Below are positions 1-64,000 of a DNA stretch of 64,000 bases, one piece after another. The number at the start of each line of letters is the position of its first letter. Positions within the stretch are counted from its first letter, which is position 1. The stretch is from positions 124,001-188,000 of the forward strand of contig NZ_JAFVMF010000009.1 in the NCBI RefSeq assembly GCF_017377715.1, written 5' to 3'. The position numbers and the translations under genes were made by a program. The DNA is from Acetobacter sacchari (GTDB lineage Bacteria; Pseudomonadota; Alphaproteobacteria; Acetobacterales; Acetobacteraceae). Below the pieces are notes generated by a model. It was not told where the DNA came from, ran no database searches, and saw only the letters and a program-made list of their open reading frames with translations.

Positions 1-214
1 GCGGCCGGACGGTCCGGCCGTAATTCACACCAGCCGCGCGGCCGCCATCCGCGCTTCGCCTGCGCGGAGCGCCCCAAAAGGCGCCGCGCCTGACGATCCG
101 TTCACACAGACCGCCACAGACGAACGGGCGGAGGCCAAAGACGACCCCCGCCCAAAAACTCTTTCAAAAACCTCGACGGGACATAAACCACCGTCCCGCC
201 AAAAGCACCCGTCG
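1..214 (-). terminator. rplL-rpoB spacer with attenuator-like hairpins
   Basis: This is the stretch downstream of rplL, where rpoB is expected to follow beyond the window. Read on the minus strand, a hairpin with arms at 193-198 and 177-182 (GGGAC paired with GTCCC, 10-base loop) is followed a few bases later by a run of five T. That is the shape of a partial intrinsic terminator or attenuator. A second very strong hairpin lies at 2-20 (arms CGGCCGGA and TCCGGCCG). Attenuation between rplL and rpoB is known in E. coli; applying it here is inference. Confidence 0.5.
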
Positions 215-589
215 TTATTTGATTTCGACGGAAGCGCCGTTCTCTTCGAGAACCTTCTTGATCTTCTCGGCTTCGTCCTTGTTGACGCCTTCCTTGACGG
301 TCTTCGGCGCGCCCTCGACCAGATCCTTCGCCTCTTTCAGGCCCAGACCCGTGATGGTGCGGATTTCCTTGATCACGTTGATCTTCTTGTCGCCAGACTT
401 GGCGAGGATCACGGTGAACTCGGTCTGCTCTTCAGCAGGCGCAGCCGCAGCGGCAGCCGGACCGGCGGCGACAGCGACCGGAGCAGCGGCGGAAACGCCC
501 CACTTCTCTTCGAGCAGCTTGGACAGCTCAGCGGCTTCGAGAACGGTAAGAGCGGAAAGCTCGTCAACAATCTTGTTCAGATCGGCCAT
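215..589 (-). CDS. rplL: 50S ribosomal protein L7/L12
   Basis: The 124-residue acidic stalk protein of the large ribosomal subunit, which recruits translation GTPases to the ribosome. It shows the N-terminal dimerisation helices (about 1-32), an Ala/Pro-rich flexible hinge (about 35-53), and the compact C-terminal factor-binding domain containing [19 protein letters not shown]. Length and domain order are typical for the family. It is the last gene of rplK-rplA-rplJ-rplL in this window, 94 bases after rplJ, and rpoB should follow to the left. Confidence 0.98.
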
Positions 590-683
590 GGTTAGTCTTC
601 CTAATATAGATACCGGTTATCGATACACAACCCGGCGAAAGCCGGACGTGCGAATTTTCTTGTCCCCGCGCGCGGGGACAGGG

Positions 684-1208
684 TCAGGCTGCGTCCGCCT
701 CGCCCGTCTTGGCGTAGGCCCCGAAGACCCGCGCAAGCTGTCCTGCCGGCGCCTGAAGGACACCCGCGATGCGCGTGGCCGGCGTGGAGATAAGCCCCAC
801 CAGCTGCGCCCGGAGCGTATCCAGGGACGGAAGTTCGGCCAGAGCCTTTACGCCATCCGCATTGAGCGTCTGGGTTCCAAGGGCTCCACCGAGCACGACA
901 AGCTTGTCATTGGTCTTGGCGAACTCGACGATCACCTTCGCCACAGCCACAGGGTCGGCCGCCCACGCAAGCGCGGTCGGTCCCTTCAGCAGCGGCGAGA
1001 TGCCTTCGAATCGGGTCCCATCCAGGGCGAGAGTGGCCAGCCGGTTCTTCGCGACCTTGTAGGTCGCGCCCGCTGCGCGCACCTTGCGCCGCAGATCCGT
1101 CACATCAGCGACCGTCAGACCCTCATTGCGGGTGACGACAACCATCGACGTCTCGGCGAACACGGCGGCCAGGGACGCGACAAATTCGCGCTTCTCCGTA
1201 CGGTCCAA
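684..1208 (-). CDS. rplJ: 50S ribosomal protein L10 (UUG start)
   Basis: The 174-residue stalk base protein that binds 23S rRNA and carries L7/L12 dimers. The N-terminus [17 protein letters not shown] is that expected for alphaproteobacterial L10. The only start that gives it is TTG at 1206-1208, preceded at good distance by a GGAG Shine-Dalgarno (about 1214-1220), so this gene appears to use a UUG start codon. L10 normally represses its own mRNA together with L12, and a 306-base structured leader upstream fits that. It lies in the rplKAJL operon. Confidence 0.96.
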
Positions 1209-1514
1209 ATCCCGTCTCCGTCTTGGCCTGCCCGAGAAACTCGAACAGACCGGGTTTCCCTAGAACCACCGGAAAAAATATCCGGCGATCCGGTTCGCCT
1301 GTCCTTTTACGGAACACCCGGAGACGCAGGCTGAGCCTGCATAACCAGCATCCTCGTCTTCCGGCCGCGCCTCCCGTGTTACAGGAGAAGCATTAAGGCT
1401 GAGCGCCGCGCCCGGTCTGGGACAGGATCGGAATGGCGCGCAGGAGCGCGCCACCCTGGAAGCCGCGTGGCGCACCCGGAAGCGCGCCACACGGCAACGT
1501 CTTGAACTCGGCCG
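1209..1514 (-). promoter_or_regulatory. rplA-rplJ spacer, candidate L10(L12) autoregulatory leader
   Basis: A 306-base non-coding stretch between rplA and rplJ. It holds two adjacent strong hairpins, with arms 1467-1473/1484-1490 (GTGGCGC with GCGCCAC) and 1435-1441/1446-1452 (GGCGCGC with GCGCGCC). Neither is followed by a T-run, so they look like leader structure rather than terminators. Position and length match the rplJ leader bound by L10-L12 in other bacteria; the binding itself is inferred. A promoter for rplJL could also lie here. Confidence 0.5.
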
Positions 1515-2207
1515 TTAGACCGAGAAAGCCGACACGTCGACGCGAACGCCAGCGCCCATCGTCGAAGACAGAGCCGCCTTCTTCAGGTAGGTGCCCTTCG
1601 CGCCAGTCGGACGAGCCTTCTGCACCGCATCGACGAACGCGCGGATGTTTTCCGCCAGCTTCTCGCCGTCGAACGAGGCCTTGCCGATACCGGCGTGGAT
1701 GATGCCAGCCTTTTCAGCGCGGTACTCGACCTGACCGGACTTGGCCGCCGTGACAGCGCCCTTCACGTCCATCGTGACGGTGCCGAGCTTCGGGTTCGGC
1801 ATCAGACCACGCGGGCCGAGGATCTTGCCGAGACGACCGACCAGACCCATCATGTCCGGCGTCGCGATGCAGCGGTCGAAGTCGATTTCGCCAGCCTGCA
1901 CCTTCTCCATCAGGTCGTCCGCGCCAACCACGTCGGCGCCGGCGGCCAGAGCCTCCTCGGCCTTCGCGCCACGAGCGAAAACACCGACGCGCAGGGTCTT
2001 GCCCGTGCCATTCGGCAGGGACAGCAGACCGCGGACCATCTGATCAGCGTGACGCGGGTCGATGCCGAGGTTCAGCGAAATTTCGACCGTCTCGTCGAAC
2101 TTCGCCGTAGCGTTGCTCTTCACCAGAGCGATCGCCTCGTCGAGGCCATAGGCCTTCGTGGTGTCAACGGCGGCCTGGGCCTTCGTAAGACGCTTGTTCT
2201 TCGCCAT
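1515..2207 (-). CDS. rplA: 50S ribosomal protein L1
   Basis: The 230-residue L1 protein of the ribosomal L1 stalk, which contacts deacylated tRNA at the E site and often represses the L11 operon mRNA. Recognisable L1 signatures include [20 protein letters not shown] (about 49-68) and [16 protein letters not shown] (about 131-146). Full family length. The start lies 4 bases after the rplK stop, so the two are co-translated. Confidence 0.98.
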
Positions 2208-2211
2208 AATC

Positions 2212-2643
2212 TCAGCCCTCCACCGTCAGGCCCATCGAACGGGCGGAACCGACGAGCATACGCACGGCGCCGTCGAGGTCGTTCGCGTTCATGTCTTTCT
2301 GCTTCTCGGCGGCGATCTCGCGCAGCTGCGCCATCGTCACCTTGCCGACAGCTGCTGACTTGCCGACTGTCTGGCTGCCCTTGGACACCTTCGCCGCTTT
2401 CAGCAGGAAGTAGGTGTTCGGGGGCGTCTTGGTGATGAAGCTGAACGTGCGGTCAGCAAACGCCGTGATGACGACCGGGATCGGCATACCGGGCTCGAGG
2501 CCCTGCGTCTTCGCGTTGAATTCTTTGCAGAACTGCATGATGTTCAGGCCGCGCTGACCCAACGCCGGGCCGACCGGCGGCGAAGGGTTAGCCTTGCCGG
2601 CGGGAATCTGCAGCTTGATGTAGCCAACGATCTTTTTGGCCAT
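2212..2643 (-). CDS. rplK: 50S ribosomal protein L11
   Basis: The 143-residue L11 protein of the GTPase-associated centre. The N-terminal domain contains [18 protein letters not shown] and the C-terminal RNA-binding domain ends in [12 protein letters not shown]; both are typical. A good AGGAG Shine-Dalgarno precedes the ATG. It is the first gene of this ribosomal operon here. nusG, which commonly precedes rplK, is absent; a divergent recX lies upstream instead. Confidence 0.98.
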
Positions 2644-2967
2644 ATCCGGGGACTCCTGTTAAGTTTCACCCGAACCGCGGTACTGACGGCCTGCCGATGC
2701 ACTGACGCACACCGCGACCTCCCGCGTTCCGTAGGAGGGGCGGCGCTTACGCCCTGATACGGTCACTGTCAAGCGCGGAATCGATAAGCAACTCAGCAAC
2801 CGCCCTACGCGCACCATACTAAATTTCGATTTGTGCATTTCTCGCTCGCCCTCATCGAACGAGCCTCCTCCCCTGACCTATCCGACACTCTCACGCCGCT
2901 ATAGCAGGGCGAGCCATTCTCGCCTCGAGCACGCTCGATTCGAAGAATTGTGCTAGGCTACAGGATC
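2644..2967. promoter_or_regulatory. Divergent promoter region between rplK and recX
   Basis: 324 bases without a gene. It must carry the rplKAJL promoter on the minus strand and a recX promoter on the plus strand. A locally AT-rich patch near 2816-2842 is the best candidate for a sigma-70 type promoter. No convincing operator or RNA structure was recognised, and no nusG remnant. Confidence 0.4.
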
Positions 2968-3615
2968 ATGTCCTCCCGACGATCAATCTCACGCACGAAC
3001 GCCACGCCCGCTCCACCGCAGCGACCTGACCGGCCCGGCCTGCGGGAGGCGGCGCTGACGCATCTTTCGCGGTTCGCCACGACAGAGCGGGCGCTCTCTC
3101 AGGTTCTGGAGCGTCGCATCCTGCGCTGGGCGCAGCGAGCGACGGATGCAGGCCTCGACGCGGGGGAGGTATCCGCCGCCGTCACCGAACTGCGCCCTTT
3201 GGCCGAACAGATAGCGTGCGAGATGACGGCTCTGGGAGCTGTCAATGACGCTGCGTTCGCAAAAGCGCGCGCAGCGAGGCTGACCCGTTCTGGCCGCTCG
3301 CGGCGGGCGGTTCAGACCAGACTCGCAGCCAAAGGGCTGGACACCTCAGTGATCGACGACGCCCTGGAGAACGCCCTCGGCGAAGGCGACGCCGGACGTG
3401 ATGCGGAACTCGCCGCAGCTCTTGTCTTCGCCCGCAAGCGGCGCATCGGTCCCTTTAGCCCTGATGGAGAAGGCGACGACGAGAATGAAGACTCCCCCCG
3501 CATTCTCGCCGCCTTTGCTCGCGCCGGTTTCTCCCGCGACGTCGCTGAGCGCGCTCTGACGACAGAGCGCGACGAGGCCGACGAGCGCATCCACGCTCTC
3601 AGGAACTCCGCATGA
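2968..3615 (+). CDS. recX: RecX family regulatory protein
   Basis: A 215-residue protein resembling RecX, which binds RecA filaments and limits recombinase activity. It shows the helical-repeat pattern of the family, including FAKARAARLTRSGRSRRAVQ near the middle, where the short-chain consensus reads as fast-arginine-rich helix pairs, and a C-terminal AFARAGFSRDVAERAL. The N-terminal 20 residues are Pro/Arg rich and probably disordered. ATG at 2968 was preferred over an upstream GTG at 2950. recA is not in the window. It overlaps the next gene by four bases. Confidence 0.75.
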   Translation: MSSRRSISRTNATPAPPQRPDRPGLREAALTHLSRFATTERALSQVLERRILRWAQRATDAGLDAGEVSAAVTELRPLAEQIACEMTALGAVNDAAFAKARAARLTRSGRSRRAVQTRLAAKGLDTSVIDDALENALGEGDAGRDAELAAALVFARKRRIGPFSPDGEGDDENEDSPRILAAFARAGFSRDVAERALTTERDEADERIHALRNSA

Positions 3616-4160
3616 TCCGACAAAGGGCCCATCCGCATAGGTTCCGCCGCGCCGAAATGGTCGCCAAACAACCGCCACGTTACGCGCGCTTCGCCCGCAG
3701 TGTCAGAAGCATACTCGCGCTCTTTGTCGCCACGCTGCTCGCGGCGTGCGGCGGCGACGGATTTCACGGACGCGTCCAATGCGCGCCCTGGGCGCGGGAA
3801 CATTCGAATGTGGCCCTCTACGGCCCGGCGGCGTCCTGGTGGCGATCGGCCAATGGAAAATACGCGCACGCAACGCAGCCGAAACCCGGCGCAGTGCTGG
3901 TTTTCAGATCGACCTCGCGCCTACCGGACGGGCATGTGTCCGTGGTGCGATCGATCCAGGGGCCGCGCGCCGTGCTGGTGGATCAGGCGAACTGGAGTCC
4001 CGGACATGTCGATCGCCGGGTCCCGGTCGTCGATGTATCGGCGCGCAACGACTGGTCCCGTGTGCGGGTGTGGTGGTCCCCGACTGAATCCATGGGACGC
4101 ACGGTCTTTCCGACCTATGGCTTCATTTTGCCTGAGCCGCCCAATGGGTGGATCTCCTGA
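3612..4160 (+). CDS. CHAP-domain lipoprotein, putative peptidoglycan amidase
   Basis: A 182-residue protein with a lipoprotein signal (hydrophobic stretch then LLAAC, Cys about 46) followed by a CHAP-like cysteine peptidase/amidase domain. The likely nucleophile is the Cys in GRVQCAPWARE (about 57) and the likely His lies in LPDGHVSVV (about 108), followed by an acidic/Asn third residue. CHAP enzymes cleave peptidoglycan peptides. The ATG at 3612 overlaps the recX stop; ATG at 3657 would give a cleaner signal peptide. The function is inferred from the fold motifs only. Confidence 0.6.
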   Translation: MIRQRAHPHRFRRAEMVAKQPPRYARFARSVRSILALFVATLLAACGGDGFHGRVQCAPWAREHSNVALYGPAASWWRSANGKYAHATQPKPGAVLVFRSTSRLPDGHVSVVRSIQGPRAVLVDQANWSPGHVDRRVPVVDVSARNDWSRVRVWWSPTESMGRTVFPTYGFILPEPPNGWIS

Positions 4161-4368
4161 CGGGGCGCCTTGGCCGATGTCATGATCGAGGGGCGCATAG
4201 GCCTCGGCGCCTGCTTTATCGAAGCAATTTATGGCGAACGACGCTCTCGACGCTTGCATGATCGCCCCGGGGCGGCCATGTCATCCGTCCAGATAGTATT
4301 GCACGGAGCGCGTCCTGCGCTCTGGCCGTCCTGACAGGGCGCAACTCGACACAGCAGGGATTGAGGCG

Positions 4369-4632
4369 ATGGGTAGCTTGAGCATCTGGCATTGGCTGAT
4401 CGTTCTGGCGGTCGTGCTGGTCGTCTTCGGCGGGGGCGGCAAGATCAGCTCCCTGATGGGCGATTTCGCCAAGGGTCTGAAGTCCTTCAAGAAAAACATG
4501 GAGGACGACGAATCCATGGAGCAGGCGAACAAGCAGGATGGCCGTATTCCCGCGCCGCCCGCCGCCTCGACCGGATTTGCGACCGACGCCAACACGGCCG
4601 ACCGCGCCGCGACGAACGCGCGCCCCAACTGA
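4369..4632 (+). CDS. tatA: Sec-independent protein translocase TatA
   Basis: An 87-residue TatA: a short N-terminus, one transmembrane helix (about 6-22, [19 protein letters not shown]), the hinge and amphipathic helix ([19 protein letters not shown]), then an unstructured tail. TatA oligomers form the pore for folded proteins with twin-arginine signals. No tatB or tatC adjoins it, so the rest of the system is elsewhere. Likely Tat substrates in this window include the sulfate-binding protein and an alpha/beta hydrolase. Confidence 0.93.
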
Positions 4633-4649
4633 TCCATCAGGGCGGGGTC

Positions 4650-5315
4650 ATGAGCGAAGGACACAACGCGGCCGTCGAGGACCCGGCCTGGGTCGCCGCC
4701 GCCGATGCGATCGTACGCGCCGGGCGACGGATGGATCAACGCGGCTGGGTGCCGGCCACCGCCGGCAATATCAGCGTCCGATTGGCTGATGGCCGCATAG
4801 CCTTGACGCGTTCCGGCGGGCACAAGGGCTTCCTGAACGCGGACGACGTGATTGAGGTCGATCTGCAGGGTCGTCCGCTACGCGACGGCGACCGTCCGAG
4901 CGCCGAAACGCTGCTGCATTGCCAGATATACGGGCATTTTCCCACCGCCGGGGCTGTCTTGCACGGCCATTCCGTCGCAGCGACAGTGCTGTCGATGGCT
5001 ACGAAGGCGTCGGCGCTCTATCTGGCTGATTACGAAGTCCAGAAAGTCTTCGAGGGTCAAACCACCCACGCAGCGCGCGTCACTGTTCCAGTGTTCGACA
5101 ACGATCAGGACATCGCGCACCTGTCGCGCAGCGTCGCGCTGTATCTCGACGACATGAAAGCCGGGTACGTCATTCGCGGCCACGGCGTGTACGTATGGGG
5201 GCCGACCATGGACGTCGCGCTTGCCCGGCTTGAGGGACTGGAGTTCCTGCTCGCCTGCGAACTGGAACGGGTCAAGCTGGGCGTCCCGACGAGAATTGCG
5301 GAGGAACGACTATGA
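4650..5315 (+). CDS. mtnB: Methylthioribulose-1-phosphate dehydratase
   Basis: A 221-residue class II aldolase/adducin-fold enzyme that dehydrates 5-methylthioribulose-1-phosphate in the methionine salvage pathway. Visible zinc-binding motifs are HGHSV (about 112-116) and GHGVYVWG near the C-terminus. ATG at 4650 was chosen because it gives the family length; the open frame runs further upstream through tatA. It overlaps mtnD by four bases (ATGA), as do the following genes, so they form one operon. Confidence 0.92.
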   Translation: MSEGHNAAVEDPAWVAAADAIVRAGRRMDQRGWVPATAGNISVRLADGRIALTRSGGHKGFLNADDVIEVDLQGRPLRDGDRPSAETLLHCQIYGHFPTAGAVLHGHSVAATVLSMATKASALYLADYEVQKVFEGQTTHAARVTVPVFDNDQDIAHLSRSVALYLDDMKAGYVIRGHGVYVWGPTMDVALARLEGLEFLLACELERVKLGVPTRIAEERL

Positions 5316-5857
5316 GCAGTCTTGTGGTGTTCGATGACGGCACGCCCGGCGCGGCGCGCTTCTCCACCAGCGACCCGACGGCCATCGCCGAACGTCTGAA
5401 GACCATCGGAGTCCGCTTCGAACGCTGGCTGGGCGTCGATATCCCTCCCCGCGACGCTTCGGCCGAGCGCGTGCTGGACACCTATCGCCCCTGGCTGGAC
5501 AGGCTGATGGGTGAGACGGGCGCCGGATCGGCCGACGTCATCCGCATCGACGTGAACACGCCCAACCGGGCTGCTCTGCGCGACAAATTTCTGTCGGAGC
5601 ACCGCCACACCGAGGACGAGGTGCGGTTCTTCGTGCACGGCGCGGGGCACTTCATCCTGCACGTAGACGGCGCCGTCTACGATATCGGCTGCACGCAGAA
5701 CGACCTGATTTCGGTGCCGGCAGGCATCCCGCACTGGTTTGACGCTGGAGAAATCCCGGATGTGGTGGCGCTTCGCGTGTTCACCAACACCGATGGCTGG
5801 ATCGCGGACTACACCGGCGACGATATCGCGTTACGCTTTCCGGCCGTCGCTGCATGA
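5312..5857 (+). CDS. mtnD: Acireductone dioxygenase
   Basis: A 181-residue cupin that oxidises acireductone to 2-keto-4-methylthiobutyrate and formate (iron form). Metal ligands are visible as H97, H99 and E103 in HRHTEDEVRFF, and H141 in GIPHWFD. It is coupled by ATGA overlaps to mtnB before and mtnC after. mtnA, the isomerase needed upstream in the salvage pathway, is not in the window. Confidence 0.94.
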   Translation: MSSLVVFDDGTPGAARFSTSDPTAIAERLKTIGVRFERWLGVDIPPRDASAERVLDTYRPWLDRLMGETGAGSADVIRIDVNTPNRAALRDKFLSEHRHTEDEVRFFVHGAGHFILHVDGAVYDIGCTQNDLISVPAGIPHWFDAGEIPDVVALRVFTNTDGWIADYTGDDIALRFPAVAA

Positions 5858-6564
5858 AACCCACAGTCGTCCTTCTGGACATCGAAGGCACCACGACGCC
5901 CGTCTCTTTCGTCCATGACGTCCTGTTCCCTTATGCGCGCAAGGCGCTGCCTGACCTGATCGTTCGCCGCGCGTCCGAGCCCGCCGTGGCGGAGGCGCTG
6001 GAGGAGACGCGTCGCCTTGCGCCGGACATGGAACCGCTCGCCCGGCTGAACGCGTGGATGAAAGAGGACGCGAAAGTCGCGCCGCTAAAGGCGTTGCAGG
6101 GACTTGCCTGGGCGGAGGGTTACGCGGACGGGGAACTGGTCGCCACGCTGTACCCCGACGTTCTGCCGGCGCTCCGCGCATGGCGGCAGGCGGGCGTGAA
6201 GCTCGCGGTTTACTCATCTGGTTCGGTCGCGGCGCAGAAACTGATATACGGCCACACGGCCGAGGGCGACGCCACGGCGTTGTTCGACGCGTTCCTCGAT
6301 CTTGCGATGGGCGGCAAAAAAGACGCCGCCAGCTATGCAAAAATCGCCGAGACAGAGGGCTGGGTTCCGGGAGACGTGTTGTTCGTGTCGGACGTCGTGG
6401 CGGAGCTGGACGCAGCGCGCGGAGCGGGAATGAAAACCTGCCACATGGTGCGGGCTCAGGACGGCACGGTAGCCGGAGACGCCCATCCGGTGGCGCACGA
6501 CATGCCTGAAGTCGGCGTCCTGTTCGGGCTTCCCGGGGACGACGTGACAGCCGACGCTCCATGA
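5854..6564 (+). CDS. mtnC: Enolase-phosphatase E1
   Basis: A 236-residue HAD-superfamily enzyme that enolises and dephosphorylates 2,3-diketo-5-methylthiopentyl-1-phosphate to acireductone. HAD motif I appears as LLDIEGTTTP (Asp9, Glu11 in the E1-type DxEGT form), motif II as the Ser in VYSSGS, and motif III/IV near FVSDVVAELDAARGAG. It sits between mtnD and ribF with four-base overlaps on both sides. Confidence 0.93.
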   Translation: MKPTVVLLDIEGTTTPVSFVHDVLFPYARKALPDLIVRRASEPAVAEALEETRRLAPDMEPLARLNAWMKEDAKVAPLKALQGLAWAEGYADGELVATLYPDVLPALRAWRQAGVKLAVYSSGSVAAQKLIYGHTAEGDATALFDAFLDLAMGGKKDAASYAKIAETEGWVPGDVLFVSDVVAELDAARGAGMKTCHMVRAQDGTVAGDAHPVAHDMPEVGVLFGLPGDDVTADAP

Positions 6565-7502
6565 CTCCCCGACTGCACGAAGACTGGCGTTCGATTCCCC
6601 CGGAAGCGCGCGGCGCAGTCGCCGCGCTCGGCAATTTCGATGGCGTCCATCTCGGGCACGCTCATCTTGTTCGCACCGTGCAGCTGGCGCGCCCGGACGC
6701 GCCTCTGGCGGTTGTGACGTTCGAACCCCACCCGCGCGAGCTATTCCGCCCTCAGGACCCGCCGTTCAGACTGACCCTGCCTGATGAGCGCGCGGCGGCT
6801 CTTGGCGCCCTCGGCGTGCAACATATCTTCCAGATTCCGTTCGATGAAGCGTTTTCACAGATGCGGGCCGACCGCTTCGTCGAAGACGTTCTGCACAACG
6901 CACTCGGCCTGCGGCACGTCGCTTGCGGCCACGATTTCGCCTTCGGCCACAGACGCGGCGGCGACGTGCCGTTTCTAACGGAACGGGCAGCGGAGCTTGG
7001 CTTCGGGTTCACCGTCGCCGAGGCCCTGACCGACGCGAACGGCCCTTACTCCTCGACGCGCATCCGTCGCCTGCTGCAGGATGGCTACCCGGAGCGCGCA
7101 GCGATTGAACTGGGACGTCCGTGGTCTATCCGCGGCGTCGTCCAGCACGGCGACAAGCGAGGCCGCCTGCTGGGCTTCCCCACCGCGAACGTCGCCCTTG
7201 GGCGGCATATTGAACCGGCGCGCGGCGTTTATGCCTGCATGGTGCGTCTTTCGAACGGTCATACATACTACGGCGTCGCCAATATAGGACGACGTCCGAC
7301 GATCAATGACGGCCAGGAATCGCGACTTGAGGTTCACCTCTTCGATTTCAGCGCCGATTTGTACGGACAGACGATCTCCGTCGCCTTGCATGCGCTGCTT
7401 CGTGCAGAGAAGAGGTTTGAGAATTTGGACGCCCTGAAGGGGCAGATCGCAAAGGACGCCGAAGAGGCACGCGCCCTGCTGGCCGACAGAGAAAGCGTCT
7501 GA
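6561..7502 (+). CDS. ribF: Bifunctional riboflavin kinase/FAD synthetase
   Basis: A 313-residue RibF that makes FMN and then FAD. The N-terminal adenylyltransferase domain shows GNFDGVHLGH (about 24-33) and FEPHPRELF. The C-terminal flavokinase domain shows GDKRGRLLGFPTAN and the Asn-Gly-Arg region NIGRRPTI. It overlaps mtnC by four bases, so FAD supply is co-transcribed with methionine salvage. A strong hairpin follows its stop codon. Confidence 0.96.
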   Translation: MTPRLHEDWRSIPPEARGAVAALGNFDGVHLGHAHLVRTVQLARPDAPLAVVTFEPHPRELFRPQDPPFRLTLPDERAAALGALGVQHIFQIPFDEAFSQMRADRFVEDVLHNALGLRHVACGHDFAFGHRRGGDVPFLTERAAELGFGFTVAEALTDANGPYSSTRIRRLLQDGYPERAAIELGRPWSIRGVVQHGDKRGRLLGFPTANVALGRHIEPARGVYACMVRLSNGHTYYGVANIGRRPTINDGQESRLEVHLFDFSADLYGQTISVALHALLRAEKRFENLDALKGQIAKDAEEARALLADRESV

Positions 7503-7513
7503 AGCGATCACGT

Positions 7514-7534
7514 CCTGACGCTACAGGCGTCAGG
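7514..7534. terminator. Bidirectional hairpin between ribF and the convergent gene
   Basis: A perfect inverted repeat, CCTGACGC (7514-7521) and GCGTCAGG (7527-7534) with a 5-base loop, lies between ribF and the convergent membrane-protein gene and overlaps the stop of the latter. A short TT-rich tail follows on the plus strand. It is most likely a shared terminator. Confidence 0.55.
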
Positions 7535-8048
7535 TTCGGTTAGAGGCCTCTCCGAATCCCCTGTCCCACACGGACTGCCGCATTGGCGGCGGCGGGGGTT
7601 CGCACGAGACGAAGTAAATACCTACGACGAAAACCAGATTCGCCAACGCATTGAACCAGAGCGGAATCACGAACGGCGCAGGCGCCGAGACCCCCTGATA
7701 AAAAGCGTAAATAGCGAAGGGGATCGACAGAAGCCGCATGCCGGTCAGCATGACCCGAAGCGGGTTGAGATGACCCGGGCGCACGAGCGTCTTCATACGG
7801 GCGACGCCGATATAGAACGACAGACCGAACGCCCAGATCAACACGTTGAAGATCGCGTCGGTGATCTCCATTCCAGTCAGAAAGACCATCGCGACGATGG
7901 ATGCCGCTGACAGCATCAGCGCGCCAAACAGCATACTCATGCCCAGTTCGACTGCCGGCAGCTTCTCCGGCATGCGATTCGCGACCGGCTGGAACACCTT
8001 GTCCAGAAGCCACAAATCGGCCTTGCTCACTCGCTCTCCAAACGTCAT
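7530..8048 (-). CDS. Uncharacterised inner-membrane protein, about four TM helices
   Basis: A 172-residue protein of no family I recognise. It shows a charged amphipathic N-terminus, then hydrophobic segments at about 36-58, 66-84, 106-124 and 133-152, and a Pro-rich cytoplasmic tail (PPPPPM). ATG at 8048 was chosen over an upstream start that would add an Arg-rich extension. It is convergent with ribF and lies 43 bases after a YidB-like gene on the same strand, so the two may be co-transcribed. Confidence 0.6.
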   Translation of the reverse strand: MTFGERVSKADLWLLDKVFQPVANRMPEKLPAVELGMSMLFGALMLSAASIVAMVFLTGMEITDAIFNVLIWAFGLSFYIGVARMKTLVRPGHLNPLRVMLTGMRLLSIPFAIYAFYQGVSAPAPFVIPLWFNALANLVFVVGIYFVSCEPPPPPMRQSVWDRGFGEASNRT

Positions 8049-8091
8049 GCCGTCAAATCTCGCGCGCTTCGACCGCCCCGGGCCGAGCCGC

Positions 8092-8436
8092 TCAGACCGT
8101 GCCGGCCGGGGTGTTTTTGTCCACCGCATCCGGGAGGAAGTGCGCCAGTGCGGGAAGCAGGGTGTCGGCGGGCAGCCCGGTGCGCGCTACGAGGTCCTGA
8201 ACCTGCGAACTGCCAAGGACGTTTCGGATTTCGTCGGCCGAAATGGGCAGATTGTCGCCTGAACCGATCCACGAGCGGACGCGATCGCCGAGTCCGGCCT
8301 GATCAGCCTTCGCGACGAGATCACGAATCGTATCAGGCTGCAACAAGGAGCCCAGCTCCTCGTTCAGTTTCGCATGCAGATCGACGCCGAGCGCGCCACC
8401 GAGCTTGTCAACAAGTCCGCCAAAAAATCCAGACAT
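8092..8436 (-). CDS. YidB-like (DUF937) family protein
   Basis: A 114-residue protein beginning MSGFFGGLVDKLGGALG with later ISADEIRNVLGSSQVQDLV and LARTGLPADTLLPALAHFLPDAVDKNTPAG. This is the conserved layout of YidB/DUF937 proteins, whose biochemical role is unknown. The ATG at 8436 places the glycine-rich start at the N-terminus as in relatives. It is followed on the same strand by a small membrane protein gene. Confidence 0.8.
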   Translation of the reverse strand: MSGFFGGLVDKLGGALGVDLHAKLNEELGSLLQPDTIRDLVAKADQAGLGDRVRSWIGSGDNLPISADEIRNVLGSSQVQDLVARTGLPADTLLPALAHFLPDAVDKNTPAGTV

Positions 8437-8593
8437 CAGTGAGTCTCCGCCCTCGATGAAGCACGTCCGCGCCACGTCCCCGAAGCGCCTTCAACGGCGC
8501 GGCGCGATAACAGATATGCGAGCGTCCCATGCACGGGATGGCTCGAATTGCTTTAAATGATCGACGTTCTTCGCCTCGGACGCAAGTAGAGCT

Positions 8594-10780
8594 GTGCTGG
8601 TCTTACCGGGAATCCCCCTTTTCATCGCCCGCCGCATGGCGTTCCTGCAGCACCTGACGCCATTGCGGCGGCCCGGCGAAGCCCGCAACGCGCGATTACG
8701 CTGGCTCTTCTTCCCCACCATGTCGGCCCTCGGGTTCGCGGTCCGCACGACTATCGCCGCATTGTCGGCGCTGATCATCGCAATGTGGATGGAAATGGAC
8801 GACCCGCAATGGGCGCCCATGACCGTCTGGATCGTGGCGCAGGGCTCGCGCGGCGAGAGTCTGTCGAAAGCGCGGTGGCGCATCGTCGGCACTGTTTTCG
8901 GCGTCATTTCCGCCGTGGCTCTGATTTCCGCGTTTCCGCAGCAACCCGGACTGTTTTTCCCGGCGCTTGCGATCTGGATGGGGCTTTGCTGTGCGCTGGC
9001 TACGGTCGTGCACAACTTTCGCTCCTACGCTCTCGTGCTCACCGGCTACACATGCGCCATCATTGCGCTTGGCGCGGTCAGCAATCCGGAAAACATCTTC
9101 ATGGTCGCGATGTCGCGTGCGACCTACATCTTTCTCGGCATTGCCTGCGAGAGTCTTATTGCGGGCTTGTTCGCGCACAATCTCGCCGACGCCGCGCGCG
9201 CCAATATACGCACCAAACTTCGCACTGCGCTAGCCAGCGTCACCGACGCCATCGCATCGCTTCTCGAGGGCAATAAGGCCGCCCTCGTCCGTTCGCGCGC
9301 ACTCTTCGGGCCGTTGCTGTCCATCAACGACCAGATCGAATTCAGCGAAGTCGAGATGGGGCCGCACGGGCATGAGGGCGACCACGCCCGCGCCGCTCTG
9401 GCCGCCGTTTCGGTGCTGCTGTCGCGCGGGCTTGGCATGGCCGTGCGGATACAGTCGCTGGAACACGAACAGCCCGTGTTTCGGGCGACGACGGAAAAGA
9501 CGCGCGCATTTCTGACGAGCGCTCCCGAACCGCTGGACAGCGACGAATCCATCGCAGCCCTAAGGCAGGACCTGTCTCTTCTGCGCAGTGAATGCCGGCA
9601 GCGTATCGTCGACGCCCTGACCGAAGAGATTTCTCTCAACCTGCCGTCAGAGAACCAGCAGGTCGTGGCGTTGCTCGACCAGCGTATCCTGCACAACGCC
9701 CTGGACGAACTGCTGGGAGAACTCGACCGAGCGATCCTGGAGTTCGAAGCCAGCCATACGGCGGTTCGCGGCGACCATTTCCGCTTTCGCCTCCAATCCC
9801 ACCGTGACTGGCGCGAGGCCGGCTACAACGGCGTGCGCGCCGCAATCGCGCTGATGGCCGCCGCACTGATCTGGGAAGTCACGGCGTGGTCCTCGGGGAT
9901 AGGGTTCATCACCTTCGTTGGGGTGGTTTGCGGGCTCTTCGCCACGCGTGAAAATCCGGTTCTGGCGACGACCAACTTCCTGAAGGGCAGCGTCTGGGCG
10001 GCGATCGTCTCCTTTTTCTTCGTTTTCCTGATCGTGCCGCGTCTTTCCGATCCGGAAATGCTGATCGCAGCGCTTTCGGTCCCGATGATCGCCGGCGGCC
10101 TCGCCGCCCGCAATCCGGCGACCGCCCTGCATTCCGCCGCCTTTACCCTTCTGTTGCCAAATTTCGTTCACCCCACGAATCATACCCGTGAAAACGAAAT
10201 CGCCTGGTTCAATTCGACCGGGGCCATCTTGCTGTCCGTCGCCTGCTCGGTGTTGATCTTCAAGGTCATCCTGCCGTTCGACGCAGCGGCGGAACGCTGG
10301 CGGATGCGTAGAACGATGCTGCAGGATCTGCGCGCCCTCGCCTCCGCGCAACCGATACCGCTGACGCAGGACTGGATCGGTCGAAACATCGATCGTTTCG
10401 CGCGCCTGATCCGCCACGCCGGACCCACCCCCTCCCCCACTATCGAGGGGTGTCTGCAAGGCACTCTGGCTGCGATGACCATCGGCCTTAACATTATCCG
10501 TCTACGGGCTGTTCTGGAGCGCGACCAGATTCCCCCCAGAGCCCGCGACGCGCTGCTGCTCACCATGCAGCGGATGAGCCAGTTTACAGGACGTTACGGA
10601 CGCGCCGCCGCAACCGCCCGACGCGCAACAGCGATGTTGCGGCGACTGGAGGCGCGGGAGGCCAACGTCTCCACCCGTATCGAACTGACACGCGCGATGG
10701 CGTATCTGATCGTGGTTTCACACGAGTTGGACGCTAACAGGGAATTTCTCGATGCGTCGCAAGCGTTTCAGGTTCGCTGA
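8594..10780 (+). CDS. FUSC-family (AaeB-like) exporter
   Basis: A 728-residue membrane protein of the fusaric-acid-resistance/aromatic-acid exporter family. It shows an N-terminal membrane block (about 44-180, including WAPMTVWIVAQGSRGESLSKA), a large soluble helical domain (about 190-390), a second membrane block (about 405-540) and a C-terminal soluble domain. The start is uncertain: GTG at 8594 or ATG at 8636. No periplasmic adaptor (AaeA) gene adjoins, so its partners are unknown. Efflux of organic acids is a family-level inference. Confidence 0.75.
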   Translation: MLVLPGIPLFIARRMAFLQHLTPLRRPGEARNARLRWLFFPTMSALGFAVRTTIAALSALIIAMWMEMDDPQWAPMTVWIVAQGSRGESLSKARWRIVGTVFGVISAVALISAFPQQPGLFFPALAIWMGLCCALATVVHNFRSYALVLTGYTCAIIALGAVSNPENIFMVAMSRATYIFLGIACESLIAGLFAHNLADAARANIRTKLRTALASVTDAIASLLEGNKAALVRSRALFGPLLSINDQIEFSEVEMGPHGHEGDHARAALAAVSVLLSRGLGMAVRIQSLEHEQPVFRATTEKTRAFLTSAPEPLDSDESIAALRQDLSLLRSECRQRIVDALTEEISLNLPSENQQVVALLDQRILHNALDELLGELDRAILEFEASHTAVRGDHFRFRLQSHRDWREAGYNGVRAAIALMAAALIWEVTAWSSGIGFITFVGVVCGLFATRENPVLATTNFLKGSVWAAIVSFFFVFLIVPRLSDPEMLIAALSVPMIAGGLAARNPATALHSAAFTLLLPNFVHPTNHTRENEIAWFNSTGAILLSVACSVLIFKVILPFDAAAERWRMRRTMLQDLRALASAQPIPLTQDWIGRNIDRFARLIRHAGPTPSPTIEGCLQGTLAAMTIGLNIIRLRAVLERDQIPPRARDALLLTMQRMSQFTGRYGRAAATARRATAMLRRLEAREANVSTRIELTRAMAYLIVVSHELDANREFLDASQAFQVR

Positions 10781-11086
10781 ACGCGTCCTCCGTCAGATGC
10801 CGCCTGGTGGGGATTAGCGCCAGATATTGAAGCCTCGGCTGTTTCCGCCCATGCGAACGAGTGCCTTCGCCCGCACTCGGCTCACGATCTCAAGCTTAAT
10901 GCAAAGCCAGTTCGTTTGGGCACGTTTTCCCACCACCACTCGTGCATCCACGCGTCGCCGCCATGTGGACAAACAGGTAATAGCCGCTGCGTGTTGAATG
11001 GCGATCGTGAGCGCCTTTAATAGCCCCTCAGCGCGTCAGCGGGAGACGCCGGAAAACGCCTCCCGACCACATATTGCTGCAAATGG
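10781..11086. other. Convergent intergenic spacer, no gene seen
   Basis: About 300 bases between the FUSC exporter and the convergent aldo/keto reductase. A GC-rich inverted repeat near 11039-11068 (CGGGAGaCG with CGcCTCCCG) could terminate minus-strand transcription but has no T-run. Nothing else was recognised. Confidence 0.4.
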
Positions 11087-12040
11087 CTATGCGGCCGCAG
11101 CTTCAAGCTCAGTCATGTCTTCCGCCGTCAGTTGCAGGCTGGCCGCCTTCGCGAAGCTCTCGACTTGAGACACTTTCGTCGCGCTAGCGATCGGAGCAGT
11201 CACGCCCTCGCGCTCGATCAGCCATGCGAGAGCGACTTCCGCATCGCTCGCGCCATGGCGCGCGCTTACAACATCCAACGCCTTGAGGATCCCGAACCCG
11301 CGCGTGTTCAGATACCCTTTCACCTTGCCGCCCCGTTGGCTGACGCCAAGATCCGCTTCGTCACGGTATTTTCCGGACAGGAATCCTGATGCGAGCGCAT
11401 AGTATGGGACGACGCCCACTCTTTCTCTAAGACACAAGTCCCGCAGCGCCCCGTCATAGGCGCCGCGGTCGTAGAGATTATATTCCGGCTGAAGGACCTG
11501 ATAGGCGGGCAAACCATCCTTCTTCGAGACATCGAGAGCGTCTTGCAGTTGCGTCGCATCGAAATTCGAAGCGCCTATAGAGCGAATCTTGCCCTCCTTG
11601 AGCAGGCGTTCGTATGCCGCCAGCGTCACCTCCTGCGGCGTCGCGTCGTCGAACCTGTGCGAGAAATAGAGATCGATCCGCTCGACGCCCAGTCGGGTAA
11701 GGGAGTTTTCAACCTCTGTGAGAATCCACTTTTCCGACAGCCCCGTCTGCCCCGGTTGCCGCATATCCATACCAACCTTGGTGAAGAGCTTGACCCTGTC
11801 CCGCATGCCGGGCCGAGCCTTGAGCCAGCGGCCGATGATCGCTTCGGACTCGCCACCTTTGTTGCCTGGAACCCAAACGGAATAGACGTCCGCCGTGTCA
11901 ATGGCGTCAAAGCCATGATCCACGAAGGCGTCCAGAACGTCGAAACTGGTTTTCTCGTCGATCGTCCAGCCGAACACGTTGCCACCGAACACGATGGGGG
12001 CGATCTCGAATCCGGTGTTGCCCAGCGCGCGTTTCTTCAT
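11087..12040 (-). CDS. Aldo/keto reductase
   Basis: A 317-residue NADPH-dependent oxidoreductase of the AKR superfamily (TIM barrel). The catalytic tetrad is visible as Asp and Tyr in AIDTADVYS, Lys in LFTKVGMDM and His in YFSHRFDD. The C-terminal cofactor region reads APIASATKVSQVE. ATG at 12040 has a good GGAG site; the longer frame adds an unconvincing extension. The substrate cannot be told from sequence. It is a single gene with its own spacer on both sides. Confidence 0.9.
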   Translation of the reverse strand: MKKRALGNTGFEIAPIVFGGNVFGWTIDEKTSFDVLDAFVDHGFDAIDTADVYSVWVPGNKGGESEAIIGRWLKARPGMRDRVKLFTKVGMDMRQPGQTGLSEKWILTEVENSLTRLGVERIDLYFSHRFDDATPQEVTLAAYERLLKEGKIRSIGASNFDATQLQDALDVSKKDGLPAYQVLQPEYNLYDRGAYDGALRDLCLRERVGVVPYYALASGFLSGKYRDEADLGVSQRGGKVKGYLNTRGFGILKALDVVSARHGASDAEVALAWLIEREGVTAPIASATKVSQVESFAKAASLQLTAEDMTELEAAAA

Positions 12041-12289
12041 GACAGCTTCTCCTTCAACGTTTGACTTTCCTAGTGAGAAGAACACGCCCTGACGCCCTTC
12101 AATGCAAGCGTCGCCGATCGAGGGTTGAGGGATCCGGGCGGTCCCGTCCGGGATATGCGCCGGATGGGCGCCCTTAAGCCGTCAGGAAAGCAGCCAAACG
12201 GCGCGCGCAATACATATGGAGATACAGCTTGGACCCCGCAGGCGAAATGCTTTATTCCCTCGGGCATATTGTCGGCTTGCCAGGATATC

Positions 12290-12781
12290 ATGAGAAAGAA
12301 GACGCAATCGGTCGCCCCGCCGCGTTTTGTGGATGCGCAGTCGCAGAGCGAGGGCTTTCGGGCCAACCGAGAGGCGCGCCGCAACGTGCTGATCGAGGAT
12401 TACGTGGAACTGATCGCTGACCTGATCGACGAGGGATTGGACGCTCGGCAGGTCGACATTGCAGCCCGGCTCGGCGTCTCGCAGCCCACCGTCGCGAAAA
12501 TGCTCGCTCGCCTCGCCTCCGAAGGTTTGGTGGCGCAGAAGCCCTATCGCGGAGTTTTCCTGACCGAAGCCGGACAGGCCGTCGCGATGAACGCACGGCG
12601 GCGCCATGGCATCGTCGAGGCGTTTCTCTCCGCATTGGGAATCAGCGCCGAGAATGTCCGCATAGACGCAGAAGGCATCGAGCATTACGCGAGCGAGGAG
12701 ACGCTGCGGGCGTTTCAGACGGCGTTAGACTCTGGATTAAAGGAACTCATGGCGCGAAGCGCAGATATTCAAAAGAAATAA
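12290..12781 (+). CDS. mntR: MntR-like manganese-responsive regulator (DtxR family)
   Basis: A 163-residue DtxR/MntR-type repressor. It has an N-terminal winged helix ([20 protein letters not shown] then [17 protein letters not shown]) and a dimerisation/metal domain with [10 protein letters not shown] and [13 protein letters not shown], which carry the expected Glu/His metal ligands. ATG at 12290 gives family length; the frame runs 165 bases further upstream without a plausible start. Mn(II)-dependent repression of a manganese importer is the family role; no mntH lies in the window. Confidence 0.85.
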
Positions 12782-13694
12782 AGAAAAATTCGATACAGCA
12801 CCTTTGCTGTCACGATGACTGACCGGAGGGCGTCTTTGTGGCGCGATCCTTGCTTTTGCGAGCTTCAGGCTGAACCATGTCCGGCGCGCGATCACCTGGC
12901 AAATCGGGGGCTTAAATTTTCGACTTTCACCGGGATTGTGGCTGATCGGGGATGCGCCCCTCGAATATGAGATAGTTGCATCACATGAGCCGATCCGACG
13001 GCGGAATGCGAAATTCGTCGTAGCCAATAAGCTGCCTCGACAGGCGCGCAGCGTCCCGACGGCACAATGAACGCGGTAGCCTCAGTCTACGTTGACCGTG
13101 TCGAGCCGTTGACCAGGACGGGTTTCCTCAGGATGGCTACACAATACGATGGCCGCAACGCGTCTATTGCCTCGGCTGCCGAAAAAACAGCACGCAGCCG
13201 CAGGTGGACGATCACCCATAGGCCAAAGGTTTACAGGTAAGTTAGAGTCAGGCCGCACCGACTCTGGAACATCGCGGTCGCCGCAGCCTAACAGAAGAGC
13301 GGCACGCAGATCAGATCTTCTTAAAGCTTGTTCAGTTTATGCAGACACTCCGTTCGCGAGGAGGATGTCAGCACCAAGCCATCACGCTGTCCAGTCAGCG
13401 CCATTTACTCGTCGTCCTGCGTCGATATCTGCGGGCCTTAGTCGTCATCTTCAGGTGGCATTTGTTTGATGGCGAGCCTCCACCCCGCCTCCGCCCCGAA
13501 AATCCCTCATGGCACGTGTCCGTCAAGCCGCCGCGATTAACGTGGCGTCCCCCTCTCGAGTGCGTCGGTAAGAAATGCGAGGAACGGCAACGCACGGAGG
13601 CAAAAAGTTCGTTTTCGAAATTTCCGTATAAATATAGGAAATCCACGCAGACCTCATTTTTCTGGAGCTGAAAACGAAATCGCCCGCGACGTTG
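12782..13694. other. Large gene-free spacer at the left edge of the low-GC region
   Basis: About 910 bases between mntR and the efflux tetR. No open frame here has convincing coding character, and no tRNA or IS inverted repeats were recognised. Base composition changes from GC-rich on the left to more AT-rich towards 13,600. It may contain the scar of an insertion, since everything to the right up to about 45.6 kb differs in composition. Confidence 0.4.
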
Positions 13695-13730
13695 ATATAC
13701 CGTATGGACGCCGCATACCGATCGGTATAT
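13695..13730. promoter_or_regulatory. Nested palindromic operator for the TetR regulator
   Basis: A perfect 14-base palindrome ATACCGATCGGTAT spans 13715-13728. An outer inverted pair ATATACCG (13695-13702) and CGGTATAT (13723-13730) adds a second half-site cluster. It lies 10 bases upstream of the tetR start codon. This is the usual place and symmetry for an autoregulatory TetR-family operator; the binding is inferred. Confidence 0.7.
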
Positions 13731-13739
13731 GAAACTCAC

Positions 13740-14390
13740 ATGAAACTACACATTGCACCCCGCAAGCGCCTGAGTCGCACTGAACAGCAAGCGGAAACTC
13801 GTCAAGAGATTCTGACGACCGCTGGCGCTCTGTTCGCTCGAGTAGGATTTGGAGGCGCAAGTCTGGAAGCTATTGCTTCAGAAGCGGGTTACAGCAAAGG
13901 AGCAATTTACTCGAACTTTGAGAGTAAAGAGCATCTTTTCCTTGAAGTTATGAAGCGATACCAACAGGAGAGCCTCACGTCGGTAATGAGCATTTTCGAC
14001 GATGACAGCTCACACGACGTCATCGTGGATCGTCTGGCGGCATGGGCCGACAATCTGGCCAAGAACGGGATTTGGGCCTTTTTGGCGCTTGAGTACGCGC
14101 GCCATGTTGGCGCTGATTCAGATTTCGGCGAACTGCAAACGGCATTGATTCGAGATAATTGGTGGGCCGTCGGCAAGCGTTTACGCACGATGTTTAATAG
14201 CGAGTTTCCCGGCGATGATGAGATGCTGGGGGCGCTCGTATTCGAATTGACTCACGCGCCCCTATCTGGAATTGCCGCGTCCCCGACCGTAGGGCAACTG
14301 CTGCGTCTCACATTCAACGGATTGCTTGCCGCCTATGGCGTTCAGAAAAAAGATGGAGGTTCTCGGAAGAAATCCGGGAAAAATTCCTGA
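13740..14390 (+). CDS. TetR/AcrR family regulator of the efflux operon
   Basis: A 216-residue regulator. The N-terminal helix-turn-helix is visible in GFGGASLEAIASEAGYSKGA then IYSNFESKEHLFLEVM. The C-terminal ligand domain resembles the TetR_C type of efflux repressors. ATG at 13740 places the DNA-binding domain near the N-terminus and sits just after a palindromic operator. It overlaps the MFS gene by one base, so it is the first gene of a tetR-MFS-HlyD-OMF operon and probably represses it. Confidence 0.85.
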   Translation: MKLHIAPRKRLSRTEQQAETRQEILTTAGALFARVGFGGASLEAIASEAGYSKGAIYSNFESKEHLFLEVMKRYQQESLTSVMSIFDDDSSHDVIVDRLAAWADNLAKNGIWAFLALEYARHVGADSDFGELQTALIRDNWWAVGKRLRTMFNSEFPGDDEMLGALVFELTHAPLSGIAASPTVGQLLRLTFNGLLAAYGVQKKDGGSRKKSGKNS

Positions 14391-15949
14391 TGAGCGGCAA
14401 AATTGATATCAAGCCGTTATTGGGACTTCTGGGAGTTCTGATCGCGGCGCTTAGCGCCGAGTTCAATGATCAGGTTGTCGGCGTCGTGATGCCAGACTTG
14501 CGTGGCGCTCTTGGCGTTGGCCACGATCCGGGAACGTGGCTGGAAAGTCTTTATGTATCGGGCGAAGTTCTCGGGATGTGTTTCTCGCCCTGGTGGATGT
14601 ATACACTATCGCTGCGAAAATTGGTACTCACCGTTCTGTCTGTGAACTGCCTGACATCTATCTGCATTCCGCAGTGCGAAAACCTGACTTTACTGTTTTC
14701 TCTTCGATGGATTCAGGGTTTGTCCGGCGGATTGACGATTCCTCTATTGATGGCCACCGCTCTTCGCGCCCTACCCCCGCCGATAAGGCTATGGGGGTTG
14801 GCCGTGTACGCGCTTACTGCGACGTTTACACCGAACCTGTCCGTGACGCTTGCTGCATTATGGTCCGACGTCGTGGGATGGCAGTTTGGTTTCTATGAAT
14901 CCATCTTTCTGTGCTCAGTCGCCGCAGCTTTGTGCTCAACTTTTCTGTGGAGAGACCCGACGCATTTCGAACGCCTACGCCAATTCGACTGGCGCGGCTC
15001 CCTTCTCGCGTTCATTTGCTTGAGTTCGCTGTCGACTTTTCTGATTCAGGGAGATCGCCTTGACTGGTTCAACTCTCCGCTGATCTGCGTTTTGATACTC
15101 CTGACGGTGGTGAGTTTTCCGCTCTTTGTCATAAACGAAAATCGGCATCCACTCCCTCTCGTAAAACTTCCTCTCCTTAAGCGGCCGAATCTCCTCTACG
15201 GCGTTATAGCGTTATTCACATTGTTGTTAATAAACGCAGCTTCGTCGTCGCTGCCAGTTATGTACCTTACCGAAGTTCAGGGTTACAGGCCTATTAACGC
15301 ACATCTCATTACGCTGGAAATTGGCTTGACCCAGCTTATTTTTCTTCCGTCGATGGCGGTTCTTCTGAACCGTGAACGTGTGGACCCCCGTGTGGTATCC
15401 TTCATTGGCGTTTCACTCTTCTTCTGCGCCTGCATTGGAGAATCATTCGTCACGAGTTCGTGGAACAGAGAGCAGTTTTACGGCTGGCAACTGGTTTTCA
15501 GTCTGGCGCTCGCGATGATTGTGGTGCCGCTTTTGCAAATGGCGACGAATTCGATTCAGCCGCCAGAGGGAGCCTTCGCGGCCGGCATCGTCAACACACC
15601 GCGCGCAATATCGGAGGCGGTAGGGCTCTGGCTGCTTGATCTTATTGAGCGTTGGCGCGGAGGGCTGCATTCGTCCCGAATTACTGATCAGCTTGGACGT
15701 CGGCGCTTCGAAGTCGTGCAATCCAACGGATACCTTCCGCAACACCCCACGCCGCTGCTTCCTGACGGAGCGCCCCGCTTCGACGGCAGTCTTGAGTGGT
15801 TCTCCCATACGGTACGAGCTGAGGTGACGACTCTTACTGTCAGCGACGCGTACCTTGTGTTCGCAGCAATATCAATCGGCTTGATGCTGCTGATCGTGAC
15901 ACTCCCGATCCGCACATACGCCCCCCGCATAGCTCTGATGAAGAAGTAA
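14390..15949 (+). CDS. MFS drug exporter, DHA2/EmrB-like
   Basis: A 519-residue membrane transporter of the 14-helix drug:proton antiporter group. Features visible are the first-loop motif region NDQVVGVVMPDLRGALG, a run of about 14 hydrophobic segments, and a C-terminal extension with a large loop before the last helix, as in EmrB/FarB. It sits between its TetR regulator and a HlyD-type adaptor. Export of toxic hydrophobic or aromatic compounds is inferred from the family and the catabolic neighbourhood. Confidence 0.85.
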   Translation: MSGKIDIKPLLGLLGVLIAALSAEFNDQVVGVVMPDLRGALGVGHDPGTWLESLYVSGEVLGMCFSPWWMYTLSLRKLVLTVLSVNCLTSICIPQCENLTLLFSLRWIQGLSGGLTIPLLMATALRALPPPIRLWGLAVYALTATFTPNLSVTLAALWSDVVGWQFGFYESIFLCSVAAALCSTFLWRDPTHFERLRQFDWRGSLLAFICLSSLSTFLIQGDRLDWFNSPLICVLILLTVVSFPLFVINENRHPLPLVKLPLLKRPNLLYGVIALFTLLLINAASSSLPVMYLTEVQGYRPINAHLITLEIGLTQLIFLPSMAVLLNRERVDPRVVSFIGVSLFFCACIGESFVTSSWNREQFYGWQLVFSLALAMIVVPLLQMATNSIQPPEGAFAAGIVNTPRAISEAVGLWLLDLIERWRGGLHSSRITDQLGRRRFEVVQSNGYLPQHPTPLLPDGAPRFDGSLEWFSHTVRAEVTTLTVSDAYLVFAAISIGLMLLIVTLPIRTYAPRIALMKK

Positions 15950-15962
15950 CAGGTGAATTTTT

Positions 15963-17084
15963 ATGGCTGATCCTAATCCCAACTCCGCTCCCCCAGGCCA
16001 CGAAACGCCAAAAAGCAGATGGCCTCTGTTCCTGGGTTTGGCAGTAGCGCTTTGCTTCGTTGTAGTAGTCCTCGGAATCATTTTTATCCCGACCAAAAAT
16101 GTCTGGACAGATGACGCTTATATTCACGCTCATAACGCTGTAATTGCGCCGCGCATCGCGGGACAGATCGAGACAGTCAATGTCAACGATAACCAGATGG
16201 TGAAGCGAGGCGATATTCTCGCCGTGCTCGACGACCGGGACTATCGTACCGCCCTGGCTGACGCAGAAGCGACTCTCGCCCGGGACCGTGCTGAGGTGGA
16301 CGACGCTGCGGCGACCGTCGCGCGGCAACCGTCCCTGATTTCAGAAGCCGAAGCCCGTGTTAAAGCGCTTGAAATCAAAATGAATTTTTCCAAGCAGGAC
16401 GCATACCGATACGAGCACCTCGCCAGTACAGGCGCTGGCACGTCTCAGGAGAAACAACTGTCAGCAACAAAGTGGCGTCAGGATGAGGCCGATTTGATGG
16501 GAGCGCAAGCTGCACTGGAAGCGGCGCGCCACCAGTTGGATATCCTGAAGGCCAAACATGACGCGGCGATGCAGGCGGTGCGCGCGGATGAGGCGCGGGT
16601 CGAACAAGCTCGCCTAAACCTCTCCTATACCCGCATCCACGCGCCCGTGGACGGCATGGTGGGCGCCAAGACGGTGCAGTCGGGCAACTACGTAAGCCCG
16701 GGCGCAACCATTATGGCAGTCGTTCCGATGAACGACATTTATATCGAGGCAAATTACCGAGAAGTCGCCTTGCGTCACGTCCGCCCGGGGCAAAAGGTCA
16801 AAATCCATCTGGATGCGTATGACGTCGACCTGAACGGCGTCGTGGACAGTGTGCCTCCTGCTACTGGCGCAGAGTTTGCGCCGATCGCTCCGGAGAACGC
16901 GACAGGAAACTTCACGAAGATCGTTCAGCGTCTCCCGGTGAAGATCGTCATCAGCCCTCATCAGTCTTTAGCGCATCTGTTGCGGCTTGGTTATTCAGTT
17001 GAGACCACGATTTACACAAACTTTGACGATGTTGTTGGCGCGCAGACCAATTCGACTGCACCAGTGACGCTTGCACACGAATGA
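15963..17084 (+). CDS. HlyD/EmrA-like membrane fusion protein
   Basis: A 373-residue periplasmic adaptor. It has one N-terminal transmembrane helix (about 20-42), the lipoyl half-motif TDDAYIHAHNAVIAPRIAGQ, a long coiled-coil hairpin (about 95-200) and the second lipoyl/beta-barrel part IHAPVDGMVGAKTVQSGNYV. It would couple the MFS pump before it with the outer-membrane channel after it. The start is 13 bases after the transporter stop. Confidence 0.9.
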   Translation: MADPNPNSAPPGHETPKSRWPLFLGLAVALCFVVVVLGIIFIPTKNVWTDDAYIHAHNAVIAPRIAGQIETVNVNDNQMVKRGDILAVLDDRDYRTALADAEATLARDRAEVDDAAATVARQPSLISEAEARVKALEIKMNFSKQDAYRYEHLASTGAGTSQEKQLSATKWRQDEADLMGAQAALEAARHQLDILKAKHDAAMQAVRADEARVEQARLNLSYTRIHAPVDGMVGAKTVQSGNYVSPGATIMAVVPMNDIYIEANYREVALRHVRPGQKVKIHLDAYDVDLNGVVDSVPPATGAEFAPIAPENATGNFTKIVQRLPVKIVISPHQSLAHLLRLGYSVETTIYTNFDDVVGAQTNSTAPVTLAHE

Positions 17085-17085
17085 G

Positions 17086-18552
17086 ATGACCATGTTTGGA
17101 AGAAAAACTCGACGGTTGTATCTGCTGTGCATTGCGACCACGTTGGGCGCGTGCACGGTAGGACGAGATTTCAAGGAACCGCATGCCAACCTGCCGAGCA
17201 GGTGGAATGACAGCCCTCATTCAGTGGCGAGCACAACCTATGGCGGTGCAGTCGACACCATGTGGTGGAACAGCTTCCATGACACCGAACTAACCTCTTT
17301 GGTTTCACGGCTTGCCGCCCAGAACTTTGATCTGGCGATGGCGGAGCAGCGCGTTGAGGAAGGGCGGCAGGAACGAAACGCGGCCGCGTCTCAAGGGCTC
17401 CCGCAGTTAGGCGCATCCGCCAGCTATTCGCGTACGATGATGAGTCCCCAAGGTTTTTTGCAACTTGTGCAACCAAGGCCAGGCGCACCAACTGAATACG
17501 ATCTTTTCTCCAACTCGATCATGGCGTCCTGGGAGGCTGATCTTTTCGGTCGTATCAGACGTAGGGTCGAGGCCGCACGCGCCAATACGGCTGCAGCTGA
17601 AGAGGCACGACACGCGATCGCACTGGAAACTGTTTCCGATCTTGCGCTCAATTATTTCTCATTAAGAGCCGTGCAGAATAAAATTGAAATTGTGAAACGC
17701 AACGTCGCTATAGCGGAGCGAAATACAAAGCTCGTCCGTAACCAAATTATGTTTGGAACCGGTAACAACCTGGACCTGGCGGAGTCTCTGGAGCTGGAAA
17801 CGTCGATGCGCTCGACGCTTCCAGCCATGGAATCTCTACGCTCTCACCTGTTGAACGCCATCACTTTACTCCTCGCCCAATCTCCGCATTCACTTGATGA
17901 TGAATTACTGGCCTCAATAAACCAACCTGATCTTCCACCGTCCGTACCGACCGGGCTGCCGTCTGAACTCGCGCGCCGGCGTCCGGATATTCGCGAAGCC
18001 GAAGCCAAACTCCACGCGGCAACAGCGCAGACTGGCGCTGCGGTCGCGGCCTTCTACCCCGACATTTCTTTGAGTGGAAATTTCGGCACACAGTCCATTC
18101 AATTTCCAAAAATGTTCAATCTGAGTTCACGGGCAGGCGCAGTTGGCCCCTCTCTCGATATCCCAATCTTTAAAGGGGGCCAGCTTCGCGCGGAATTGCA
18201 TCTACGTAAGGCTGAGCAAAAGGAGGCCGCAATCGCGTATCAGAAGGTCGTTTTAAAAGCATGGAACGAAGTAGATGACGCCATGGTATCGTATAGAAAC
18301 GTTCAGAAAACTCATGACGAAATTAAAAACACCGTCGCGCAGGCGAGGCGCGCTCTGGATGTCGCTCAGCAACGTTACTCCGATGGCACGGAAAACTATC
18401 TGAATGTCATCGCAACCGAGCGTGAGTATCTCGACGAGAGCTCCCGCCTGGTGAGCAGCAAGGCTGAATCCGAAGCGACACTTGTCCAGCTATACAAATC
18501 ACTTGGAGGCGGCTGGGAGTATTCTGAAGAAAACAAGGAAAAAGGCGCATGA
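17086..18552 (+). CDS. NodT-family outer membrane efflux lipoprotein
   Basis: A 488-residue TolC-like channel protein of the RND/NodT type. An N-terminal lipoprotein signal ends in TTLGAC (Cys about 23). Two outer-membrane efflux repeats follow, with the conserved LPSELARRRPDIREAEAKLH in the middle. Starts at 17086 and 17092 are both possible, directly after the adaptor stop. It completes a tripartite efflux system. A small gene overlaps its stop codon. Confidence 0.9.
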   Translation: MTMFGRKTRRLYLLCIATTLGACTVGRDFKEPHANLPSRWNDSPHSVASTTYGGAVDTMWWNSFHDTELTSLVSRLAAQNFDLAMAEQRVEEGRQERNAAASQGLPQLGASASYSRTMMSPQGFLQLVQPRPGAPTEYDLFSNSIMASWEADLFGRIRRRVEAARANTAAAEEARHAIALETVSDLALNYFSLRAVQNKIEIVKRNVAIAERNTKLVRNQIMFGTGNNLDLAESLELETSMRSTLPAMESLRSHLLNAITLLLAQSPHSLDDELLASINQPDLPPSVPTGLPSELARRRPDIREAEAKLHAATAQTGAAVAAFYPDISLSGNFGTQSIQFPKMFNLSSRAGAVGPSLDIPIFKGGQLRAELHLRKAEQKEAAIAYQKVVLKAWNEVDDAMVSYRNVQKTHDEIKNTVAQARRALDVAQQRYSDGTENYLNVIATEREYLDESSRLVSSKAESEATLVQLYKSLGGGWEYSEENKEKGA

Positions 18553-18713
18553 CAACGAAAGATGAGGCTTATTTTCGGATGCGCGACGTTATCACTCGCT
18601 GTTTGCAGGAAAAGGATTATGAAGAACCTTCATATGAGGATCTAGCGGACGATATTATAAAATCCCTCCTGGACAATGGATATGCGATTACGAATACCAA
18701 CGACATGACATAA
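18549..18713 (+). CDS. Small acidic protein coupled to the efflux operon
   Basis: A 54-residue open frame beginning MTTKDEAYFRMRDVITRC and ending in NTNDMT. Its ATG overlaps the stop of the outer-membrane channel gene (ATGA), the same coupling seen between real genes elsewhere in the window. It is acidic and predicted helical, with no signal peptide or transmembrane segment. I do not recognise a family. The coupling and codon use support a real gene; a regulatory or chaperone role in efflux would be speculation. Confidence 0.5.
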   Translation: MTTKDEAYFRMRDVITRCLQEKDYEEPSYEDLADDIIKSLLDNGYAITNTNDMT

Positions 18714-19072
18714 GTCGCGATCGAAACGTGTTGAATTTTTGACGAAAGTAAAAGTTGTGGTAAAATTTATTGCTTATTCTAGAAATTCAAGCATGTTGCC
18801 GAATTTGGGAGATTCCATTCTTCTTGAAGACGCCAACATCGGAGGATATGCAATTTGCAAATCCAGAGGATTTCGACGTTGTTTCGCTGTATTTTTCGAC
18901 AGGAACTCAAACCACTCTTTGCTTTCGGGATGGGTTGGGCGCGTGAGAAAGATAGAGCCCACGATTGTTTCTCATTATCACGCGAATCTCGTTGAAATGT
19001 GGTGAATTTCTGAATTTAATTACAGTGAATTTATTATAAACTTGATTAAAATGCAAACCGGAGCAGTAGATA

Positions 19073-19264
19073 ATGTTCGAATATTGGTCCTTATTTTATC
19101 AGAAAAAATCAACCTCTGCGGTCAAAAAAAAGAAGTTTGACAATATAGGATCGGTTATGGCATTCATCAAGCACAAACGAGAAGACGCCATTCCCTTAAT
19201 ATTCTTGCATATCGTGTCACCATCTGGACAAAAACTACCTATCGATGATGAAGAGTCTCAATAA
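19073..19264 (+). CDS. Possible small basic protein, weak
   Basis: A 63-residue open frame beginning MFEYWSLFYQKKSTSAVKKK. A GGAG element lies about ten bases upstream of the ATG, which is the main reason to list it. It has no recognised domain and lies in AT-rich DNA where chance frames are more frequent in AT-start form. It could be spurious. Confidence 0.22.
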   Translation: MFEYWSLFYQKKSTSAVKKKKFDNIGSVMAFIKHKREDAIPLIFLHIVSPSGQKLPIDDEESQ

Positions 19265-19444
19265 AAAATACAAAATGACGTGAAAATTATCTTCATAATG
19301 CAATTCAATTCATTTCTCATAAAATACAAAAAATTTTAAGAAATTCACTGACTTTCATGACGCGACGGTTGTACCCTGCGAAATCGCGATCATTTTGAAG
19401 GAAAGTCCGATCGATAGAACTGCAGACGGACGAAACCTAGTTGC

Positions 19445-19536
19445 CTTACGGAAGATCAGACCGTCGCGATCCTGAAAGCTCAAGAGTTCTATCCCGAAGC
19501 TCTATGACCTGTGCCGCGAGCATGGGGACATGCGAT
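19445..19536 (+). pseudogene. Remnant of an IS3-family transposase OrfA
   Basis: One frame reads LTEDQTVAILKAQEF followed by a stop; after a frameshift near 19,499 the sequence continues as LYDLCREHGD. Together these resemble the N-terminus of IS3-family OrfA (…EQII-ILKE…DLCRKHGMS…), a helix-turn-helix DNA-binding protein. The remainder of OrfA and all of OrfB are absent. This is a dead fragment marking past insertion. Confidence 0.55.
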
Positions 19537-20114
19537 TCCTTCTCCTATAAATGAAAAAAATATATTATCGATGTCTTATACCAAACAGACGACTGTTTGT
19601 GGCTGGTTCGACCTCAACCACTAGGAGTTGCTCGCACTCCGTCAGAGACGCACTCTTTGGGAGAACAACGCCGATGATCCGATTCCTGGAGCGTAGTCTG
19701 GTCGGCATCGGCCAAATCGATCTGAGGATTCCCCCTAGGGGATACCCGCACATATCTAAAAAACTGCAAGTAATATTGGAAATCTCATCAAGAGGGCGCC
19801 CAGCCGATTGGAGATGGTGAAAGCACCATCGAATTGCTGCCGAGAAGGCTCTAGTCGCACGTCCTTTCGACGATCCTTATGCCGTCTCGAACCTCAGGAT
19901 TATCTGGAACATACGGCAGCTTTCGCAAGCACATCGAATGTTACGGGAGTTACAAAGGAGACCCTGCTTCAACACAAAGTTCGATTGAGAACTCGCCGCG
20001 CGATGAATTGGGCAGCGCCTAACTTAGGCCGTCGCTCCCCAAATAACCCGATTCGATCTTTCAGAACGCCGCGACACACGGACTCACCAGCATAAGCTGC
20101 CCCGTCATGCAGAA

Positions 20115-20840
20115 TCATGTCACCAGTGTCAGCCCGCCATCGACAATGACAGTCTGTCCGGTGATGAAACCGCATTGCATCAGGAAAAGGTAGACCTGAA
20201 CAACCTCGTCAATCGTAGCCGTTCGCCCCATCGGGATCGTTTTGGAAAAGCGCTCCCTGGTAGCTTCGACGTCAGCCGGCGGCATGTGTCGCCAGAGCGG
20301 CGTTTCGGTCCAAGTCGGAGCCACCGCATTCACGCGCGCCTTAGGCGCCAATTCCACAGCCAGTCCCTGCACCAGCAGGCGAATGGCGTCATTTCCAACG
20401 ATGGCGCCGGAAGCATTGTCGGGCCTCCCACCCGACCCGGCGGTAAATACCATGCTGCCCCCTGCTGCAACCTTCATCGCCGCATAACGCGCAATACGGA
20501 GATTCGCGAAGAGCTTTTCGTCGATAGCGCGACAGATCGTCTCGTAATCCGCGCTGAGAAACCCGCCTCCCATAAATCCCCCGGCCATCGAAACAAGATG
20601 GTCAAACGAAGGGACACTCTCAAAGAAGGATGCGAGGTCATCGTCATTCGCAGCATCAACGACGTGTCCTTCCACGCGAAAACCGCGCGCGGAGAATTCA
20701 TCCACTACATGGGTCAGCTTTACGACGTCCCGGCCCGTCACCACGAGAGAAGCCCCGAGCGCCGCGGCCTGTTCAGCGAGGGCCTTCCCAAAGCCCGATG
20801 TGCCACCGATCACGACAAGCGCCTTCTTATTAAAACTCAT
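20115..20840 (-). CDS. SDR-family oxidoreductase lacking the usual Tyr-Lys pair
   Basis: A 241-residue Rossmann-fold protein. The nucleotide motif GGTSGFGKALAEQAA is at the N-terminus and VDGGLTLVT at the C-terminus. The stretch where classical SDRs carry YxxxK reads ASGAIVGNDAIRLLVQGLAV, so both catalytic residues appear replaced. Such members exist among SDR proteins of unknown activity. It lies 30 bases downstream of a broken HbpS/GlcG-like gene on the same strand. The substrate is unknown. Confidence 0.7.
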   Translation of the reverse strand: MSFNKKALVVIGGTSGFGKALAEQAAALGASLVVTGRDVVKLTHVVDEFSARGFRVEGHVVDAANDDDLASFFESVPSFDHLVSMAGGFMGGGFLSADYETICRAIDEKLFANLRIARYAAMKVAAGGSMVFTAGSGGRPDNASGAIVGNDAIRLLVQGLAVELAPKARVNAVAPTWTETPLWRHMPPADVEATRERFSKTIPMGRTATIDEVVQVYLFLMQCGFITGQTVIVDGGLTLVT

Positions 20841-20870
20841 GATAATGAAAACCTTTCTTACACGTGGCGC

Positions 20871-21165
20871 TTACTTGCGTCTCATTGCGCCAATAAACGC
20901 AAGTAAGGAACACTCAGCGCTCCGCGTCGCGGTGTCCTGAACGTTCTCACCCGATGAGCCGCTGACGCCGACCGTACCAATGACGGCTCCCTCGAACTAG
21001 ACCGGCACACCGCCTTGCAGCACCAACAGCCTGGGGACCGTCGCCATCGACGGTTGACCGGCGTTGATCATATCTTCGAAGAACCTTGACGGAGCATCCA
21101 GGTACGCTGCCGCATACTCTTCTCCGCAAGAGCCTAGCTACACGCCAAAGCCCTTTTCGCCCCAT
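20871..21165 (-). pseudogene. Broken HbpS/GlcG-like (DUF336) gene
   Basis: On the minus strand one frame reads GEEYAAAYLDAPSRFFEDM, then TVPRLLVLQGGVPV, an in-frame TAG, then FEGAVIGTVGVSGSSGENV and ends at 20871. This is the C-terminal core of the heme-binding HbpS/GlcG family. A second stop precedes GEEYA, and the N-terminal part is missing. It was probably once co-transcribed with the SDR gene 30 bases downstream. Confidence 0.65.
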
Positions 21166-21558
21166 TGAGCGATGGAGTCCGAATAATTTTTGTTATATCT
21201 TCTATTATTTCGCGGATTTCCTGTTTTTATCTCCCTCTAGATGAGTCTCCCCTTTGTCGAAAGGATGCCGCCAGCCTCCATACTATCTGGACACGACCGC
21301 CTTTCCGCCACACGCCCCCGTATATACGGTAAATAATGCGGGTATTGTTATACAGAGCCATTATGGCCATACAATCAAATGTAGATTTATATTTTATTTT
21401 TCTACTCTCAAATACAAAACATTTAATTTGCGCCGCTATACAGCAAAACATCCGATTAGTCAGTGATTCTACATGACGTTGCAATAGTTTCCCCTATTCA
21501 ACAACAGGAGAGATTTTCCCTTTGAAATAAGTTTCTTGTTCGATAGAATTTTCAAATG
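21166..21558. other. AT-rich spacer downstream of the meta-pathway operon
   Basis: About 390 bases with low GC between the broken HbpS-like gene and the aldolase gene. It includes imperfect repeats around GTATATACGGTAAATAATGC (21320-21339) and a following TATAC. No convincing gene or terminator was seen. It probably separates two unrelated acquired segments. Confidence 0.35.
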
Positions 21559-22356
21559 TCATCCGTAAGATGGTCTTTTCTCATCTCGGTCACCTTTGAA
21601 TTCGCGCAAAAGCGCTCTGCCCGAATTGACGAGCATGAGAATGTCGATACCAACAGCAACAAATTGAACGCCAGCGGCAAGATATCCCTTAGCCCGCTCA
21701 ACATCCGTGGCTAGGACGCCAGCCGCTTTTCCGGCCGCTCTGGCAACGGATGCCCCTTGTCCAATCGCCCTCACGACATCTGGATGCGTCGGTTGGTCCA
21801 TCAGGTCCATAGATGCAGAAAGGTCAACCGGCCCGAAGAATACGCCGTCCACCCCTTCAACGGAGACGATTTCATCTATGTTTGCGAGCCCCTTTACGCT
21901 TTCCACCTGAACTATCACGCAGATCTCTTGCACGCCAGAGTCAGCGTAATCTGGTATACTGGCCCAGCGCGACGCGCGACCCAAGGCTGCGCCCACGCCG
22001 CGTATGCCCTTCGGTGGGTAGCGTGTCGCCGCGACGACCGCACGCGCCTGTTCGACAGTATCGATCATGGGGACCATCAGCGTCTGCGCACCAATGTCCA
22101 GCACCTGCTTGATGACGCTGGGATTGGCGTCCACAACCCGCACGACCGGATGAGAAGCGTAGGGAGCCACCGCTTGAAGTTGCGCCAGGATGCTGCGTAC
22201 GTCATTTGGCCCGTGCTCACCGTCAATCAGTAGCCAATCAGCGCCGATTGTCGCAACCGCCTCGGTGGCATAGGGATCAGCAAAACTTGCCCAGATACCC
22301 AATTGTGGATCTCCGGAAGCCAGCGCTCTCTTAAAGCTATTTGCAGGATTTTTCAT
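21559..22356 (-). CDS. HpcH/HpaI-type class II aldolase
   Basis: A 265-residue metal-dependent aldolase. Family motifs are LLIDGEHGPNDVRS, PVVRVVDANPSVIKQVLDIG and GVDGVFFGPVDLSASM, which carry the metal-binding Glu and Asp. ATG at 22356 has a good GGAG site. HpaI-type enzymes cleave 4-hydroxy-2-keto acids to pyruvate and an aldehyde. At the end of this operon it would most plausibly split 4-hydroxy-2-oxovalerate to pyruvate and acetaldehyde, replacing the usual DmpG/DmpF pair; that assignment is inferred. Confidence 0.85.
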   Translation of the reverse strand: MKNPANSFKRALASGDPQLGIWASFADPYATEAVATIGADWLLIDGEHGPNDVRSILAQLQAVAPYASHPVVRVVDANPSVIKQVLDIGAQTLMVPMIDTVEQARAVVAATRYPPKGIRGVGAALGRASRWASIPDYADSGVQEICVIVQVESVKGLANIDEIVSVEGVDGVFFGPVDLSASMDLMDQPTHPDVVRAIGQGASVARAAGKAAGVLATDVERAKGYLAAGVQFVAVGIDILMLVNSGRALLREFKGDRDEKRPSYG

Positions 22357-22438
22357 TTCTCTCTCTCCGATGTTCATATCTGGCCGAATGTATGCAGTCA
22401 GATCCGGCGCACGAAATTCTATGCAGATCTTATCATTA

Positions 22439-22645
22439 TTAAGATTTGTCTTTCTGAGCCGCCGACTCGGCTTTCGTCACGTCACCAACGGCAAAAAACT
22501 GAGGCTTGATCACGTTGACCATGACACGAACCGAAGCCAGCGGTGCATCCAAAGTGCGGCTGACGGTGCGGGCGACTTCGCGCACGCATTCACTGACGAC
22601 CTTATCGTCACGCCCCTCAACGAGATTAATTTGTATAATCGGCAT
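22439..22645 (-). CDS. 4-oxalocrotonate tautomerase family protein
   Basis: A 68-residue tautomerase with the catalytic N-terminal proline after Met (MPIIQINLVEGR) and the second conserved segment ASVRVMVNVIKPQFFAVG. It would convert 2-hydroxymuconate to 4-oxalocrotonate (2-oxo-3-hexenedioate). It lies 13 bases after the decarboxylase gene in the same operon, matching the xylH/xylI arrangement of meta-cleavage pathways. Confidence 0.9.
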   Translation of the reverse strand: MPIIQINLVEGRDDKVVSECVREVARTVSRTLDAPLASVRVMVNVIKPQFFAVGDVTKAESAAQKDKS

Positions 22646-22660
22646 TGCATTTCCCTTTTG

Positions 22661-23425
22661 TCAGCGAATTCGGAATTCGCAAAAGCCTAACCCGGAGGCT
22701 TCGAGGCGGACATGCTGTCCTGCCTCCAATGCTATCGCTGCGGTAGCAGCGCCCGCCATGACGACCATCCCGGGCTCCAGAGAGAGGCCCGCTTCACCAG
22801 CAACGCGCGCGGCGGACACCAGCGCCCGCACCGGGTCTCCCAAAATAGCGGCGCTTGATCCGTAACCCACCGGACGGCCGTCAACGTTCATGATCATTCC
22901 GATATTGCTCAGGTCCGTCCCGGGCTCATGCCAGGTTCCGACCACGAATCCGGAGGACGACGCGTTATCAGCCACCACGTCAGCTAAAGAGAACTTGAAA
23001 TTTTCGTAGCGGCTATCGATCAACTCGATTGCACATGCTACGCCACCCACGGCGTCCAGGGCCTGCAACGGCGTGACAACGCCGCTCAGCGGCTTACGCA
23101 GAAGAAAGGCTATCTCCGGCTCGGCTCGTGGATGGATATAACGCGACATTTCGGTAAATCCGCCGTCTTCCACAATCATGGAGCGCGTCAGGCGACCCCA
23201 GATCAAATCGCTGACGCCCATCTGCACCATTTTGGCTCGACTGGTGAAACCCATCTTGATGCCCACAATGGGATCGCCCCGTTGCACACGACGATCGATG
23301 CTCGCCGCCTGAATCGCATACGCCTCATCTACCCCGAAATCTTGCTCCTGCGTGATCTGCGGAATGGCTCTCGCAGAGATGGCCGCCGTATCGACCCTCT
23401 CAGCAAATTTTTGAATGAATGACAT
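22661..23425 (-). CDS. 4-oxalocrotonate decarboxylase
   Basis: A 254-residue member of the fumarylacetoacetase-like hydratase/decarboxylase family. The decarboxylase signature IHPRAEPEIAFLLRKPLSG with IDSRYENFKFSLADVVADNA is clear. It would decarboxylate 4-oxalocrotonate to 2-oxopent-4-enoate. ATG at 23425 follows a near-perfect AGGAGG site; the frame extends upstream without a better start. XylI/DmpH-type enzymes act in complex with the hydratase, whose gene lies just upstream. Confidence 0.9.
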   Translation of the reverse strand: MSFIQKFAERVDTAAISARAIPQITQEQDFGVDEAYAIQAASIDRRVQRGDPIVGIKMGFTSRAKMVQMGVSDLIWGRLTRSMIVEDGGFTEMSRYIHPRAEPEIAFLLRKPLSGVVTPLQALDAVGGVACAIELIDSRYENFKFSLADVVADNASSSGFVVGTWHEPGTDLSNIGMIMNVDGRPVGYGSSAAILGDPVRALVSAARVAGEAGLSLEPGMVVMAGAATAAIALEAGQHVRLEASGLGFCEFRIR

Positions 23426-23457
23426 GATATCCTCCTTTTTCCTCTGGGGGTATCGGT

Positions 23458-24252
23458 TTATTTTCCGAACACGGCGCGCACGCTGCCCAGGCCGGCGACC
23501 TGCGCTTCGTAAACCTCCCCGGGCGTCACAGACACCATTGGTCCCAAAGCCCCGGAAAGGACTATTTGTCCGGCCTTGAGAGGCTGTTCCAGACGCACCA
23601 TCTGGCGCGCGAGCCAGGTCAGCGCAGTCAACGGATTGCCCAGACATGCGGCGCCACAGCCCGTCGATACCGGCTCTCCTGCGTTATCGATGCGCATACC
23701 GCACAACCGGAGATCAAGCTTGTCGATTTTCCGAGGCTCGCCACCTAGCACATAGGCAGCGCTGGAGGCGTTGTCGGCGATTGTATCAAATATAGATATT
23801 TTCCAGTCACGAATGCGGCTGTCCACGACCTCAATGGCCGGCAACGCGTAAGCTACTGCGCCAATGACATCGGCCATCGACAGCCCTTCCTGATCAAGAT
23901 CGTGTTCAAGCACGAACGCGACTTCCGCCTCAATCTTCGGCTGGATAAGCGTGTTCCATGGAATTTCATCCATGTCCGCGTATTCCATCGTATCGAGCAG
24001 CGCACCGTAATCGGGTTGGTCAACGCCGAGCTGCGATTGAACGGATCGCGCTGTCAGACCAATCTTTCGCCCGGTTAAACGCGCGCCGCTTCTTGAAAGA
24101 TGGGCGACGACTTCGCGCTGCACCTTGTATGCGGCGCCAAGTCCCAGCGGCTCAATCAGTGTTTTCACAGGATCTGTGGGGACCCGTTTATCGAAAGCGC
24201 TAACAATTGCAGCCGCAGCATCACGAATGCCACTTTCCTGATGAATATCCAT
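23458..24252 (-). CDS. 2-oxopent-4-enoate hydratase
   Basis: A 264-residue DmpE/MhpD-type hydratase. Motifs are LTGRKIGLTARSVQSQLGV, QPKIEAEVAFVLEHDLDQ and ADNASSAAYVLGG. It would hydrate 2-oxopent-4-enoate to 4-hydroxy-2-oxovalerate. ATG at 24252 was preferred over GTG at 24261 because of its Shine-Dalgarno distance. It lies between the unknown membrane protein gene and the decarboxylase, in line with a lower meta-cleavage operon. Confidence 0.88.
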   Translation of the reverse strand: MDIHQESGIRDAAAAIVSAFDKRVPTDPVKTLIEPLGLGAAYKVQREVVAHLSRSGARLTGRKIGLTARSVQSQLGVDQPDYGALLDTMEYADMDEIPWNTLIQPKIEAEVAFVLEHDLDQEGLSMADVIGAVAYALPAIEVVDSRIRDWKISIFDTIADNASSAAYVLGGEPRKIDKLDLRLCGMRIDNAGEPVSTGCGAACLGNPLTALTWLARQMVRLEQPLKAGQIVLSGALGPMVSVTPGEVYEAQVAGLGSVRAVFGK

Positions 24253-24276
24253 GCTCTCCACCTTGCGTGCTGTTTT

Positions 24277-24885
24277 TCAGGAAAAATTATTTATTTTGCC
24301 TGACTCTTGAGAAATTCCGACATCCATTCCCTTGCCACGTCGCATGAACCCGCCGACGAACACGACGATCAGCACCAGCAATATGGCTGTCGTAGCAGCC
24401 ATGAAAGACCATATCGCTGTAGCGAGAGTGTTCGAAATATGAGTTGAGTGTGACATGAAGATGCACAACATGCCCATTACCAGAATAGCCACGGCGCCAG
24501 AAAAAAGCGTGATATTTACTTCAAAGGCCATATAGCGGCCCAGAAATGGCGGCCTGTATGGCACCACGCCGTTCTCATCGTAATTAGCTCCACCGTAGAG
24601 CTTCGTCGTCAGGGACGCACTGAAGAACCCTGTGTAAGCAGCTATCGACAAAAATGATGCATACCACAGATTACGACCGGACCCGTCGTCGGGCGTCCAA
24701 ATAAAGTAGAGCGCGAGAGCAGCGACGCCGATATAGCTCAACACTTGCCAGACCACATGAAAGCGCGCGTGGGGAACCCAGTGCGGATTCGTCATATGCG
24801 TCTCGTTTGAGTCAAAAATCGCGGGAATCGCGCTATAGCCCAGCGTACTGAGCGTCAGAAGAATTTGAGCAGGAAGATCACTCAC
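24277..24885 (-). CDS. Unknown membrane protein leading the meta-pathway operon
   Basis: A 202-residue protein with four to five hydrophobic segments (about 8-24, 44-62, 74-92, 120-142, 150-172) and the conserved-looking N-terminal loop TNPHWVPHARFHVVWQV. GTG at 24885 follows a strong GGAGGGA site. I do not recognise its function. As first gene of the operon it could be a transport or membrane-bound oxidoreductase component, but nothing in the sequence decides this. The His-rich PHARFH loop may bind a metal or ligand. Confidence 0.6.
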   Translation of the reverse strand: MSDLPAQILLTLSTLGYSAIPAIFDSNETHMTNPHWVPHARFHVVWQVLSYIGVAALALYFIWTPDDGSGRNLWYASFLSIAAYTGFFSASLTTKLYGGANYDENGVVPYRPPFLGRYMAFEVNITLFSGAVAILVMGMLCIFMSHSTHISNTLATAIWSFMAATTAILLVLIVVFVGGFMRRGKGMDVGISQESGKINNFS

Positions 24886-25461
24886 CGTGCTTCCCTCCTA
24901 TATTTACGGCCCACACGAAGCATCCGCATTCGGTTTCACGATAAGCGGCATGCCGGGCTGGCGCCTCCGGACAAAAAATGTATCGCTGGACGATACATAT
25001 GTATCGTTGTTTGATGATGTTTATGCTCTCCGAGCCTGTTCGGCCAGTACTTTCCGGGTCGGACTTATCAAAAATCTGTGCTTAAACAGACGAACTACAC
25101 AGATGCGTGTGTTTCTGAGAGCCGGGACGGGCTGTCGCTTGCCATCCTGCTCTTGTCCGAGAGATCTACCTGAGAGCGCCAGACGTCTCTCGCCTGATCG
25201 CTTTTAGAAAAGCCTCGCAGTAGCGGCAGGATCGTCATGTTGGATCAGGCGGCGAGTTTCGGGCAGGTGCGCCATACCACCACGCGCTGAATGCTGCGCC
25301 GCAGCCCCATGCTCTGGCCCTACGTAAAATTCACCATCTTCGTTGCCTGCCTTGCTACAGAGAGGCCTTACTCCAAAAAGTAATGGCGCTCCGGTAGACA
25401 TGCTCGGCGACGACGAGACCGTCGGACAACCTCACGGCTCGAATGTCCAGGACACCCGATT
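24886..25461. promoter_or_regulatory. Divergent control region, meta operon and iclR
   Basis: About 575 bases between the meta-pathway operon (minus) and an IclR gene (plus). It contains the three-repeat operator listed separately. Near 25,365-25,470 the minus strand holds about 42 codons (SGVLDIRAVRLSDGLVVAEH and following) that look like the tail of a lost gene but could not be assigned to a family. Nothing else was recognised. Confidence 0.5.
24978..25006. promoter_or_regulatory. Three-repeat IclR-type operator
   Basis: Three exact 8-base repeats: ATGTATCG (24978-24985), its inverse CGATACAT (24991-24998) and ATGTATCG again (24999-25006). The site lies 93 bases upstream of the meta operon start, in the intergenic region shared with an iclR gene. 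PcaU/PcaR-type IclR regulators bind three-repeat sites of this kind; assignment to the adjacent IclR protein is inferred. Confidence 0.65.
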
Positions 25462-25485
25462 TTGTGTTCGTCAAATGATACAGCT

Positions 25486-26337
25486 ATGAGTGATTTCCAA
25501 GACTTCAGGGGCAGCGGACTGGAAATGAAGCCAAGCAGGTCAACTGTCAGTCGCAATTGTGCGACAGACATAGACAATACCGTTGAGTCGGGGCCGGTTC
25601 GAGGCGAAATGCGTCTCATTTCGCGCGCCGCAGCTATCTTGCGCGCCCTTGCGGACCATGGAGACGGCCTTAGCCTCGGTCAGATCGCGACTGAAACCGG
25701 GCTGGTGCGCGCCACAGTTCAAAGGATTGTCGGGGCGCTCGAAGTAGAAGGCTTTGTCACAACGAACCCACTGACGCCCGGAGTGTCTCTTGGCGCTGAG
25801 TTGGCCCGAATTGCCGGATCGGCTCATCGTGACGTCATTGGTATGTGTCGCCCCCATATGAAAATTCTCAACAAGCACGTCAATGACACGATCGACTTAA
25901 CCATCTTGCAAGGCTCGACGGCTGTAGTTGTCGAACAAATACACGCCCCACATACGTTAAAGGTGGTCACCCATGTCGGCACGCCACTCCCACTGCACTG
26001 CACCGCAAGCGGCAAGGCTCATTTGTCGCGGCTGTCTGTCGAGCAATGCAAGACCCTTCTCACTATGCCCTTGAGAAACTACACGTCGCAGACTTTGTCC
26101 GACGCCAATGCTGTAATCGCCAGTCTGCACTCGGCTCCAGAGGATTTGATTTTTCGAGACGTCGAGGAATACTCAGAGGGCGTGTGTGCAATAGCCGCCC
26201 CTATCCGCGGAATTATCACCGGCAATTACGCTCTCTCCATTCTTCAGACACGGCAACGCTACGACGCCCAGTCGGGTGACGCAGAGAGGCTGCTTCTAGA
26301 ATGTCGCGATGCTATTGAGCGTGCAGCGGGACTTTGA
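25486..26337 (+). CDS. IclR family regulator of the meta-pathway operon
   Basis: A 283-residue IclR-type regulator. The winged helix is in ISRAAAILRALADHGDGLSL then LGQIATETGLVRATVQRIVG. The effector domain includes VVTHVGTPLPLHCTASGKAH. It is divergent from the lower meta-cleavage operon with an operator-like triple repeat between them. The start is uncertain (TTG 25462, ATG 25486 or ATG 25525). Its effector is probably a pathway intermediate. Confidence 0.82.
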   Translation: MSDFQDFRGSGLEMKPSRSTVSRNCATDIDNTVESGPVRGEMRLISRAAAILRALADHGDGLSLGQIATETGLVRATVQRIVGALEVEGFVTTNPLTPGVSLGAELARIAGSAHRDVIGMCRPHMKILNKHVNDTIDLTILQGSTAVVVEQIHAPHTLKVVTHVGTPLPLHCTASGKAHLSRLSVEQCKTLLTMPLRNYTSQTLSDANAVIASLHSAPEDLIFRDVEEYSEGVCAIAAPIRGIITGNYALSILQTRQRYDAQSGDAERLLLECRDAIERAAGL

Positions 26338-26609
26338 CACTCCATCATATGCGGCATGTCTCTCCGACCTGTGTGACAGGCTTCGAACAACATGTCGTTG
26401 GATGCTCCACGTAGGTGAACCATCAAACCGGCAACGCGACTGCCGCCCTGTTGAGCGCGTAATCGGCGGCAAGGCGCCAGCGTAGCGATTAAGATGTGTA
26501 TTTGAAGAGGGTCTGACACTATAGACTGCCAGATCGCCCCAATTATCCCTAAACGACAGCAGTTGTGGTTACTGCGAAGACATTTTTTCTTTCACACAAT
26601 TCCTAAAAC

Positions 26610-26978
26610 TCAACGCAACTGTTCGCTGCCTAGGCGTTCATCCCAAGGGCTACCTAAATGTGGATAGAGCGCGGTTCGAAAGCGACGAACCGCCTCTGAT
26701 TCGATAAAACGCCGATAGGCCGTTTCGCTGGCGAAGGTTTCAGTCAGGATAAAATGATTCGACGCATCGCCAGCCTGCTGTATCAGGGCGATCGACTGAA
26801 CATTCGGATCGTTTCTTAGCTGATCCCGATAATTGACCAGAAGCTTTTCTCCCTCGGCCTGATCGCTCGGCATCAAGTCAACATTCACGATAGAATGAAA
26901 CGCATCTGTGGTCGGAGCGGCCAAGGCAGGGGCGGTTATCGCCATAAAGACAAGACAGAGAGATTTTCTAAAAAACAT
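26610..26978 (-). CDS. Exported antibiotic-biosynthesis-monooxygenase-like protein
   Basis: A 122-residue protein with a Sec signal peptide (cleavage after APALA, about 20) and an ABM/dimeric alpha-beta-barrel domain (IVNVDLMPSDQAEGEKLLVN then FILTETFASETAYRRFIESE). Cytoplasmic relatives include quinol monooxygenases; an exported form is less common. It lies 9 bases after a Tat-exported hydrolase gene on the same strand, suggesting the two act together in the periplasm. The activity is unknown. Confidence 0.7.
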   Translation of the reverse strand: MFFRKSLCLVFMAITAPALAAPTTDAFHSIVNVDLMPSDQAEGEKLLVNYRDQLRNDPNVQSIALIQQAGDASNHFILTETFASETAYRRFIESEAVRRFRTALYPHLGSPWDERLGSEQLR

Positions 26979-26987
26979 TTTAATGCC

Positions 26988-28049
26988 CTATGATTTCACG
27001 AATGAAAGAAGCTCGGCGCGGAATCGCTCCGGCATCTCTAAATGCGGCACATGGCCAGCATCTGAGAAAGAGATAAATCGACCATTGCGCAACTCGTTTA
27101 CTGCCTGCTGCGCTGCCGGATGGATCCCCGGCATCGCCGCTCTCGCCGCGGCGGATGCGTAGGATATGAGCGGCGCCGAATGATCCTTCGTTCCCGCAGT
27201 AAGCAGGACAGGCATGGGAAGAGAAGCGTAGAGCGGACGAGTTGGTTCTCGATAAATCATCTGATAGGTGAGCGCCGAAGCGCGGGCGAAGCGATCGAAC
27301 TCACTTGATAGCGTTGTGCGCATTCGCCATGTCACAAAAGGCTCGTATGAGTTCTTGGGCAACAATGGAAAGAAGTGAGCAATGAACGCCCGGTAGCTGG
27401 CGATCGTGTATGCATGCTCGGCCGCAACGAGCGTTTCAGTCTCCTGCGGGGGAATGAAAGCACGGTAATCGACCAGTCCGATCGGGTCTTCGAGCACGAG
27501 TTGCTCAATCCGATCGGGCGCTATACTGGCCATGCGCACGGCGAGTGCGCCGCCGGTCGAGTGCCCGAACAACGTGATGCGGCCAAGCGACAGGGCGTCA
27601 GCCAAAGCCAACGTGTTGCGTGCCAGCGCTTCGAAAGAATAGTCGAGATCGGGTTTGGACGATTTATTGAAGCCTATCTGGTCGGGCACGATCACGCGAA
27701 AGCCGGCGCCTCGCAGCCAGTCGACCGGTCCGCTCCAGTAGCTGCCATCAAAGTTTTTCCCATGTAGCAAGAGGATCGCCCGGCCGTTGGCCCCCGACGT
27801 CGGCGCGAAATCCATATAGGCCATACGCACAGACTGCCCACCCATCACAAGCGGCAGGAAGGACACGGGACCAGGATATGGCCACCCCTCCAACCCGATA
27901 CCAAGGGGCTCTGCGGTTTCGGTTGGAGTTGGCTGAGGAGGCCCCGCCATTGCTCGCCCTGCCGCTGTTGCCAGCGCTGCGGTTGCGAGCGGCAGCGTAA
28001 AGGCGCTTCGTCGGGTCATCGCCGGGAGAGCGTCGAAAGTATCAGGCAT
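26988..28049 (-). CDS. Tat-exported alpha/beta hydrolase
   Basis: A 353-residue hydrolase with a twin-arginine signal (TRRSAFTLPLATAALATAA). The fold shows the oxyanion motif LLLHGKNFDGSYWSG, the nucleophile elbow FGHSTGGALAV and a C-terminal DAGHVPHLEMPERF with the likely His. The ATG at 28049 has a GGAG site and puts the signal at the N-terminus. It follows 4 bases after a broken Old Yellow Enzyme gene. Ester or lactone hydrolysis is a family-level guess. Confidence 0.82.
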   Translation of the reverse strand: MPDTFDALPAMTRRSAFTLPLATAALATAAGRAMAGPPQPTPTETAEPLGIGLEGWPYPGPVSFLPLVMGGQSVRMAYMDFAPTSGANGRAILLLHGKNFDGSYWSGPVDWLRGAGFRVIVPDQIGFNKSSKPDLDYSFEALARNTLALADALSLGRITLFGHSTGGALAVRMASIAPDRIEQLVLEDPIGLVDYRAFIPPQETETLVAAEHAYTIASYRAFIAHFFPLLPKNSYEPFVTWRMRTTLSSEFDRFARASALTYQMIYREPTRPLYASLPMPVLLTAGTKDHSAPLISYASAAARAAMPGIHPAAQQAVNELRNGRFISFSDAGHVPHLEMPERFRAELLSFVKS

Positions 28050-28053
28050 CGTT

Positions 28054-28483
28054 TCATCTCTCCATCGGGTAGGGCGTCGCGGCAGTGACAGGATAATCTG
28101 TGTAGCCCTGCATGCCGCCGCCAAAGAAGCTATCTTCGTCAGGCGCCGAACAGAGGAGATTCCCCCAGAAGGCGTGCAACCAGATCGGGATTGAAGATCC
28201 TGCCCCCGCCGCATGGACCGCTTCGGCTGCCAAGCGCCAACCGGCGACCTGTTCACTGCTGTAGATACCAGAGGCGAAAGAATAGCCCTTGCCCTGAGGG
28301 GAGGTTTGAGCAGTCTCGGTGACGATCAGACCAGCAGACGCCCGCTGCGCATAATGGGTCGCATTCATCGCGCTTGGACTATCGCCAGGCTGGATGCTGC
28401 GCGCGGGTCACCGGCGCCGTCACGATCCGGTTCCGAGGATATTGGCCTCCAATCGAAATCGGTGTGAACAGAAAGGAGGTCAT
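28054..28483 (-). pseudogene. Broken Old Yellow Enzyme (NemA-like) gene
   Basis: From ATG 28481-28483 the minus strand reads MTSFLFTPISIGGQYPRNRI, the typical start of alkene/NAD(P)H-flavin reductases, then meets a stop. A second frame continues with THYAQRASAGLIVTETAQTS and AAEAVHAAG, then jumps to the C-terminal motif SFFGGGMQGYTDYP. About 240 internal residues, including most of the FMN barrel, are missing. Both a frameshift and an internal deletion are present, so no functional enzyme is made. Confidence 0.75.
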
Positions 28484-28587
28484 GGCGTGGGCTCCAACGA
28501 AAATGCACGGAGATTGATTTGAGCTCTTTCCGCTCGCGGCGATATGCGTGAAATTGTGGAGACATTCTCCACCATTCGGAAAGAGTT

Positions 28588-29521
28588 ATGCTGGACGATA
28601 TCAAGGAACTGCGCACCTTCGTCCGTATAGCCGCCGAGGGCAGCCTCTCGGCCGCCGCGCGGGAAATGGGGCTTGCACTCAGCGTCGTGAGTAAGCGGCT
28701 TGCTGCGTTGGAGGCTCGGGTCGAGCACTCGCCTGATGATACGAAGCACACGCAAGCTTTCGCTGACCGACGAGGGCGGCAAGCTTCTGGAACGGGCGCA
28801 GCGTATCCTCGCAGAAGTGAGTGAAGCAGAGGAAATGTTGTCCCATGGTCGGCTCGAGCCACAGGGCCTTCTGAGAGTCAGTGCGCCAATTGCGCTTGGC
28901 CGAATGCACGTGAGCCCGGTCTCCCGGCGGCTTGCCGCAGCCTATCCAAGTATGTCGATTGATCTCCTGCTGACAGACCGCGTCACAGCTGTCATCGACG
29001 AGGGCCTGGATGTCGTCATTCGTATCGGAGGCCCAAGTGATTCAGGTCTTATTGTACGAAAGTTGGCGGACAGCCACCGCGTGGTTGTCGCGTCAAAGGA
29101 CTATCTCGCCGCACGAGGAACACCCACGACGCCAGAAGCTCTCGTGGATCACGATTGCCTACATCAGGGTCATGGCGCCGTATGGAAACTGATCGGTCCT
29201 GACGGTCGTCTCGCGGAAATCGAGGCCAGATCGAGACTTCGTTGTAACAATGGCGAAGTCTGGCGCGATTGGGCGTTGGCTGGCTCAGGCATCGCAATGA
29301 AATCGTGGATCGACGTAGCCGACGATGTACGCGCCGGAAGGCTTATTCACGTTCTGCCCGAATGGAAAAGTCCTCCGGCGCCAATCTGCGCATTGCTACC
29401 GACACGAACCCTCGTCCCCACTCGTGTTCGTGTGTTCCTGGAAAGCATGGCCGATCAGCTTCGCAAGAATGATAGCTTGCAGCCGCTTCAGCCTACTGGA
29501 GCAACTTTCGAAGCGGGATAG
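28588..29521 (+). pseudogene. LysR regulator split by a single-base frameshift
   Basis: The first frame (28588-28824) carries the LysR helix-turn-helix, ELRTFVRIAAEGSLSAAARE. Homology leaves this frame after ALEARVE and continues one frame over as TRLMIRSTRKLSLTDEGGKL and the full effector domain to 29521. One extra C at about 28726 explains the break exactly. It is divergent from the broken Old Yellow Enzyme gene it probably regulated. A sequencing error is possible, but the neighbouring target gene is also dead. Confidence 0.75.
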
Positions 29522-29793
29522 CATCGCGACTTGCGTTCTCCAACACTCACTGGTGTCACTTAGAGATCTACTCGCGCCACTCTATATCCGGGGACAAGAA
29601 AAGCTGACGGGCTCAAAACTCCTTTACGTTGAGTGGACTTCACTAAAAGCGAAGAACTGACCGGAGCCGGAAGCACGTCAACCTACAAACTCAGTATGAT
29701 CGCCCGTTAGCTGACGACGCACCGTCATCACCTGATCGCCCACGCTCGATCCTGCGGCTTAAGCAGCAGGCGCTGTTCGCCAAAGAACGCCCC

Positions 29794-30999
29794 TCAAACA
29801 CGCTCGATCAAAAGCGCGACGCCCTGTCCGACTCCGACGCACATGGTCGCGATCGCACGTCTCAGACCAAGGGTCTCAAGCGCATTAACAGCCGTGAGAG
29901 CCAAACGTGCGCCCGACATTCCCAAAGGATGGCCCAAAGCAATTGCTCCACCATTCGGATTGACGTGAGCGGCGTCGTCCGGGAGGCCAAGTTGACGCAG
30001 CACTGCGAGGGACTGACTGGCAAACGCCTCGTTCAATTCGAAAATATCAATGTCTGCAAGCGACAGGCATGTCCGCGCGAGAAGCTTTGCCACTGCGGGC
30101 GCGGGACCAATGCCCATGACACCCGGCTCAACTCCTGCGGTCGCCATGGCGACGACACGCGCTCGCGGCGTAAGGCCGTGGCGTGAGGCGCCCTTCTCGC
30201 TTGCAAGCACCAGCGCTGCCGCGCCATCGTTAACGCCGGAGGCGTTGCCTGCCGTCACCGTACCGCCCTCAGCCTTGAATGGAGCGCGAAGTTTTTTCAG
30301 CGCCTCAAGCGTCGTGTCCGCTCGTGGGTGCTCATCTTGTGAAACAACGCTCTCCGCTTTTCGTGTTTTAACGGTTATTGGCGTAATTTCTTTTGCGAAG
30401 AACCCATTGGCCTGAGCTTTGGCGGCGCGTTGTTGTGAGTTAAACGCGAACAAATCCTGATCCGCTCGCGAAATGCTATACCGTTCTGCGACATTTTCTC
30501 CCGTTTCCGGCATGGAATCCACGCCCCAGGCGGCCTTCATGGCGGGATTGACGAAACGCCAGCCAATCGTCGTGTCGAACATCTCTGCCTTGCGGCTGAA
30601 CGCTTCGCTCGCTTTGCCCATCACAAAGGGAGCGCGGGTCATGCTTTCAACGCCGCCGGCCAGCAAAAGCTCGCCCTCATCCGAACGGATCATTCTTGCC
30701 GCAGTGCCGACTGCATCAAGTCCGGAACCGCAGAGGCGATTGATGGTCGAACCCGGTGTCGTGACAGGATATCCGGCGAGGAGAACGGCCATGCGTGCGA
30801 CGTCACGATTATCTTCGCCGGCCTGATTGGCGCAGCCAAGATAGCAATCATCCACAGCATCCCAGTCAACGGACGTGTTGCGTTCACGCAGGACACGCAG
30901 CGGATGCGCAGCGAGATCATCCGCACGGACATCCTTCAGCGCGCCGCCAAAGCGACCGATTGGCGTCCGAGTAAAGTCGCAGATAAATGCCTCAGGCAT
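29794..30999 (-). CDS. pcaF: 3-oxoadipyl-CoA thiolase
   Basis: A 401-residue thiolase that cleaves 3-oxoadipyl-CoA with CoA to succinyl-CoA and acetyl-CoA, the last step of the beta-ketoadipate pathway. Catalytic motifs are INRLCGSGLDAVG (nucleophilic Cys about 90), NPNGGAIALGHPLGMSG and TMCVGVGQG. ATG at 30999 gives the standard MPEAFICDFTRTPIGRFGG start. It follows pcaJ by a single base, so it belongs to pcaIJF. Specificity for the oxoadipyl thioester rests on that context. Confidence 0.93.
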   Translation of the reverse strand: MPEAFICDFTRTPIGRFGGALKDVRADDLAAHPLRVLRERNTSVDWDAVDDCYLGCANQAGEDNRDVARMAVLLAGYPVTTPGSTINRLCGSGLDAVGTAARMIRSDEGELLLAGGVESMTRAPFVMGKASEAFSRKAEMFDTTIGWRFVNPAMKAAWGVDSMPETGENVAERYSISRADQDLFAFNSQQRAAKAQANGFFAKEITPITVKTRKAESVVSQDEHPRADTTLEALKKLRAPFKAEGGTVTAGNASGVNDGAAALVLASEKGASRHGLTPRARVVAMATAGVEPGVMGIGPAPAVAKLLARTCLSLADIDIFELNEAFASQSLAVLRQLGLPDDAAHVNPNGGAIALGHPLGMSGARLALTAVNALETLGLRRAIATMCVGVGQGVALLIERV

Positions 31000-31000
31000 A

Positions 31001-31654
31001 TCAGTTCTCTTTCCTGTGCAGCACTGCGCCAGTTTGCGCCTGCAATGCCTCAAAACTCAGGCCGGGGACAATTTCGGCCACCTCAAACCCTCGTGACGTC
31101 ACATCAATGACCGCAAGGTTGGTGTAGATGCGGTCTACGACGCCCGGCGCTGTCAGCGGGTAAGAGCAATGGCTCACCAGCTTGGGGGCGCCATCCTTCG
31201 TGGTATGCTCTGTCACAACCCATATCCGTTTGGCGCCCACGGCAAGATCCATCGCACCGCCCACAGCAGGCGCCGCGTCTTCGGCGGATGTAGCCCAGTT
31301 CGCGAGATCTCCATTTTCCGCCACCTCGAACGCGCCGAGGATACACAGATCGATATGCCCGCCACGAATCATCGCGAAACTGTCTGCGTGATGAAACAGC
31401 GAAGCGCCATCAAGCAAGGTGACATTCTGCTTGCCTGCGTTGATCACCCACGGATCAATGTCCTCTGGAGCCGGAGAAGGCCCCATACCCAGAATGCCAT
31501 TTTCCGAATGAAGGATAACTTCCCGATCTATCGGCAGGCAATCTGCAACGAGGGTCGGAATCCCGATTCCAAGATTGCAGACCCAGCCTTCCGGGATGTC
31601 GTGCGCGACGCGCGCGGCCATTGCGCGACGGGAAAGAGGCGTAAATTCGGACAT
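31001..31654 (-). CDS. pcaJ: 3-oxoadipate CoA-transferase subunit B
   Basis: A 217-residue beta subunit of the class I CoA-transferase that activates 3-oxoadipate with succinyl-CoA. The catalytic Glu is in the motif LHSENGILGMGPSP, and LGIGIPTLVADCLP and GGAMDLAVGAKRIWVV are typical. It lies 27 bases after pcaI and one base before pcaF. Confidence 0.95.
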   Translation of the reverse strand: MSEFTPLSRRAMAARVAHDIPEGWVCNLGIGIPTLVADCLPIDREVILHSENGILGMGPSPAPEDIDPWVINAGKQNVTLLDGASLFHHADSFAMIRGGHIDLCILGAFEVAENGDLANWATSAEDAAPAVGGAMDLAVGAKRIWVVTEHTTKDGAPKLVSHCSYPLTAPGVVDRIYTNLAVIDVTSRGFEVAEIVPGLSFEALQAQTGAVLHRKEN

Positions 31655-31681
31655 GCGACTTTTCCTTGAGATTACTCTCTA

Positions 31682-32359
31682 TCAAACCGGAATATTGCTT
31701 TGAAATGGCACGACACGACTGACGAAGAGGCCCGGCGTCACGACGTTTTCCGGAAGGATTTCGCCCAATTCGACAATTTTTCTTGCAAGCACGATTGTCG
31801 TCTTCGCGGCGGTGGCCATGATCGCGTTGAAATTCCGACCGCTGCCGCGATAGTCGCAGTTGCCCCAGCGATCGACACGCCACGCTTCGACCAGGGCGAC
31901 GTCGGCCGGAAGCCAACGCTCCATCAGGTAGGTCTTACCGTCAAATTCACGGGTTTCTTTTCCTTCCGCAATCTTGGTGCCGACACCCGTCGCCGTGTAA
32001 AATGCAGGAATTCCGGCGCCCGCCGCCCGAATGCGTTCAGCCAGGGTTCCCTGAGGAACAATTTCCAACTCCAGTTTTCCAGCCTTGAACAAATCTTCAA
32101 ACACGACCGATCCGGCAGAACGCGGAAAGGAGCATATGATTTTTCGCACTCGACCGGCTTCCATCAGTTTCGCAAGACCAACATGGCCGCTACCAGCGTT
32201 ATTCGCGACGATAACGAGTTCACGAGCGCCCTGTTCAATCAGGCCTTCGATCAGAGAGTCAGGCTGCCCGACAGAGCCGAAGCCACCGACCATCACTGTC
32301 GATCCATCCTGGATGCCTTCCAGCCCTTCGGCGATATCACGTACCCGTTTGTCGATCAT
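31682..32359 (-). CDS. pcaI: 3-oxoadipate CoA-transferase subunit A
   Basis: A 225-residue alpha subunit, partner of PcaJ. It shows the CoA-binding glycine motif VMVGGFGSVGQPDSLI and FPRSAGSVVFEDLFKAGKL. ATG at 32359 has a GGAG site and matches family length. It is the first gene of pcaIJF. An operator-like triple repeat begins 38 bases upstream, in the spacer that separates it from its IclR-type regulator gene. Confidence 0.94.
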   Translation of the reverse strand: MIDKRVRDIAEGLEGIQDGSTVMVGGFGSVGQPDSLIEGLIEQGARELVIVANNAGSGHVGLAKLMEAGRVRKIICSFPRSAGSVVFEDLFKAGKLELEIVPQGTLAERIRAAGAGIPAFYTATGVGTKIAEGKETREFDGKTYLMERWLPADVALVEAWRVDRWGNCDYRGSGRNFNAIMATAAKTTIVLARKIVELGEILPENVVTPGLFVSRVVPFQSNIPV

Positions 32360-32396
32360 ATTTTCTCTCCTGCATGCACAACGAGATGCCACAGAA

Positions 32397-32434
32397 ATGT
32401 GCGTATGGCGCACATAAATCCGCTATACGCACAT
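32397..32434. promoter_or_regulatory. Three-repeat PcaR/PcaU-like operator of pcaIJF
   Basis: The 7-base element CGCACAT occurs inverted at 32397-32403 (ATGTGCG) and direct at 32409-32415 and 32428-32434. The outer pair extends to exact 10-base arms ATGTGCGTAT and ATACGCACAT. A palindrome plus a third direct repeat is the published design of PcaU sites in Acinetobacter. The motif lies just upstream of pcaI and next to the pcaR-like gene. Confidence 0.7.
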
Positions 32435-32553
32435 ACTCTGCTCGAATCAAAAGGATGCAAGTAAAAAAAACGGGATCATACCGCGTTGTAAGCGGATAGG
32501 TCTGTTCACCGCCCATCCGAAAATCGTTTGGGCAGAACAGAAATATTAGTCGA

Positions 32554-33345
32554 TCAATAAAAAGCCGGCGCTATGATATCGGCAGCCTGTTTCAGGGCCG
32601 GGAGGAAAACCTTTTCCAAATCATCCCGGCTCGTCCGGTGGCTCTGTGTGCCTACATTCAGCGCCGCGACTACCTGTCCCCCTTGCCGCCTTATCGGGAC
32701 GGCGAGAGAACGAAGACCGGGCTCGAGTTCCTCGTCGAGAATGCTGTAGCCATCCTCGGCCACGCGCCGAAGTTCCTGCATCAACAGAGTACGATCTGTT
32801 TTGGTCGTCGCTGTCCTTTGCGCGAGAACGGGAGGGATCAAGCAAGCCCAGTCTGCGGGAGGCAAATCGGCAAGCAGGACTCGCCCCAGCGAGGTGCACC
32901 AGGCGGGCAAGCGCGTGCCGGGTCCCAGATTGAGCGAGACGATCCGACGGGCCTCCGCCCGCGCCAGATAGATAATGTCGGAACCCGAGAGCACCGCAAC
33001 CGAGAAACTCTCGTCAAAGCGGTTACTCAGTTCATCCAAAACAGGCTGCACATTGCGCGTGAGCGGCGCCGAAATCATTGGCGCCGCGAGGGCCAGAACT
33101 TTGGGGGTTAGGGAGAACAAACGCCCATCACTGACCAGATACCCTTTCGCAACGAGTGTCAGCAAGGAGCGTCTCGCGCTGGCGCGTGTCGTATCAGTAC
33201 GACGCGCCACTTCAGCAAGGGTCAGCCCTTCGGAGGCGTCGGCGCAAGTGAGCAGAACATCCAGGCCGCGGGCCAGGGCATCGACAAAGTCACGACTTGC
33301 CTTGTCAGTCCTATTTTTCAACGGCATGCTTCTGATAGTTTCCAT
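32554..33345 (-). CDS. pcaR: PcaR/PcaU-type IclR regulator
   Basis: A 263-residue IclR-family protein close to PcaR/PcaU, activators of beta-ketoadipate genes. The helix-turn-helix is LTLAEVARRTDTTRASARRS. Effector-domain hallmarks are LNLGPGTRLPAWCTSLGRVL and LRSLAVPIRRQGGQVVAALN, common to this subfamily. It is upstream of and co-directional with pcaIJF, separated by 194 bases containing the operator. The start could instead be ATG at 33327. Confidence 0.87.
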   Translation of the reverse strand: METIRSMPLKNRTDKASRDFVDALARGLDVLLTCADASEGLTLAEVARRTDTTRASARRSLLTLVAKGYLVSDGRLFSLTPKVLALAAPMISAPLTRNVQPVLDELSNRFDESFSVAVLSGSDIIYLARAEARRIVSLNLGPGTRLPAWCTSLGRVLLADLPPADWACLIPPVLAQRTATTKTDRTLLMQELRRVAEDGYSILDEELEPGLRSLAVPIRRQGGQVVAALNVGTQSHRTSRDDLEKVFLPALKQAADIIAPAFY

Positions 33346-33360
33346 GGAACGAGGTGAAAT

Positions 33361-34317
33361 TCACGTAAATGCCGGACCAGTTCCAGCCAGCGTCTGTATC
33401 CCGTCGGGGATGGGATAACCCAGATCGGAATATATCTCCTTGATCGTATGCGCCATCACGACGAGTTCGGGAGACTGATCTCCTGAACGATAGCTCATGA
33501 TGATGGGAGAAGACGCCTCTTCCACCAACTCGCGATAGCAGACGCCGTCCATCTGAGACCGGCGAACGGACTCGGGCACAATGCAAATTCCCTCCTCAGC
33601 CGCAACCAATCCGATCGCGCTCTGAAGTTCGCGTGCTTCGTGAGCTACGCGTGGGACCAGATCGTGGTCATGAAACACGGCCAAAACCTGATCAGCGTAG
33701 CTCGGACGTGGAAATCTTGGATATGCAATCAGTGGCAGCCTCGCCAGTTCCTGAAGCGAAACGCGCGCATCAGGGTCTTCAGGTGCGTGTAGTTCAGGCA
33801 TGGCGACAACCAGCCGTTCTTCGCGCAGCACAATACGTCGGATCGCGCTATCTTCGACACGAATGCGCCCGAAACCGATGTCGATCCGCCCTTCCTTCAG
33901 CGCCGCCACCTGATCAAGGGTCACCAATTCGGACATGGTTAATTCAACACTTTGTGCGCGCCGTCGAAACCCACGAATGAGCGTAGGCAAGCGCGCGAAC
34001 ATGGTTGATGAGACGAAACCCAAGGCAAAATGGCGCTTTTCGGCTCCAATTGCACGCGACAGCACTTCCTGCATCGTGTTTAGTTGACCAAGAAGGCGCT
34101 GGGCTTGCTCATAAACGAGCCAACCGACCGACGTCAGACTAAGCGGCCTCTGGGAACGGTCAATCAGCAACGCTCCGATTTCTGCTTCAAGTTGTTGAAT
34201 TTGCCTGCTTAGTGGCGGTTGGGCGATATGCAGCCTTTCCGCTGCGCGAGTGAAATTGCGCTCCTCGGCAACTGTCACGAATGACCGCAAAACACGTAAA
34301 TCCACCACGTCCTCCAT
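33361..34317 (-). CDS. CatM/CatR/BenM-like LysR regulator
   Basis: A 318-residue LysR-type regulator beginning DLRVLRSFVTVAEERNFTRA then AERLHIAQPPLSRQIQQLEA, the N-terminus characteristic of CatR/BenM proteins, which respond to cis,cis-muconate (and benzoate for BenM). It is divergent from catB. The ATG at 34317 overlaps an ATAC-N7-GTAT sequence, the binding consensus of this group. It most likely activates the catB-to-pcaD operon and represses itself. Confidence 0.88.
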   Translation of the reverse strand: MEDVVDLRVLRSFVTVAEERNFTRAAERLHIAQPPLSRQIQQLEAEIGALLIDRSQRPLSLTSVGWLVYEQAQRLLGQLNTMQEVLSRAIGAEKRHFALGFVSSTMFARLPTLIRGFRRRAQSVELTMSELVTLDQVAALKEGRIDIGFGRIRVEDSAIRRIVLREERLVVAMPELHAPEDPDARVSLQELARLPLIAYPRFPRPSYADQVLAVFHDHDLVPRVAHEARELQSAIGLVAAEEGICIVPESVRRSQMDGVCYRELVEEASSPIIMSYRSGDQSPELVVMAHTIKEIYSDLGYPIPDGIQTLAGTGPAFT

Positions 34318-34330
34318 ACTCTTTCGGTAT
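34316..34330. promoter_or_regulatory. ATAC-N7-GTAT site between the LysR gene and catB
   Basis: The exact sequence ATACTCTTTCGGTAT matches the CatM/BenM consensus ATAC-N7-GTAT. It overlaps the LysR start codon and lies about 86 bases upstream of catB. Presence of a consensus element for the very regulator family encoded next door supports both calls; binding is inferred. Confidence 0.7.
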
Positions 34331-34415
34331 GTAATTGAGACCATAATAGTCTTGGGCGATCCTGTGAGCGAGGCATAACGTCGGCTCAGTCAAAATATCA
34401 AGCGGGCATGATCCT

Positions 34416-35543
34416 GTGACAGTCCACATCAAACATGCTGAAGTTATCATTCTTGATGTGCCCACGATCCGACCTCACGTCCTGTCGATGGCCACGATGC
34501 GCAGTCAGACGATTGTGCTGCTACGGCTCCGTGGCGCCGACGGTATTGAGGGGATTGGTGAAGGCACGACCATCGGCGGCCTGAGCTACGGCCCGGAAAG
34601 TCCGGAAAGCATCAAAGGCGCACTGGAAACCTACATTCTCCCGCTTCTCGAGAACCATGACATCAGCCAAATAGGTAAGGTCATGGAGCACGTTGAGCAC
34701 CATGTTTCAGGCAACCATATTGCGAAATGCGCTCTCGAGACCGCGCTATTCGACGCCGCGGGCAAGCGTTTGGGCGTGCCCGTTTCTGACTTGATTGGCG
34801 GTGGGCGTGTGCGTGACACACTACCGGTAGCGTGGACGCTGGCCAGTGGCGACACCTCCCGCGATATCGCAGAAGCCGAAGCAATGCTGGAGGCAAAGCG
34901 ACATCGCATTTTCAAGCTAAAGATCGGAAAGCGCTCGGTTCGCGACGATGTCAGGCATGTAGCGACAATCAAAAAGGCGCTAGGCGACTCGGCAAGTGTC
35001 CGCGTTGACGTTAATCAGGCCTGGAACGAAGCTTCGGCCGATCTCGGAATGGCGCTTCTGGCCGACGCAGGTATCGATCTTGTTGAGCAACCTGTTCCAC
35101 GACATGCCCTGCCAGCGATGATGCGCCTTACCGCGCGGCATACGATCCCTCTGATGGCGGATGAAGCCTTGAATGGTCCTGTTTCCGCCTTTGCCGTCGC
35201 CTCCACAGCGGGCGCGCGGGTTTTCGCCCTGAAAATCGCTCAGTCCGGCGGCTTGCAAGCTGCGCGAGACGTCGCGGGTATCGCCATAGCGGCCGGTATT
35301 GGCCTCTACGGAGGAACCATGCTCGAAGCAGGAGTCGGCACCGCAGCTTCCGCTCACGTCTTTGCAACTCTTCAGTCTCTTGAGTGGGGCACCGAACTGT
35401 TCGGACCGCTTCTGCTTACCGAAGAAATTCTTGAGAATCCTCTACAGTATTCGGAGTTCTGCCTCTCCGTTCCGACAGGTCCCGGTCTCGGAGTTTCTCT
35501 TGATGAACGCGCCATCGCGCGCTTTAGACGTAACAATCAGTGA
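34416..35543 (+). CDS. catB: Muconate cycloisomerase
   Basis: A 375-residue enolase-superfamily enzyme that lactonises cis,cis-muconate to muconolactone. Motifs are FKLKIGKRSVRDDV (catalytic Lys), VRVDVNQAWNE (metal Asp), LVEQPVPRH (metal Glu), ADEALNG (metal residue) and ALKIAQSGG (acid/base Lys). The start is GTG at 34416; the only nearby ATG in another frame is blocked by a stop. It is the first gene of a nine-cistron-like block ending in pcaD. Confidence 0.94.
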   Translation: MTVHIKHAEVIILDVPTIRPHVLSMATMRSQTIVLLRLRGADGIEGIGEGTTIGGLSYGPESPESIKGALETYILPLLENHDISQIGKVMEHVEHHVSGNHIAKCALETALFDAAGKRLGVPVSDLIGGGRVRDTLPVAWTLASGDTSRDIAEAEAMLEAKRHRIFKLKIGKRSVRDDVRHVATIKKALGDSASVRVDVNQAWNEASADLGMALLADAGIDLVEQPVPRHALPAMMRLTARHTIPLMADEALNGPVSAFAVASTAGARVFALKIAQSGGLQAARDVAGIAIAAGIGLYGGTMLEAGVGTAASAHVFATLQSLEWGTELFGPLLLTEEILENPLQYSEFCLSVPTGPGLGVSLDERAIARFRRNNQ

Positions 35544-35553
35544 GGGCCAACAA

Positions 35554-35844
35554 ATGCTCTTTATGGTGGAAATGGACCTTTCAGTCCCATTAACGTTCGA
35601 TCAGAAAGAATTCGAACGTCTTAAGCTAACAGAAAAAAACCACTTCCAGGAATTGCAGCGTTCCGGAAAGTGGCGACATATCTGGCGCGTAACTGGTCAC
35701 TACGCAAATGTGAGCATTTTCGATGTTGATAATAATGCAGAACTTCACGACCTTCTCACAGGTTTGCCGCTTTATCCATTTATGACCATCAAGGTAACAC
35801 CACTGAATCGCCACCCATCTTCATTACACGATGATGATCGTTAA
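35554..35844 (+). CDS. catC: Muconolactone delta-isomerase
   Basis: A 96-residue CatC that isomerises muconolactone to 3-oxoadipate enol-lactone. It begins MLFMVEMDLSVPLTFDQ and has KWRHIWRVTGHYANVSIFDV and LLTGLPLYPFM, all typical. The ATG at 35554 follows a GAGGG element and lies 10 bases after catB. Length is standard for the decameric family. Confidence 0.96.
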   Translation: MLFMVEMDLSVPLTFDQKEFERLKLTEKNHFQELQRSGKWRHIWRVTGHYANVSIFDVDNNAELHDLLTGLPLYPFMTIKVTPLNRHPSSLHDDDR

Positions 35845-35898
35845 AATATATCTTCGCAAATAAAAATCACAAAAATTGAACAATAACAAAAAAAGGGC

Positions 35899-36831
35899 AT
35901 GACCATGACAGAGTTCACAAAATCCGTGGAAATCACAGAGTTCCTCGATCGGGTTTCCGGCCTGACAAATCCAGACGCCAAAGGCGATGAGAGAACGAAG
36001 AAAATTATCCGTAAGATTGTTGGAGATTTGTACGACACTATTGATACTTTCGATGTCACCGACGACGAATTCTGGCTGGCTCTGAACTTCCTTGCGGCGG
36101 GCTCGGGGGAAATCGGCCTGTGGGCCGCAGGACTGGGTTTCGAGCACTTTCTTGATCTGCGTGCGGACAGGAGGGACCGCGCGGCTGGAATTCCAGCGGG
36201 CACGCCGCGCACGATCGAAGGCCCCCTTTATGTCGCCGGGGCTCCCATCGTTGAGAGCGGCTCCCGCCTTGATGACGGCAGCGATCCAGGTGAGCAGATA
36301 ATTATGCATGGGCATGTAAGCGACACCAACGGAAAGCCGGTTACAAATGCGCTGGTGCATGTATGGCATGCCAACACCAAAGGAAATTACTCCTTTTTCG
36401 ATAAATCCCAGACAGATTTTAATATGCGCCGTCGCCTGAGAGTGGATGAAAACGGCGATTACATGTTTCACAGCATCATGCCGTCCGGTTATGCCTGTCC
36501 ACCCGGCGGCAGCACGGATACCATCCTGTCCGCCATCGGTCGACATGGCGAAAGGCCCGCACATATCCATCTTTTCGTTGAAGCTCCAGGATATCGACAG
36601 CTAACGACACAGATAAATATCGAAAATGATCCTTACATAAACGATGACTTCGCTTATGCGACACGGGACGAACTCATTCCGCCGATCATCCGGCACAGTA
36701 ACTCCGCAGATATCAGCGCTGCTGGACTTAACGAACCCTATGCTGAAATCAAATTTGATTTCGTCCTTACTCCTGCGCTTAACGAAGAGGAAGAGCACTT
36801 CTCCAGTCGTCCGCGCGTGATGGCTGACTGA
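35899..36831 (+). CDS. catA: Catechol 1,2-dioxygenase
   Basis: A 310-residue intradiol dioxygenase that opens catechol to cis,cis-muconate with non-heme Fe(III). The iron ligands are visible: Tyr in TKGNYSFFD, Tyr in MPSGYACPPGG, and two His in RPAHIHLFVEAPGY. The N-terminal helical dimer domain precedes TIEGPLYVAGAP. It sits between catC and benA in the same direction. Order catB-catC-catA-ben differs from the common catBCA-separate-from-ben layouts. Confidence 0.96.
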   Translation: MTMTEFTKSVEITEFLDRVSGLTNPDAKGDERTKKIIRKIVGDLYDTIDTFDVTDDEFWLALNFLAAGSGEIGLWAAGLGFEHFLDLRADRRDRAAGIPAGTPRTIEGPLYVAGAPIVESGSRLDDGSDPGEQIIMHGHVSDTNGKPVTNALVHVWHANTKGNYSFFDKSQTDFNMRRRLRVDENGDYMFHSIMPSGYACPPGGSTDTILSAIGRHGERPAHIHLFVEAPGYRQLTTQINIENDPYINDDFAYATRDELIPPIIRHSNSADISAAGLNEPYAEIKFDFVLTPALNEEEEHFSSRPRVMAD

Positions 36832-36906
36832 ACCATTCTCCAAAATAACAATAATAATACTCTCCAGAAACTCTGATTTCTGGTGGAATTTAGCGGGAGA
36901 AAAATC

Positions 36907-38289
36907 ATGCGCCATTCCCTTCTCGAACGGTTAGAAACATCTATCGTGGAAGACAAGGAGTCTGGAATATCCCGGTGCCGTCGCGATATCTTCACTGACC
37001 AGGATTTTTTTAATCTTGAAATGGAGCACATTTTCGAAGGTAATTGGGTTTACCTTGCGCACGAAAGTCAGATTTCCGACATAAACGACTATTTCACCAC
37101 GACAATTGGCCGCCAACCGGTCGTGATTACCCGTGACAAAACAGGCGAACTCCATGCTCATGTCAACGCATGCGCGCACCGTGGCGCCATGCTTTGTCGA
37201 CGCAAGCATGGCAACAAATCCAGTTTCACATGCCCATTCCATGGATGGACCTTCAATAACTCAGGGAAACTTTTGAAAGTAAAGGACGGAAAAACTGGTG
37301 GCTATCCAGAGATGTTTAATACCGCTGGATCTCACGACCTCGCCAAAGTACCCCAGTTCAAGAACTACCGCGGATTCCTATTTGGCAGCATGAAGGCCGA
37401 TATAGCTCCACTTGAAGATTATCTAGGCGCGACAAAAGTAATCATTGACCAAATCGTTGATCAGGCTCCTGAGGGAATCGAAGTTCTCCGAGGCAGTTCC
37501 TCTTACGTATTTGACGGAAACTGGAAGCTGCAGATCGAAAATGGCGCCGACGGCTATCACGTCAGTTCCGTGCATTGGAATTACGCCGCGACCATGGGAC
37601 GCCGAAACTATGAATCAGAGGGCACACGCGCTGTTGACGCCAATGGCTGGTCGCGAAGTGTAGGTGGAGTGTACGGATTCGAAAACGGACACATTCTGCT
37701 TTGGACCAAGCTTCTGAATCCTGAAGTAAGGCCAATTTATGGCCGCCGGGACGAATTGGCGCAGCGCGTTGGCGGTGAACGCGCGAAGTTCATTATCGAG
37801 CAGACGCGAAATCTGTGCTTGTATCCCAACGTCTACCTTATGGACCAGTTTTCGACCCAAATCAGGGTCGTTCGACCAATCAGCGTCGATAAAACTGAGA
37901 TAACGATCTATTGCTTCGCTCCAAAAGGTGAAAGCGCTGCGGATCGCGCCACACGTATCAGGCAATATGAAGACTTCTTCAACGTAAGCGGTATGGGCAC
38001 TCCCGACGATCTGGAGGAGTTCCGATCCTGTCAATCCTCTTATGCCAAAGGTAGCAACCTTTGGAATGATCTCAGCCGCGGCGCCACACGCTGGATCGAG
38101 GGCGCTGACGACAACGCACGTGAAATGGGTCTGAAGCCTCTCCTCAGCGGGACGCAGAGCGAAGACGAGGGTCTTTTTGTACGGCAACACGAGAATTGGG
38201 TGAAGGTGTTGCGTGAGGGGCTACTGCGTACAAGTAATAGCGAATACAATCCGACCATGCGGGCAGAAGTCGTGGGAAGCGTAACATGA
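36907..38289 (+). CDS. benA: Benzoate 1,2-dioxygenase large subunit
   Basis: A 460-residue alpha subunit of a Rieske non-heme iron oxygenase. The Rieske cluster ligands are in CAHRGAMLCRRK (CxH) and CPFHGW (CxxH). The mononuclear iron site is near NGADGYHVSSVHWNYAA (two His). ATG at 36907 has a GGGAG site. With benB and benC it would convert benzoate to the cis-diol carboxylate. Benzoate rather than toluate specificity is inferred from catA and benD nearby. Confidence 0.94.
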   Translation: MRHSLLERLETSIVEDKESGISRCRRDIFTDQDFFNLEMEHIFEGNWVYLAHESQISDINDYFTTTIGRQPVVITRDKTGELHAHVNACAHRGAMLCRRKHGNKSSFTCPFHGWTFNNSGKLLKVKDGKTGGYPEMFNTAGSHDLAKVPQFKNYRGFLFGSMKADIAPLEDYLGATKVIIDQIVDQAPEGIEVLRGSSSYVFDGNWKLQIENGADGYHVSSVHWNYAATMGRRNYESEGTRAVDANGWSRSVGGVYGFENGHILLWTKLLNPEVRPIYGRRDELAQRVGGERAKFIIEQTRNLCLYPNVYLMDQFSTQIRVVRPISVDKTEITIYCFAPKGESAADRATRIRQYEDFFNVSGMGTPDDLEEFRSCQSSYAKGSNLWNDLSRGATRWIEGADDNAREMGLKPLLSGTQSEDEGLFVRQHENWVKVLREGLLRTSNSEYNPTMRAEVVGSVT

Positions 38290-38774
38290 GCGGTGATTAC
38301 GAACAGGTTTGCGCCTTTCTTTATAAGGAAGCCCGCCTTCTCGATGATCGGCAGTGGGATGAATGGCTGACGTGTTATTCACCCACAGTTTCCTATTGGA
38401 TGCCTGCGTGGGACGACGATGACACTTTGGTGGAGGATCCCCAAAGCGAAGTCTCTCTAATTTATTATCCGAACCGGGATGGACTTGAAGATCGCGTGTT
38501 CCGCATCAAAACGGAGCGCTCGAGTGCCTCGACACCTGAGCCGAGGACCTGCCATTTCATTAGTAATATCGAAATTGTCGAAAAATCCGAAAAATCATTG
38601 AATGTGCGATATAACTGGCAGACGTTGAGCCATCGGTACAAGACAACTGACAGATTCTTTGGCTCGACGTCCTGCACCATTGATATGGATGGTAATTCGC
38701 CGCTCATATCAAAAAAAACGATTTTTTTGAAGGATGATTACATTCATCAGGTTATCGATATTTATCATGTCTGA
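38286..38774 (+). CDS. benB: Benzoate 1,2-dioxygenase small subunit
   Basis: A 162-residue beta subunit with the NTF2-like fold that stabilises the alpha3-beta3 oxygenase. Recognisable segments are LLDDRQWDEWLTCYSPTVSY then WMPAWDDDDTLVEDP and EVSLIYYPNRDGLEDRVFRI. It overlaps the benA stop by four bases (ATGA), so the subunits are translationally coupled. Confidence 0.95.
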   Translation: MSGDYEQVCAFLYKEARLLDDRQWDEWLTCYSPTVSYWMPAWDDDDTLVEDPQSEVSLIYYPNRDGLEDRVFRIKTERSSASTPEPRTCHFISNIEIVEKSEKSLNVRYNWQTLSHRYKTTDRFFGSTSCTIDMDGNSPLISKKTIFLKDDYIHQVIDIYHV

Positions 38775-38809
38775 GAACCGATTTTTGTTTGGTTCTGGCG
38801 GAGGGTCGT

Positions 38810-39826
38810 ATGAGCTATCGTGTCGCTCTGAATTTTGAAGATGGTGCTACGCGCATTATCGACTGCAAAGACGGTGAGAGGGTACTCGACGCAGCCTACC
38901 GTAATAAAATTAATCTCCCGATGGATTGTTCAGACGGCGTCTGTGGAACCTGTAAATGTCGTTGTGAGGAGGGCGAATATGAACTCGGTGATGAGTATAT
39001 CGAAGACGCGTTGACAGAAGATGAGGCGGCGGAGGGTTTAGTGCTCACCTGTCAGATGCTCATCTCGTCTGACTGCGTAATTTCGGTGCCGGCGCCGTCA
39101 TCCGCATGCAAAATCAAGGCTCAGGAATATGAAGCCGAGCTGAAGACAGTCGACCTTGTATCAGACAGCACTATTGTTCTGACGCTCGACCTCGCCGGAA
39201 AAGGCGAGCTCGATTTTCTGCCTGGACAATACGTCAACCTCAACGTTCCTGGAACAACGGAAACGCGTGCTTATTCCTTCAGTTCGCGTCCTCGTTCAGA
39301 CAGCGTGAGTTTTCTCATTCGCAATGTGCCTGATGGTCTGATGAGCCGCTGGTTGACTGACGAAGCCAAGCCCGGCGTGAAGATGCGTTTTGTTGGTCCC
39401 AATGGAAGCTTCTTCCTGCGGAAAGTGGAGCGACCAGTGATTCTCCTTGCGGGAGGCACGGGGCTCGCGCCAATGCTCTCGATGCTGGAAGTGCTTACCC
39501 GGAGTGAGTGTAATCACCCTGTCCATTTAATCTATGGCGTCAACCACGACGGCGATCTGGCCGAGCTGGAGCGAATTAAGACGCTTGCCGCCAATATTCC
39601 CGGTTTTACGTGGGATTGTGTTGTCGCCGACGAAAATAGCCACAACCCTCTGAGGGGATATGTGACGCATCATCTCGATGACGCGCGACTGAATGGTGGA
39701 GATTGCGACATCTACCTTTGCGGGCCGCCGCCTATGGTCGAAGCGGTTCGCGTTTTTCTTAAAAGGAAAAACGTCGAGCCAAGACATTTTTATTATGAAA
39801 AATTCGCGGCCAGTGAGGCTGTATGA
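38810..39826 (+). CDS. benC: Benzoate 1,2-dioxygenase electron transfer component
   Basis: A 338-residue reductase: an N-terminal plant-type [2Fe-2S] ferredoxin (CSDGVCGTCKCRCEEG, fourth Cys in LTCQM), an FAD domain (ETRAYSFSSRP) and an NADH domain (LLAGGTGLAPMLSMLE, ending in YLCGPPPMVEAV). It passes electrons from NADH to BenAB. ATG at 38810 follows a strong GGAGGG site, 35 bases after benB. Confidence 0.96.
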   Translation: MSYRVALNFEDGATRIIDCKDGERVLDAAYRNKINLPMDCSDGVCGTCKCRCEEGEYELGDEYIEDALTEDEAAEGLVLTCQMLISSDCVISVPAPSSACKIKAQEYEAELKTVDLVSDSTIVLTLDLAGKGELDFLPGQYVNLNVPGTTETRAYSFSSRPRSDSVSFLIRNVPDGLMSRWLTDEAKPGVKMRFVGPNGSFFLRKVERPVILLAGGTGLAPMLSMLEVLTRSECNHPVHLIYGVNHDGDLAELERIKTLAANIPGFTWDCVVADENSHNPLRGYVTHHLDDARLNGGDCDIYLCGPPPMVEAVRVFLKRKNVEPRHFYYEKFAASEAV

Positions 39827-40617
39827 GTATGATTTTTCAAGGACGCTTTACCGGCAAGGTTCTGGTAGTAACCGGCTCAGCGCAGGGCATCGGCCACGCT
39901 GTCGCTTCCCGGGCGGTGGCTGAAGGCGGGCAGGTAATGTTTGTCGATCGGGCAGATTTCGTTGACGAAGTTGCACGGTCCGCCGCTAGAGGGCAGGCTG
40001 GACGAACAGCATCCATATCTGTCGATATGGAAACGTGGAAAGGCGCGCAGGATGCTATGGAAGCAGCGCACATCGCCTTTGGGAAAATCGACATAGTTAT
40101 AAACGGCGTCGGCGGAGCTATTCGCATGCGCCCGTTCCATGCCTTCGAAGCAATTCAGATCGAGGCCGAGATTCGACGCTCCCTTATGCCAACGCTCTGG
40201 GGGTGTCACGCAGCTCTACCTTATCTTCTTCAAGGCGGAGGGGGCACCATCGTGAATATCTCCTCTAATGCGACGCGCGGCATTCACCGCGTCCCCTACT
40301 CCGCAGCCAAAGGCGGAGTTAATGCCCTGACAGCGAGCCTGGCAATGGAATATGCAGAATCGAATATTCGCATCGTCGCGGCCGCCCCGGGCGGCACGGA
40401 AGCTCCGCCGCGCCGCATCCCGCGTAACCCGGGTGGAGACACGCCGCAGGAGCAGGTCTGGATGGACGAAGTCGTCGAGCAAGTCAAAGACTCTACATTT
40501 CTGAAACGTTACAGTACGATTGAAGAGCAGGCGGCCCCAATTCTATTTTTGGCGTCCGACGAGGCATCCTACATTACGGGATCGGTTCTGCCTGTAGCTG
40601 GAGGTGACCTAGGATGA
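39823..40617 (+). CDS. benD: Benzoate cis-diol dehydrogenase
   Basis: A 264-residue classical SDR, 1,6-dihydroxycyclohexa-2,4-diene-1-carboxylate dehydrogenase, which oxidises and decarboxylates the diol to catechol. The NAD motif is VTGSAQGIGHAVASRAV, the catalytic Tyr-Lys pair lies in VPYSAAKGGVNALTAS, and the C-terminus ends YITGSVLPVAGGD. It overlaps benC and pcaD by four bases each. Confidence 0.94.
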   Translation: MSMIFQGRFTGKVLVVTGSAQGIGHAVASRAVAEGGQVMFVDRADFVDEVARSAARGQAGRTASISVDMETWKGAQDAMEAAHIAFGKIDIVINGVGGAIRMRPFHAFEAIQIEAEIRRSLMPTLWGCHAALPYLLQGGGGTIVNISSNATRGIHRVPYSAAKGGVNALTASLAMEYAESNIRIVAAAPGGTEAPPRRIPRNPGGDTPQEQVWMDEVVEQVKDSTFLKRYSTIEEQAAPILFLASDEASYITGSVLPVAGGDLG

Positions 40618-41396
40618 ACCGTAAATTTCTCACAATGGGCGACGGTTGCAGCATCGCGTACACGCAGAACGGGGACCAAAAAGCGGAACCTCTGTTTTTA
40701 TCGAACTCTCTCGGCACCAGCCTGGATATGTGGAACCCGCAAATAGCCCGACTTTCGGAGCAATTTCACGTTATCCGCTATGATACGCGTGGGCACGGCA
40801 AGTCAGACGTTCCTGTAGGCTCCTATAGTCTCGATCGACTGGGGCGGGACGTGCTTGAACTCGCCGATGCGCTCGAGATTCAACAGTTCTCTTTTTGCGG
40901 TTTATCACTCGGCGGAATGACAGCTCAATGGCTGGGCGTTCGGTCCCCTGAGCGGCTCAAGCGCATCGTCATTGCAAACTCCTCACCGTATATGGGGCCG
41001 CCATCAGCCTGGGATGCTCGCATTCGTACTGTGCTGAATGCGGGAATGAGCCGGATCGCGGAGGCCGTGGTTGAGCGCTGGTTCACACAAGAGTTTCGCA
41101 ATAACCGCGACAACACCAAATTCGTCCTCGATATGCTGTTACACACGAACGCGACAGGATATGCAGGTTGCTGCGCCGCAATCCGCGATATGGATTTGCG
41201 ACCGTTGCTCCCTCTCATCAGGACGCCGACCCTCATTATTGGTGGAACCGAAGATCCAGCGACGCCGCCCGAGCAGACTTATGAATTGCGCGACGGCATC
41301 CGCAGTGCGAGATGTGCAATGCTTGAGGCGGCGCATCTTTCGAATATTGAAAAGCCGCTTGAATTCACGGATCTCGTGATAAGTCATCTTGTCTAA
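40614..41396 (+). CDS. pcaD: 3-oxoadipate enol-lactonase
   Basis: A 260-residue alpha/beta hydrolase that opens 3-oxoadipate enol-lactone to 3-oxoadipate. The nucleophile elbow is FCGLSLGGMTAQWLG, the Asp region GGTEDPATPPEQ, and the His region LEAAHLSNIEKP. It is the last gene of the operon and links CatC to PcaIJ. It overlaps benD by four bases. Confidence 0.94.
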   Translation: MNRKFLTMGDGCSIAYTQNGDQKAEPLFLSNSLGTSLDMWNPQIARLSEQFHVIRYDTRGHGKSDVPVGSYSLDRLGRDVLELADALEIQQFSFCGLSLGGMTAQWLGVRSPERLKRIVIANSSPYMGPPSAWDARIRTVLNAGMSRIAEAVVERWFTQEFRNNRDNTKFVLDMLLHTNATGYAGCCAAIRDMDLRPLLPLIRTPTLIIGGTEDPATPPEQTYELRDGIRSARCAMLEAAHLSNIEKPLEFTDLVISHLV

Positions 41397-41423
41397 GTTC
41401 ATTAAAAATAAAGGAGAATTTAT

Positions 41424-41450
41424 ATGCGTGCACAAACGACAATAGTTTAA
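41424..41450 (+). other. Eight-codon mini-ORF with strong ribosome binding site
   Basis: AAGGAG stands 7 bases before an ATG that opens only MRAQTTIV followed by TAA. It lies 27 bases after pcaD in the same direction. It could be the surviving start of a deleted ninth gene, for example a benzoate uptake gene, or a leader peptide. The strong signal with almost no frame is the reason for listing it. Confidence 0.4.
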
Positions 41451-41816
41451 AAAATACCAAAAAAAAATAGAGATATTTCTGAAATATGACCTCCAATCAT
41501 GTTCACTTTAGGTAAACAGCTTCCTTCAACTATGCAGTTCGTCATTGGGGCCGAAACCCCCATAACGTTTCAACGTTGGAAACGTGAACTGTGTAAAGTA
41601 TATCGATTCACAAATATGATGTCGCTCAGAAGGTGATAATCGTCCAACCCTGACGCGTCACGGTACATTACAACAGCGCCACAAACGCTCACTCGTTAGT
41701 TCGTCAGTCGGCGTAGTTCACTCACATTTTTTCACCTCGCGAGGTTTTAATTAAAAATTCTTCCAAAATTCGCATTTCTATTACTACAAAATAACTAAAG
41801 AACCGACCTCAGTTAT
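41451..41816. other. Convergent spacer after pcaD with two hairpins
   Basis: About 370 bases between the catabolic operon and metR. It has GGGG-CCGAAA-CCCC (41547-41560) and a 7-base-arm hairpin ACGTTTC/GAAACGT (41565-41571/41579-41585) around an AACGTTG loop. Neither is followed by a T-run on the plus strand. The right end is AT-rich. No gene was seen. Confidence 0.4.
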
Positions 41817-42707
41817 CTAAAAGGATGAACCCGCGAATTCGATAAAATCTCCCACATATTGAATCTCTTCATCAGTCTCACGACAGCCAAGAAATATTTG
41901 CTTCGCGATGCCATTTTTACCGAGTTTTATAGTGCAAAGTCCAAAACGTAATGCGTATTCTTCTGCTAACCACCGGGGGAGCGCTGCGACACCCCGGCCA
42001 TGCGCTACCATCACCAGCATAATATCAGTCGTCTCTATCTGCTTCTGCTGTCGCGGGGCGATGCCCGCCGGCTGAAGAAATTGTGTATATATATCAAGGC
42101 GTTCAGTCGGAACCGGGTAAGTTATTAACGTTTCGCCCGCCAACTGCTCTGGCAAGACAAATTTTTCATCCCCCAGCGGGTGTCCACTCCCAACAACCAG
42201 CACAAGCTCGTAGTCAAAGACAGGAGTAAATTTCAGGCCTGGTTTATAAAGTGGGTCAGGCGTAACCAGAATATCAATTTCGTTGCTGAAAAGCGCGCCA
42301 ATTCCACCAAACTGAAACTTTTGCCGTACATCAACATCGACTTTCGGCCACCGCTCCAGATAAGGGGATACGACTTTGAGGAGCCACTGGTAGCAGGGAT
42401 GACACTCCATCCCAATGCGTAATGTACCACGCTCACCATTTGCGAATTGCTCTAAGCGATTTTCCGCCAGTTCAAACTGGGGTAGCAACCGATTCGCCAA
42501 TGACAGCAGCCACTCCCCCGCTTGAGTAAGCGCCAGAGATCGGCCTTCCCGCCGCCATATCTTCACGCCAAGCTGGCGTTCTATCTTGCGGATCGCATGG
42601 CTGAGAGCTGGCTGGGTCAGATGCAGACGCGCCCCGGCAGCCGTCAGTGATCCCTCTCGCGCAACTTCCTGAATAATTATCAGATGACTACGCTCAAGAA
42701 CACTCAT
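41817..42707 (-). CDS. metR: MetR-like LysR regulator
   Basis: A 296-residue LysR protein with unmistakable MetR features: GSLTAAGARLHLTQPALSHA in the helix-turn-helix, LRIGMECHPCYQWLLKVVSP, QKFQFGGIGALF, LVTPDPLYKPGL and IETTDIMLVMVAHGRGVAAL. MetR activates methionine synthesis genes with homocysteine as coregulator. ATG at 42707 has a GGAG site. It lies on the same strand as mesX and mesD but separated from mesD by 860 bases of decayed-looking sequence. Confidence 0.92.
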   Translation of the reverse strand: MSVLERSHLIIIQEVAREGSLTAAGARLHLTQPALSHAIRKIERQLGVKIWRREGRSLALTQAGEWLLSLANRLLPQFELAENRLEQFANGERGTLRIGMECHPCYQWLLKVVSPYLERWPKVDVDVRQKFQFGGIGALFSNEIDILVTPDPLYKPGLKFTPVFDYELVLVVGSGHPLGDEKFVLPEQLAGETLITYPVPTERLDIYTQFLQPAGIAPRQQKQIETTDIMLVMVAHGRGVAALPRWLAEEYALRFGLCTIKLGKNGIAKQIFLGCRETDEEIQYVGDFIEFAGSSF

Positions 42708-43566
42708 GCGGGACTCCAAAATGCACAAAATTCATGTGATCATTAAAATATATCATTTCACCTCATTCTTCAAAGCTCCTATCGTCGCCGCCAGCATAAA
42801 TTATCCGGATTTTCACCTTTGATAGCGAACGATGATGCCTGATCTTACGCAAGACGAAGGGATTGGAGGTCCCAAGGAGACGGTTACTCCCGTCTCGAAG
42901 AACAGCGCTGAGAAAGAGCACGCTGCGTCGGCCCGGACATGCGATACCACACCTCAGGACGGCATTCCTGACCCTGAAAGCGGATTCGAATGTCCGTGCT
43001 GTGTAATGCCGTGGTTCCGGTAACCGAGAAAATCTTCAATTCAGGCATTGATTGCACGGCATACAACGCAGCCCGAGCGGCAGCATCTTCCGCGACACCA
43101 CTTTCCGTTCCCACCAAGAAGAAAAGGCGCTCCCTACTTTGCATTGTTTGAAAATGTACAATTTTTAACTACGGACGATCAAAACGTCGAAGCGTTTGAA
43201 CATATCCACTGCTTCACCAACTCTCATTATGGATGCGGCAACGGATATTGAGCGACCCTCTATAGTGAAGGTGCGCATTTGCGCATGCCTTTGGCGCTTA
43301 TAGCCCCAAACACACAACGCATTTCCGATCTGGAAAGCGTAAAATGGACGCTCGACCGCACGCGTGATCTGGAAAAAAAAATTAACCCACTATACTCGTG
43401 TAGTTATATTTCGTTCAAAGTAACAAAAGTGGTAGGTCGTTCGCTTTCTCGAGGACTCTGGCATCAAAAGATAGGACAGAATCGACGTGAGCGCTCGCGT
43501 CGTGAGCGCTCTGCCGACGCCGTCTTCTCAACTCATCATCGATCACTGTCCCGGCCACGCGCTCGA
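42708..43566. other. Spacer between metR and mesD, probably remnant sequence
   Basis: About 860 bases. The minus strand at 42,884-43,144 has an open frame (LFFLVGTESGVAEDAAARAA in part) without convincing homology. Repeats include TGCGCA-TT-TGCGCA (43272-43285) and two copies of the palindrome GAGCGCTC (43489-43496, 43504-43511) that can pair with each other just downstream of mesD. A functional gene could not be supported. Confidence 0.4.
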
Positions 43567-44595
43567 TCAGGCTGAAAGCTCTCTTCGAACGATTTCAGCA
43601 CCAGCGCTTAGCGCATGAAGCTTGCCGCGTGCTATCTTCCGTGGCAAAGGAGCCATGCCGCAGTTAGTGCAAGGATAAAGTTTGTCAGCATCTACAAACT
43701 TCAATGCTTTTCTCAAGATATCAGCGACCCTTTCCGGCGTTTCAATGGCGTTCTTCGCCACATCAATGGCGCCGACCATTACTTTTTTACCCCGGATAAG
43801 CTCTATCAGATCCATTGGAACGCGAGAGTTCTGGCATTCCAATGAAATCAAATCGATAGAGGATTTCTGCAGCTTCGGAAAAATTTCTTCATACTGCCTC
43901 CACTCTGCCCCCAGCCCCTCTTTCCAGTCTATATTAGCCTTGATACCGTAACCGTAGCAGATATGAACTGCCGTTTCGCATTTAAGTCCTTCAATGGCTC
44001 GCTCCAGCGTGGCGATGCCCCAGTCATTGACCTCGTCGAAAAAAACATTGAATGCAGGTTCATCAAACTGAATAATATCGACACCGACGCTCTCCAGTTC
44101 TCTCGCCTCTTGATTAAGGATTTTGGCGAATTCCCACGCCAGCTTTTCTCTACTTTTATAGTGACCGTCATAGAGAGTATCGATCATGGTCATCGGACCA
44201 GGCAGCGCCCATTTGATTGGCTTTTTTGTGAGCCCGCGTAAAAACTTCGCGTCCTCGACGAAAACGGACTTTTCGCGCACCACAGCGCTCACAACCGACG
44301 GCACGCTGGCATCGTAGCGATTCCGAATTTTGACCGTCTGTCGATTTTCAAAATCAACGCCGCTAAGGTGCTCGATGAATGTCGTCACAAAATGCTGACG
44401 CGTCTGTTCGCCGTCGCTGACGATATCAATTCCTGCACGATCCTGATCATCCAGTGTCAGACGCAAGGCGTCCTGCTTGCCCTCGTGCAGTTCTTCCCCC
44501 TGCAATTTCCATGGCGACCAGAGCGTCTCAGGCTGAGCAAGCCAGGACGGCTTCGGAAGACTGCCAGCGGTGGAGGTTGGGAGCAATTTTTTCAT
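43567..44595 (-). CDS. mesD: MesD-type core methionine synthase
   Basis: A 342-residue protein equivalent to the C-terminal catalytic half of MetE, without the N-terminal folate-binding half. It begins MKKLLPTSTAGSLPKPSWLA. Zinc-type ligands are in ETAVHICYGYG (His, Cys), SLECQNS and YPCTNCGMAPLP (Cys). Such MesD proteins methylate homocysteine independently of methyl-folate together with MesX (DUF1852), as reported by Price and colleagues; the methyl donor was unclear. Its gene lies 28 bases after mesX. Confidence 0.9.
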   Translation of the reverse strand: MKKLLPTSTAGSLPKPSWLAQPETLWSPWKLQGEELHEGKQDALRLTLDDQDRAGIDIVSDGEQTRQHFVTTFIEHLSGVDFENRQTVKIRNRYDASVPSVVSAVVREKSVFVEDAKFLRGLTKKPIKWALPGPMTMIDTLYDGHYKSREKLAWEFAKILNQEARELESVGVDIIQFDEPAFNVFFDEVNDWGIATLERAIEGLKCETAVHICYGYGIKANIDWKEGLGAEWRQYEEIFPKLQKSSIDLISLECQNSRVPMDLIELIRGKKVMVGAIDVAKNAIETPERVADILRKALKFVDADKLYPCTNCGMAPLPRKIARGKLHALSAGAEIVRRELSA

Positions 44596-44623
44596 AAGAG
44601 GTGACCTTGTACTGTTCGTGGAA

Positions 44624-45607
44624 TCAAGCGGCATAATTTGCGGACCACGCCTCAAGAATTTCTCGGTACGGCTTGATAAGGCCTTGTTCCGTATATTTAC
44701 CCTGCGCTACCGCCAGTCGATTGCGCTCCTCCCGGTCATAGACGATGCGGGTTACGGAATAATCCTGATGCTTCAAGCTTGGCTGATAGCAATCAGACGC
44801 CGCGGAGTTGGCATTGTAGATTTCAGGACGATAAATCTTCTGAAAAGACTCCATAGTGCTGATGGTGCCGATAAGCTCCAGAGCGGAATAATCAGAAAGA
44901 AGGTCGCCAAAAAAGTAGAAGGCCAGCGGTGCAACGCCACCGGTCGGCATAAAATAGCGAACCTGCATTCCCATTTTCTTGAAATATTGATCCGTCAGAG
45001 AAAATTCATTCTGCTGATACTCCGCGCCCAGAACAGGGTGCTTATTTCCAGTTCGGGAATAGGTTTTGTTGCTCGAAACACTGAGGCATATTACAGGACG
45101 CTTACCAAAGTTTTTTTTATACGCCGACGAATTCACCGCGCACTTAAACAGATTTCCGTGCAGAGCTCCATAATCGGCCGGAACGACAAATTCTTTTTTA
45201 TTTTCATTGTATTTCAACAACAAAACACTGAAATCGTAATCCCTTACGTAGGAAGAAAAATTATTGCCTGCGACGCCGGCAATACGTTTATTATCTTTTT
45301 TATCGACAATCGTCGTATTCAAAATCTCGATCAACGGAAAACGATCACCCTTGTCCGTCGAGTCGATATCCATCTCAACGGAGACGATCTCAATCTCGAC
45401 GGAATAGCGATCTCCATTCGGATTATCCCAATGGGCCAAGTCGTTGAAACGATTGTCAATCATTCGCAGGACGTTACGCAAATTCTCCTGACGACTGTCC
45501 CCTCTAGCCAGATTAGCAAAGTTGGTCGTGAGACGCGTGTTGTCAGAGGGACAATAATCCTCATCAAAACAAAGTCGCCTTACATAAAAAGATGAATCCT
45601 GAATCAT
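44624..45607 (-). CDS. mesX: MesX (DUF1852), partner of MesD
   Basis: A 327-residue DUF1852 protein with the strongly conserved blocks SDNTRLTTNFANLARGDSRQ, ALRM-like LRMIDNRFNDLAHWDNPNGD, GNNFSSYVRDYDFSVLL, MESFQKIYRPEIYNANSAAS and the tail LEAWSANYAA. MesX is required for MesD activity in bacteria tested, in an apparently oxygen-dependent process of unknown chemistry. ATG at 45607 follows AAGG; GTG at 45622 is an alternative. It is the first gene of mesX-mesD. Confidence 0.9.
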   Translation of the reverse strand: MIQDSSFYVRRLCFDEDYCPSDNTRLTTNFANLARGDSRQENLRNVLRMIDNRFNDLAHWDNPNGDRYSVEIEIVSVEMDIDSTDKGDRFPLIEILNTTIVDKKDNKRIAGVAGNNFSSYVRDYDFSVLLLKYNENKKEFVVPADYGALHGNLFKCAVNSSAYKKNFGKRPVICLSVSSNKTYSRTGNKHPVLGAEYQQNEFSLTDQYFKKMGMQVRYFMPTGGVAPLAFYFFGDLLSDYSALELIGTISTMESFQKIYRPEIYNANSAASDCYQPSLKHQDYSVTRIVYDREERNRLAVAQGKYTEQGLIKPYREILEAWSANYAA

Positions 45608-45952
45608 CGAAGCCTTCGTCACATCAACTGTTAAGCGGTCATGCTTATTTTATGCCCGATCAGTCGAGTGAACGAAAATGATTTGATTTCATAAATACAT
45701 AAATTCTGCTCATACAGAAGCGGTGACGCTGCGTATTGAGTGAGCTTCATGATTCGTCGTGATGATTCCCCCTGAGGCGATGACGTATCAGGTCGACTGC
45801 CGACACAGGGAGGCTAATGACGGCTTCCAAAAAGGCACATGGCAACTTTAGGCGCTAGGTTGAGGATGAATTTCCACTAGCTACAAAGAAAAACGGCGAC
45901 CTGTCGGCCGCCGCTTCCACACTCGATATCCCGTTAGAGAGACTGGATCAGA
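45608..45952. promoter_or_regulatory. mesX promoter region and right edge of the low-GC block
   Basis: About 345 bases. Two near-matches to the MetR box TGAA-N5-TTCA lie at 45679-45691 and 45737-45749, one mismatch each on the mesX strand. The part from 45,770 to 45,880 has a short frame (MTASKKAHGNFRR) that looks like debris. Base composition rises from here into the YceI gene. Confidence 0.45.
45886..45913 (-). terminator. Intrinsic terminator after the YceI gene
   Basis: Read on the minus strand, the sequence at 45913-45894 folds as CGGCG-g-CC-gaca-GG-t-CGCCG and is directly followed by GTTTTTC. It lies 40 bases after the YceI stop codon. This is a canonical factor-independent terminator. 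Confidence 0.75.
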
Positions 45953-46561
45953 TTAGTTCTGCTTCTCGAACGCGCCCGCGATGGACAGGGTCACGTCGTC
46001 ACCAACCATCGGAACGTATTTCGACACGCCGAAATCGCTGCGCTTGATAACCCCGGTCGCCTGGAATCCGATCGTATACGCCTTGTCCATCGGGTTTACG
46101 CCGGCGCCGATGAACTGCGCCTGCAAAACGACGGGCTTCGTGACGCCGTGCAAGGTAAGATCGCCGCTGATCGTCGCGTGTCCTGCGTCGGTCGCGGTGA
46201 CGCTTTTGGAGGTGAACGTCGCGGTCGGGTAGCGCGCGGCGTCGAACCAGTCGGGTTCTTTCAACTCGCCAGTCAGCACGTCGCTGGTCGTCGCAACGCT
46301 GGAGATCGGCAGGCTGACCGTCAGCTTCGTAGCGGCCAAATGGGCCGGATCGATCTTCAACGAGCCAGAAGCGCCTGAAAACATTCCCGAATACTGAGTG
46401 AACCCGAAATGCAGCAGCGAGAACGTGACCTCCGTGTGGCCGGGTTCGACCTTATATTCGCCCGCCTGAATTCCCTGAGCCGTCGTTTCGGCCCGAGCCG
46501 AAGAAATGAACGCAGCGGCGGCCAAAGCGGCGACAGTCGAAGTCATAAGACGCGTTTTCAT
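45953..46561 (-). CDS. YceI family periplasmic protein
   Basis: A 202-residue protein with a Sec signal peptide (cleavage near SARAE, about 24) and a YceI lipocalin-like domain: GEYKVEPGHTEVTFSLLHFG, then WFDAARYPTATFTSKSVTAT and LTLHGVTKPVVLQAQFIG. Relatives bind isoprenoid-like lipids and respond to base or stress; the function here is not known. It has its own terminator downstream and lies 79 bases after the dioxygenase gene. Confidence 0.92.
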   Translation of the reverse strand: MKTRLMTSTVAALAAAAFISSARAETTAQGIQAGEYKVEPGHTEVTFSLLHFGFTQYSGMFSGASGSLKIDPAHLAATKLTVSLPISSVATTSDVLTGELKEPDWFDAARYPTATFTSKSVTATDAGHATISGDLTLHGVTKPVVLQAQFIGAGVNPMDKAYTIGFQATGVIKRSDFGVSKYVPMVGDDVTLSIAGAFEKQN

Positions 46562-46640
46562 AAACTCTCTCTTTCATTGCCAATGTGGCGTCGCCCGATC
46601 AGGGCGATCGTCGGCGCGCCCTCGCGCCGACGGAAACTGT

Positions 46641-47456
46641 TCAGCCGAAGCGAAAACCGGACATAGCCTTTCCCATGACGACGTCGCTGTAATCGCGCTT
46701 GCCAAGATCCGCGCCCGCAGCGCCAGCTGCGAACATCAGCGGCAACAGATGTTCCTCACGCGGGTGGCACTGCCGGGCGCCCGGCGCGGCCTCCCAACGC
46801 AATAACGCAGCATTCCGTTCCTCCGGCTCCGCCTCGACCGCCTTGGCCAGCCAGGCGTCGAAGGCTTGCGACGCGTCCGCTGACAACGGATCCGACTGCC
46901 GGAACTGCCGCAGGTTATGGTACGTCATCCCGGTAGCCACGATCAGCACATTATCGTCACGCAGGGATTGCAGCGCCGCGCCGATGCGAACCTCTTCCGC
47001 GGCGCTCATATCCTCCCGAAGCGACAGCTCGACGACGGGGATATCGGCATCGCCAAAGGCGAGCAAAAAAGGAATGAACACGCCGTGATCGAAACCCCTC
47101 TCGGGGTCTTCGTCATTTGCGATTCCGGCGGCGGACAGAAGCGACCGGACCTGCGCTGCAAGTTCGGGCGATCCCGGCGCGGGATATTGCAGATGATACG
47201 TATGCTCCGGAAATCCGTAGTAATCGTAAATCAACGGAGGCGCCGCGCTGGAGGTCACCGTCGGCCGCTCGGTTTCCCAATGCCCGGAGACGACCAGTAT
47301 CGCGCGCGGACGCTGCGGCAGGGTTGCAGCCAGCCCGCGCAGATAAGCCGCCATACGATCCCATATGACCGGCTGGTCCATGAAGAAACATGGTCCCCCG
47401 CCATGGGGCGCAAACAAAACGGGTTGCCGGGCTGGCGTGGTGGTCGAAGCCGTCAT
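46641..47456 (-). CDS. DODA-type extradiol aromatic ring-opening dioxygenase
   Basis: A 271-residue YgiD/LigB-family protein. Motifs include LFAPHGGGPCFFMDQ (metal His), AILVVSGHWETERPTV, RGFDHGVFIPFLLAFGDADI and ATGMTYHNLRQF, with the C-terminal HPREEHLLPLMFAAGAAG. It would use a divalent metal to open catecholic rings such as DOPA. ATG at 47456 has an AGGTG site. It is divergent from a LysR gene that probably controls it. It lies outside the low-GC block. Confidence 0.88.
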   Translation of the reverse strand: MTASTTTPARQPVLFAPHGGGPCFFMDQPVIWDRMAAYLRGLAATLPQRPRAILVVSGHWETERPTVTSSAAPPLIYDYYGFPEHTYHLQYPAPGSPELAAQVRSLLSAAGIANDEDPERGFDHGVFIPFLLAFGDADIPVVELSLREDMSAAEEVRIGAALQSLRDDNVLIVATGMTYHNLRQFRQSDPLSADASQAFDAWLAKAVEAEPEERNAALLRWEAAPGARQCHPREEHLLPLMFAAGAAGADLGKRDYSDVVMGKAMSGFRFG

Positions 47457-47569
47457 CGGCGTCACCTTTTGTCGTCGAAACACGGCGCGATCTTGCCGCT
47501 ACGACCGCCAGACGATAATCCCCTGTTCAGGACGTTCATATAACACTCCTGGTGTGAGATACTCCCCCG

Positions 47570-48532
47570 ATGCTTGATCGCGTCACCGGAATGCAGACAT
47601 TCGTTCGCGTCGTCGCTGACGGCAGCTTCGCCGCAGCCGCTCGGTCGCTCGGCATGTCGCAGACAATGGTGACGAAGCACATTGCAGCGCTGGAGGCGCG
47701 CCTGGGTGTCGCCCTGTTTCAGCGCAGTACGCGTCGCCTTTCCCTGACGGAGGCCGGACGGCGCTTTCTTGATGGGTGCCAGCGCATTCTCCCGGCACTG
47801 GACGACGTCGAACAGGCAGTCGCCGTCGATGCGCAGGAGCCCCGCGGCACGCTCAGACTCAACGCGCCGGTCTCGTTCGCCATTCGCTACGTTGCGCCGC
47901 TGCTCTCGGGATTTAGCGAGCGTTATCCGCTCGTGACCGTTGATCTTGGGCTGGACGACCGCACTGTGGATCTGATCGAAGATGGATGGGATCTTGCCCT
48001 GCGCATCCGGCGTATGGCGCCGAGCAGCCTGCGGGCGCGCAAGCTCGCATCAATCCGCATGGTCGTCTGCGCCGCGCCGTCGTACCTTGCGCGACACGGC
48101 ACACCCACGACGGTCGCCGACCTGCAGCGCCATGCCTGCCTCGGGTATACGCTCAGTGACGCAGTCGGCACGACGCGATGGAGCTTCGGGGAAAAAGGCG
48201 AAAGAACGGCTCCGATCCGCTGCCCCCTGGTGGCCAATAATGGCGACGCCCTGCGAGAAGCCGCTATCGTCGGTCAGGGGATTATCTACCAGCCAACGTT
48301 CATTGTGGCAGACGCTCTGCGCTCCGGCGCGCTTGTGACGCTGGCGTTCGACTCGCCACTGCTTGAAGCGTCGCAGTTGCATGCGGTTTACGCGCCGACC
48401 CCGACCGTGTCCCTCAAGGTCCGGGCGATGATCGATTATCTGGCGGAGCGATACGGCGCCGAGCGATACGGCGGGGTCCCTCCCTGGGAGGAGGGGCTAC
48501 CCCCTCCCCTCGCCGCAGGCGCGACGGTCTAG
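47570..48532 (+). CDS. LysR family regulator
   Basis: A 320-residue LysR-type regulator. The helix-turn-helix is MQTFVRVVADGSFAAAARSL then GMSQTMVTKHIAALEARLGV. The effector domain includes ALRIRRMAPSSLRARKLASI and LREAAIVGQGIIYQPTFIVA, as in regulators of small redox enzymes. It is divergent from the DODA-type dioxygenase gene, with a 113-base spacer, so that gene is the likely target. The effector is unknown. Confidence 0.9.
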   Translation: MLDRVTGMQTFVRVVADGSFAAAARSLGMSQTMVTKHIAALEARLGVALFQRSTRRLSLTEAGRRFLDGCQRILPALDDVEQAVAVDAQEPRGTLRLNAPVSFAIRYVAPLLSGFSERYPLVTVDLGLDDRTVDLIEDGWDLALRIRRMAPSSLRARKLASIRMVVCAAPSYLARHGTPTTVADLQRHACLGYTLSDAVGTTRWSFGEKGERTAPIRCPLVANNGDALREAAIVGQGIIYQPTFIVADALRSGALVTLAFDSPLLEASQLHAVYAPTPTVSLKVRAMIDYLAERYGAERYGGVPPWEEGLPPPLAAGATV

Positions 48533-48661
48533 GCAGGCATCCGCTCACTTCGGTGCGTGTAACGCCTCTCGCGCGTTACTTTGATGAGCGCCTTCTTTCC
48601 AGAATGCGCTTGCCCGGAGGATGACGACCTGGAGGGCGCGTCAAGCCGGTGACGATCCGGC

Positions 48662-49045
48662 TTATTGCAGATCCTCGGGAGCGAGGCGCTGCACCCGGAT
48701 CGCGCGTCCTGCCGCGTCGTAATAGATGACGCTCTCGCCCCGGCGCTGCGCGTAACCGTCGGGTTTTCCATCCGGCGTCCAGAACAGGAGCCGGTCGAGA
48801 TCCGGCTGCTCCTGCACGCGATCACCGTGCGGGCGATAGAGGTAGTGACTGTAATCCTTGTGGACCGGCGGCGCTGATGGATGCGCGGCGAGTTGATGCA
48901 TGTCCGGCCCCTTGTGTTCGTCCGGATCAGCGTCCTGCGCGGACGCGAACGACGGAGCGGCGAGAAGAGCCAGCGCGAAGCCCGCAGCAAGGCGGGTTGA
49001 AAGCGTCCGGAGTCCGTATCCGCGTAGCCTGTTGGACGTGACCAT
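48662..49045 (-). CDS. Uncharacterised secreted protein
   Basis: A 127-residue protein with an N-terminal signal peptide (hydrophobic about 20-36, cleavage near SFASA) and a hydrophilic mature part containing HKDYSHYLYRPHGDRVQEQP, DLDRLLFWTPDGKPDGYAQR and SVIYYDAAGRAIRVQRL. I do not recognise the family. The frame chosen is the only one with a signal peptide; two overlapping open frames have no coding character. It is a lone gene. Confidence 0.6.
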   Translation of the reverse strand: MVTSNRLRGYGLRTLSTRLAAGFALALLAAPSFASAQDADPDEHKGPDMHQLAAHPSAPPVHKDYSHYLYRPHGDRVQEQPDLDRLLFWTPDGKPDGYAQRRGESVIYYDAAGRAIRVQRLAPEDLQ

Positions 49046-49329
49046 GTTCGTAAACCATCTCCCAAACGCTGCGCATATTTACCGTGCGGAGCGCAATCCA
49101 ACGCGTTTTCCCAAGTTTCATCCGCCTGCGCAACACGAGCAGGTGTTACATTATACGTCATTTTAGGCGCTTCACGCCGCCCCCCCTCCTGTGGCTAAAT
49201 AAAAACGATTTTATATCGTGGTTTTCGGAGATAACGACGGGGCTTGCTGATATTTAGCGCCACGTAGTAGGGTATATTGCGTATACCACCGTAAAATACG
49301 GTAATATTGAAACCTATGAAGCCGGGCCA
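49046..49329 (+). promoter_or_regulatory. Promoter region of the sulfate uptake operon with two palindromes
   Basis: It contains GGTATA-TTGCG-TATACC (49271-49287) and ACCGTA-AAA-TACGGT (49288-49302), two perfect inverted repeats back to back, 28 bases before the sbp start codon. They look like binding sites for a dimeric repressor or activator of sulfur genes. The octamer GTATATTG of the first site occurs again at 53224-53231, upstream of the DUF2849-cysI genes. Confidence 0.6.
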
Positions 49330-50364
49330 ATGACGTCATCCTCGCCGCTCACCCTCACCCGCCGCACGCTCTTCGGCGCCGCGGCGGCATGCGCCGCTCT
49401 GGCCGCCATTGGACGCGGACGCAAAGCCAGCGCCGCTCAGGCGCTGCTCAACGTGTCGTATGACCCGACCCGCGAGCTTTACGCCGACATCAACCGCGCA
49501 TTCGCGGCCCAGTGGGCCTCCACGCATGGCGGCAGCGCCCTTGCGGTCCGCACATCCAACGGCGGTTCCGGCGCGCAGGCCCGCTCGGTCCTTGAAGGTT
49601 CGCCCGCCGACGTGGTGACGCTGGGCCTCGCTTATGACGTCGACATGCTGGCGGCGCACGGCCTTCTGGCGACGAATTGGCAGACGCGACTGCCGCACAA
49701 TTCCACGCCGTTCACCAGCACGATCGTGTTCCTGACGCGCAAAGGGAACCCTAAGGGAATCCACGGCTGGGCCGATCTGGTCCGTGACGGCGTGCAGGTC
49801 GTGACCCCGAATCCGAAAACTTCCGGCGGCGCACGCTGGAACTACCTTGCCGCATGGGGCTGGGCGCTGCGTCAACCGGGCGGGACCGAGGATACGGCCC
49901 GCGCCTACCTCAAATCACTGTTCGCTCATGTGCCCGTGCTCGACGCCGGGGCGCGGGGCGCGACCAACAGCTTCGTGCAGCGAGGACTGGGCGACGTTCT
50001 TCTCGCGTGGGAGGACGAGGCGCTGCTCGCAGCGCGCGACCTCGGGCCGGATAAATTCGACATCGTCGTTCCCGACCTGACCATCCTTGCTGAGCCCCCG
50101 GTCGCACTGGTCGACAAGAATGTGGACGCCCACGGCACACGGGAGGCGGCGCAGGCCTATCTCGAGTTCCTTTATACGCCCGAGGCCCAGAAAATCGGCG
50201 CCAAGCATTACTTTCGCCCGGTCGACCCAACTGCGGCGGCAGAAAGCGCGTCGATCTTCCCTGCGGTGAAGACGTTCGACATCGCCAGTCTCGGCGGCTG
50301 GACCGCCGTGCAGAAAAAGCATTTCGCAAGCAGCGGCGTCTTCGATCAGATTTACAGTAAATGA
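49330..50364 (+). CDS. sbp: Sulfate ABC transporter substrate-binding protein
   Basis: A 344-residue periplasmic protein that delivers sulfate to CysTWA. The signal is twin-arginine like (TRRTLFGAAAACAALAA). The Sbp family shows as LLNVSYDPTRELYADINRAF, then VVTPNPKTSGGARWNYLAAW and VLLAWEDEALLAARDLG, which form the sulfate site. It overlaps cysT by four bases. Confidence 0.93.
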   Translation: MTSSSPLTLTRRTLFGAAAACAALAAIGRGRKASAAQALLNVSYDPTRELYADINRAFAAQWASTHGGSALAVRTSNGGSGAQARSVLEGSPADVVTLGLAYDVDMLAAHGLLATNWQTRLPHNSTPFTSTIVFLTRKGNPKGIHGWADLVRDGVQVVTPNPKTSGGARWNYLAAWGWALRQPGGTEDTARAYLKSLFAHVPVLDAGARGATNSFVQRGLGDVLLAWEDEALLAARDLGPDKFDIVVPDLTILAEPPVALVDKNVDAHGTREAAQAYLEFLYTPEAQKIGAKHYFRPVDPTAAAESASIFPAVKTFDIASLGGWTAVQKKHFASSGVFDQIYSK

Positions 50365-51254
50365 ACCTGTCCGCGACGCTTTCTCCTACGCGTGAGCCTT
50401 CGACGCTGCACGCGAAGGGACGACGCGCGCGCGATCCATTGCCGGGGTTTCGCCTTGCGCTGGGCGCGACTCTGCTGTGGCTGGGCCTGATCGTCGTCCT
50501 TCCACTTGCCGCGCTGGCGGTACGACCCTGGCAAGAAGGCGCATCGGCGATGCTCGCTGCGCTCAACGACGGGCGCATGTTCGCAGCGCTTCGGGTCAGC
50601 TTCCAGTCCGCCGTGCTCGCCGCCATTCTGGATCTGCCGCTCGGCCTGATTCTGGCCTGGGCGCTGGTGCGAACGCGCCTGCCGGGACGACGCCTGATCG
50701 ACGCGCTGATCGACCTGCCGTTCGCGATCCCCACAGCAGTCACCGGCATTACCCTCGCAACCTTATACAGCCCGCAAGGCTGGTTAGGCGCGCCGTTATC
50801 ACGGCTGGGAATCAGCGTCGCCTACAGCGTGACGGGCATCGTCGCAGCCCTGATGTTCGTGGGGTTGCCCTTCATCGTTCGCAGCGTCGAACCCGTGCTG
50901 CGCGATCTACCGTCGGAGCTTGAGGAAGCCGCGACGCTATTGGGCGCCAGGCCCTGGCAAATCGTGGCGCGGGTGCTGACGCCCGCTCTTCTTCCCTCGC
51001 TGATCAGTGGCTTCGGCCTCGCCTTCGCCCGTGGTATCGGCGAATATGGCTCGGTGATCTTCATCGCAGGCAACCAGCCGTTTCGCAGCGAAATCGCACC
51101 GCTTCTTGTCGTCGTGCGGTTGCAGGAATTCGACTACGCAGGGGCGACCTCGATCGCTTTCATTCTGCTTGTAGCCTCATCGGCGTGCCTCGCCGCGGTA
51201 GCCATGCTGCGCAGGCGGGCCGCACGCGGGCTGGTCGCGGAGGGCGCGGCGTGA
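50361..51254 (+). CDS. cysT: Sulfate ABC transporter permease CysT
   Basis: A 297-residue inner-membrane permease with six predicted helices. The ATPase-contacting EAA loop is EEAATLLGARPWQIVARVLT and the helix-loop RGIGEYGSVIFIAGNQPFRS is specific for CysT/CysU. It pairs with CysW. Overlaps occur with sbp before and cysW after. Confidence 0.95.
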   Translation: MNLSATLSPTREPSTLHAKGRRARDPLPGFRLALGATLLWLGLIVVLPLAALAVRPWQEGASAMLAALNDGRMFAALRVSFQSAVLAAILDLPLGLILAWALVRTRLPGRRLIDALIDLPFAIPTAVTGITLATLYSPQGWLGAPLSRLGISVAYSVTGIVAALMFVGLPFIVRSVEPVLRDLPSELEEAATLLGARPWQIVARVLTPALLPSLISGFGLAFARGIGEYGSVIFIAGNQPFRSEIAPLLVVVRLQEFDYAGATSIAFILLVASSACLAAVAMLRRRAARGLVAEGAA

Positions 51255-52123
51255 ACGCGCTCGCACCATCCTCACCGGACAACGCTCGCCGTTCGCCCGC
51301 CGAGATCGCGCTAATCGCCGCAGCCTACGCGATCGTGGGGCTGATGCTCGTCCTGCCGCCCGTCCTGGTCTTCACCGAGGCGCTGCGCTCCGGGTTGGGC
51401 GCCGCGCTGGCGAGCATCACGGATCCCGACGCCCTCTCCGCCATCAAGCTGACGTTGGAAATGACGGTCGCCGCCGTAGCCATCAACACCAGCTTCGGCG
51501 TTCTCGCCGCATGGCTGTTGGCGAAATACCGCTTTCCGGGACGTAGCGTTCTTGTCGCGCTGATCGAAATTCCGATCAGCGTGTCGCCAGTGGTCGCGGG
51601 GCTGGTATGGCTGCTGCTGTTCGGGACGCAGGGTTGGTGGGGAGAGGCCCTGAACAGGGTCGGAATCACCATCGCCTTCGCTACGCCGGGCATCCTTCTC
51701 GCGACCCTGTTCGTCACCTTCCCTTTTGTGACCCGCACCCTGCTGCCGTTGATGGAACAACAGGGCCGCGACGCGGAGGAGGCCGCCACGCTGCTGGGAG
51801 CGTCTTTCTGGCGCATTCTTTGGGGCGTCACGCTGCCGGAAGCACGCTGGGCGCTGCTTTCGGGGGGGTTGCTGACGACCGCCCGCGCGATGGGCGAGTT
51901 CGGCGCAGTTTCGGTGGTCTCGGGCCATATACCGGGCCTTACGGAAACGATGCCGCTGCACATCGAAACACTTTACAATGGTTACCAGAGCGTCGCCGCC
52001 TTCAGTATGGCGGCGCTTCTCGCCATCATGGCGATGGCGACCGTCGGCATGCGCTCGCTGTTCGAAGCCCGGATGCGACGCGAAGAACCACGCAAGGCTG
52101 AAACCGCTGGAGGCGGCGCATGA
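51251..52123 (+). CDS. cysW: Sulfate ABC transporter permease CysW
   Basis: A 290-residue permease partner of CysT. The EAA loop is EEAATLLGASFWRILWGVTL, and MGEFGAVSVVSGHIPGLTET and LPLHIETLYNGY-like residues at the end are typical. GTG at 51251 overlaps the cysT stop by four bases, which decides the start over a longer open frame. Confidence 0.94.
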   Translation: MNALAPSSPDNARRSPAEIALIAAAYAIVGLMLVLPPVLVFTEALRSGLGAALASITDPDALSAIKLTLEMTVAAVAINTSFGVLAAWLLAKYRFPGRSVLVALIEIPISVSPVVAGLVWLLLFGTQGWWGEALNRVGITIAFATPGILLATLFVTFPFVTRTLLPLMEQQGRDAEEAATLLGASFWRILWGVTLPEARWALLSGGLLTTARAMGEFGAVSVVSGHIPGLTETMPLHIETLYNGYQSVAAFSMAALLAIMAMATVGMRSLFEARMRREEPRKAETAGGGA

Positions 52124-53217
52124 GCGTTCTGATCGAAAATCTCACGCGCCACGTCGCCGGTGGCAAAGTTGTGCTGGACAACGTGTCGCTGCACGTTCCC
52201 GACGGAGCGTTTGTGGCGCTGGTCGGACCGTCGGGCGCAGGAAAAACGACGCTGCTGCGCGCCATAGCCGGGCTTGATCCTGCCTCGTCCGGCCATGTCG
52301 AAATCGACGGACGCGCGATGGAAGGTCTTCCTCCCCGCGAACGCAACGTCGGCTTCGTGTTTCAGAACTACGCGCTGTTCCGGCACCTCACCGTCGCACG
52401 CAACATCTCTTTCGGGCTGGACGTTCGTCCGCGCGCGAGCCGCCCTTCCCGCGCCGAGATCGACGCGAAAGTCGCGGAACTTCTCGCGTTGATCCAGTTG
52501 CCTGATCTTGGAGACGCCTATCCGCAACGCCTGTCCGGCGGCCAGCGGCAACGCGTGGCGCTGGCCCGCGCTTTGGCCACCGGCCCGCGCCTGCTGCTGC
52601 TTGACGAGCCATTCGGCGCGCTCGACCCGATGGTCCGCCGCGCCGTCCGGACCTGGCTGCGCGATCTGCACGATCAACTCGGCCTGACGACGATCCTCGT
52701 CACCCACGATCAGGAAGAGGCGCTCGACGTCGCGGATCGACTTGTCGTGATGCAGGACGGGCGCATTGTGCAGGACGCGGATGGAGAGACGCTGGACGCA
52801 ACGCCAGCGACGCCTTTCGTCATGGAGTTTCTGGGCGAGACGCTGCGCTTTCCGGGCGTTGTTTCCGATGGGCTTTTCATTCCCGCAGACACCCACGTCG
52901 CGCCATTTTCAACAAACGTCGCCGAAGGGGCCACTGAAGCGCTGATTCGTCCCCACGAGGTAACGCTTCTTACGGACGCCTCTGGAGGAACCGTGAAACG
53001 CGTCGGTCGGCGCGGCCCACTGGAAAGGTTAGCCGTAAGTCTGGGCGAGCGTAGCGTCGAGATCGAACGCCCCGTTGAGGCGCCGCCGTCAGACCCCGTC
53101 GTGCTCGAGATCGCGCAGGCTCGGCTCTTTCAGAACGGAAAGCCCGTTGTAGAAGGCAATCACCCGTGGAGCGACGCTCCAGCAGTTTTAGCAGACGTTG
53201 TTCCAGAGCCGGTGTAA
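52120..53217 (+). CDS. cysA: Sulfate ABC transporter ATPase CysA
   Basis: A 365-residue ATP-binding subunit. Walker A is GPSGAGKTTLLRAIAG, the signature LSGGQRQRVALARALA, Walker B LLLLDEPFGALD and the switch His in VTHDQEEAL. The C-terminal TOBE-like regulatory domain follows (about 240-365). It overlaps cysW by four bases and closes the sbp-cysTWA operon. Confidence 0.96.
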   Translation: MSVLIENLTRHVAGGKVVLDNVSLHVPDGAFVALVGPSGAGKTTLLRAIAGLDPASSGHVEIDGRAMEGLPPRERNVGFVFQNYALFRHLTVARNISFGLDVRPRASRPSRAEIDAKVAELLALIQLPDLGDAYPQRLSGGQRQRVALARALATGPRLLLLDEPFGALDPMVRRAVRTWLRDLHDQLGLTTILVTHDQEEALDVADRLVVMQDGRIVQDADGETLDATPATPFVMEFLGETLRFPGVVSDGLFIPADTHVAPFSTNVAEGATEALIRPHEVTLLTDASGGTVKRVGRRGPLERLAVSLGERSVEIERPVEAPPSDPVVLEIAQARLFQNGKPVVEGNHPWSDAPAVLADVVPEPV

Positions 53218-53326
53218 GGTTTCGTATATTGTACTATTATTTTTAGTGATATATGCCGCTGACCTTGTATTTTCTGAAATGGCGTCGTAAATGTAAGACA
53301 GATTTTGCGTAACGGGTTTTCTCACT

Positions 53327-53662
53327 GTGGATATCAGAAGCAACAGACGCGACACCGATGGTCGGAGCGTGATCACCGCCAACCGGCTGCTTGACGGAAT
53401 CGTTGTCTGGCGTGCGGCGGACGGGGCATGGCGCGAACGCATCAGCGACGCAGCCCTTGTCCCGAACGACGAAGTCGAGGCGCTTCTGAAGACGCTGCAG
53501 GGACAGGCGCAAGCGCAGGGCGTGCTGGGGGTTTACGGTGTGCAGACCCGTGAGGACGAGGCGGAGATCACGCCCCTCACCACCCGCGAACGAATTCGTG
53601 CGTTCGGACCGTCTGTGCACCCTGAATTCGCGCCGACCGTCTTCGCTCCGGAGCGGGCCTGA
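53327..53662 (+). CDS. DUF2849 domain protein
   Basis: A 111-residue protein with the DUF2849 core SVITANRLLDGIVVWRAADG then WRERISDAALV. In alphaproteobacteria this family is found next to sulfite reductase genes; its role is unknown. GTG at 53327 is used (DIRSNRRDTDG). It comes 134 bases before cysI and is likely in the same operon. Confidence 0.85.
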   Translation: MDIRSNRRDTDGRSVITANRLLDGIVVWRAADGAWRERISDAALVPNDEVEALLKTLQGQAQAQGVLGVYGVQTREDEAEITPLTTRERIRAFGPSVHPEFAPTVFAPERA

Positions 53663-53795
53663 AGAGTCGTCGGTGAAAACCGGGCGCCTTCGATGATGAT
53701 TTCGAAATAATGACCGTGAGGCACACCCGTTAAGGTCTTGCGACCCGGCGGGATTGAGATGAAGCGCATCGCTTCACATGGAGGAGAGAAAAAGG

Positions 53796-55502
53796 ATGTC
53801 GACCGAAACCCTCGTAAGGCAGGACAGCGCGGCGCCTCCCGTCGGGCGCTACGCCTACGATCAGGTTGACCGTGACTTCCTGCGCGACCGGATCGAGCAG
53901 TTCCGCGATCAGGTGAGCCGCCGCATCTCCGGCGCCTTGACCGAGGACGAATTCAAGCCGCTGCGCCTGATGAACGGGCTATACCTCCAGCTCCACGCCT
54001 ACATGCTCCGCGTGGCGGTCCCTTATGGAACTCTGGACTCGCGCCAGATGCGCGCGCTGGCGCGGATCGCGCGAGAGTTCGACCGCGGATACGGCCATTT
54101 CACCACCCGACAGAACATCCAGTTCAACTGGATCAAGCTGGAGGACACGCCAGCCGCGCTGGAAGTGCTGGCCGAAGCGGACATGCACGCCATCCAGACA
54201 AGCGGCAACTGTATCCGCAACGTGACCTCGGACGAATTCGCAGGAGCGGCGGCAGACGAGTTGCTCGACCCGCGCATTCACGCAGAAATCCTGCGCCAGT
54301 GGTCTACGCTGCACCCGGAATTCACCTTCCTGCCACGCAAGTTCAAGATCGCGATCTCCGGCAGCCCGAATGATCGCGTCGCCGCGCGCTTCCACGATAT
54401 CGGGCTGATCGCGCGTCCCGGCGACAACGGCGCGCCGTTGTTCGAAGTGTTCGTCGGCGGCGGTCTCGGTCGCACGCCTATCGTGGGCGTCAGCCTGCGC
54501 GACGATCTACCTGAGGAAGACCTGATCGCGTATCTGGAAGCGATCCTGCGCGTCTATAACGAGTACGGTCGGCGCGATAACATCTACAAGGCGCGCATCA
54601 AGATTCTCGTGCAGGCGCTTGGCCCGGACGTTTTCCGTCAGAAAGTCGAGGCGGAGTTCGCCGCCATGGACCGCGCGCGCTACCGCCTGCATCCCTCCAT
54701 CGTCACGGCGATCAGCGAACGTTTCGGCGCGCCACAATTCGCGCCTGAAGATGGCGCAGTCGCGGCGCTCGCAGCTGCGCGCGCCACAGACCGGGCGTTC
54801 GACGGATGGGTCCGAACCAATACGCACTCGCACCGTGCGCCAGGTTATATTTCGGTCGTCGTGTCGCTGAAGCCAGCTGGTGGAATTCCCGGCGACGCGA
54901 CAGATGCGCAGCTCGATCTTCTGGCCGATCTGGCGGACGAGTTCAGCTTCGGCGAAATCCGTGTGACGCATCTGCAGAACGTCGTGCTCGGTCATGTCCG
55001 ACAGGATCGACTACAGGAACTGTGGCGCCGTCTCGACGCCGCCGGCCTCGGGACCGCGAACATCAACTTCATCAGCGACATCATCGCCTGCCCCGGCCTC
55101 GATTACTGCGCACTCGCCAACGCGCGTTCGATCCCTATTTCGCAGAAGCTGAGCCAACGTTTCGCCGACATCACCCTACAACGGGAAATTGGTGAGCTGC
55201 GGCTCAATATTTCGGGGTGCATCAACGCCTGTGGCCATCACCATGCCGCACATATCGGCATTCTTGGTGTGGACAAGCGTGGCGAAGAGGCTTTCCAGAT
55301 CACTCTGGGCGGATCCGGTGAACAGGACGCTTCCGTTGGCCAGATTCTTGGTCCGGCCATGACGGAAGACGACACCGTCGACGCCGTCTCCCGGCTGGTC
55401 GATCTCTACCTGGCGCGCCGCGAGGGTTCTGAGCGGTTTCTCGACACTTTCCGTCGTCTCGGGACGGCAGCTTTCAAGGATGTTGTCTATGCCGCTGCTT
55501 GA
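53796..55502 (+). CDS. cysI: Assimilatory sulfite reductase hemoprotein
   Basis: A 568-residue siroheme/[4Fe-4S] reductase of the nitrite/sulfite family. Cluster ligands lie in CPGLDYCALANARSIPISQK (C-x5-C) and ISGCINACGHHHAAHIG (C-x3-C). Siroheme-binding Arg residues lie in FTTRQNIQFNWIKLEDTP. Sulfite to sulfide is favoured over nitrite by the sulfate transporter, DUF2849 and DUF934 neighbours. ATG at 53796 follows GGAGG; the earlier in-frame ATG at 53778 lacks a site. Confidence 0.92.
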   Translation: MSTETLVRQDSAAPPVGRYAYDQVDRDFLRDRIEQFRDQVSRRISGALTEDEFKPLRLMNGLYLQLHAYMLRVAVPYGTLDSRQMRALARIAREFDRGYGHFTTRQNIQFNWIKLEDTPAALEVLAEADMHAIQTSGNCIRNVTSDEFAGAAADELLDPRIHAEILRQWSTLHPEFTFLPRKFKIAISGSPNDRVAARFHDIGLIARPGDNGAPLFEVFVGGGLGRTPIVGVSLRDDLPEEDLIAYLEAILRVYNEYGRRDNIYKARIKILVQALGPDVFRQKVEAEFAAMDRARYRLHPSIVTAISERFGAPQFAPEDGAVAALAAARATDRAFDGWVRTNTHSHRAPGYISVVVSLKPAGGIPGDATDAQLDLLADLADEFSFGEIRVTHLQNVVLGHVRQDRLQELWRRLDAAGLGTANINFISDIIACPGLDYCALANARSIPISQKLSQRFADITLQREIGELRLNISGCINACGHHHAAHIGILGVDKRGEEAFQITLGGSGEQDASVGQILGPAMTEDDTVDAVSRLVDLYLARREGSERFLDTFRRLGTAAFKDVVYAAA

Positions 55503-55983
55503 AAACGGCCGCGTGGTCTCTGATCGCTGGACCTACGCTGTCGAGGGCGAACCTCTGGGCGAAGGCGCCGTTATCGTACCCAGTTCGCGACTCAGCGAAG
55601 GGCTCGGCCGCGCAGAGGGCGAACTCGGAGTCCTGCTCGCACCTGACGAGGCGGCTGAGACGCTTCGCGCAGGGCTTGCAAAACTATCTCTGGTAGCCGT
55701 GCGCTTTCCAATTTTCCGCGACGGCCGCGCCTTCAGTCAGGCACGAGCGCTCCGTGAGCATCTGCATTTTAAGGGCGAGGTTCGCGCGGTCGGCCACATC
55801 CTGCCCGACCAGTACGAATTTCTCATGCGCTGCGGCGTGACGACTGTGGAAGTGCCGGAAAACGCGGATATCTCCGTCTGGAACGCCGCGTTGCAACGTT
55901 TCAGCGTCGCGATGCAGCCTTCCATCGCCGCCGAGAAGGCGACCGGGTTCGGTCTACGGCGGTTTCTCGACGTCGCAGGATAA
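55489..55983 (+). CDS. DUF934 domain protein of the sulfite reductase operon
   Basis: A 164-residue protein with DUF934 features: VPSSRLSEGLGRAEGELGVL, LVAVRFPIFRDGRAFSQARA and VGHILPDQYEFLMRCGVTTV. The family follows cysI in many alphaproteobacteria and is thought to support sulfite reduction, but the mechanism is not known. It overlaps the end of cysI by 14 bases. cysH, normally next, is not present in this window. Confidence 0.88.
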   Translation: MPLLENGRVVSDRWTYAVEGEPLGEGAVIVPSSRLSEGLGRAEGELGVLLAPDEAAETLRAGLAKLSLVAVRFPIFRDGRAFSQARALREHLHFKGEVRAVGHILPDQYEFLMRCGVTTVEVPENADISVWNAALQRFSVAMQPSIAAEKATGFGLRRFLDVAG

Positions 55984-56445
55984 CCCAGTATCCGACCGGA
56001 CGGACGTATCCGCTCGCATAACATTGTTTGATCGAGCGAGGAGCCGAAACCATCTCCTCGGCCCGGCGCGAACCGGACATCTGACTTTACGACAGTCCTC
56101 AGTTCACACGCTTTATCGCCATATCTCGGTCGCTTGGCGGGACGCCATTTCACGCTTTCAGCCTTCTGCAGGCTTTTCAGCGTCACATCGCCGCGAAGGC
56201 TGCCCTATCAGGATTGGAAGCGGAAAGGCGCTTACCTATTGCCGCGCCCTATCGCTCTCGTCTGCAGATCGGGCCTAAGCGCCGCGACATAGCCCAATAC
56301 CATCGGTGGGCAAGCGAATAATTATCCGCGCCATCAGGAGCACGGCCTCCAAACCGAGGGAATCCCGTGGCTTCGCCTCAGCGCTGCTCGTAACCTTGCA
56401 TTACGAGCAGTGCTAAACGCAGAGACGCTCTCTCTCTGCGTCTTC
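55984..56445. other. Convergent spacer between the cys locus and the MotB-like gene
   Basis: About 460 bases, no coding frame supported. Its right end carries the terminator of the MotB-like gene, listed separately. No cysH remnant was recognised. Confidence 0.4.
56417..56441 (-). terminator. Terminator-like hairpin after the MotB-like gene
   Basis: Perfect 9-base arms ACGCAGAGA (56417-56425) and TCTCTGCGT (56433-56441) with a 7-base loop, read on the minus strand just after the MotB-like stop codon and followed by TTTAG. Consistent with intrinsic termination. Confidence 0.6.
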
Positions 56446-57432
56446 TCAGCGATCCGTAAGCCGGAATTCGATGCGGCGATTGCGTGCGAAAGCCTCGGAA
56501 GTCGAACCCTGTACCAGAGGCTGATAATCGGAGAAGCCGGTCGCCGCCAGATGATGCGGGTCCACGCCCTCGGCGATAAGCAATTTGACCACTGTGATGG
56601 CGCGGGCGCTCGACAGCTCCCAGTTACTGGGGAACGCCGTGTGGATAGGCTGCCGGTCGGCGTGACCATCAATGCGTAGAATCCATGGAACGTCAGCAGG
56701 AATCTGCGATGACACCTGCCGGAAGGTTTTGGCTAGCGTCCGGATCTCCGCAGCGCCCTTCGGGGTCAGGTCGGCGCTGCCGGTCGGAAACAACACCTCG
56801 CTCTGAAACACGAAGCGGTCCCCGACGATCTGCACACCCTTCTGATCTTTCATCACATCGCGCAGTCGGCCAAAGAATTCGGAGCGATACCGCTTGAGCT
56901 GCTCCACCTTGTCAGCCAACGCGATGTTCAGCCTGTTGCCCAGATCGGCGATTTTCGCATCGCGATCCGACACGTCCTTGTGGGCGATGTCGAGAGCCTG
57001 CGATATCGCCGTCAACTGCTGGTTTAACGACGTCAGTTGCTGGTCGAGCTGCGTGACCTTGTCTTCAGCCGCGTGGTCAAGGTCGGACGCCTTTTTCGTA
57101 TCTGCGCGCGCCTGCTCAAGCTGACCGCCGATCGCGGCAAGGCTGGCCGCGTCCTTGTCATGCTGAGCTGAAAGCGTCGCGACGTTCACCTTCAGATCGG
57201 ACGTCGTCTTCTGTTCAAGCGCCAGCATACGCGCCAGTTCAGCCGCCTGGACCTGCAACTTGTCGAGCACATGCTCGCGCCGGTTCAATGCAACGGACAG
57301 GAAAGCCTGCCCGAGCACAAAGACCAGAAGAACGAAGGTGACGACCATCAGCAGTGTGGACAACGCGTCCACATAGCCCGGCCACGCATCCAATCCTGCC
57401 TGGTGGGTTCTTCCGCGGCGCCCCGGTCGCAT
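56446..57432 (-). CDS. MotB/OmpA-like peptidoglycan-binding stator protein
   Basis: A 328-residue protein: one N-terminal transmembrane helix with an acidic residue at the start (WPGYVDALSTLLMVVTFVLL, Asp as in MotB proton channels), a long coiled coil (about 50-180) and a C-terminal OmpA-like domain (LRIDGHADRQPIHTAFPSNW then ELSSARAITVVKLLIAEGV). It pairs with the MotA/TolQ-like gene 9 bases upstream. No flagellar genes lie near. An ion-driven envelope machine is likely, function unknown. Confidence 0.82.
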   Translation of the reverse strand: MRPGRRGRTHQAGLDAWPGYVDALSTLLMVVTFVLLVFVLGQAFLSVALNRREHVLDKLQVQAAELARMLALEQKTTSDLKVNVATLSAQHDKDAASLAAIGGQLEQARADTKKASDLDHAAEDKVTQLDQQLTSLNQQLTAISQALDIAHKDVSDRDAKIADLGNRLNIALADKVEQLKRYRSEFFGRLRDVMKDQKGVQIVGDRFVFQSEVLFPTGSADLTPKGAAEIRTLAKTFRQVSSQIPADVPWILRIDGHADRQPIHTAFPSNWELSSARAITVVKLLIAEGVDPHHLAATGFSDYQPLVQGSTSEAFARNRRIEFRLTDR

Positions 57433-57441
57433 CGGGGGGCC

Positions 57442-58500
57442 TTATTGCGGGGTCTGGCCGCCGGTCGCAGCGACCGTGCGGGCGAGAAGACGAATATCGC
57501 TGCGGACGTCGGCTATGATCTGTTGGCGACCACGCTCCGCGTCGGACACAAGCTGGTTTAGCAATGTTTCGATGTTGCGCAGGTGGATATGGGCCTGTCG
57601 GGACTCGTTGTTGTCGCCATTCTGATTCGCCATAGCGCCGAGATGACCGCTCAGACGCGCCAGCATCTGGGTCTGAAGCGTGCGCTGCTCCTCGCTCGCC
57701 CGGATCATGAGCTGCAAACCTTCAAGGTTATCCGCCGTCTGCTCCAGCAGAGCCTGCACATAGGTCGGAATGGAGCCGTCACCTTCGACATTGCCCATCG
57801 TCGAGGAAAAGCGCGTCAGGCTGGCCAGCCATTCTTCCAGCTCGTTGAAGAAGCGGTTTTGCGCCTGCCCGGCGGTAAGATCGAGAAAACCGAGAACCAG
57901 CGCGCTCGCCAGACCGAACAGGGAGCCTGAGAAGGCCGTGCCCATGCCATGAAGCGGCTTGGCCAGCCCCGCCTTCAACTGGTCGAACATGGCGTTGAGA
58001 TCGCCGTTGCCGATCGACATGCTGCCGATCACGTCCGCGATGGCGCCGACAGTCAGCAGCAGGCCGTAGAACGTCCCCAGCAAACCAAGGAAAATCAGCA
58101 ATCCGGTCATATAGCGCGACACCTCGCGCCCTTCGTCCAGACGGCCGGACAAGCTGTCCAGCATAGATTGCATGGCGGGCGTGGACAGCGCGATCCGGCT
58201 CCTGCCCGACTGTCCCGCCAGCGCGGTGGAAACCGCCGCGAGCATAGTCGGCGGCTCAGGCGGCGCCAGAGCGGTGCGGCCTTGCCGCATCGCATCCACC
58301 CACTCGACCTCGGGCTGAAGCCTCAGCACCATACGGATGTTCCACGCCACGCCGATGGCGAGAATCAGCAGGATCAGGCCGTCGAGCATCGGGTTGTTGA
58401 AGAACGCCGCGCGTAGCGGGCGCCACAGCAAGCCGCAGACGACGATGACGGCGGCGAGAAACGCGACCATCCTGAGGAGATAACTCGTGGGTTTGGTCAT
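57442..58500 (-). CDS. MotA/TolQ-like proton channel protein
   Basis: A 352-residue membrane protein with helices at about 8-26, 33-54, 132-155 and 195-218, the channel-family stretch GTFYGLLLTVGAIADVIGSM and PLHGMGTAFSGSLFGLASAL, and a C-terminal coiled tail (about 235-352). It would form the proton channel with the MotB-like protein encoded next. The long C-terminal tail is unlike flagellar MotA. ZorA of Zorya defence has this broad layout, but ZorC-E-like genes are absent. Confidence 0.82.
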   Translation of the reverse strand: MTKPTSYLLRMVAFLAAVIVVCGLLWRPLRAAFFNNPMLDGLILLILAIGVAWNIRMVLRLQPEVEWVDAMRQGRTALAPPEPPTMLAAVSTALAGQSGRSRIALSTPAMQSMLDSLSGRLDEGREVSRYMTGLLIFLGLLGTFYGLLLTVGAIADVIGSMSIGNGDLNAMFDQLKAGLAKPLHGMGTAFSGSLFGLASALVLGFLDLTAGQAQNRFFNELEEWLASLTRFSSTMGNVEGDGSIPTYVQALLEQTADNLEGLQLMIRASEEQRTLQTQMLARLSGHLGAMANQNGDNNESRQAHIHLRNIETLLNQLVSDAERGRQQIIADVRSDIRLLARTVAATGGQTPQ

Positions 58501-58556
58501 CGGGCGCCTTGGATTATGAGAATGTGGTCGGGACGCAGGCGTAACGGAGCCGGGGG

Positions 58557-59375
58557 TTACGGTACCGCGTCCGAACGCCTTATGTCCACCCGGTCGGCAG
58601 GTTCAGGACCGGGAGAGGCCGGCGCGGGAAGAACCCGGACATAAATACGCGTCGACGGCACGCCCGCGTTCATCAGGACTGCGCGAACAGCGAGGCCACG
58701 CTGTAGCGCCATACGACGTGGGCGGGACGGATCGTTAGGCGCGCCGCTGCCGATCGCGTCGATCAGGGCGCGCGAGTCTGGCTTTTCCTGAAGGGCTTTC
58801 ACGAAGGCCAGGACCGCATCACGGGTTTCCGCGTTCAGGTCGGACGATTTCGCAGCAAAGGTGATGCGCACGCCACCGTCTATCGGCGTCGCCGCCCCCT
58901 GCGCATCCTTGACTGCCGGAGGAACTGCAGGATTTGGAAACGGGTGAAGATCGACCGGCGTCGGCGGCGGCGTGAGGATCGGAATCGGGGGCGGCGCGGG
59001 TGGAATAGTTGGCGGCGGTGGTGGTTTGCCCGGCGCCGCGGGTTTCGCGGGCGCGGAGGCCTGCGGCTGCGCTTCGCTCTTTCCAGACGTTGCGGCTACG
59101 GCGCCGTCGACAGGCTTTTCCGGCGCTGTCAGCTGAGATGCAGCCGCAGGCTTAACCGTAGCGCTGGAGTCGGAGCCGACGCGCGCTGATCTCTGCGCGT
59201 GGGCTTTGTGCCCGGAGGCGCTGGCTTCCTGCCTCGGTTTCTGCTCAGGCGTTATCGAATCGAGCGCGTCCGGATTGGTAGTCACCTGGGCGCGGGCCGA
59301 CAAAGGCGCGACAAGCGCGACGCCGCCGGTCAAAACCGCCGCAACCGAAACGGCGGCGCAGAAATGCAGCTTCAT
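58557..59375 (-). CDS. Proline-rich periplasmic OmpA-like protein
   Basis: A 272-residue exported protein. It has a signal peptide (cleavage after SARAQ, about 30), a long low-complexity Ala/Pro/Lys region with PGKPPPPPTIPPAPPPIP, and a C-terminal OmpA-like domain beginning GGVRITFAAKSSDLNAETRD with ALQRGLAVRAVLMNAGVPST. It precedes the MotA-like gene by 56 bases and is probably the third part of that envelope system. The usual NxxLSxxR peptidoglycan signature is degenerate. Confidence 0.68.
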   Translation of the reverse strand: MKLHFCAAVSVAAVLTGGVALVAPLSARAQVTTNPDALDSITPEQKPRQEASASGHKAHAQRSARVGSDSSATVKPAAASQLTAPEKPVDGAVAATSGKSEAQPQASAPAKPAAPGKPPPPPTIPPAPPPIPILTPPPTPVDLHPFPNPAVPPAVKDAQGAATPIDGGVRITFAAKSSDLNAETRDAVLAFVKALQEKPDSRALIDAIGSGAPNDPSRPRRMALQRGLAVRAVLMNAGVPSTRIYVRVLPAPASPGPEPADRVDIRRSDAVP

Positions 59376-59568
59376 GACAACCAGTTCCGCGGCACGGAAT
59401 AGTACGCTCCAGCCAGATCGCGCGAAGTCTGCTTCATCTCCCGATTGGAAACAAAGCCATATGCCGATGTCACCCGGCAAAATCCGCACGTCAAGCTGCG
59501 CCCCCGCAGGAGAGCGGTCCGCCCACGGACGGCTTCGTCAACGGCGCGCAAGATCGCGTCCTGAGCGG

Positions 59569-60405
59569 TCAGTCGCGCTCGACGAGGCTGTCGGCGACGA
59601 TTTCACGAAGCTTTCCGTGGAGCTGCGCGTTTCCGGCCACAAGCAGCACGTCGTCGGGGAGATCATTGATATCCACGCCTGCCGGGTCGGTGCAATAGCC
59701 TCCGGCCTCACGCACAAGCAGCGCCCCCGCCGCGCAGTCCCACGGGCGAATGCCGAGCTCCCAGTAACCTTCATAGCGGCCGGCGGCCACCCACGCGAGA
59801 TCGAGGGCCGCCGCGCCAAAGCGACGGATTCCGGCCACCTGCGGCATCAGCGCGCCCATCGTGCGGGCGAACGGCAGGCGCTGACGCGCGGGCACCTTGG
59901 CGAAGGGAATACCGGTCGCGAAGAGGGACTCGGACATTTCGCGGCGGGCGGATACGCGCATACGACGCTCGTTGAAGAACGCGCCTACACCCTTTTCCGC
60001 CCAGAACATCTCACCGGCAGCCGGGTTATAGACCAACCCGGCCGACAGTTCGATCGAACCGTCCGGCAAGCGCCGCTGCAATCCGATGGAGATGGCCCAG
60101 TGCGGCAGGCCGTGAAGAAAATTCGTCGTTCCGTCGAGCGGGTCGACCACCCAGCGCCACGTCCAGTTATCGCCGCCAGAAGCCCCGGACTCTTCCATCA
60201 GGAAGGCGTAGCCGGGACGCGCCCGCTCAAGCTCTTCACGGATGGTGGCTTCAGCGCGCAGATCGGCCTGCGACACGAAGTCGCCGGGCCCTTTGATGCT
60301 GACCTGCAACTGCTCGACCTCGTTGAAGTCGCGCAGCAGGCGCTTCGCAGCCTTCTGGGCCGCGTTCTGCATGACGGTCATCACGGGGGAGAGGCGCATG
60401 GCCAC
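59569..60405 (-). CDS. suhB: Inositol-1-monophosphatase family protein
   Basis: A 278-residue FIG-superfamily phosphatase. Metal motifs are VVDPLDGTTNFLHGLPHWAI and IRPWDCAAGALLVREAGG, and the first Glu lies in FLMEESGASGG. SuhB dephosphorylates inositol phosphates and in some bacteria acts in rRNA transcription. GTG at 60405 has a good AAGGA site; ATG at 60399 is possible. It follows efp by 83 bases on the same strand, an order common in this group. Confidence 0.92.
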   Translation of the reverse strand: MAMRLSPVMTVMQNAAQKAAKRLLRDFNEVEQLQVSIKGPGDFVSQADLRAEATIREELERARPGYAFLMEESGASGGDNWTWRWVVDPLDGTTNFLHGLPHWAISIGLQRRLPDGSIELSAGLVYNPAAGEMFWAEKGVGAFFNERRMRVSARREMSESLFATGIPFAKVPARQRLPFARTMGALMPQVAGIRRFGAAALDLAWVAAGRYEGYWELGIRPWDCAAGALLVREAGGYCTDPAGVDINDLPDDVLLVAGNAQLHGKLREIVADSLVERD

Positions 60406-60488
60406 AGGTCACATCCTTGGGAAAATCTTGGTCAGAGACGCCGGACAGGCATCCGTCCGGCGCATGAAGCGTCTGGTCAGTCCTGAAT

Positions 60489-61055
60489 TCAGGACTTCGC
60501 ACGCTCCACGTAGCTCGCGTCGTCAGTCCGGACCACGATGCGCTCGCCCGCCTCAATGAACGGAGGCACCATGGTCTTCACGCCATTGGACAGAACCGCA
60601 GGCTTGTAGGACGAGCTTGCAGTCTGTCCCTTCACCACCGGATCGGCCTCGACGATCTCAAGCGTGACGTGCGGCGGCAGCGTGACGGCCACCGGGTCGC
60701 CCTCGACCAGATTCACGTTCAGGACCATGTTGTCCTGCAGGAACGGGGCCTGCTCGCCCAGAAGCTCCACAGAGATCATGAACTGCTCGAACGTCTCGGG
60801 GTCCATCAGCACGAGCGTGTCGCCGTCGGAATAGGAATAGGTGTATTCCTTGTCCTCGGTCATCAGACGCTCGACCGTATCGGCGGTGCGCCAACGCTCG
60901 TTGGTCTTGTTGCCGGTCTTCAGGTCGCGCATCTCGACCTGAATGAAGGCTCCACCCTTTCCGGGAGTAATGATCTGCTGCTTGAGGACCGTCCACCGAC
61001 GTCCGTCATGCTCGATGACCTGTCCGGCGCGGATCAGGTTCGCCTGCTGTTTCAT
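60489..61055 (-). CDS. efp: Elongation factor P
   Basis: A 188-residue EF-P, which rescues ribosomes stalled on polyproline. The conserved Lys at the tip lies in ITPGKGGAFIQVEMRDLKTG; the three beta-barrel domains follow with LVEGDPVAVTLPPHVTLEIV and SSYKPAVLSNGVKTMVPPFI. It may be relevant to the Pro-rich OmpA-like protein nearby. The modifying enzymes are not in the window. Confidence 0.97.
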   Translation of the reverse strand: MKQQANLIRAGQVIEHDGRRWTVLKQQIITPGKGGAFIQVEMRDLKTGNKTNERWRTADTVERLMTEDKEYTYSYSDGDTLVLMDPETFEQFMISVELLGEQAPFLQDNMVLNVNLVEGDPVAVTLPPHVTLEIVEADPVVKGQTASSSYKPAVLSNGVKTMVPPFIEAGERIVVRTDDASYVERAKS

Positions 61056-61301
61056 AAGTCGTCCCTGGAAGAAAGAAGCTGGGGGATCAGAGGCGGGCTT
61101 CTACCCCCCGCGAGGCCGAAGGGCAAGGCCGACGCACGACGGAGGGCGTTTCGTCGCCAAAAATCTCGGCGACGCATGCTGAGCGCCAACGTTCTCGACC
61201 ACTGGAGCAAGGCTCGGCGAGGAAGTCCTTACTACAGGTAATTGCGCGTTCATTATTGATACGAAATTCACGTAGGTGCGCCCACTACATGCTACCGCGC
61301 C

Positions 61302-62600
61302 GTGAAGCTCTTGTGCGACGATATTTCTCGTCACGGTGACAGTTACGCCCAGCCGCCTCGCGACAAGAGGAGTTTCGAGTTGCGTAAGCCTCTCAACTTT
61401 GAAACGCCTCAGCATCAGCTCCACGGGGCGCCTCAGGCCGCCGTTACAGCAGAAGTCCGCTCACTGACCGGTTTGCGCGGGATAGCTGCAGTGTGGGTGG
61501 TGCTCTACCACATGACCATGCGCGATCCCGCAGGCGGTATTCTCGACGCGATCATCAGACGCGGTTACCTCGCGGTCGATCTCTTCTTTGTTCTGAGCGG
61601 TTTCGTGATGGCGATGTCCTATCGCCGTATTTTCGCGCAAACATTTACAGTGAAAGTGTTCGCTGTCTTCATTCTCCGCCGTCTCGCCCGAATATACCCG
61701 CTTTATATTTTCGTGCTGCTGCTGCTTTTTTCGCGACTGCTCGGCGTCGCCGTGTCCGCCCATAGCCCAATGCGCGAACTTCTGGAAAACTTCTTTCTCA
61801 ACACATTACTCATTCAGGCATGGGTCGGAAGCCCGTCAATTCTGGGGGCGTCCTGGTCAGTATCGACCGAATTCGCAGCCTATTTTCTCTTTCCGCTCCT
61901 CCTGATGATCGTCACCGCGCGAAGCCGCGCGCCCATGATACTGGCCACGACCCTCGCCGGGGCGAGCGTTCTGGCGGTCGCCTACCATCCGGCGGTCGGC
62001 GCGCAGGGAGACCGTAATGGGCTTCTCGACGTAACATCCGGGACGCCACTTTGGCCGTTGTTACGGTGCATAGCCGAATTCACGCTTGGCCTCGCCAGCT
62101 ACCGCATGGCCGTGGAACGCCCGCTTTCCGGAAGTAGCCAGGAGCCCGCCATTACCCTGCGGACGCACCTGGACGTGGCAATCGGGGCCGCCCTGATCTG
62201 TATCACCGTGATCCCCGCCTCAGACATCCTATTTGCCGCTCTCCTCCCCCCTTTGATGATCGCACTCAGCAGCCAGAGAGGTCGGCTCGCGGCGATACTG
62301 AGCAGCCGCCCAGCCCACACCTTAGGCCTTTGGTCCTACGCGATTTACCTGTGGCATGGGGCTCTTCTGTTCATCATGTGGCACGTCGAAGCGCTGCTTC
62401 AGGCGCGCGTCGGGTTCAATGTTGCGCGCGCGGCTGGAACCATCGCGTGTTGGGCTGTCATTCTTCCCATATCAGCCCTATCTTACCGGTTCATTGAGAC
62501 GCCGGGACGCAGGCTTGTCCGCGATTTTGAAAAACGCTTGTTTCCGTCGGAAGATACCGCAGTATTAGAAAGCGAGGCATCCGGGCGGGCGCGCCTTTGA
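61302..62600 (+). CDS. Acyltransferase-3 family membrane protein
   Basis: A 432-residue OafA/YrhL-type O-acyltransferase with about ten membrane helices. Motifs are LTGLRGIAAVWVVLYHMTMR (catalytic His), YLAVDLFFVLSGFVMAMSYR and SWSVSTEFAAYFLFPLLLM. It would acylate an exported polysaccharide or lipid; the substrate is unknown. The start at GTG 61302 is uncertain. No polysaccharide genes adjoin. Confidence 0.85.
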   Translation: MKLLCDDISRHGDSYAQPPRDKRSFELRKPLNFETPQHQLHGAPQAAVTAEVRSLTGLRGIAAVWVVLYHMTMRDPAGGILDAIIRRGYLAVDLFFVLSGFVMAMSYRRIFAQTFTVKVFAVFILRRLARIYPLYIFVLLLLFSRLLGVAVSAHSPMRELLENFFLNTLLIQAWVGSPSILGASWSVSTEFAAYFLFPLLLMIVTARSRAPMILATTLAGASVLAVAYHPAVGAQGDRNGLLDVTSGTPLWPLLRCIAEFTLGLASYRMAVERPLSGSSQEPAITLRTHLDVAIGAALICITVIPASDILFAALLPPLMIALSSQRGRLAAILSSRPAHTLGLWSYAIYLWHGALLFIMWHVEALLQARVGFNVARAAGTIACWAVILPISALSYRFIETPGRRLVRDFEKRLFPSEDTAVLESEASGRARL

Positions 62601-62924
62601 CGCTGTGCGCCTGTAAGTCATTTACTGTGTTGAACCTTGTGTTCCAACGAACTCGCGGATGAACACCCAACACTATAAGTTTTGACGATTTTCTTCACCC
62701 GGTGACTCTGGATGTTGAGCAATCCGATAATGGAAAAATCATTTTTGCGATCAGAGATATATTTTGAACAATCCTATCCTCGCCACTCTCAAGACCAGCC
62801 AAAATTCGAGCGCCGCACGCATACCTTGTTCGGTGAGCGTTCATCAATCGACAGAAGCCGCCTCCCTCGGCTTGGCGCGTCCCCCGAGGCGACATAGGCT
62901 CGCTCGCGACCACTGGAGAATCAC
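62601..62924. other. Spacer before the quinone-reductase-like gene
   Basis: About 320 bases, locally AT-rich near 62,700-62,770, presumably holding the promoter of the next gene. No gene, repeat or terminator was supported. Confidence 0.35.
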
Positions 62925-63932
62925 ATGCCTAAAGCAATTATCGTCGGCCCAGGCGGCGGCTTCGACCACGTCACCGTCGCCGAGCGTCCGGCTCCTGCGC
63001 CGCGTCCCCGTGAAATAACGGTCAGGTTGCACGCCAACTCCCTGAATTACCATGACTATGTAGTGGTCAGCGGCGTGTGGGGACCGACGGAACCGCGTAT
63101 CCCGATGGCGGACGGCGCGGGAGAGGTGATCGCAATCGGTGAAGGCGTAAACGAGTTCGCGGTCGGCGACCGGGTGGTCAGCACGTTTTTTCCGACGTGG
63201 CTATCTGGCGCGCCGGAGGTCGTGGGGTTCGCAACCGTTCCGGGCGACGGCGTGGACGGATATGCGCGCGAAGAAGTGACCGCGCCAACCACCGCCTTCA
63301 CCCACGCTCCCAAAGGCTACTCTCACGCCGAGGCGGCAACGCTGACGACGGCGGGCCTCACTGCATGGCGGGCTCTGTTTTCCGACGACAATGTGAAACC
63401 CGGTGACGTCGTGCTCGTGCAGGGTGCTGGCGGCGTGTCCATTTTCGCGCTGCAGTTTGCAAAAATGGCGGGGGCGACGGTGATCGCGACTTCGTCAAGC
63501 GATGAGAAACTTGAACGCATGCGCTCTCTCGGCGCAGACCACGTTATCAATTACCGCTCAGATCCGGCTTGGGGAGAGACCGCTCGCGCGCTGACCGGAG
63601 GCCGGGGCGTCGATCATGTCGTCGACGTTGGCGGCCCATCAACGCTGCAGCAGTCCATGGAGGCCGTGCGCGCCGCGGGCCATATTTCGGTTATTGGCAT
63701 TCTGGGCGGCGTCGAAGCTCCGTTGCAGTTCGTGCCTGTACTGGTCAAACAAATCCGCTTGCAGGGCGTTCTGGTTGGCAATCGCTCACAGCAGATAGAG
63801 ATGATCAAGGCCATCGACGCGAATGGCATGAAGCCCATCGTCGACAAAAGCTTCCCTCTGGAGGAAATTGTCGCGGCATTTCGGTATCAAGAAAGCAATC
63901 GACATTTCGGAAAAATCTGCCTGGAATTCTGA
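62925..63932 (+). CDS. Zinc-independent MDR family quinone reductase-like oxidoreductase
   Basis: A 335-residue NADPH-dependent medium-chain reductase. The nucleotide motif is VLVQGAGGVSIFALQFAKMA, with VIATSSSDEKLERMRSLGAD after it, and the N-terminal GroES-like domain contains RIPMADGAGEVIAIGEGVNE. The structural-zinc Cys cluster of classical alcohol dehydrogenases is absent, so quinone or enone reduction is more likely. A 9-base-arm hairpin follows. Confidence 0.85.
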   Translation: MPKAIIVGPGGGFDHVTVAERPAPAPRPREITVRLHANSLNYHDYVVVSGVWGPTEPRIPMADGAGEVIAIGEGVNEFAVGDRVVSTFFPTWLSGAPEVVGFATVPGDGVDGYAREEVTAPTTAFTHAPKGYSHAEAATLTTAGLTAWRALFSDDNVKPGDVVLVQGAGGVSIFALQFAKMAGATVIATSSSDEKLERMRSLGADHVINYRSDPAWGETARALTGGRGVDHVVDVGGPSTLQQSMEAVRAAGHISVIGILGGVEAPLQFVPVLVKQIRLQGVLVGNRSQQIEMIKAIDANGMKPIVDKSFPLEEIVAAFRYQESNRHFGKICLEF

Positions 63933-63952
63933 GAGATAGAACACACACGAGT

Positions 63953-63977
63953 TTGCGCGCCTCGACTGGGCGCGCAA
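63953..63977 (+). terminator. Hairpin after the quinone-reductase-like gene
   Basis: Perfect 9-base arms TTGCGCGCC (63953-63961) and GGCGCGCAA (63969-63977) with a 7-base loop, 20 bases after the stop codon. It lacks a clear T-run, so termination is likely but not certain. Confidence 0.5.
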
Positions 63978-64000
63978 GACACGGCGACAAGCGCCGAATT

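Follow-up and report, generated by a model that had tools for sequence, protein, structure and literature searches.

Two neighbouring genes in Acetobacter sacchari, lying within the 64,000-nucleotide stretch of DNA analysed here as a whole (the window), raise the question of how this bacterium methylates homocysteine, under what control and alongside which other methionine synthase. An earlier note had read them as mesD and mesX, with metR nearby on the same strand, in lower-GC DNA beside aromatic catabolism and probably acquired by transfer. We consider it very likely that the locus encodes a folate- and cobalamin-independent MesX-MesD methionine synthase under a MetR-type activator, serving as a backup to MetH by the steps proposed below. 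The pair is a known, B12-independent gene pair for methionine synthesis, here in a new lineage.

The features of the locus are collected in Table 1. The genes mesX, mesD and the LysR gene lie in this order on the minus strand, with 28 bp between mesX and the ATG of mesD and a gap of 838 bp between mesD and the LysR gene. Both mesX and mesD are full-length ORFs, the longest frames being 44624-45622 and 43567-44655, respectively; the coordinates of the LysR gene count from its ATG, the longest ORF beginning with TTG at 42728. The gap contains a 63-aa ORF with relatives in other Acetobacteraceae. Upstream of mesX are genes for YceI, LigB and a second LysR protein and, farther upstream, sulfate transporter genes and a gene for a nitrite/sulfite-reductase-type protein (49330-55502). 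At the opposite end, the ben-pcaD genes end 420 bp from the LysR gene.

Table 1. Features of the mesX-mesD locus, in positions of the window.
Feature	Position	Strand	Basis
mesX (DUF1852, PF08908), putative oxygenase, presumed source of the methyl group for MesD	44624..45607	-	PF08908 match
mesD, zinc-dependent core methionine synthase	43567..44595	-	Matches to NF006589, PDB 3rpd and A. baylyi MesD
metR-like LysR regulator	41817..42707	-	Best NCBIfam match MetR; 88% orthologue adjoining metE in G002
Predicted MetR site 1, upstream of mesX: TGAGCAGAATTTA	45700..45712	-	2 mismatches to TGAAN5TTCA
Predicted MetR site 2, upstream of mesX: TGAAATCAAATCA	45679..45691	-	1 mismatch to TGAAN5TTCA
63-aa ORF, C-terminal end CPCCVMPWFR, divergent from metR	42832..43023	+	No Pfam/NCBIfam match

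The lower GC content of the module was borne out, with 45% for mesX, 50% for mesD and 51% for metR (GC3 0.50-0.55) against 60-66% (GC3 0.70-0.78) for the four genes tested between 45953 and 50364. The GC content of metH was 62%, and that of benA, on the other flank, was also low (51%). Of the methionine salvage genes mtnBDC named in the earlier note, two were recovered: mtnD as an ARD match (5315-5857) and, as a fitting candidate for mtnC, a HAD hydrolase (5854-6564).

By their sequences, the two proteins are MesX and MesD, as the earlier note had them. The mesX product matched PF08908 over the full profile (1-323 of 323) with 592 bits at a cutoff of 25 (E = 3.2e-178). Compared with the best 80 of 585 loci confirmed on genome contigs, MesX was 68-98% identical, the closest of these being from Acetobacter sp. 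DsW_063 (98%), followed by A. nitrogenifigens (89%). The mesD ORF matched PF01717 (E = 3.5e-34), NF006589 with 687 bits (cutoff 392) and, with 647 bits, PDB 3rpd, which a passage of Price 2021 (PMC7857596) cites as the MesD structure. With MesD of A. baylyi DSM 14961 as the query, 648.9 bits were obtained, exceeding the threshold of at least 560 bits that is given in the same paper for MesD and refers to the query ACIAD3523 of strain ADP1.

Alignment to MetE revealed the zinc ligands H211, C213, E253 and C312 to be kept in MesD, as are the substrate residues S12, E63 and D178, of which S12 and D178 were placed by the MetE alignment and E63 by the 3rpd alignment; the three share one numbering offset, and the motif offset for E484 points two residues further on. 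These four ligands and three substrate residues are named in the text of Price 2021 (PMC7857596), and all seven were invariant among 7 MesD proteins. MesD has 342 aa and Meth_synt_2 as its sole Pfam match; the N-terminal (folate) domain of MetE was not matched in the Pfam search. Among 81 MesX sequences, the sole invariant histidines are H150 and H190 and the sole invariant cysteine is C174. With E196 six residues past H190, it may be guessed that these residues would suit a 2-His-1-carboxylate iron site. A search for a remote MesX relative among solved structures returned one match, which at E = 0.23 is not credible.

The host genome (4.55 Mb, 99.7% complete) contains one PF08908 match and one PF01717 match, both at this locus; the search with PF01717/Meth_synt_2 revealed no metE, mesD being the only match. 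The metE/metH search called for in the earlier note thus left metH, which is intact (1172 aa), the TGA counted within the match being its own stop. A CbiC gene on the same contig as mesXD, a single cobalamin-synthesis marker, hints at cobalamin synthesis. The sole MTHFR match is a 261-aa protein scoring 25-26 bits, and four PF01613 genes are present, all on contigs other than that of mesXD.

From these data, we infer the following course. Upon accumulation of homocysteine, the regulator bound upstream of mesX probably turns on mesX-mesD; MesX would use O2, perhaps together with reduced flavin from elsewhere in the cell, to produce a methyl donor from some metabolite; MesD would hold homocysteine as a zinc thiolate and accept the methyl group to yield methionine. 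The module is probably an aerobic backup to MetH, used in air when B12 is short. This agrees with the strong lowering of DUF1852 gene expression by B12 that parts of one study report for two A. baumannii strains (log2 -8.3 and -8.1; PMC12892962). According to a passage in another paper, MesD also seems to offer bacteria an escape from nitrous oxide (PMC13059711). For the S. koreensis genes, the text of Price 2021 (PMC7857596) states that activity needs both genes and aerobic conditions, and neither MetF nor cobalamin. Counting against the favoured explanation, three flavin-reductase queries found no match near mesXD at any of the 14 Acetobacteraceae loci among the best 80 of 585. Across all 80, they matched near mesXD at 43 loci, many at 25-28% identity; a flavin reductase, according to a passage of Price 2021 often near mesXD, is counted here as an accessory and not a defining feature.

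The pair compares closely with MesD/MesX of A. baylyi and S. koreensis, for which the text of Price 2021 gives the same tandem of mesX then mesD, and which likewise occur together with MetH. The comparison with Acinetobacter proposed in the earlier note gave 82% identity for MesD and 68% for MesX to A. baylyi, the zinc and homocysteine residues being kept. Unlike in the Price 2021 systems, no flavin reductase was found beside mesXD in the window, and a MetR-like gene and the 63-aa ORF are linked instead.

For the regulator, the claim of a nearby metR on the same strand was supported by linkage and by sites, but not by family score: with 214 bits, the LysR protein is below the equivalog cutoff of 382 of NCBIfam NF011950 (MetR), although this is still its best match. 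It is therefore called MetR-like and not MetR by sequence. In G002, another genome of the genus, an 88% identical orthologue stands divergent from an intact metE of 758 aa, 112 bp apart, an arrangement that a passage of Leyn 2014 (PMC4239095) describes as frequent for metR and metE. Among the best 80 of 585 loci, a LysR gene near mesX was found at an identity of at least 49% in 36 and as a weaker or partial match in 6; in the other 38 no match was found within the available stretch, which counts against the MetR link. Of the 14 Acetobacteraceae loci among these 80, 12 have the LysR gene at an identity of at least 84%.

Within 250 bp upstream of the mesX match, the palindrome TGAAN5TTCA was present exactly in 24 of 81 sequences and in 68 of them when one mismatch was allowed, the sequences being related and the counts hence not independent. 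In 200 dinucleotide shuffles, the means were 0.9 and 15.6 and the maxima 4 and 25, respectively; with the half-sites in eleven other orders, no more than 1 exact site and 17 within one mismatch were obtained, and at two control places there were 0 exact sites and 7 with at most one mismatch among 79 sequences, and 0 and 7 among 78. In the window, sites 1 and 2 begin 21 bp from each other, site 1 coming first; both imperfect sites are spanned by the block that is best conserved upstream of mesX among 17 Acetobacteraceae sequences. The exact palindrome occurs in just 1 of these 17 and the sites of the window deviate by one and two mismatches, which counts against MetR control. The block upstream of metE in G002 equals the mesX consensus at 30 of 46 positions, the best of 1000 mononucleotide shuffles reaching 26. 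Given the orthologue divergent from metE in G002 and the MetR-like sites at 68 of 81 loci, the LysR protein probably acts as MetR.

This link is not new in kind. In the parts of Leyn 2014 (PMC4239095) drawn on here, the PF08908-metE2 pair is a well-conserved predicted MetR target with the same type of palindrome upstream (consensus ATGAA-N5-TTCAT), and MetR is assigned to beta- and gamma-proteobacteria and, among alpha-proteobacteria, only to Rhodobacterales. In contrast, the MetR-like gene of the window is from Acetobacteraceae, and the case extends that of Leyn 2014. A whole-word literature search found no paper naming both MetR and MesD, and, judged by title, none of the literature on Acetobacter, MetR and methionine was on this subject; PF08908 appeared in the searched literature only in Price 2021 and Leyn 2014. 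Riboswitch control was rejected, as the window has no Rfam match at gathering score; four weak matches near the locus (E 0.6 to 3) were of unrelated kinds.

The census covered 61 genomes per search, 37 of the genus, that of the window included, and 24 of other genera of the class. MesX was found in 23/37 genus genomes and in 0/24 of the others; in three of the 23 (G005, G010, G030) the match was in pieces, as was mesD in G010. Full metE was present in two genus genomes (G002, G015), never together with MesX, too few to mean much. MetH was found in 36/37 (absent in G020), canonical MetF in 13/37 and a weak, short MTHFR-like protein, often below the Pfam cutoff, in 25/37. The LysR gene at an identity of at least 85% was present in 24/37, including 21 of the 23 with MesX; the remaining two are G003, where the mesX contig ends early, and G033, with a LysR of 55%. 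Three genomes have this LysR without MesX (G002, G008, G031), and in G031 mesD is located at a contig end, with no MesX match. Remnants of metE adjoin metF in G003, apart from its mesXD, and in G028, which is without MesX. An in-situ swap of metE for mesXD beside metF was considered and dropped; the PF01717 piece of G031 is mesD cut by the contig end and not a metE remnant.

Three other readings were weighed against a MetR-controlled backup to MetH. MesXD might be the sole working methionine route, canonical metF being missing and MetH left without a methyl donor. The 261-aa protein as the only MTHFR match of the genome points this way, as do the absence here of the canonical metF that several relatives have between mesD and metR and a figure in the text of Price 2021 (PMC7857596), by which 69% of MesD-only proteomes seem to be without MetF. 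However, a similar weak, short protein is more frequent in the genus than canonical MetF, and MetH is nearly universal (counts above). Moreover, 12 genus genomes have MetH without MesX and full-length MetE (one of them, G031, with the mesD piece), and seven of these have the short protein, which may therefore serve MetH, and two canonical MetF. The argument from MetH-only genomes is weakened by the other 3 of the 12 (G007, G012, G027), which are without any MTHFR match. Overall, we regard the sole-route reading as unlikely.

That MesD uses methyl-tetrahydrofolate after all would explain why metF lies beside mesD in relatives; it is located between mesD and metR, on the other strand, in Novacetimonas, A. 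malorum, three Gluconobacter and six further genome stretches. Yet mesX and mesD of S. koreensis rescue an E. coli metF deletion, as the text of Price 2021 states, MesD of the window is without a match to the N-terminal MetE domain and metF is absent from the locus, so this reading is hardly credible. Nor is it at all probable that the LysR protein controls the benzoate genes next to it, or some other target, and stands beside mesXD by chance. Its short distance to the ben-pcaD end and its score below the MetR cutoff would fit, but it accompanies mesXD across genera and on plasmids, its orthologue adjoins metE in G002, and A. nitrogenifigens has it with no ben genes at that place.

Where metF occupies the mesD-metR gap, queH and an ORF of ~60 aa often join it, the small ORF being the last of the three in several relatives; metF and queH were confirmed by family search in Novacetimonas only. 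Of the three, the window retains only the small ORF, whose 63-aa product has C37, C54-P-C-C57 and W61 and no relative in Pfam or NCBIfam. An HMM built from 15 such ORFs matched 10 of the 61 genomes, all with mesD; 8 of the 10 had themselves supplied HMM rows, only G006 and G011 being new. The match in G011 is a short, stop-containing piece, and the A. nitrogenifigens ORF looks frameshifted. As metF and/or queH adjoin the small ORF in 8 of the 10 matched genomes, its association is more likely with metF-queH than with MesXD. Between the window and DsW_063, it differs by 3 synonymous and 5 non-synonymous codon changes, with no sign of purifying selection at this range. It is a long shot that the cysteine protein takes part in folate-independent methionine synthesis as a so far unrecognised metal or redox partner, retained here without its usual neighbours metF and queH.

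These results show acetic acid bacteria to carry MesX-MesD, which has moved as one unit with its probable regulator. In G002, it is metE that goes with the orthologous regulator and a similar operator, suggesting that bacteria are able to swap methionine synthases of different chemistry while retaining the control. As no flavin reductase is linked here, Acetobacteraceae strains lend themselves to asking whether MesX is reduced at all, by what, and from which donor the methyl group comes.

Acquisition by transfer, as supposed in the earlier note, is supported by the composition, the MesX tree and plasmid copies. A quick tree was built from 83 MesX rows, mostly best matches to the window; in it, 17 Acetobacteraceae grouped together (SH-aLRT 98) within a group of 38 rows (SH-aLRT 87), the other 21 rows of which are mostly gamma-proteobacteria; nine Rhizobiales and kin fell outside it. 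MesX matches were found in 209 of 72,556 plasmid records, some of them megabase-sized. The same gene order, mesX-mesD-lysR, was seen on two plasmids typed as conjugative, one from A. pasteurianus and one from A. ascendens, with IS elements nearby and 88% (LysR), 91-93% (MesD) and 76-80% (MesX) identity to the window; in contrast, the module of the window is on a 196-kb contig. The transfer would be old in the clade of the window, since A. nitrogenifigens has a colinear stretch around mesXD. The locus was 93.7% identical to DsW_063 and 88.8% to A. nitrogenifigens, each over 9.8 kb, and 90.5% over 18 kb to G011, which was inferred to be A. nitrogenifigens.

A comparison with 39.8 kb of G011 gave no match for the 33.5-41.8 kb part of the window, ben genes included. 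The aromatic-catabolism setting of the earlier note thus stands insofar as ben genes adjoin, but it looks incidental and a separate matter, because the corresponding place in A. nitrogenifigens is without them. A segment of 8,016 bp that spans mesX and ends within mesD is 100% identical between Komagataeibacter rhaeticus and Gluconobacter potus, reflecting either recent transfer or contamination. A scan of 2.9 million viral contigs confirmed 2 MesX loci.

A second type of MesD, which is 54-56% identical to the MesD of the window and scores 419-430 bits against A. baylyi MesD, was found in four of the compared mesX-bearing loci (L026, L041, L088 and L099). Its partner in each of them is an ordinary MesX, and the accompanying LysR regulator is 67-70% identical to the metR-like LysR of the window. 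On another compared contig (L098), titled Bacillus subtilis, MesX is almost identical to that of Pseudochrobactrum asaccharolyticum; this contig is probably mislabelled or contaminated.

Comparison of Komagataeibacter rhaeticus and Gluconobacter potus revealed 8,016 identical bases spanning mesX (L033 and L034, 1-8016), with the identity stopping inside mesD, seven codons short of its end. Some plasmids and contigs carry a Rieske gene, with a demethylase domain of the VanA type, near mesX: besides L024, these are L033, L034 and L042, and L023 has a fragment. This gene may be a source of one-carbon units.

The window segment 33523-41813 with the ben/pca genes is unmatched in the portion of A. 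nitrogenifigens used for comparison, where the counterpart of 29071-33522 is inverted relative to its flanks. For the 63-aa ORF, no family was found in Pfam or NCBIfam; its four cysteines and one tryptophan are invariant across 15 Acetobacteraceae sequences.

Features in the window and in locus L024
Feature	Location	Strand	Remark
63-aa ORF	window 42832-43023	+	C-terminal CPCCVMPWFR
Sulfate ABC transporter genes and nitrite/sulfite-reductase-type gene	window 49330-55502		few genes away from mesX
Rieske gene with VanA-type demethylase domain	L024 6124-7218		near mesX
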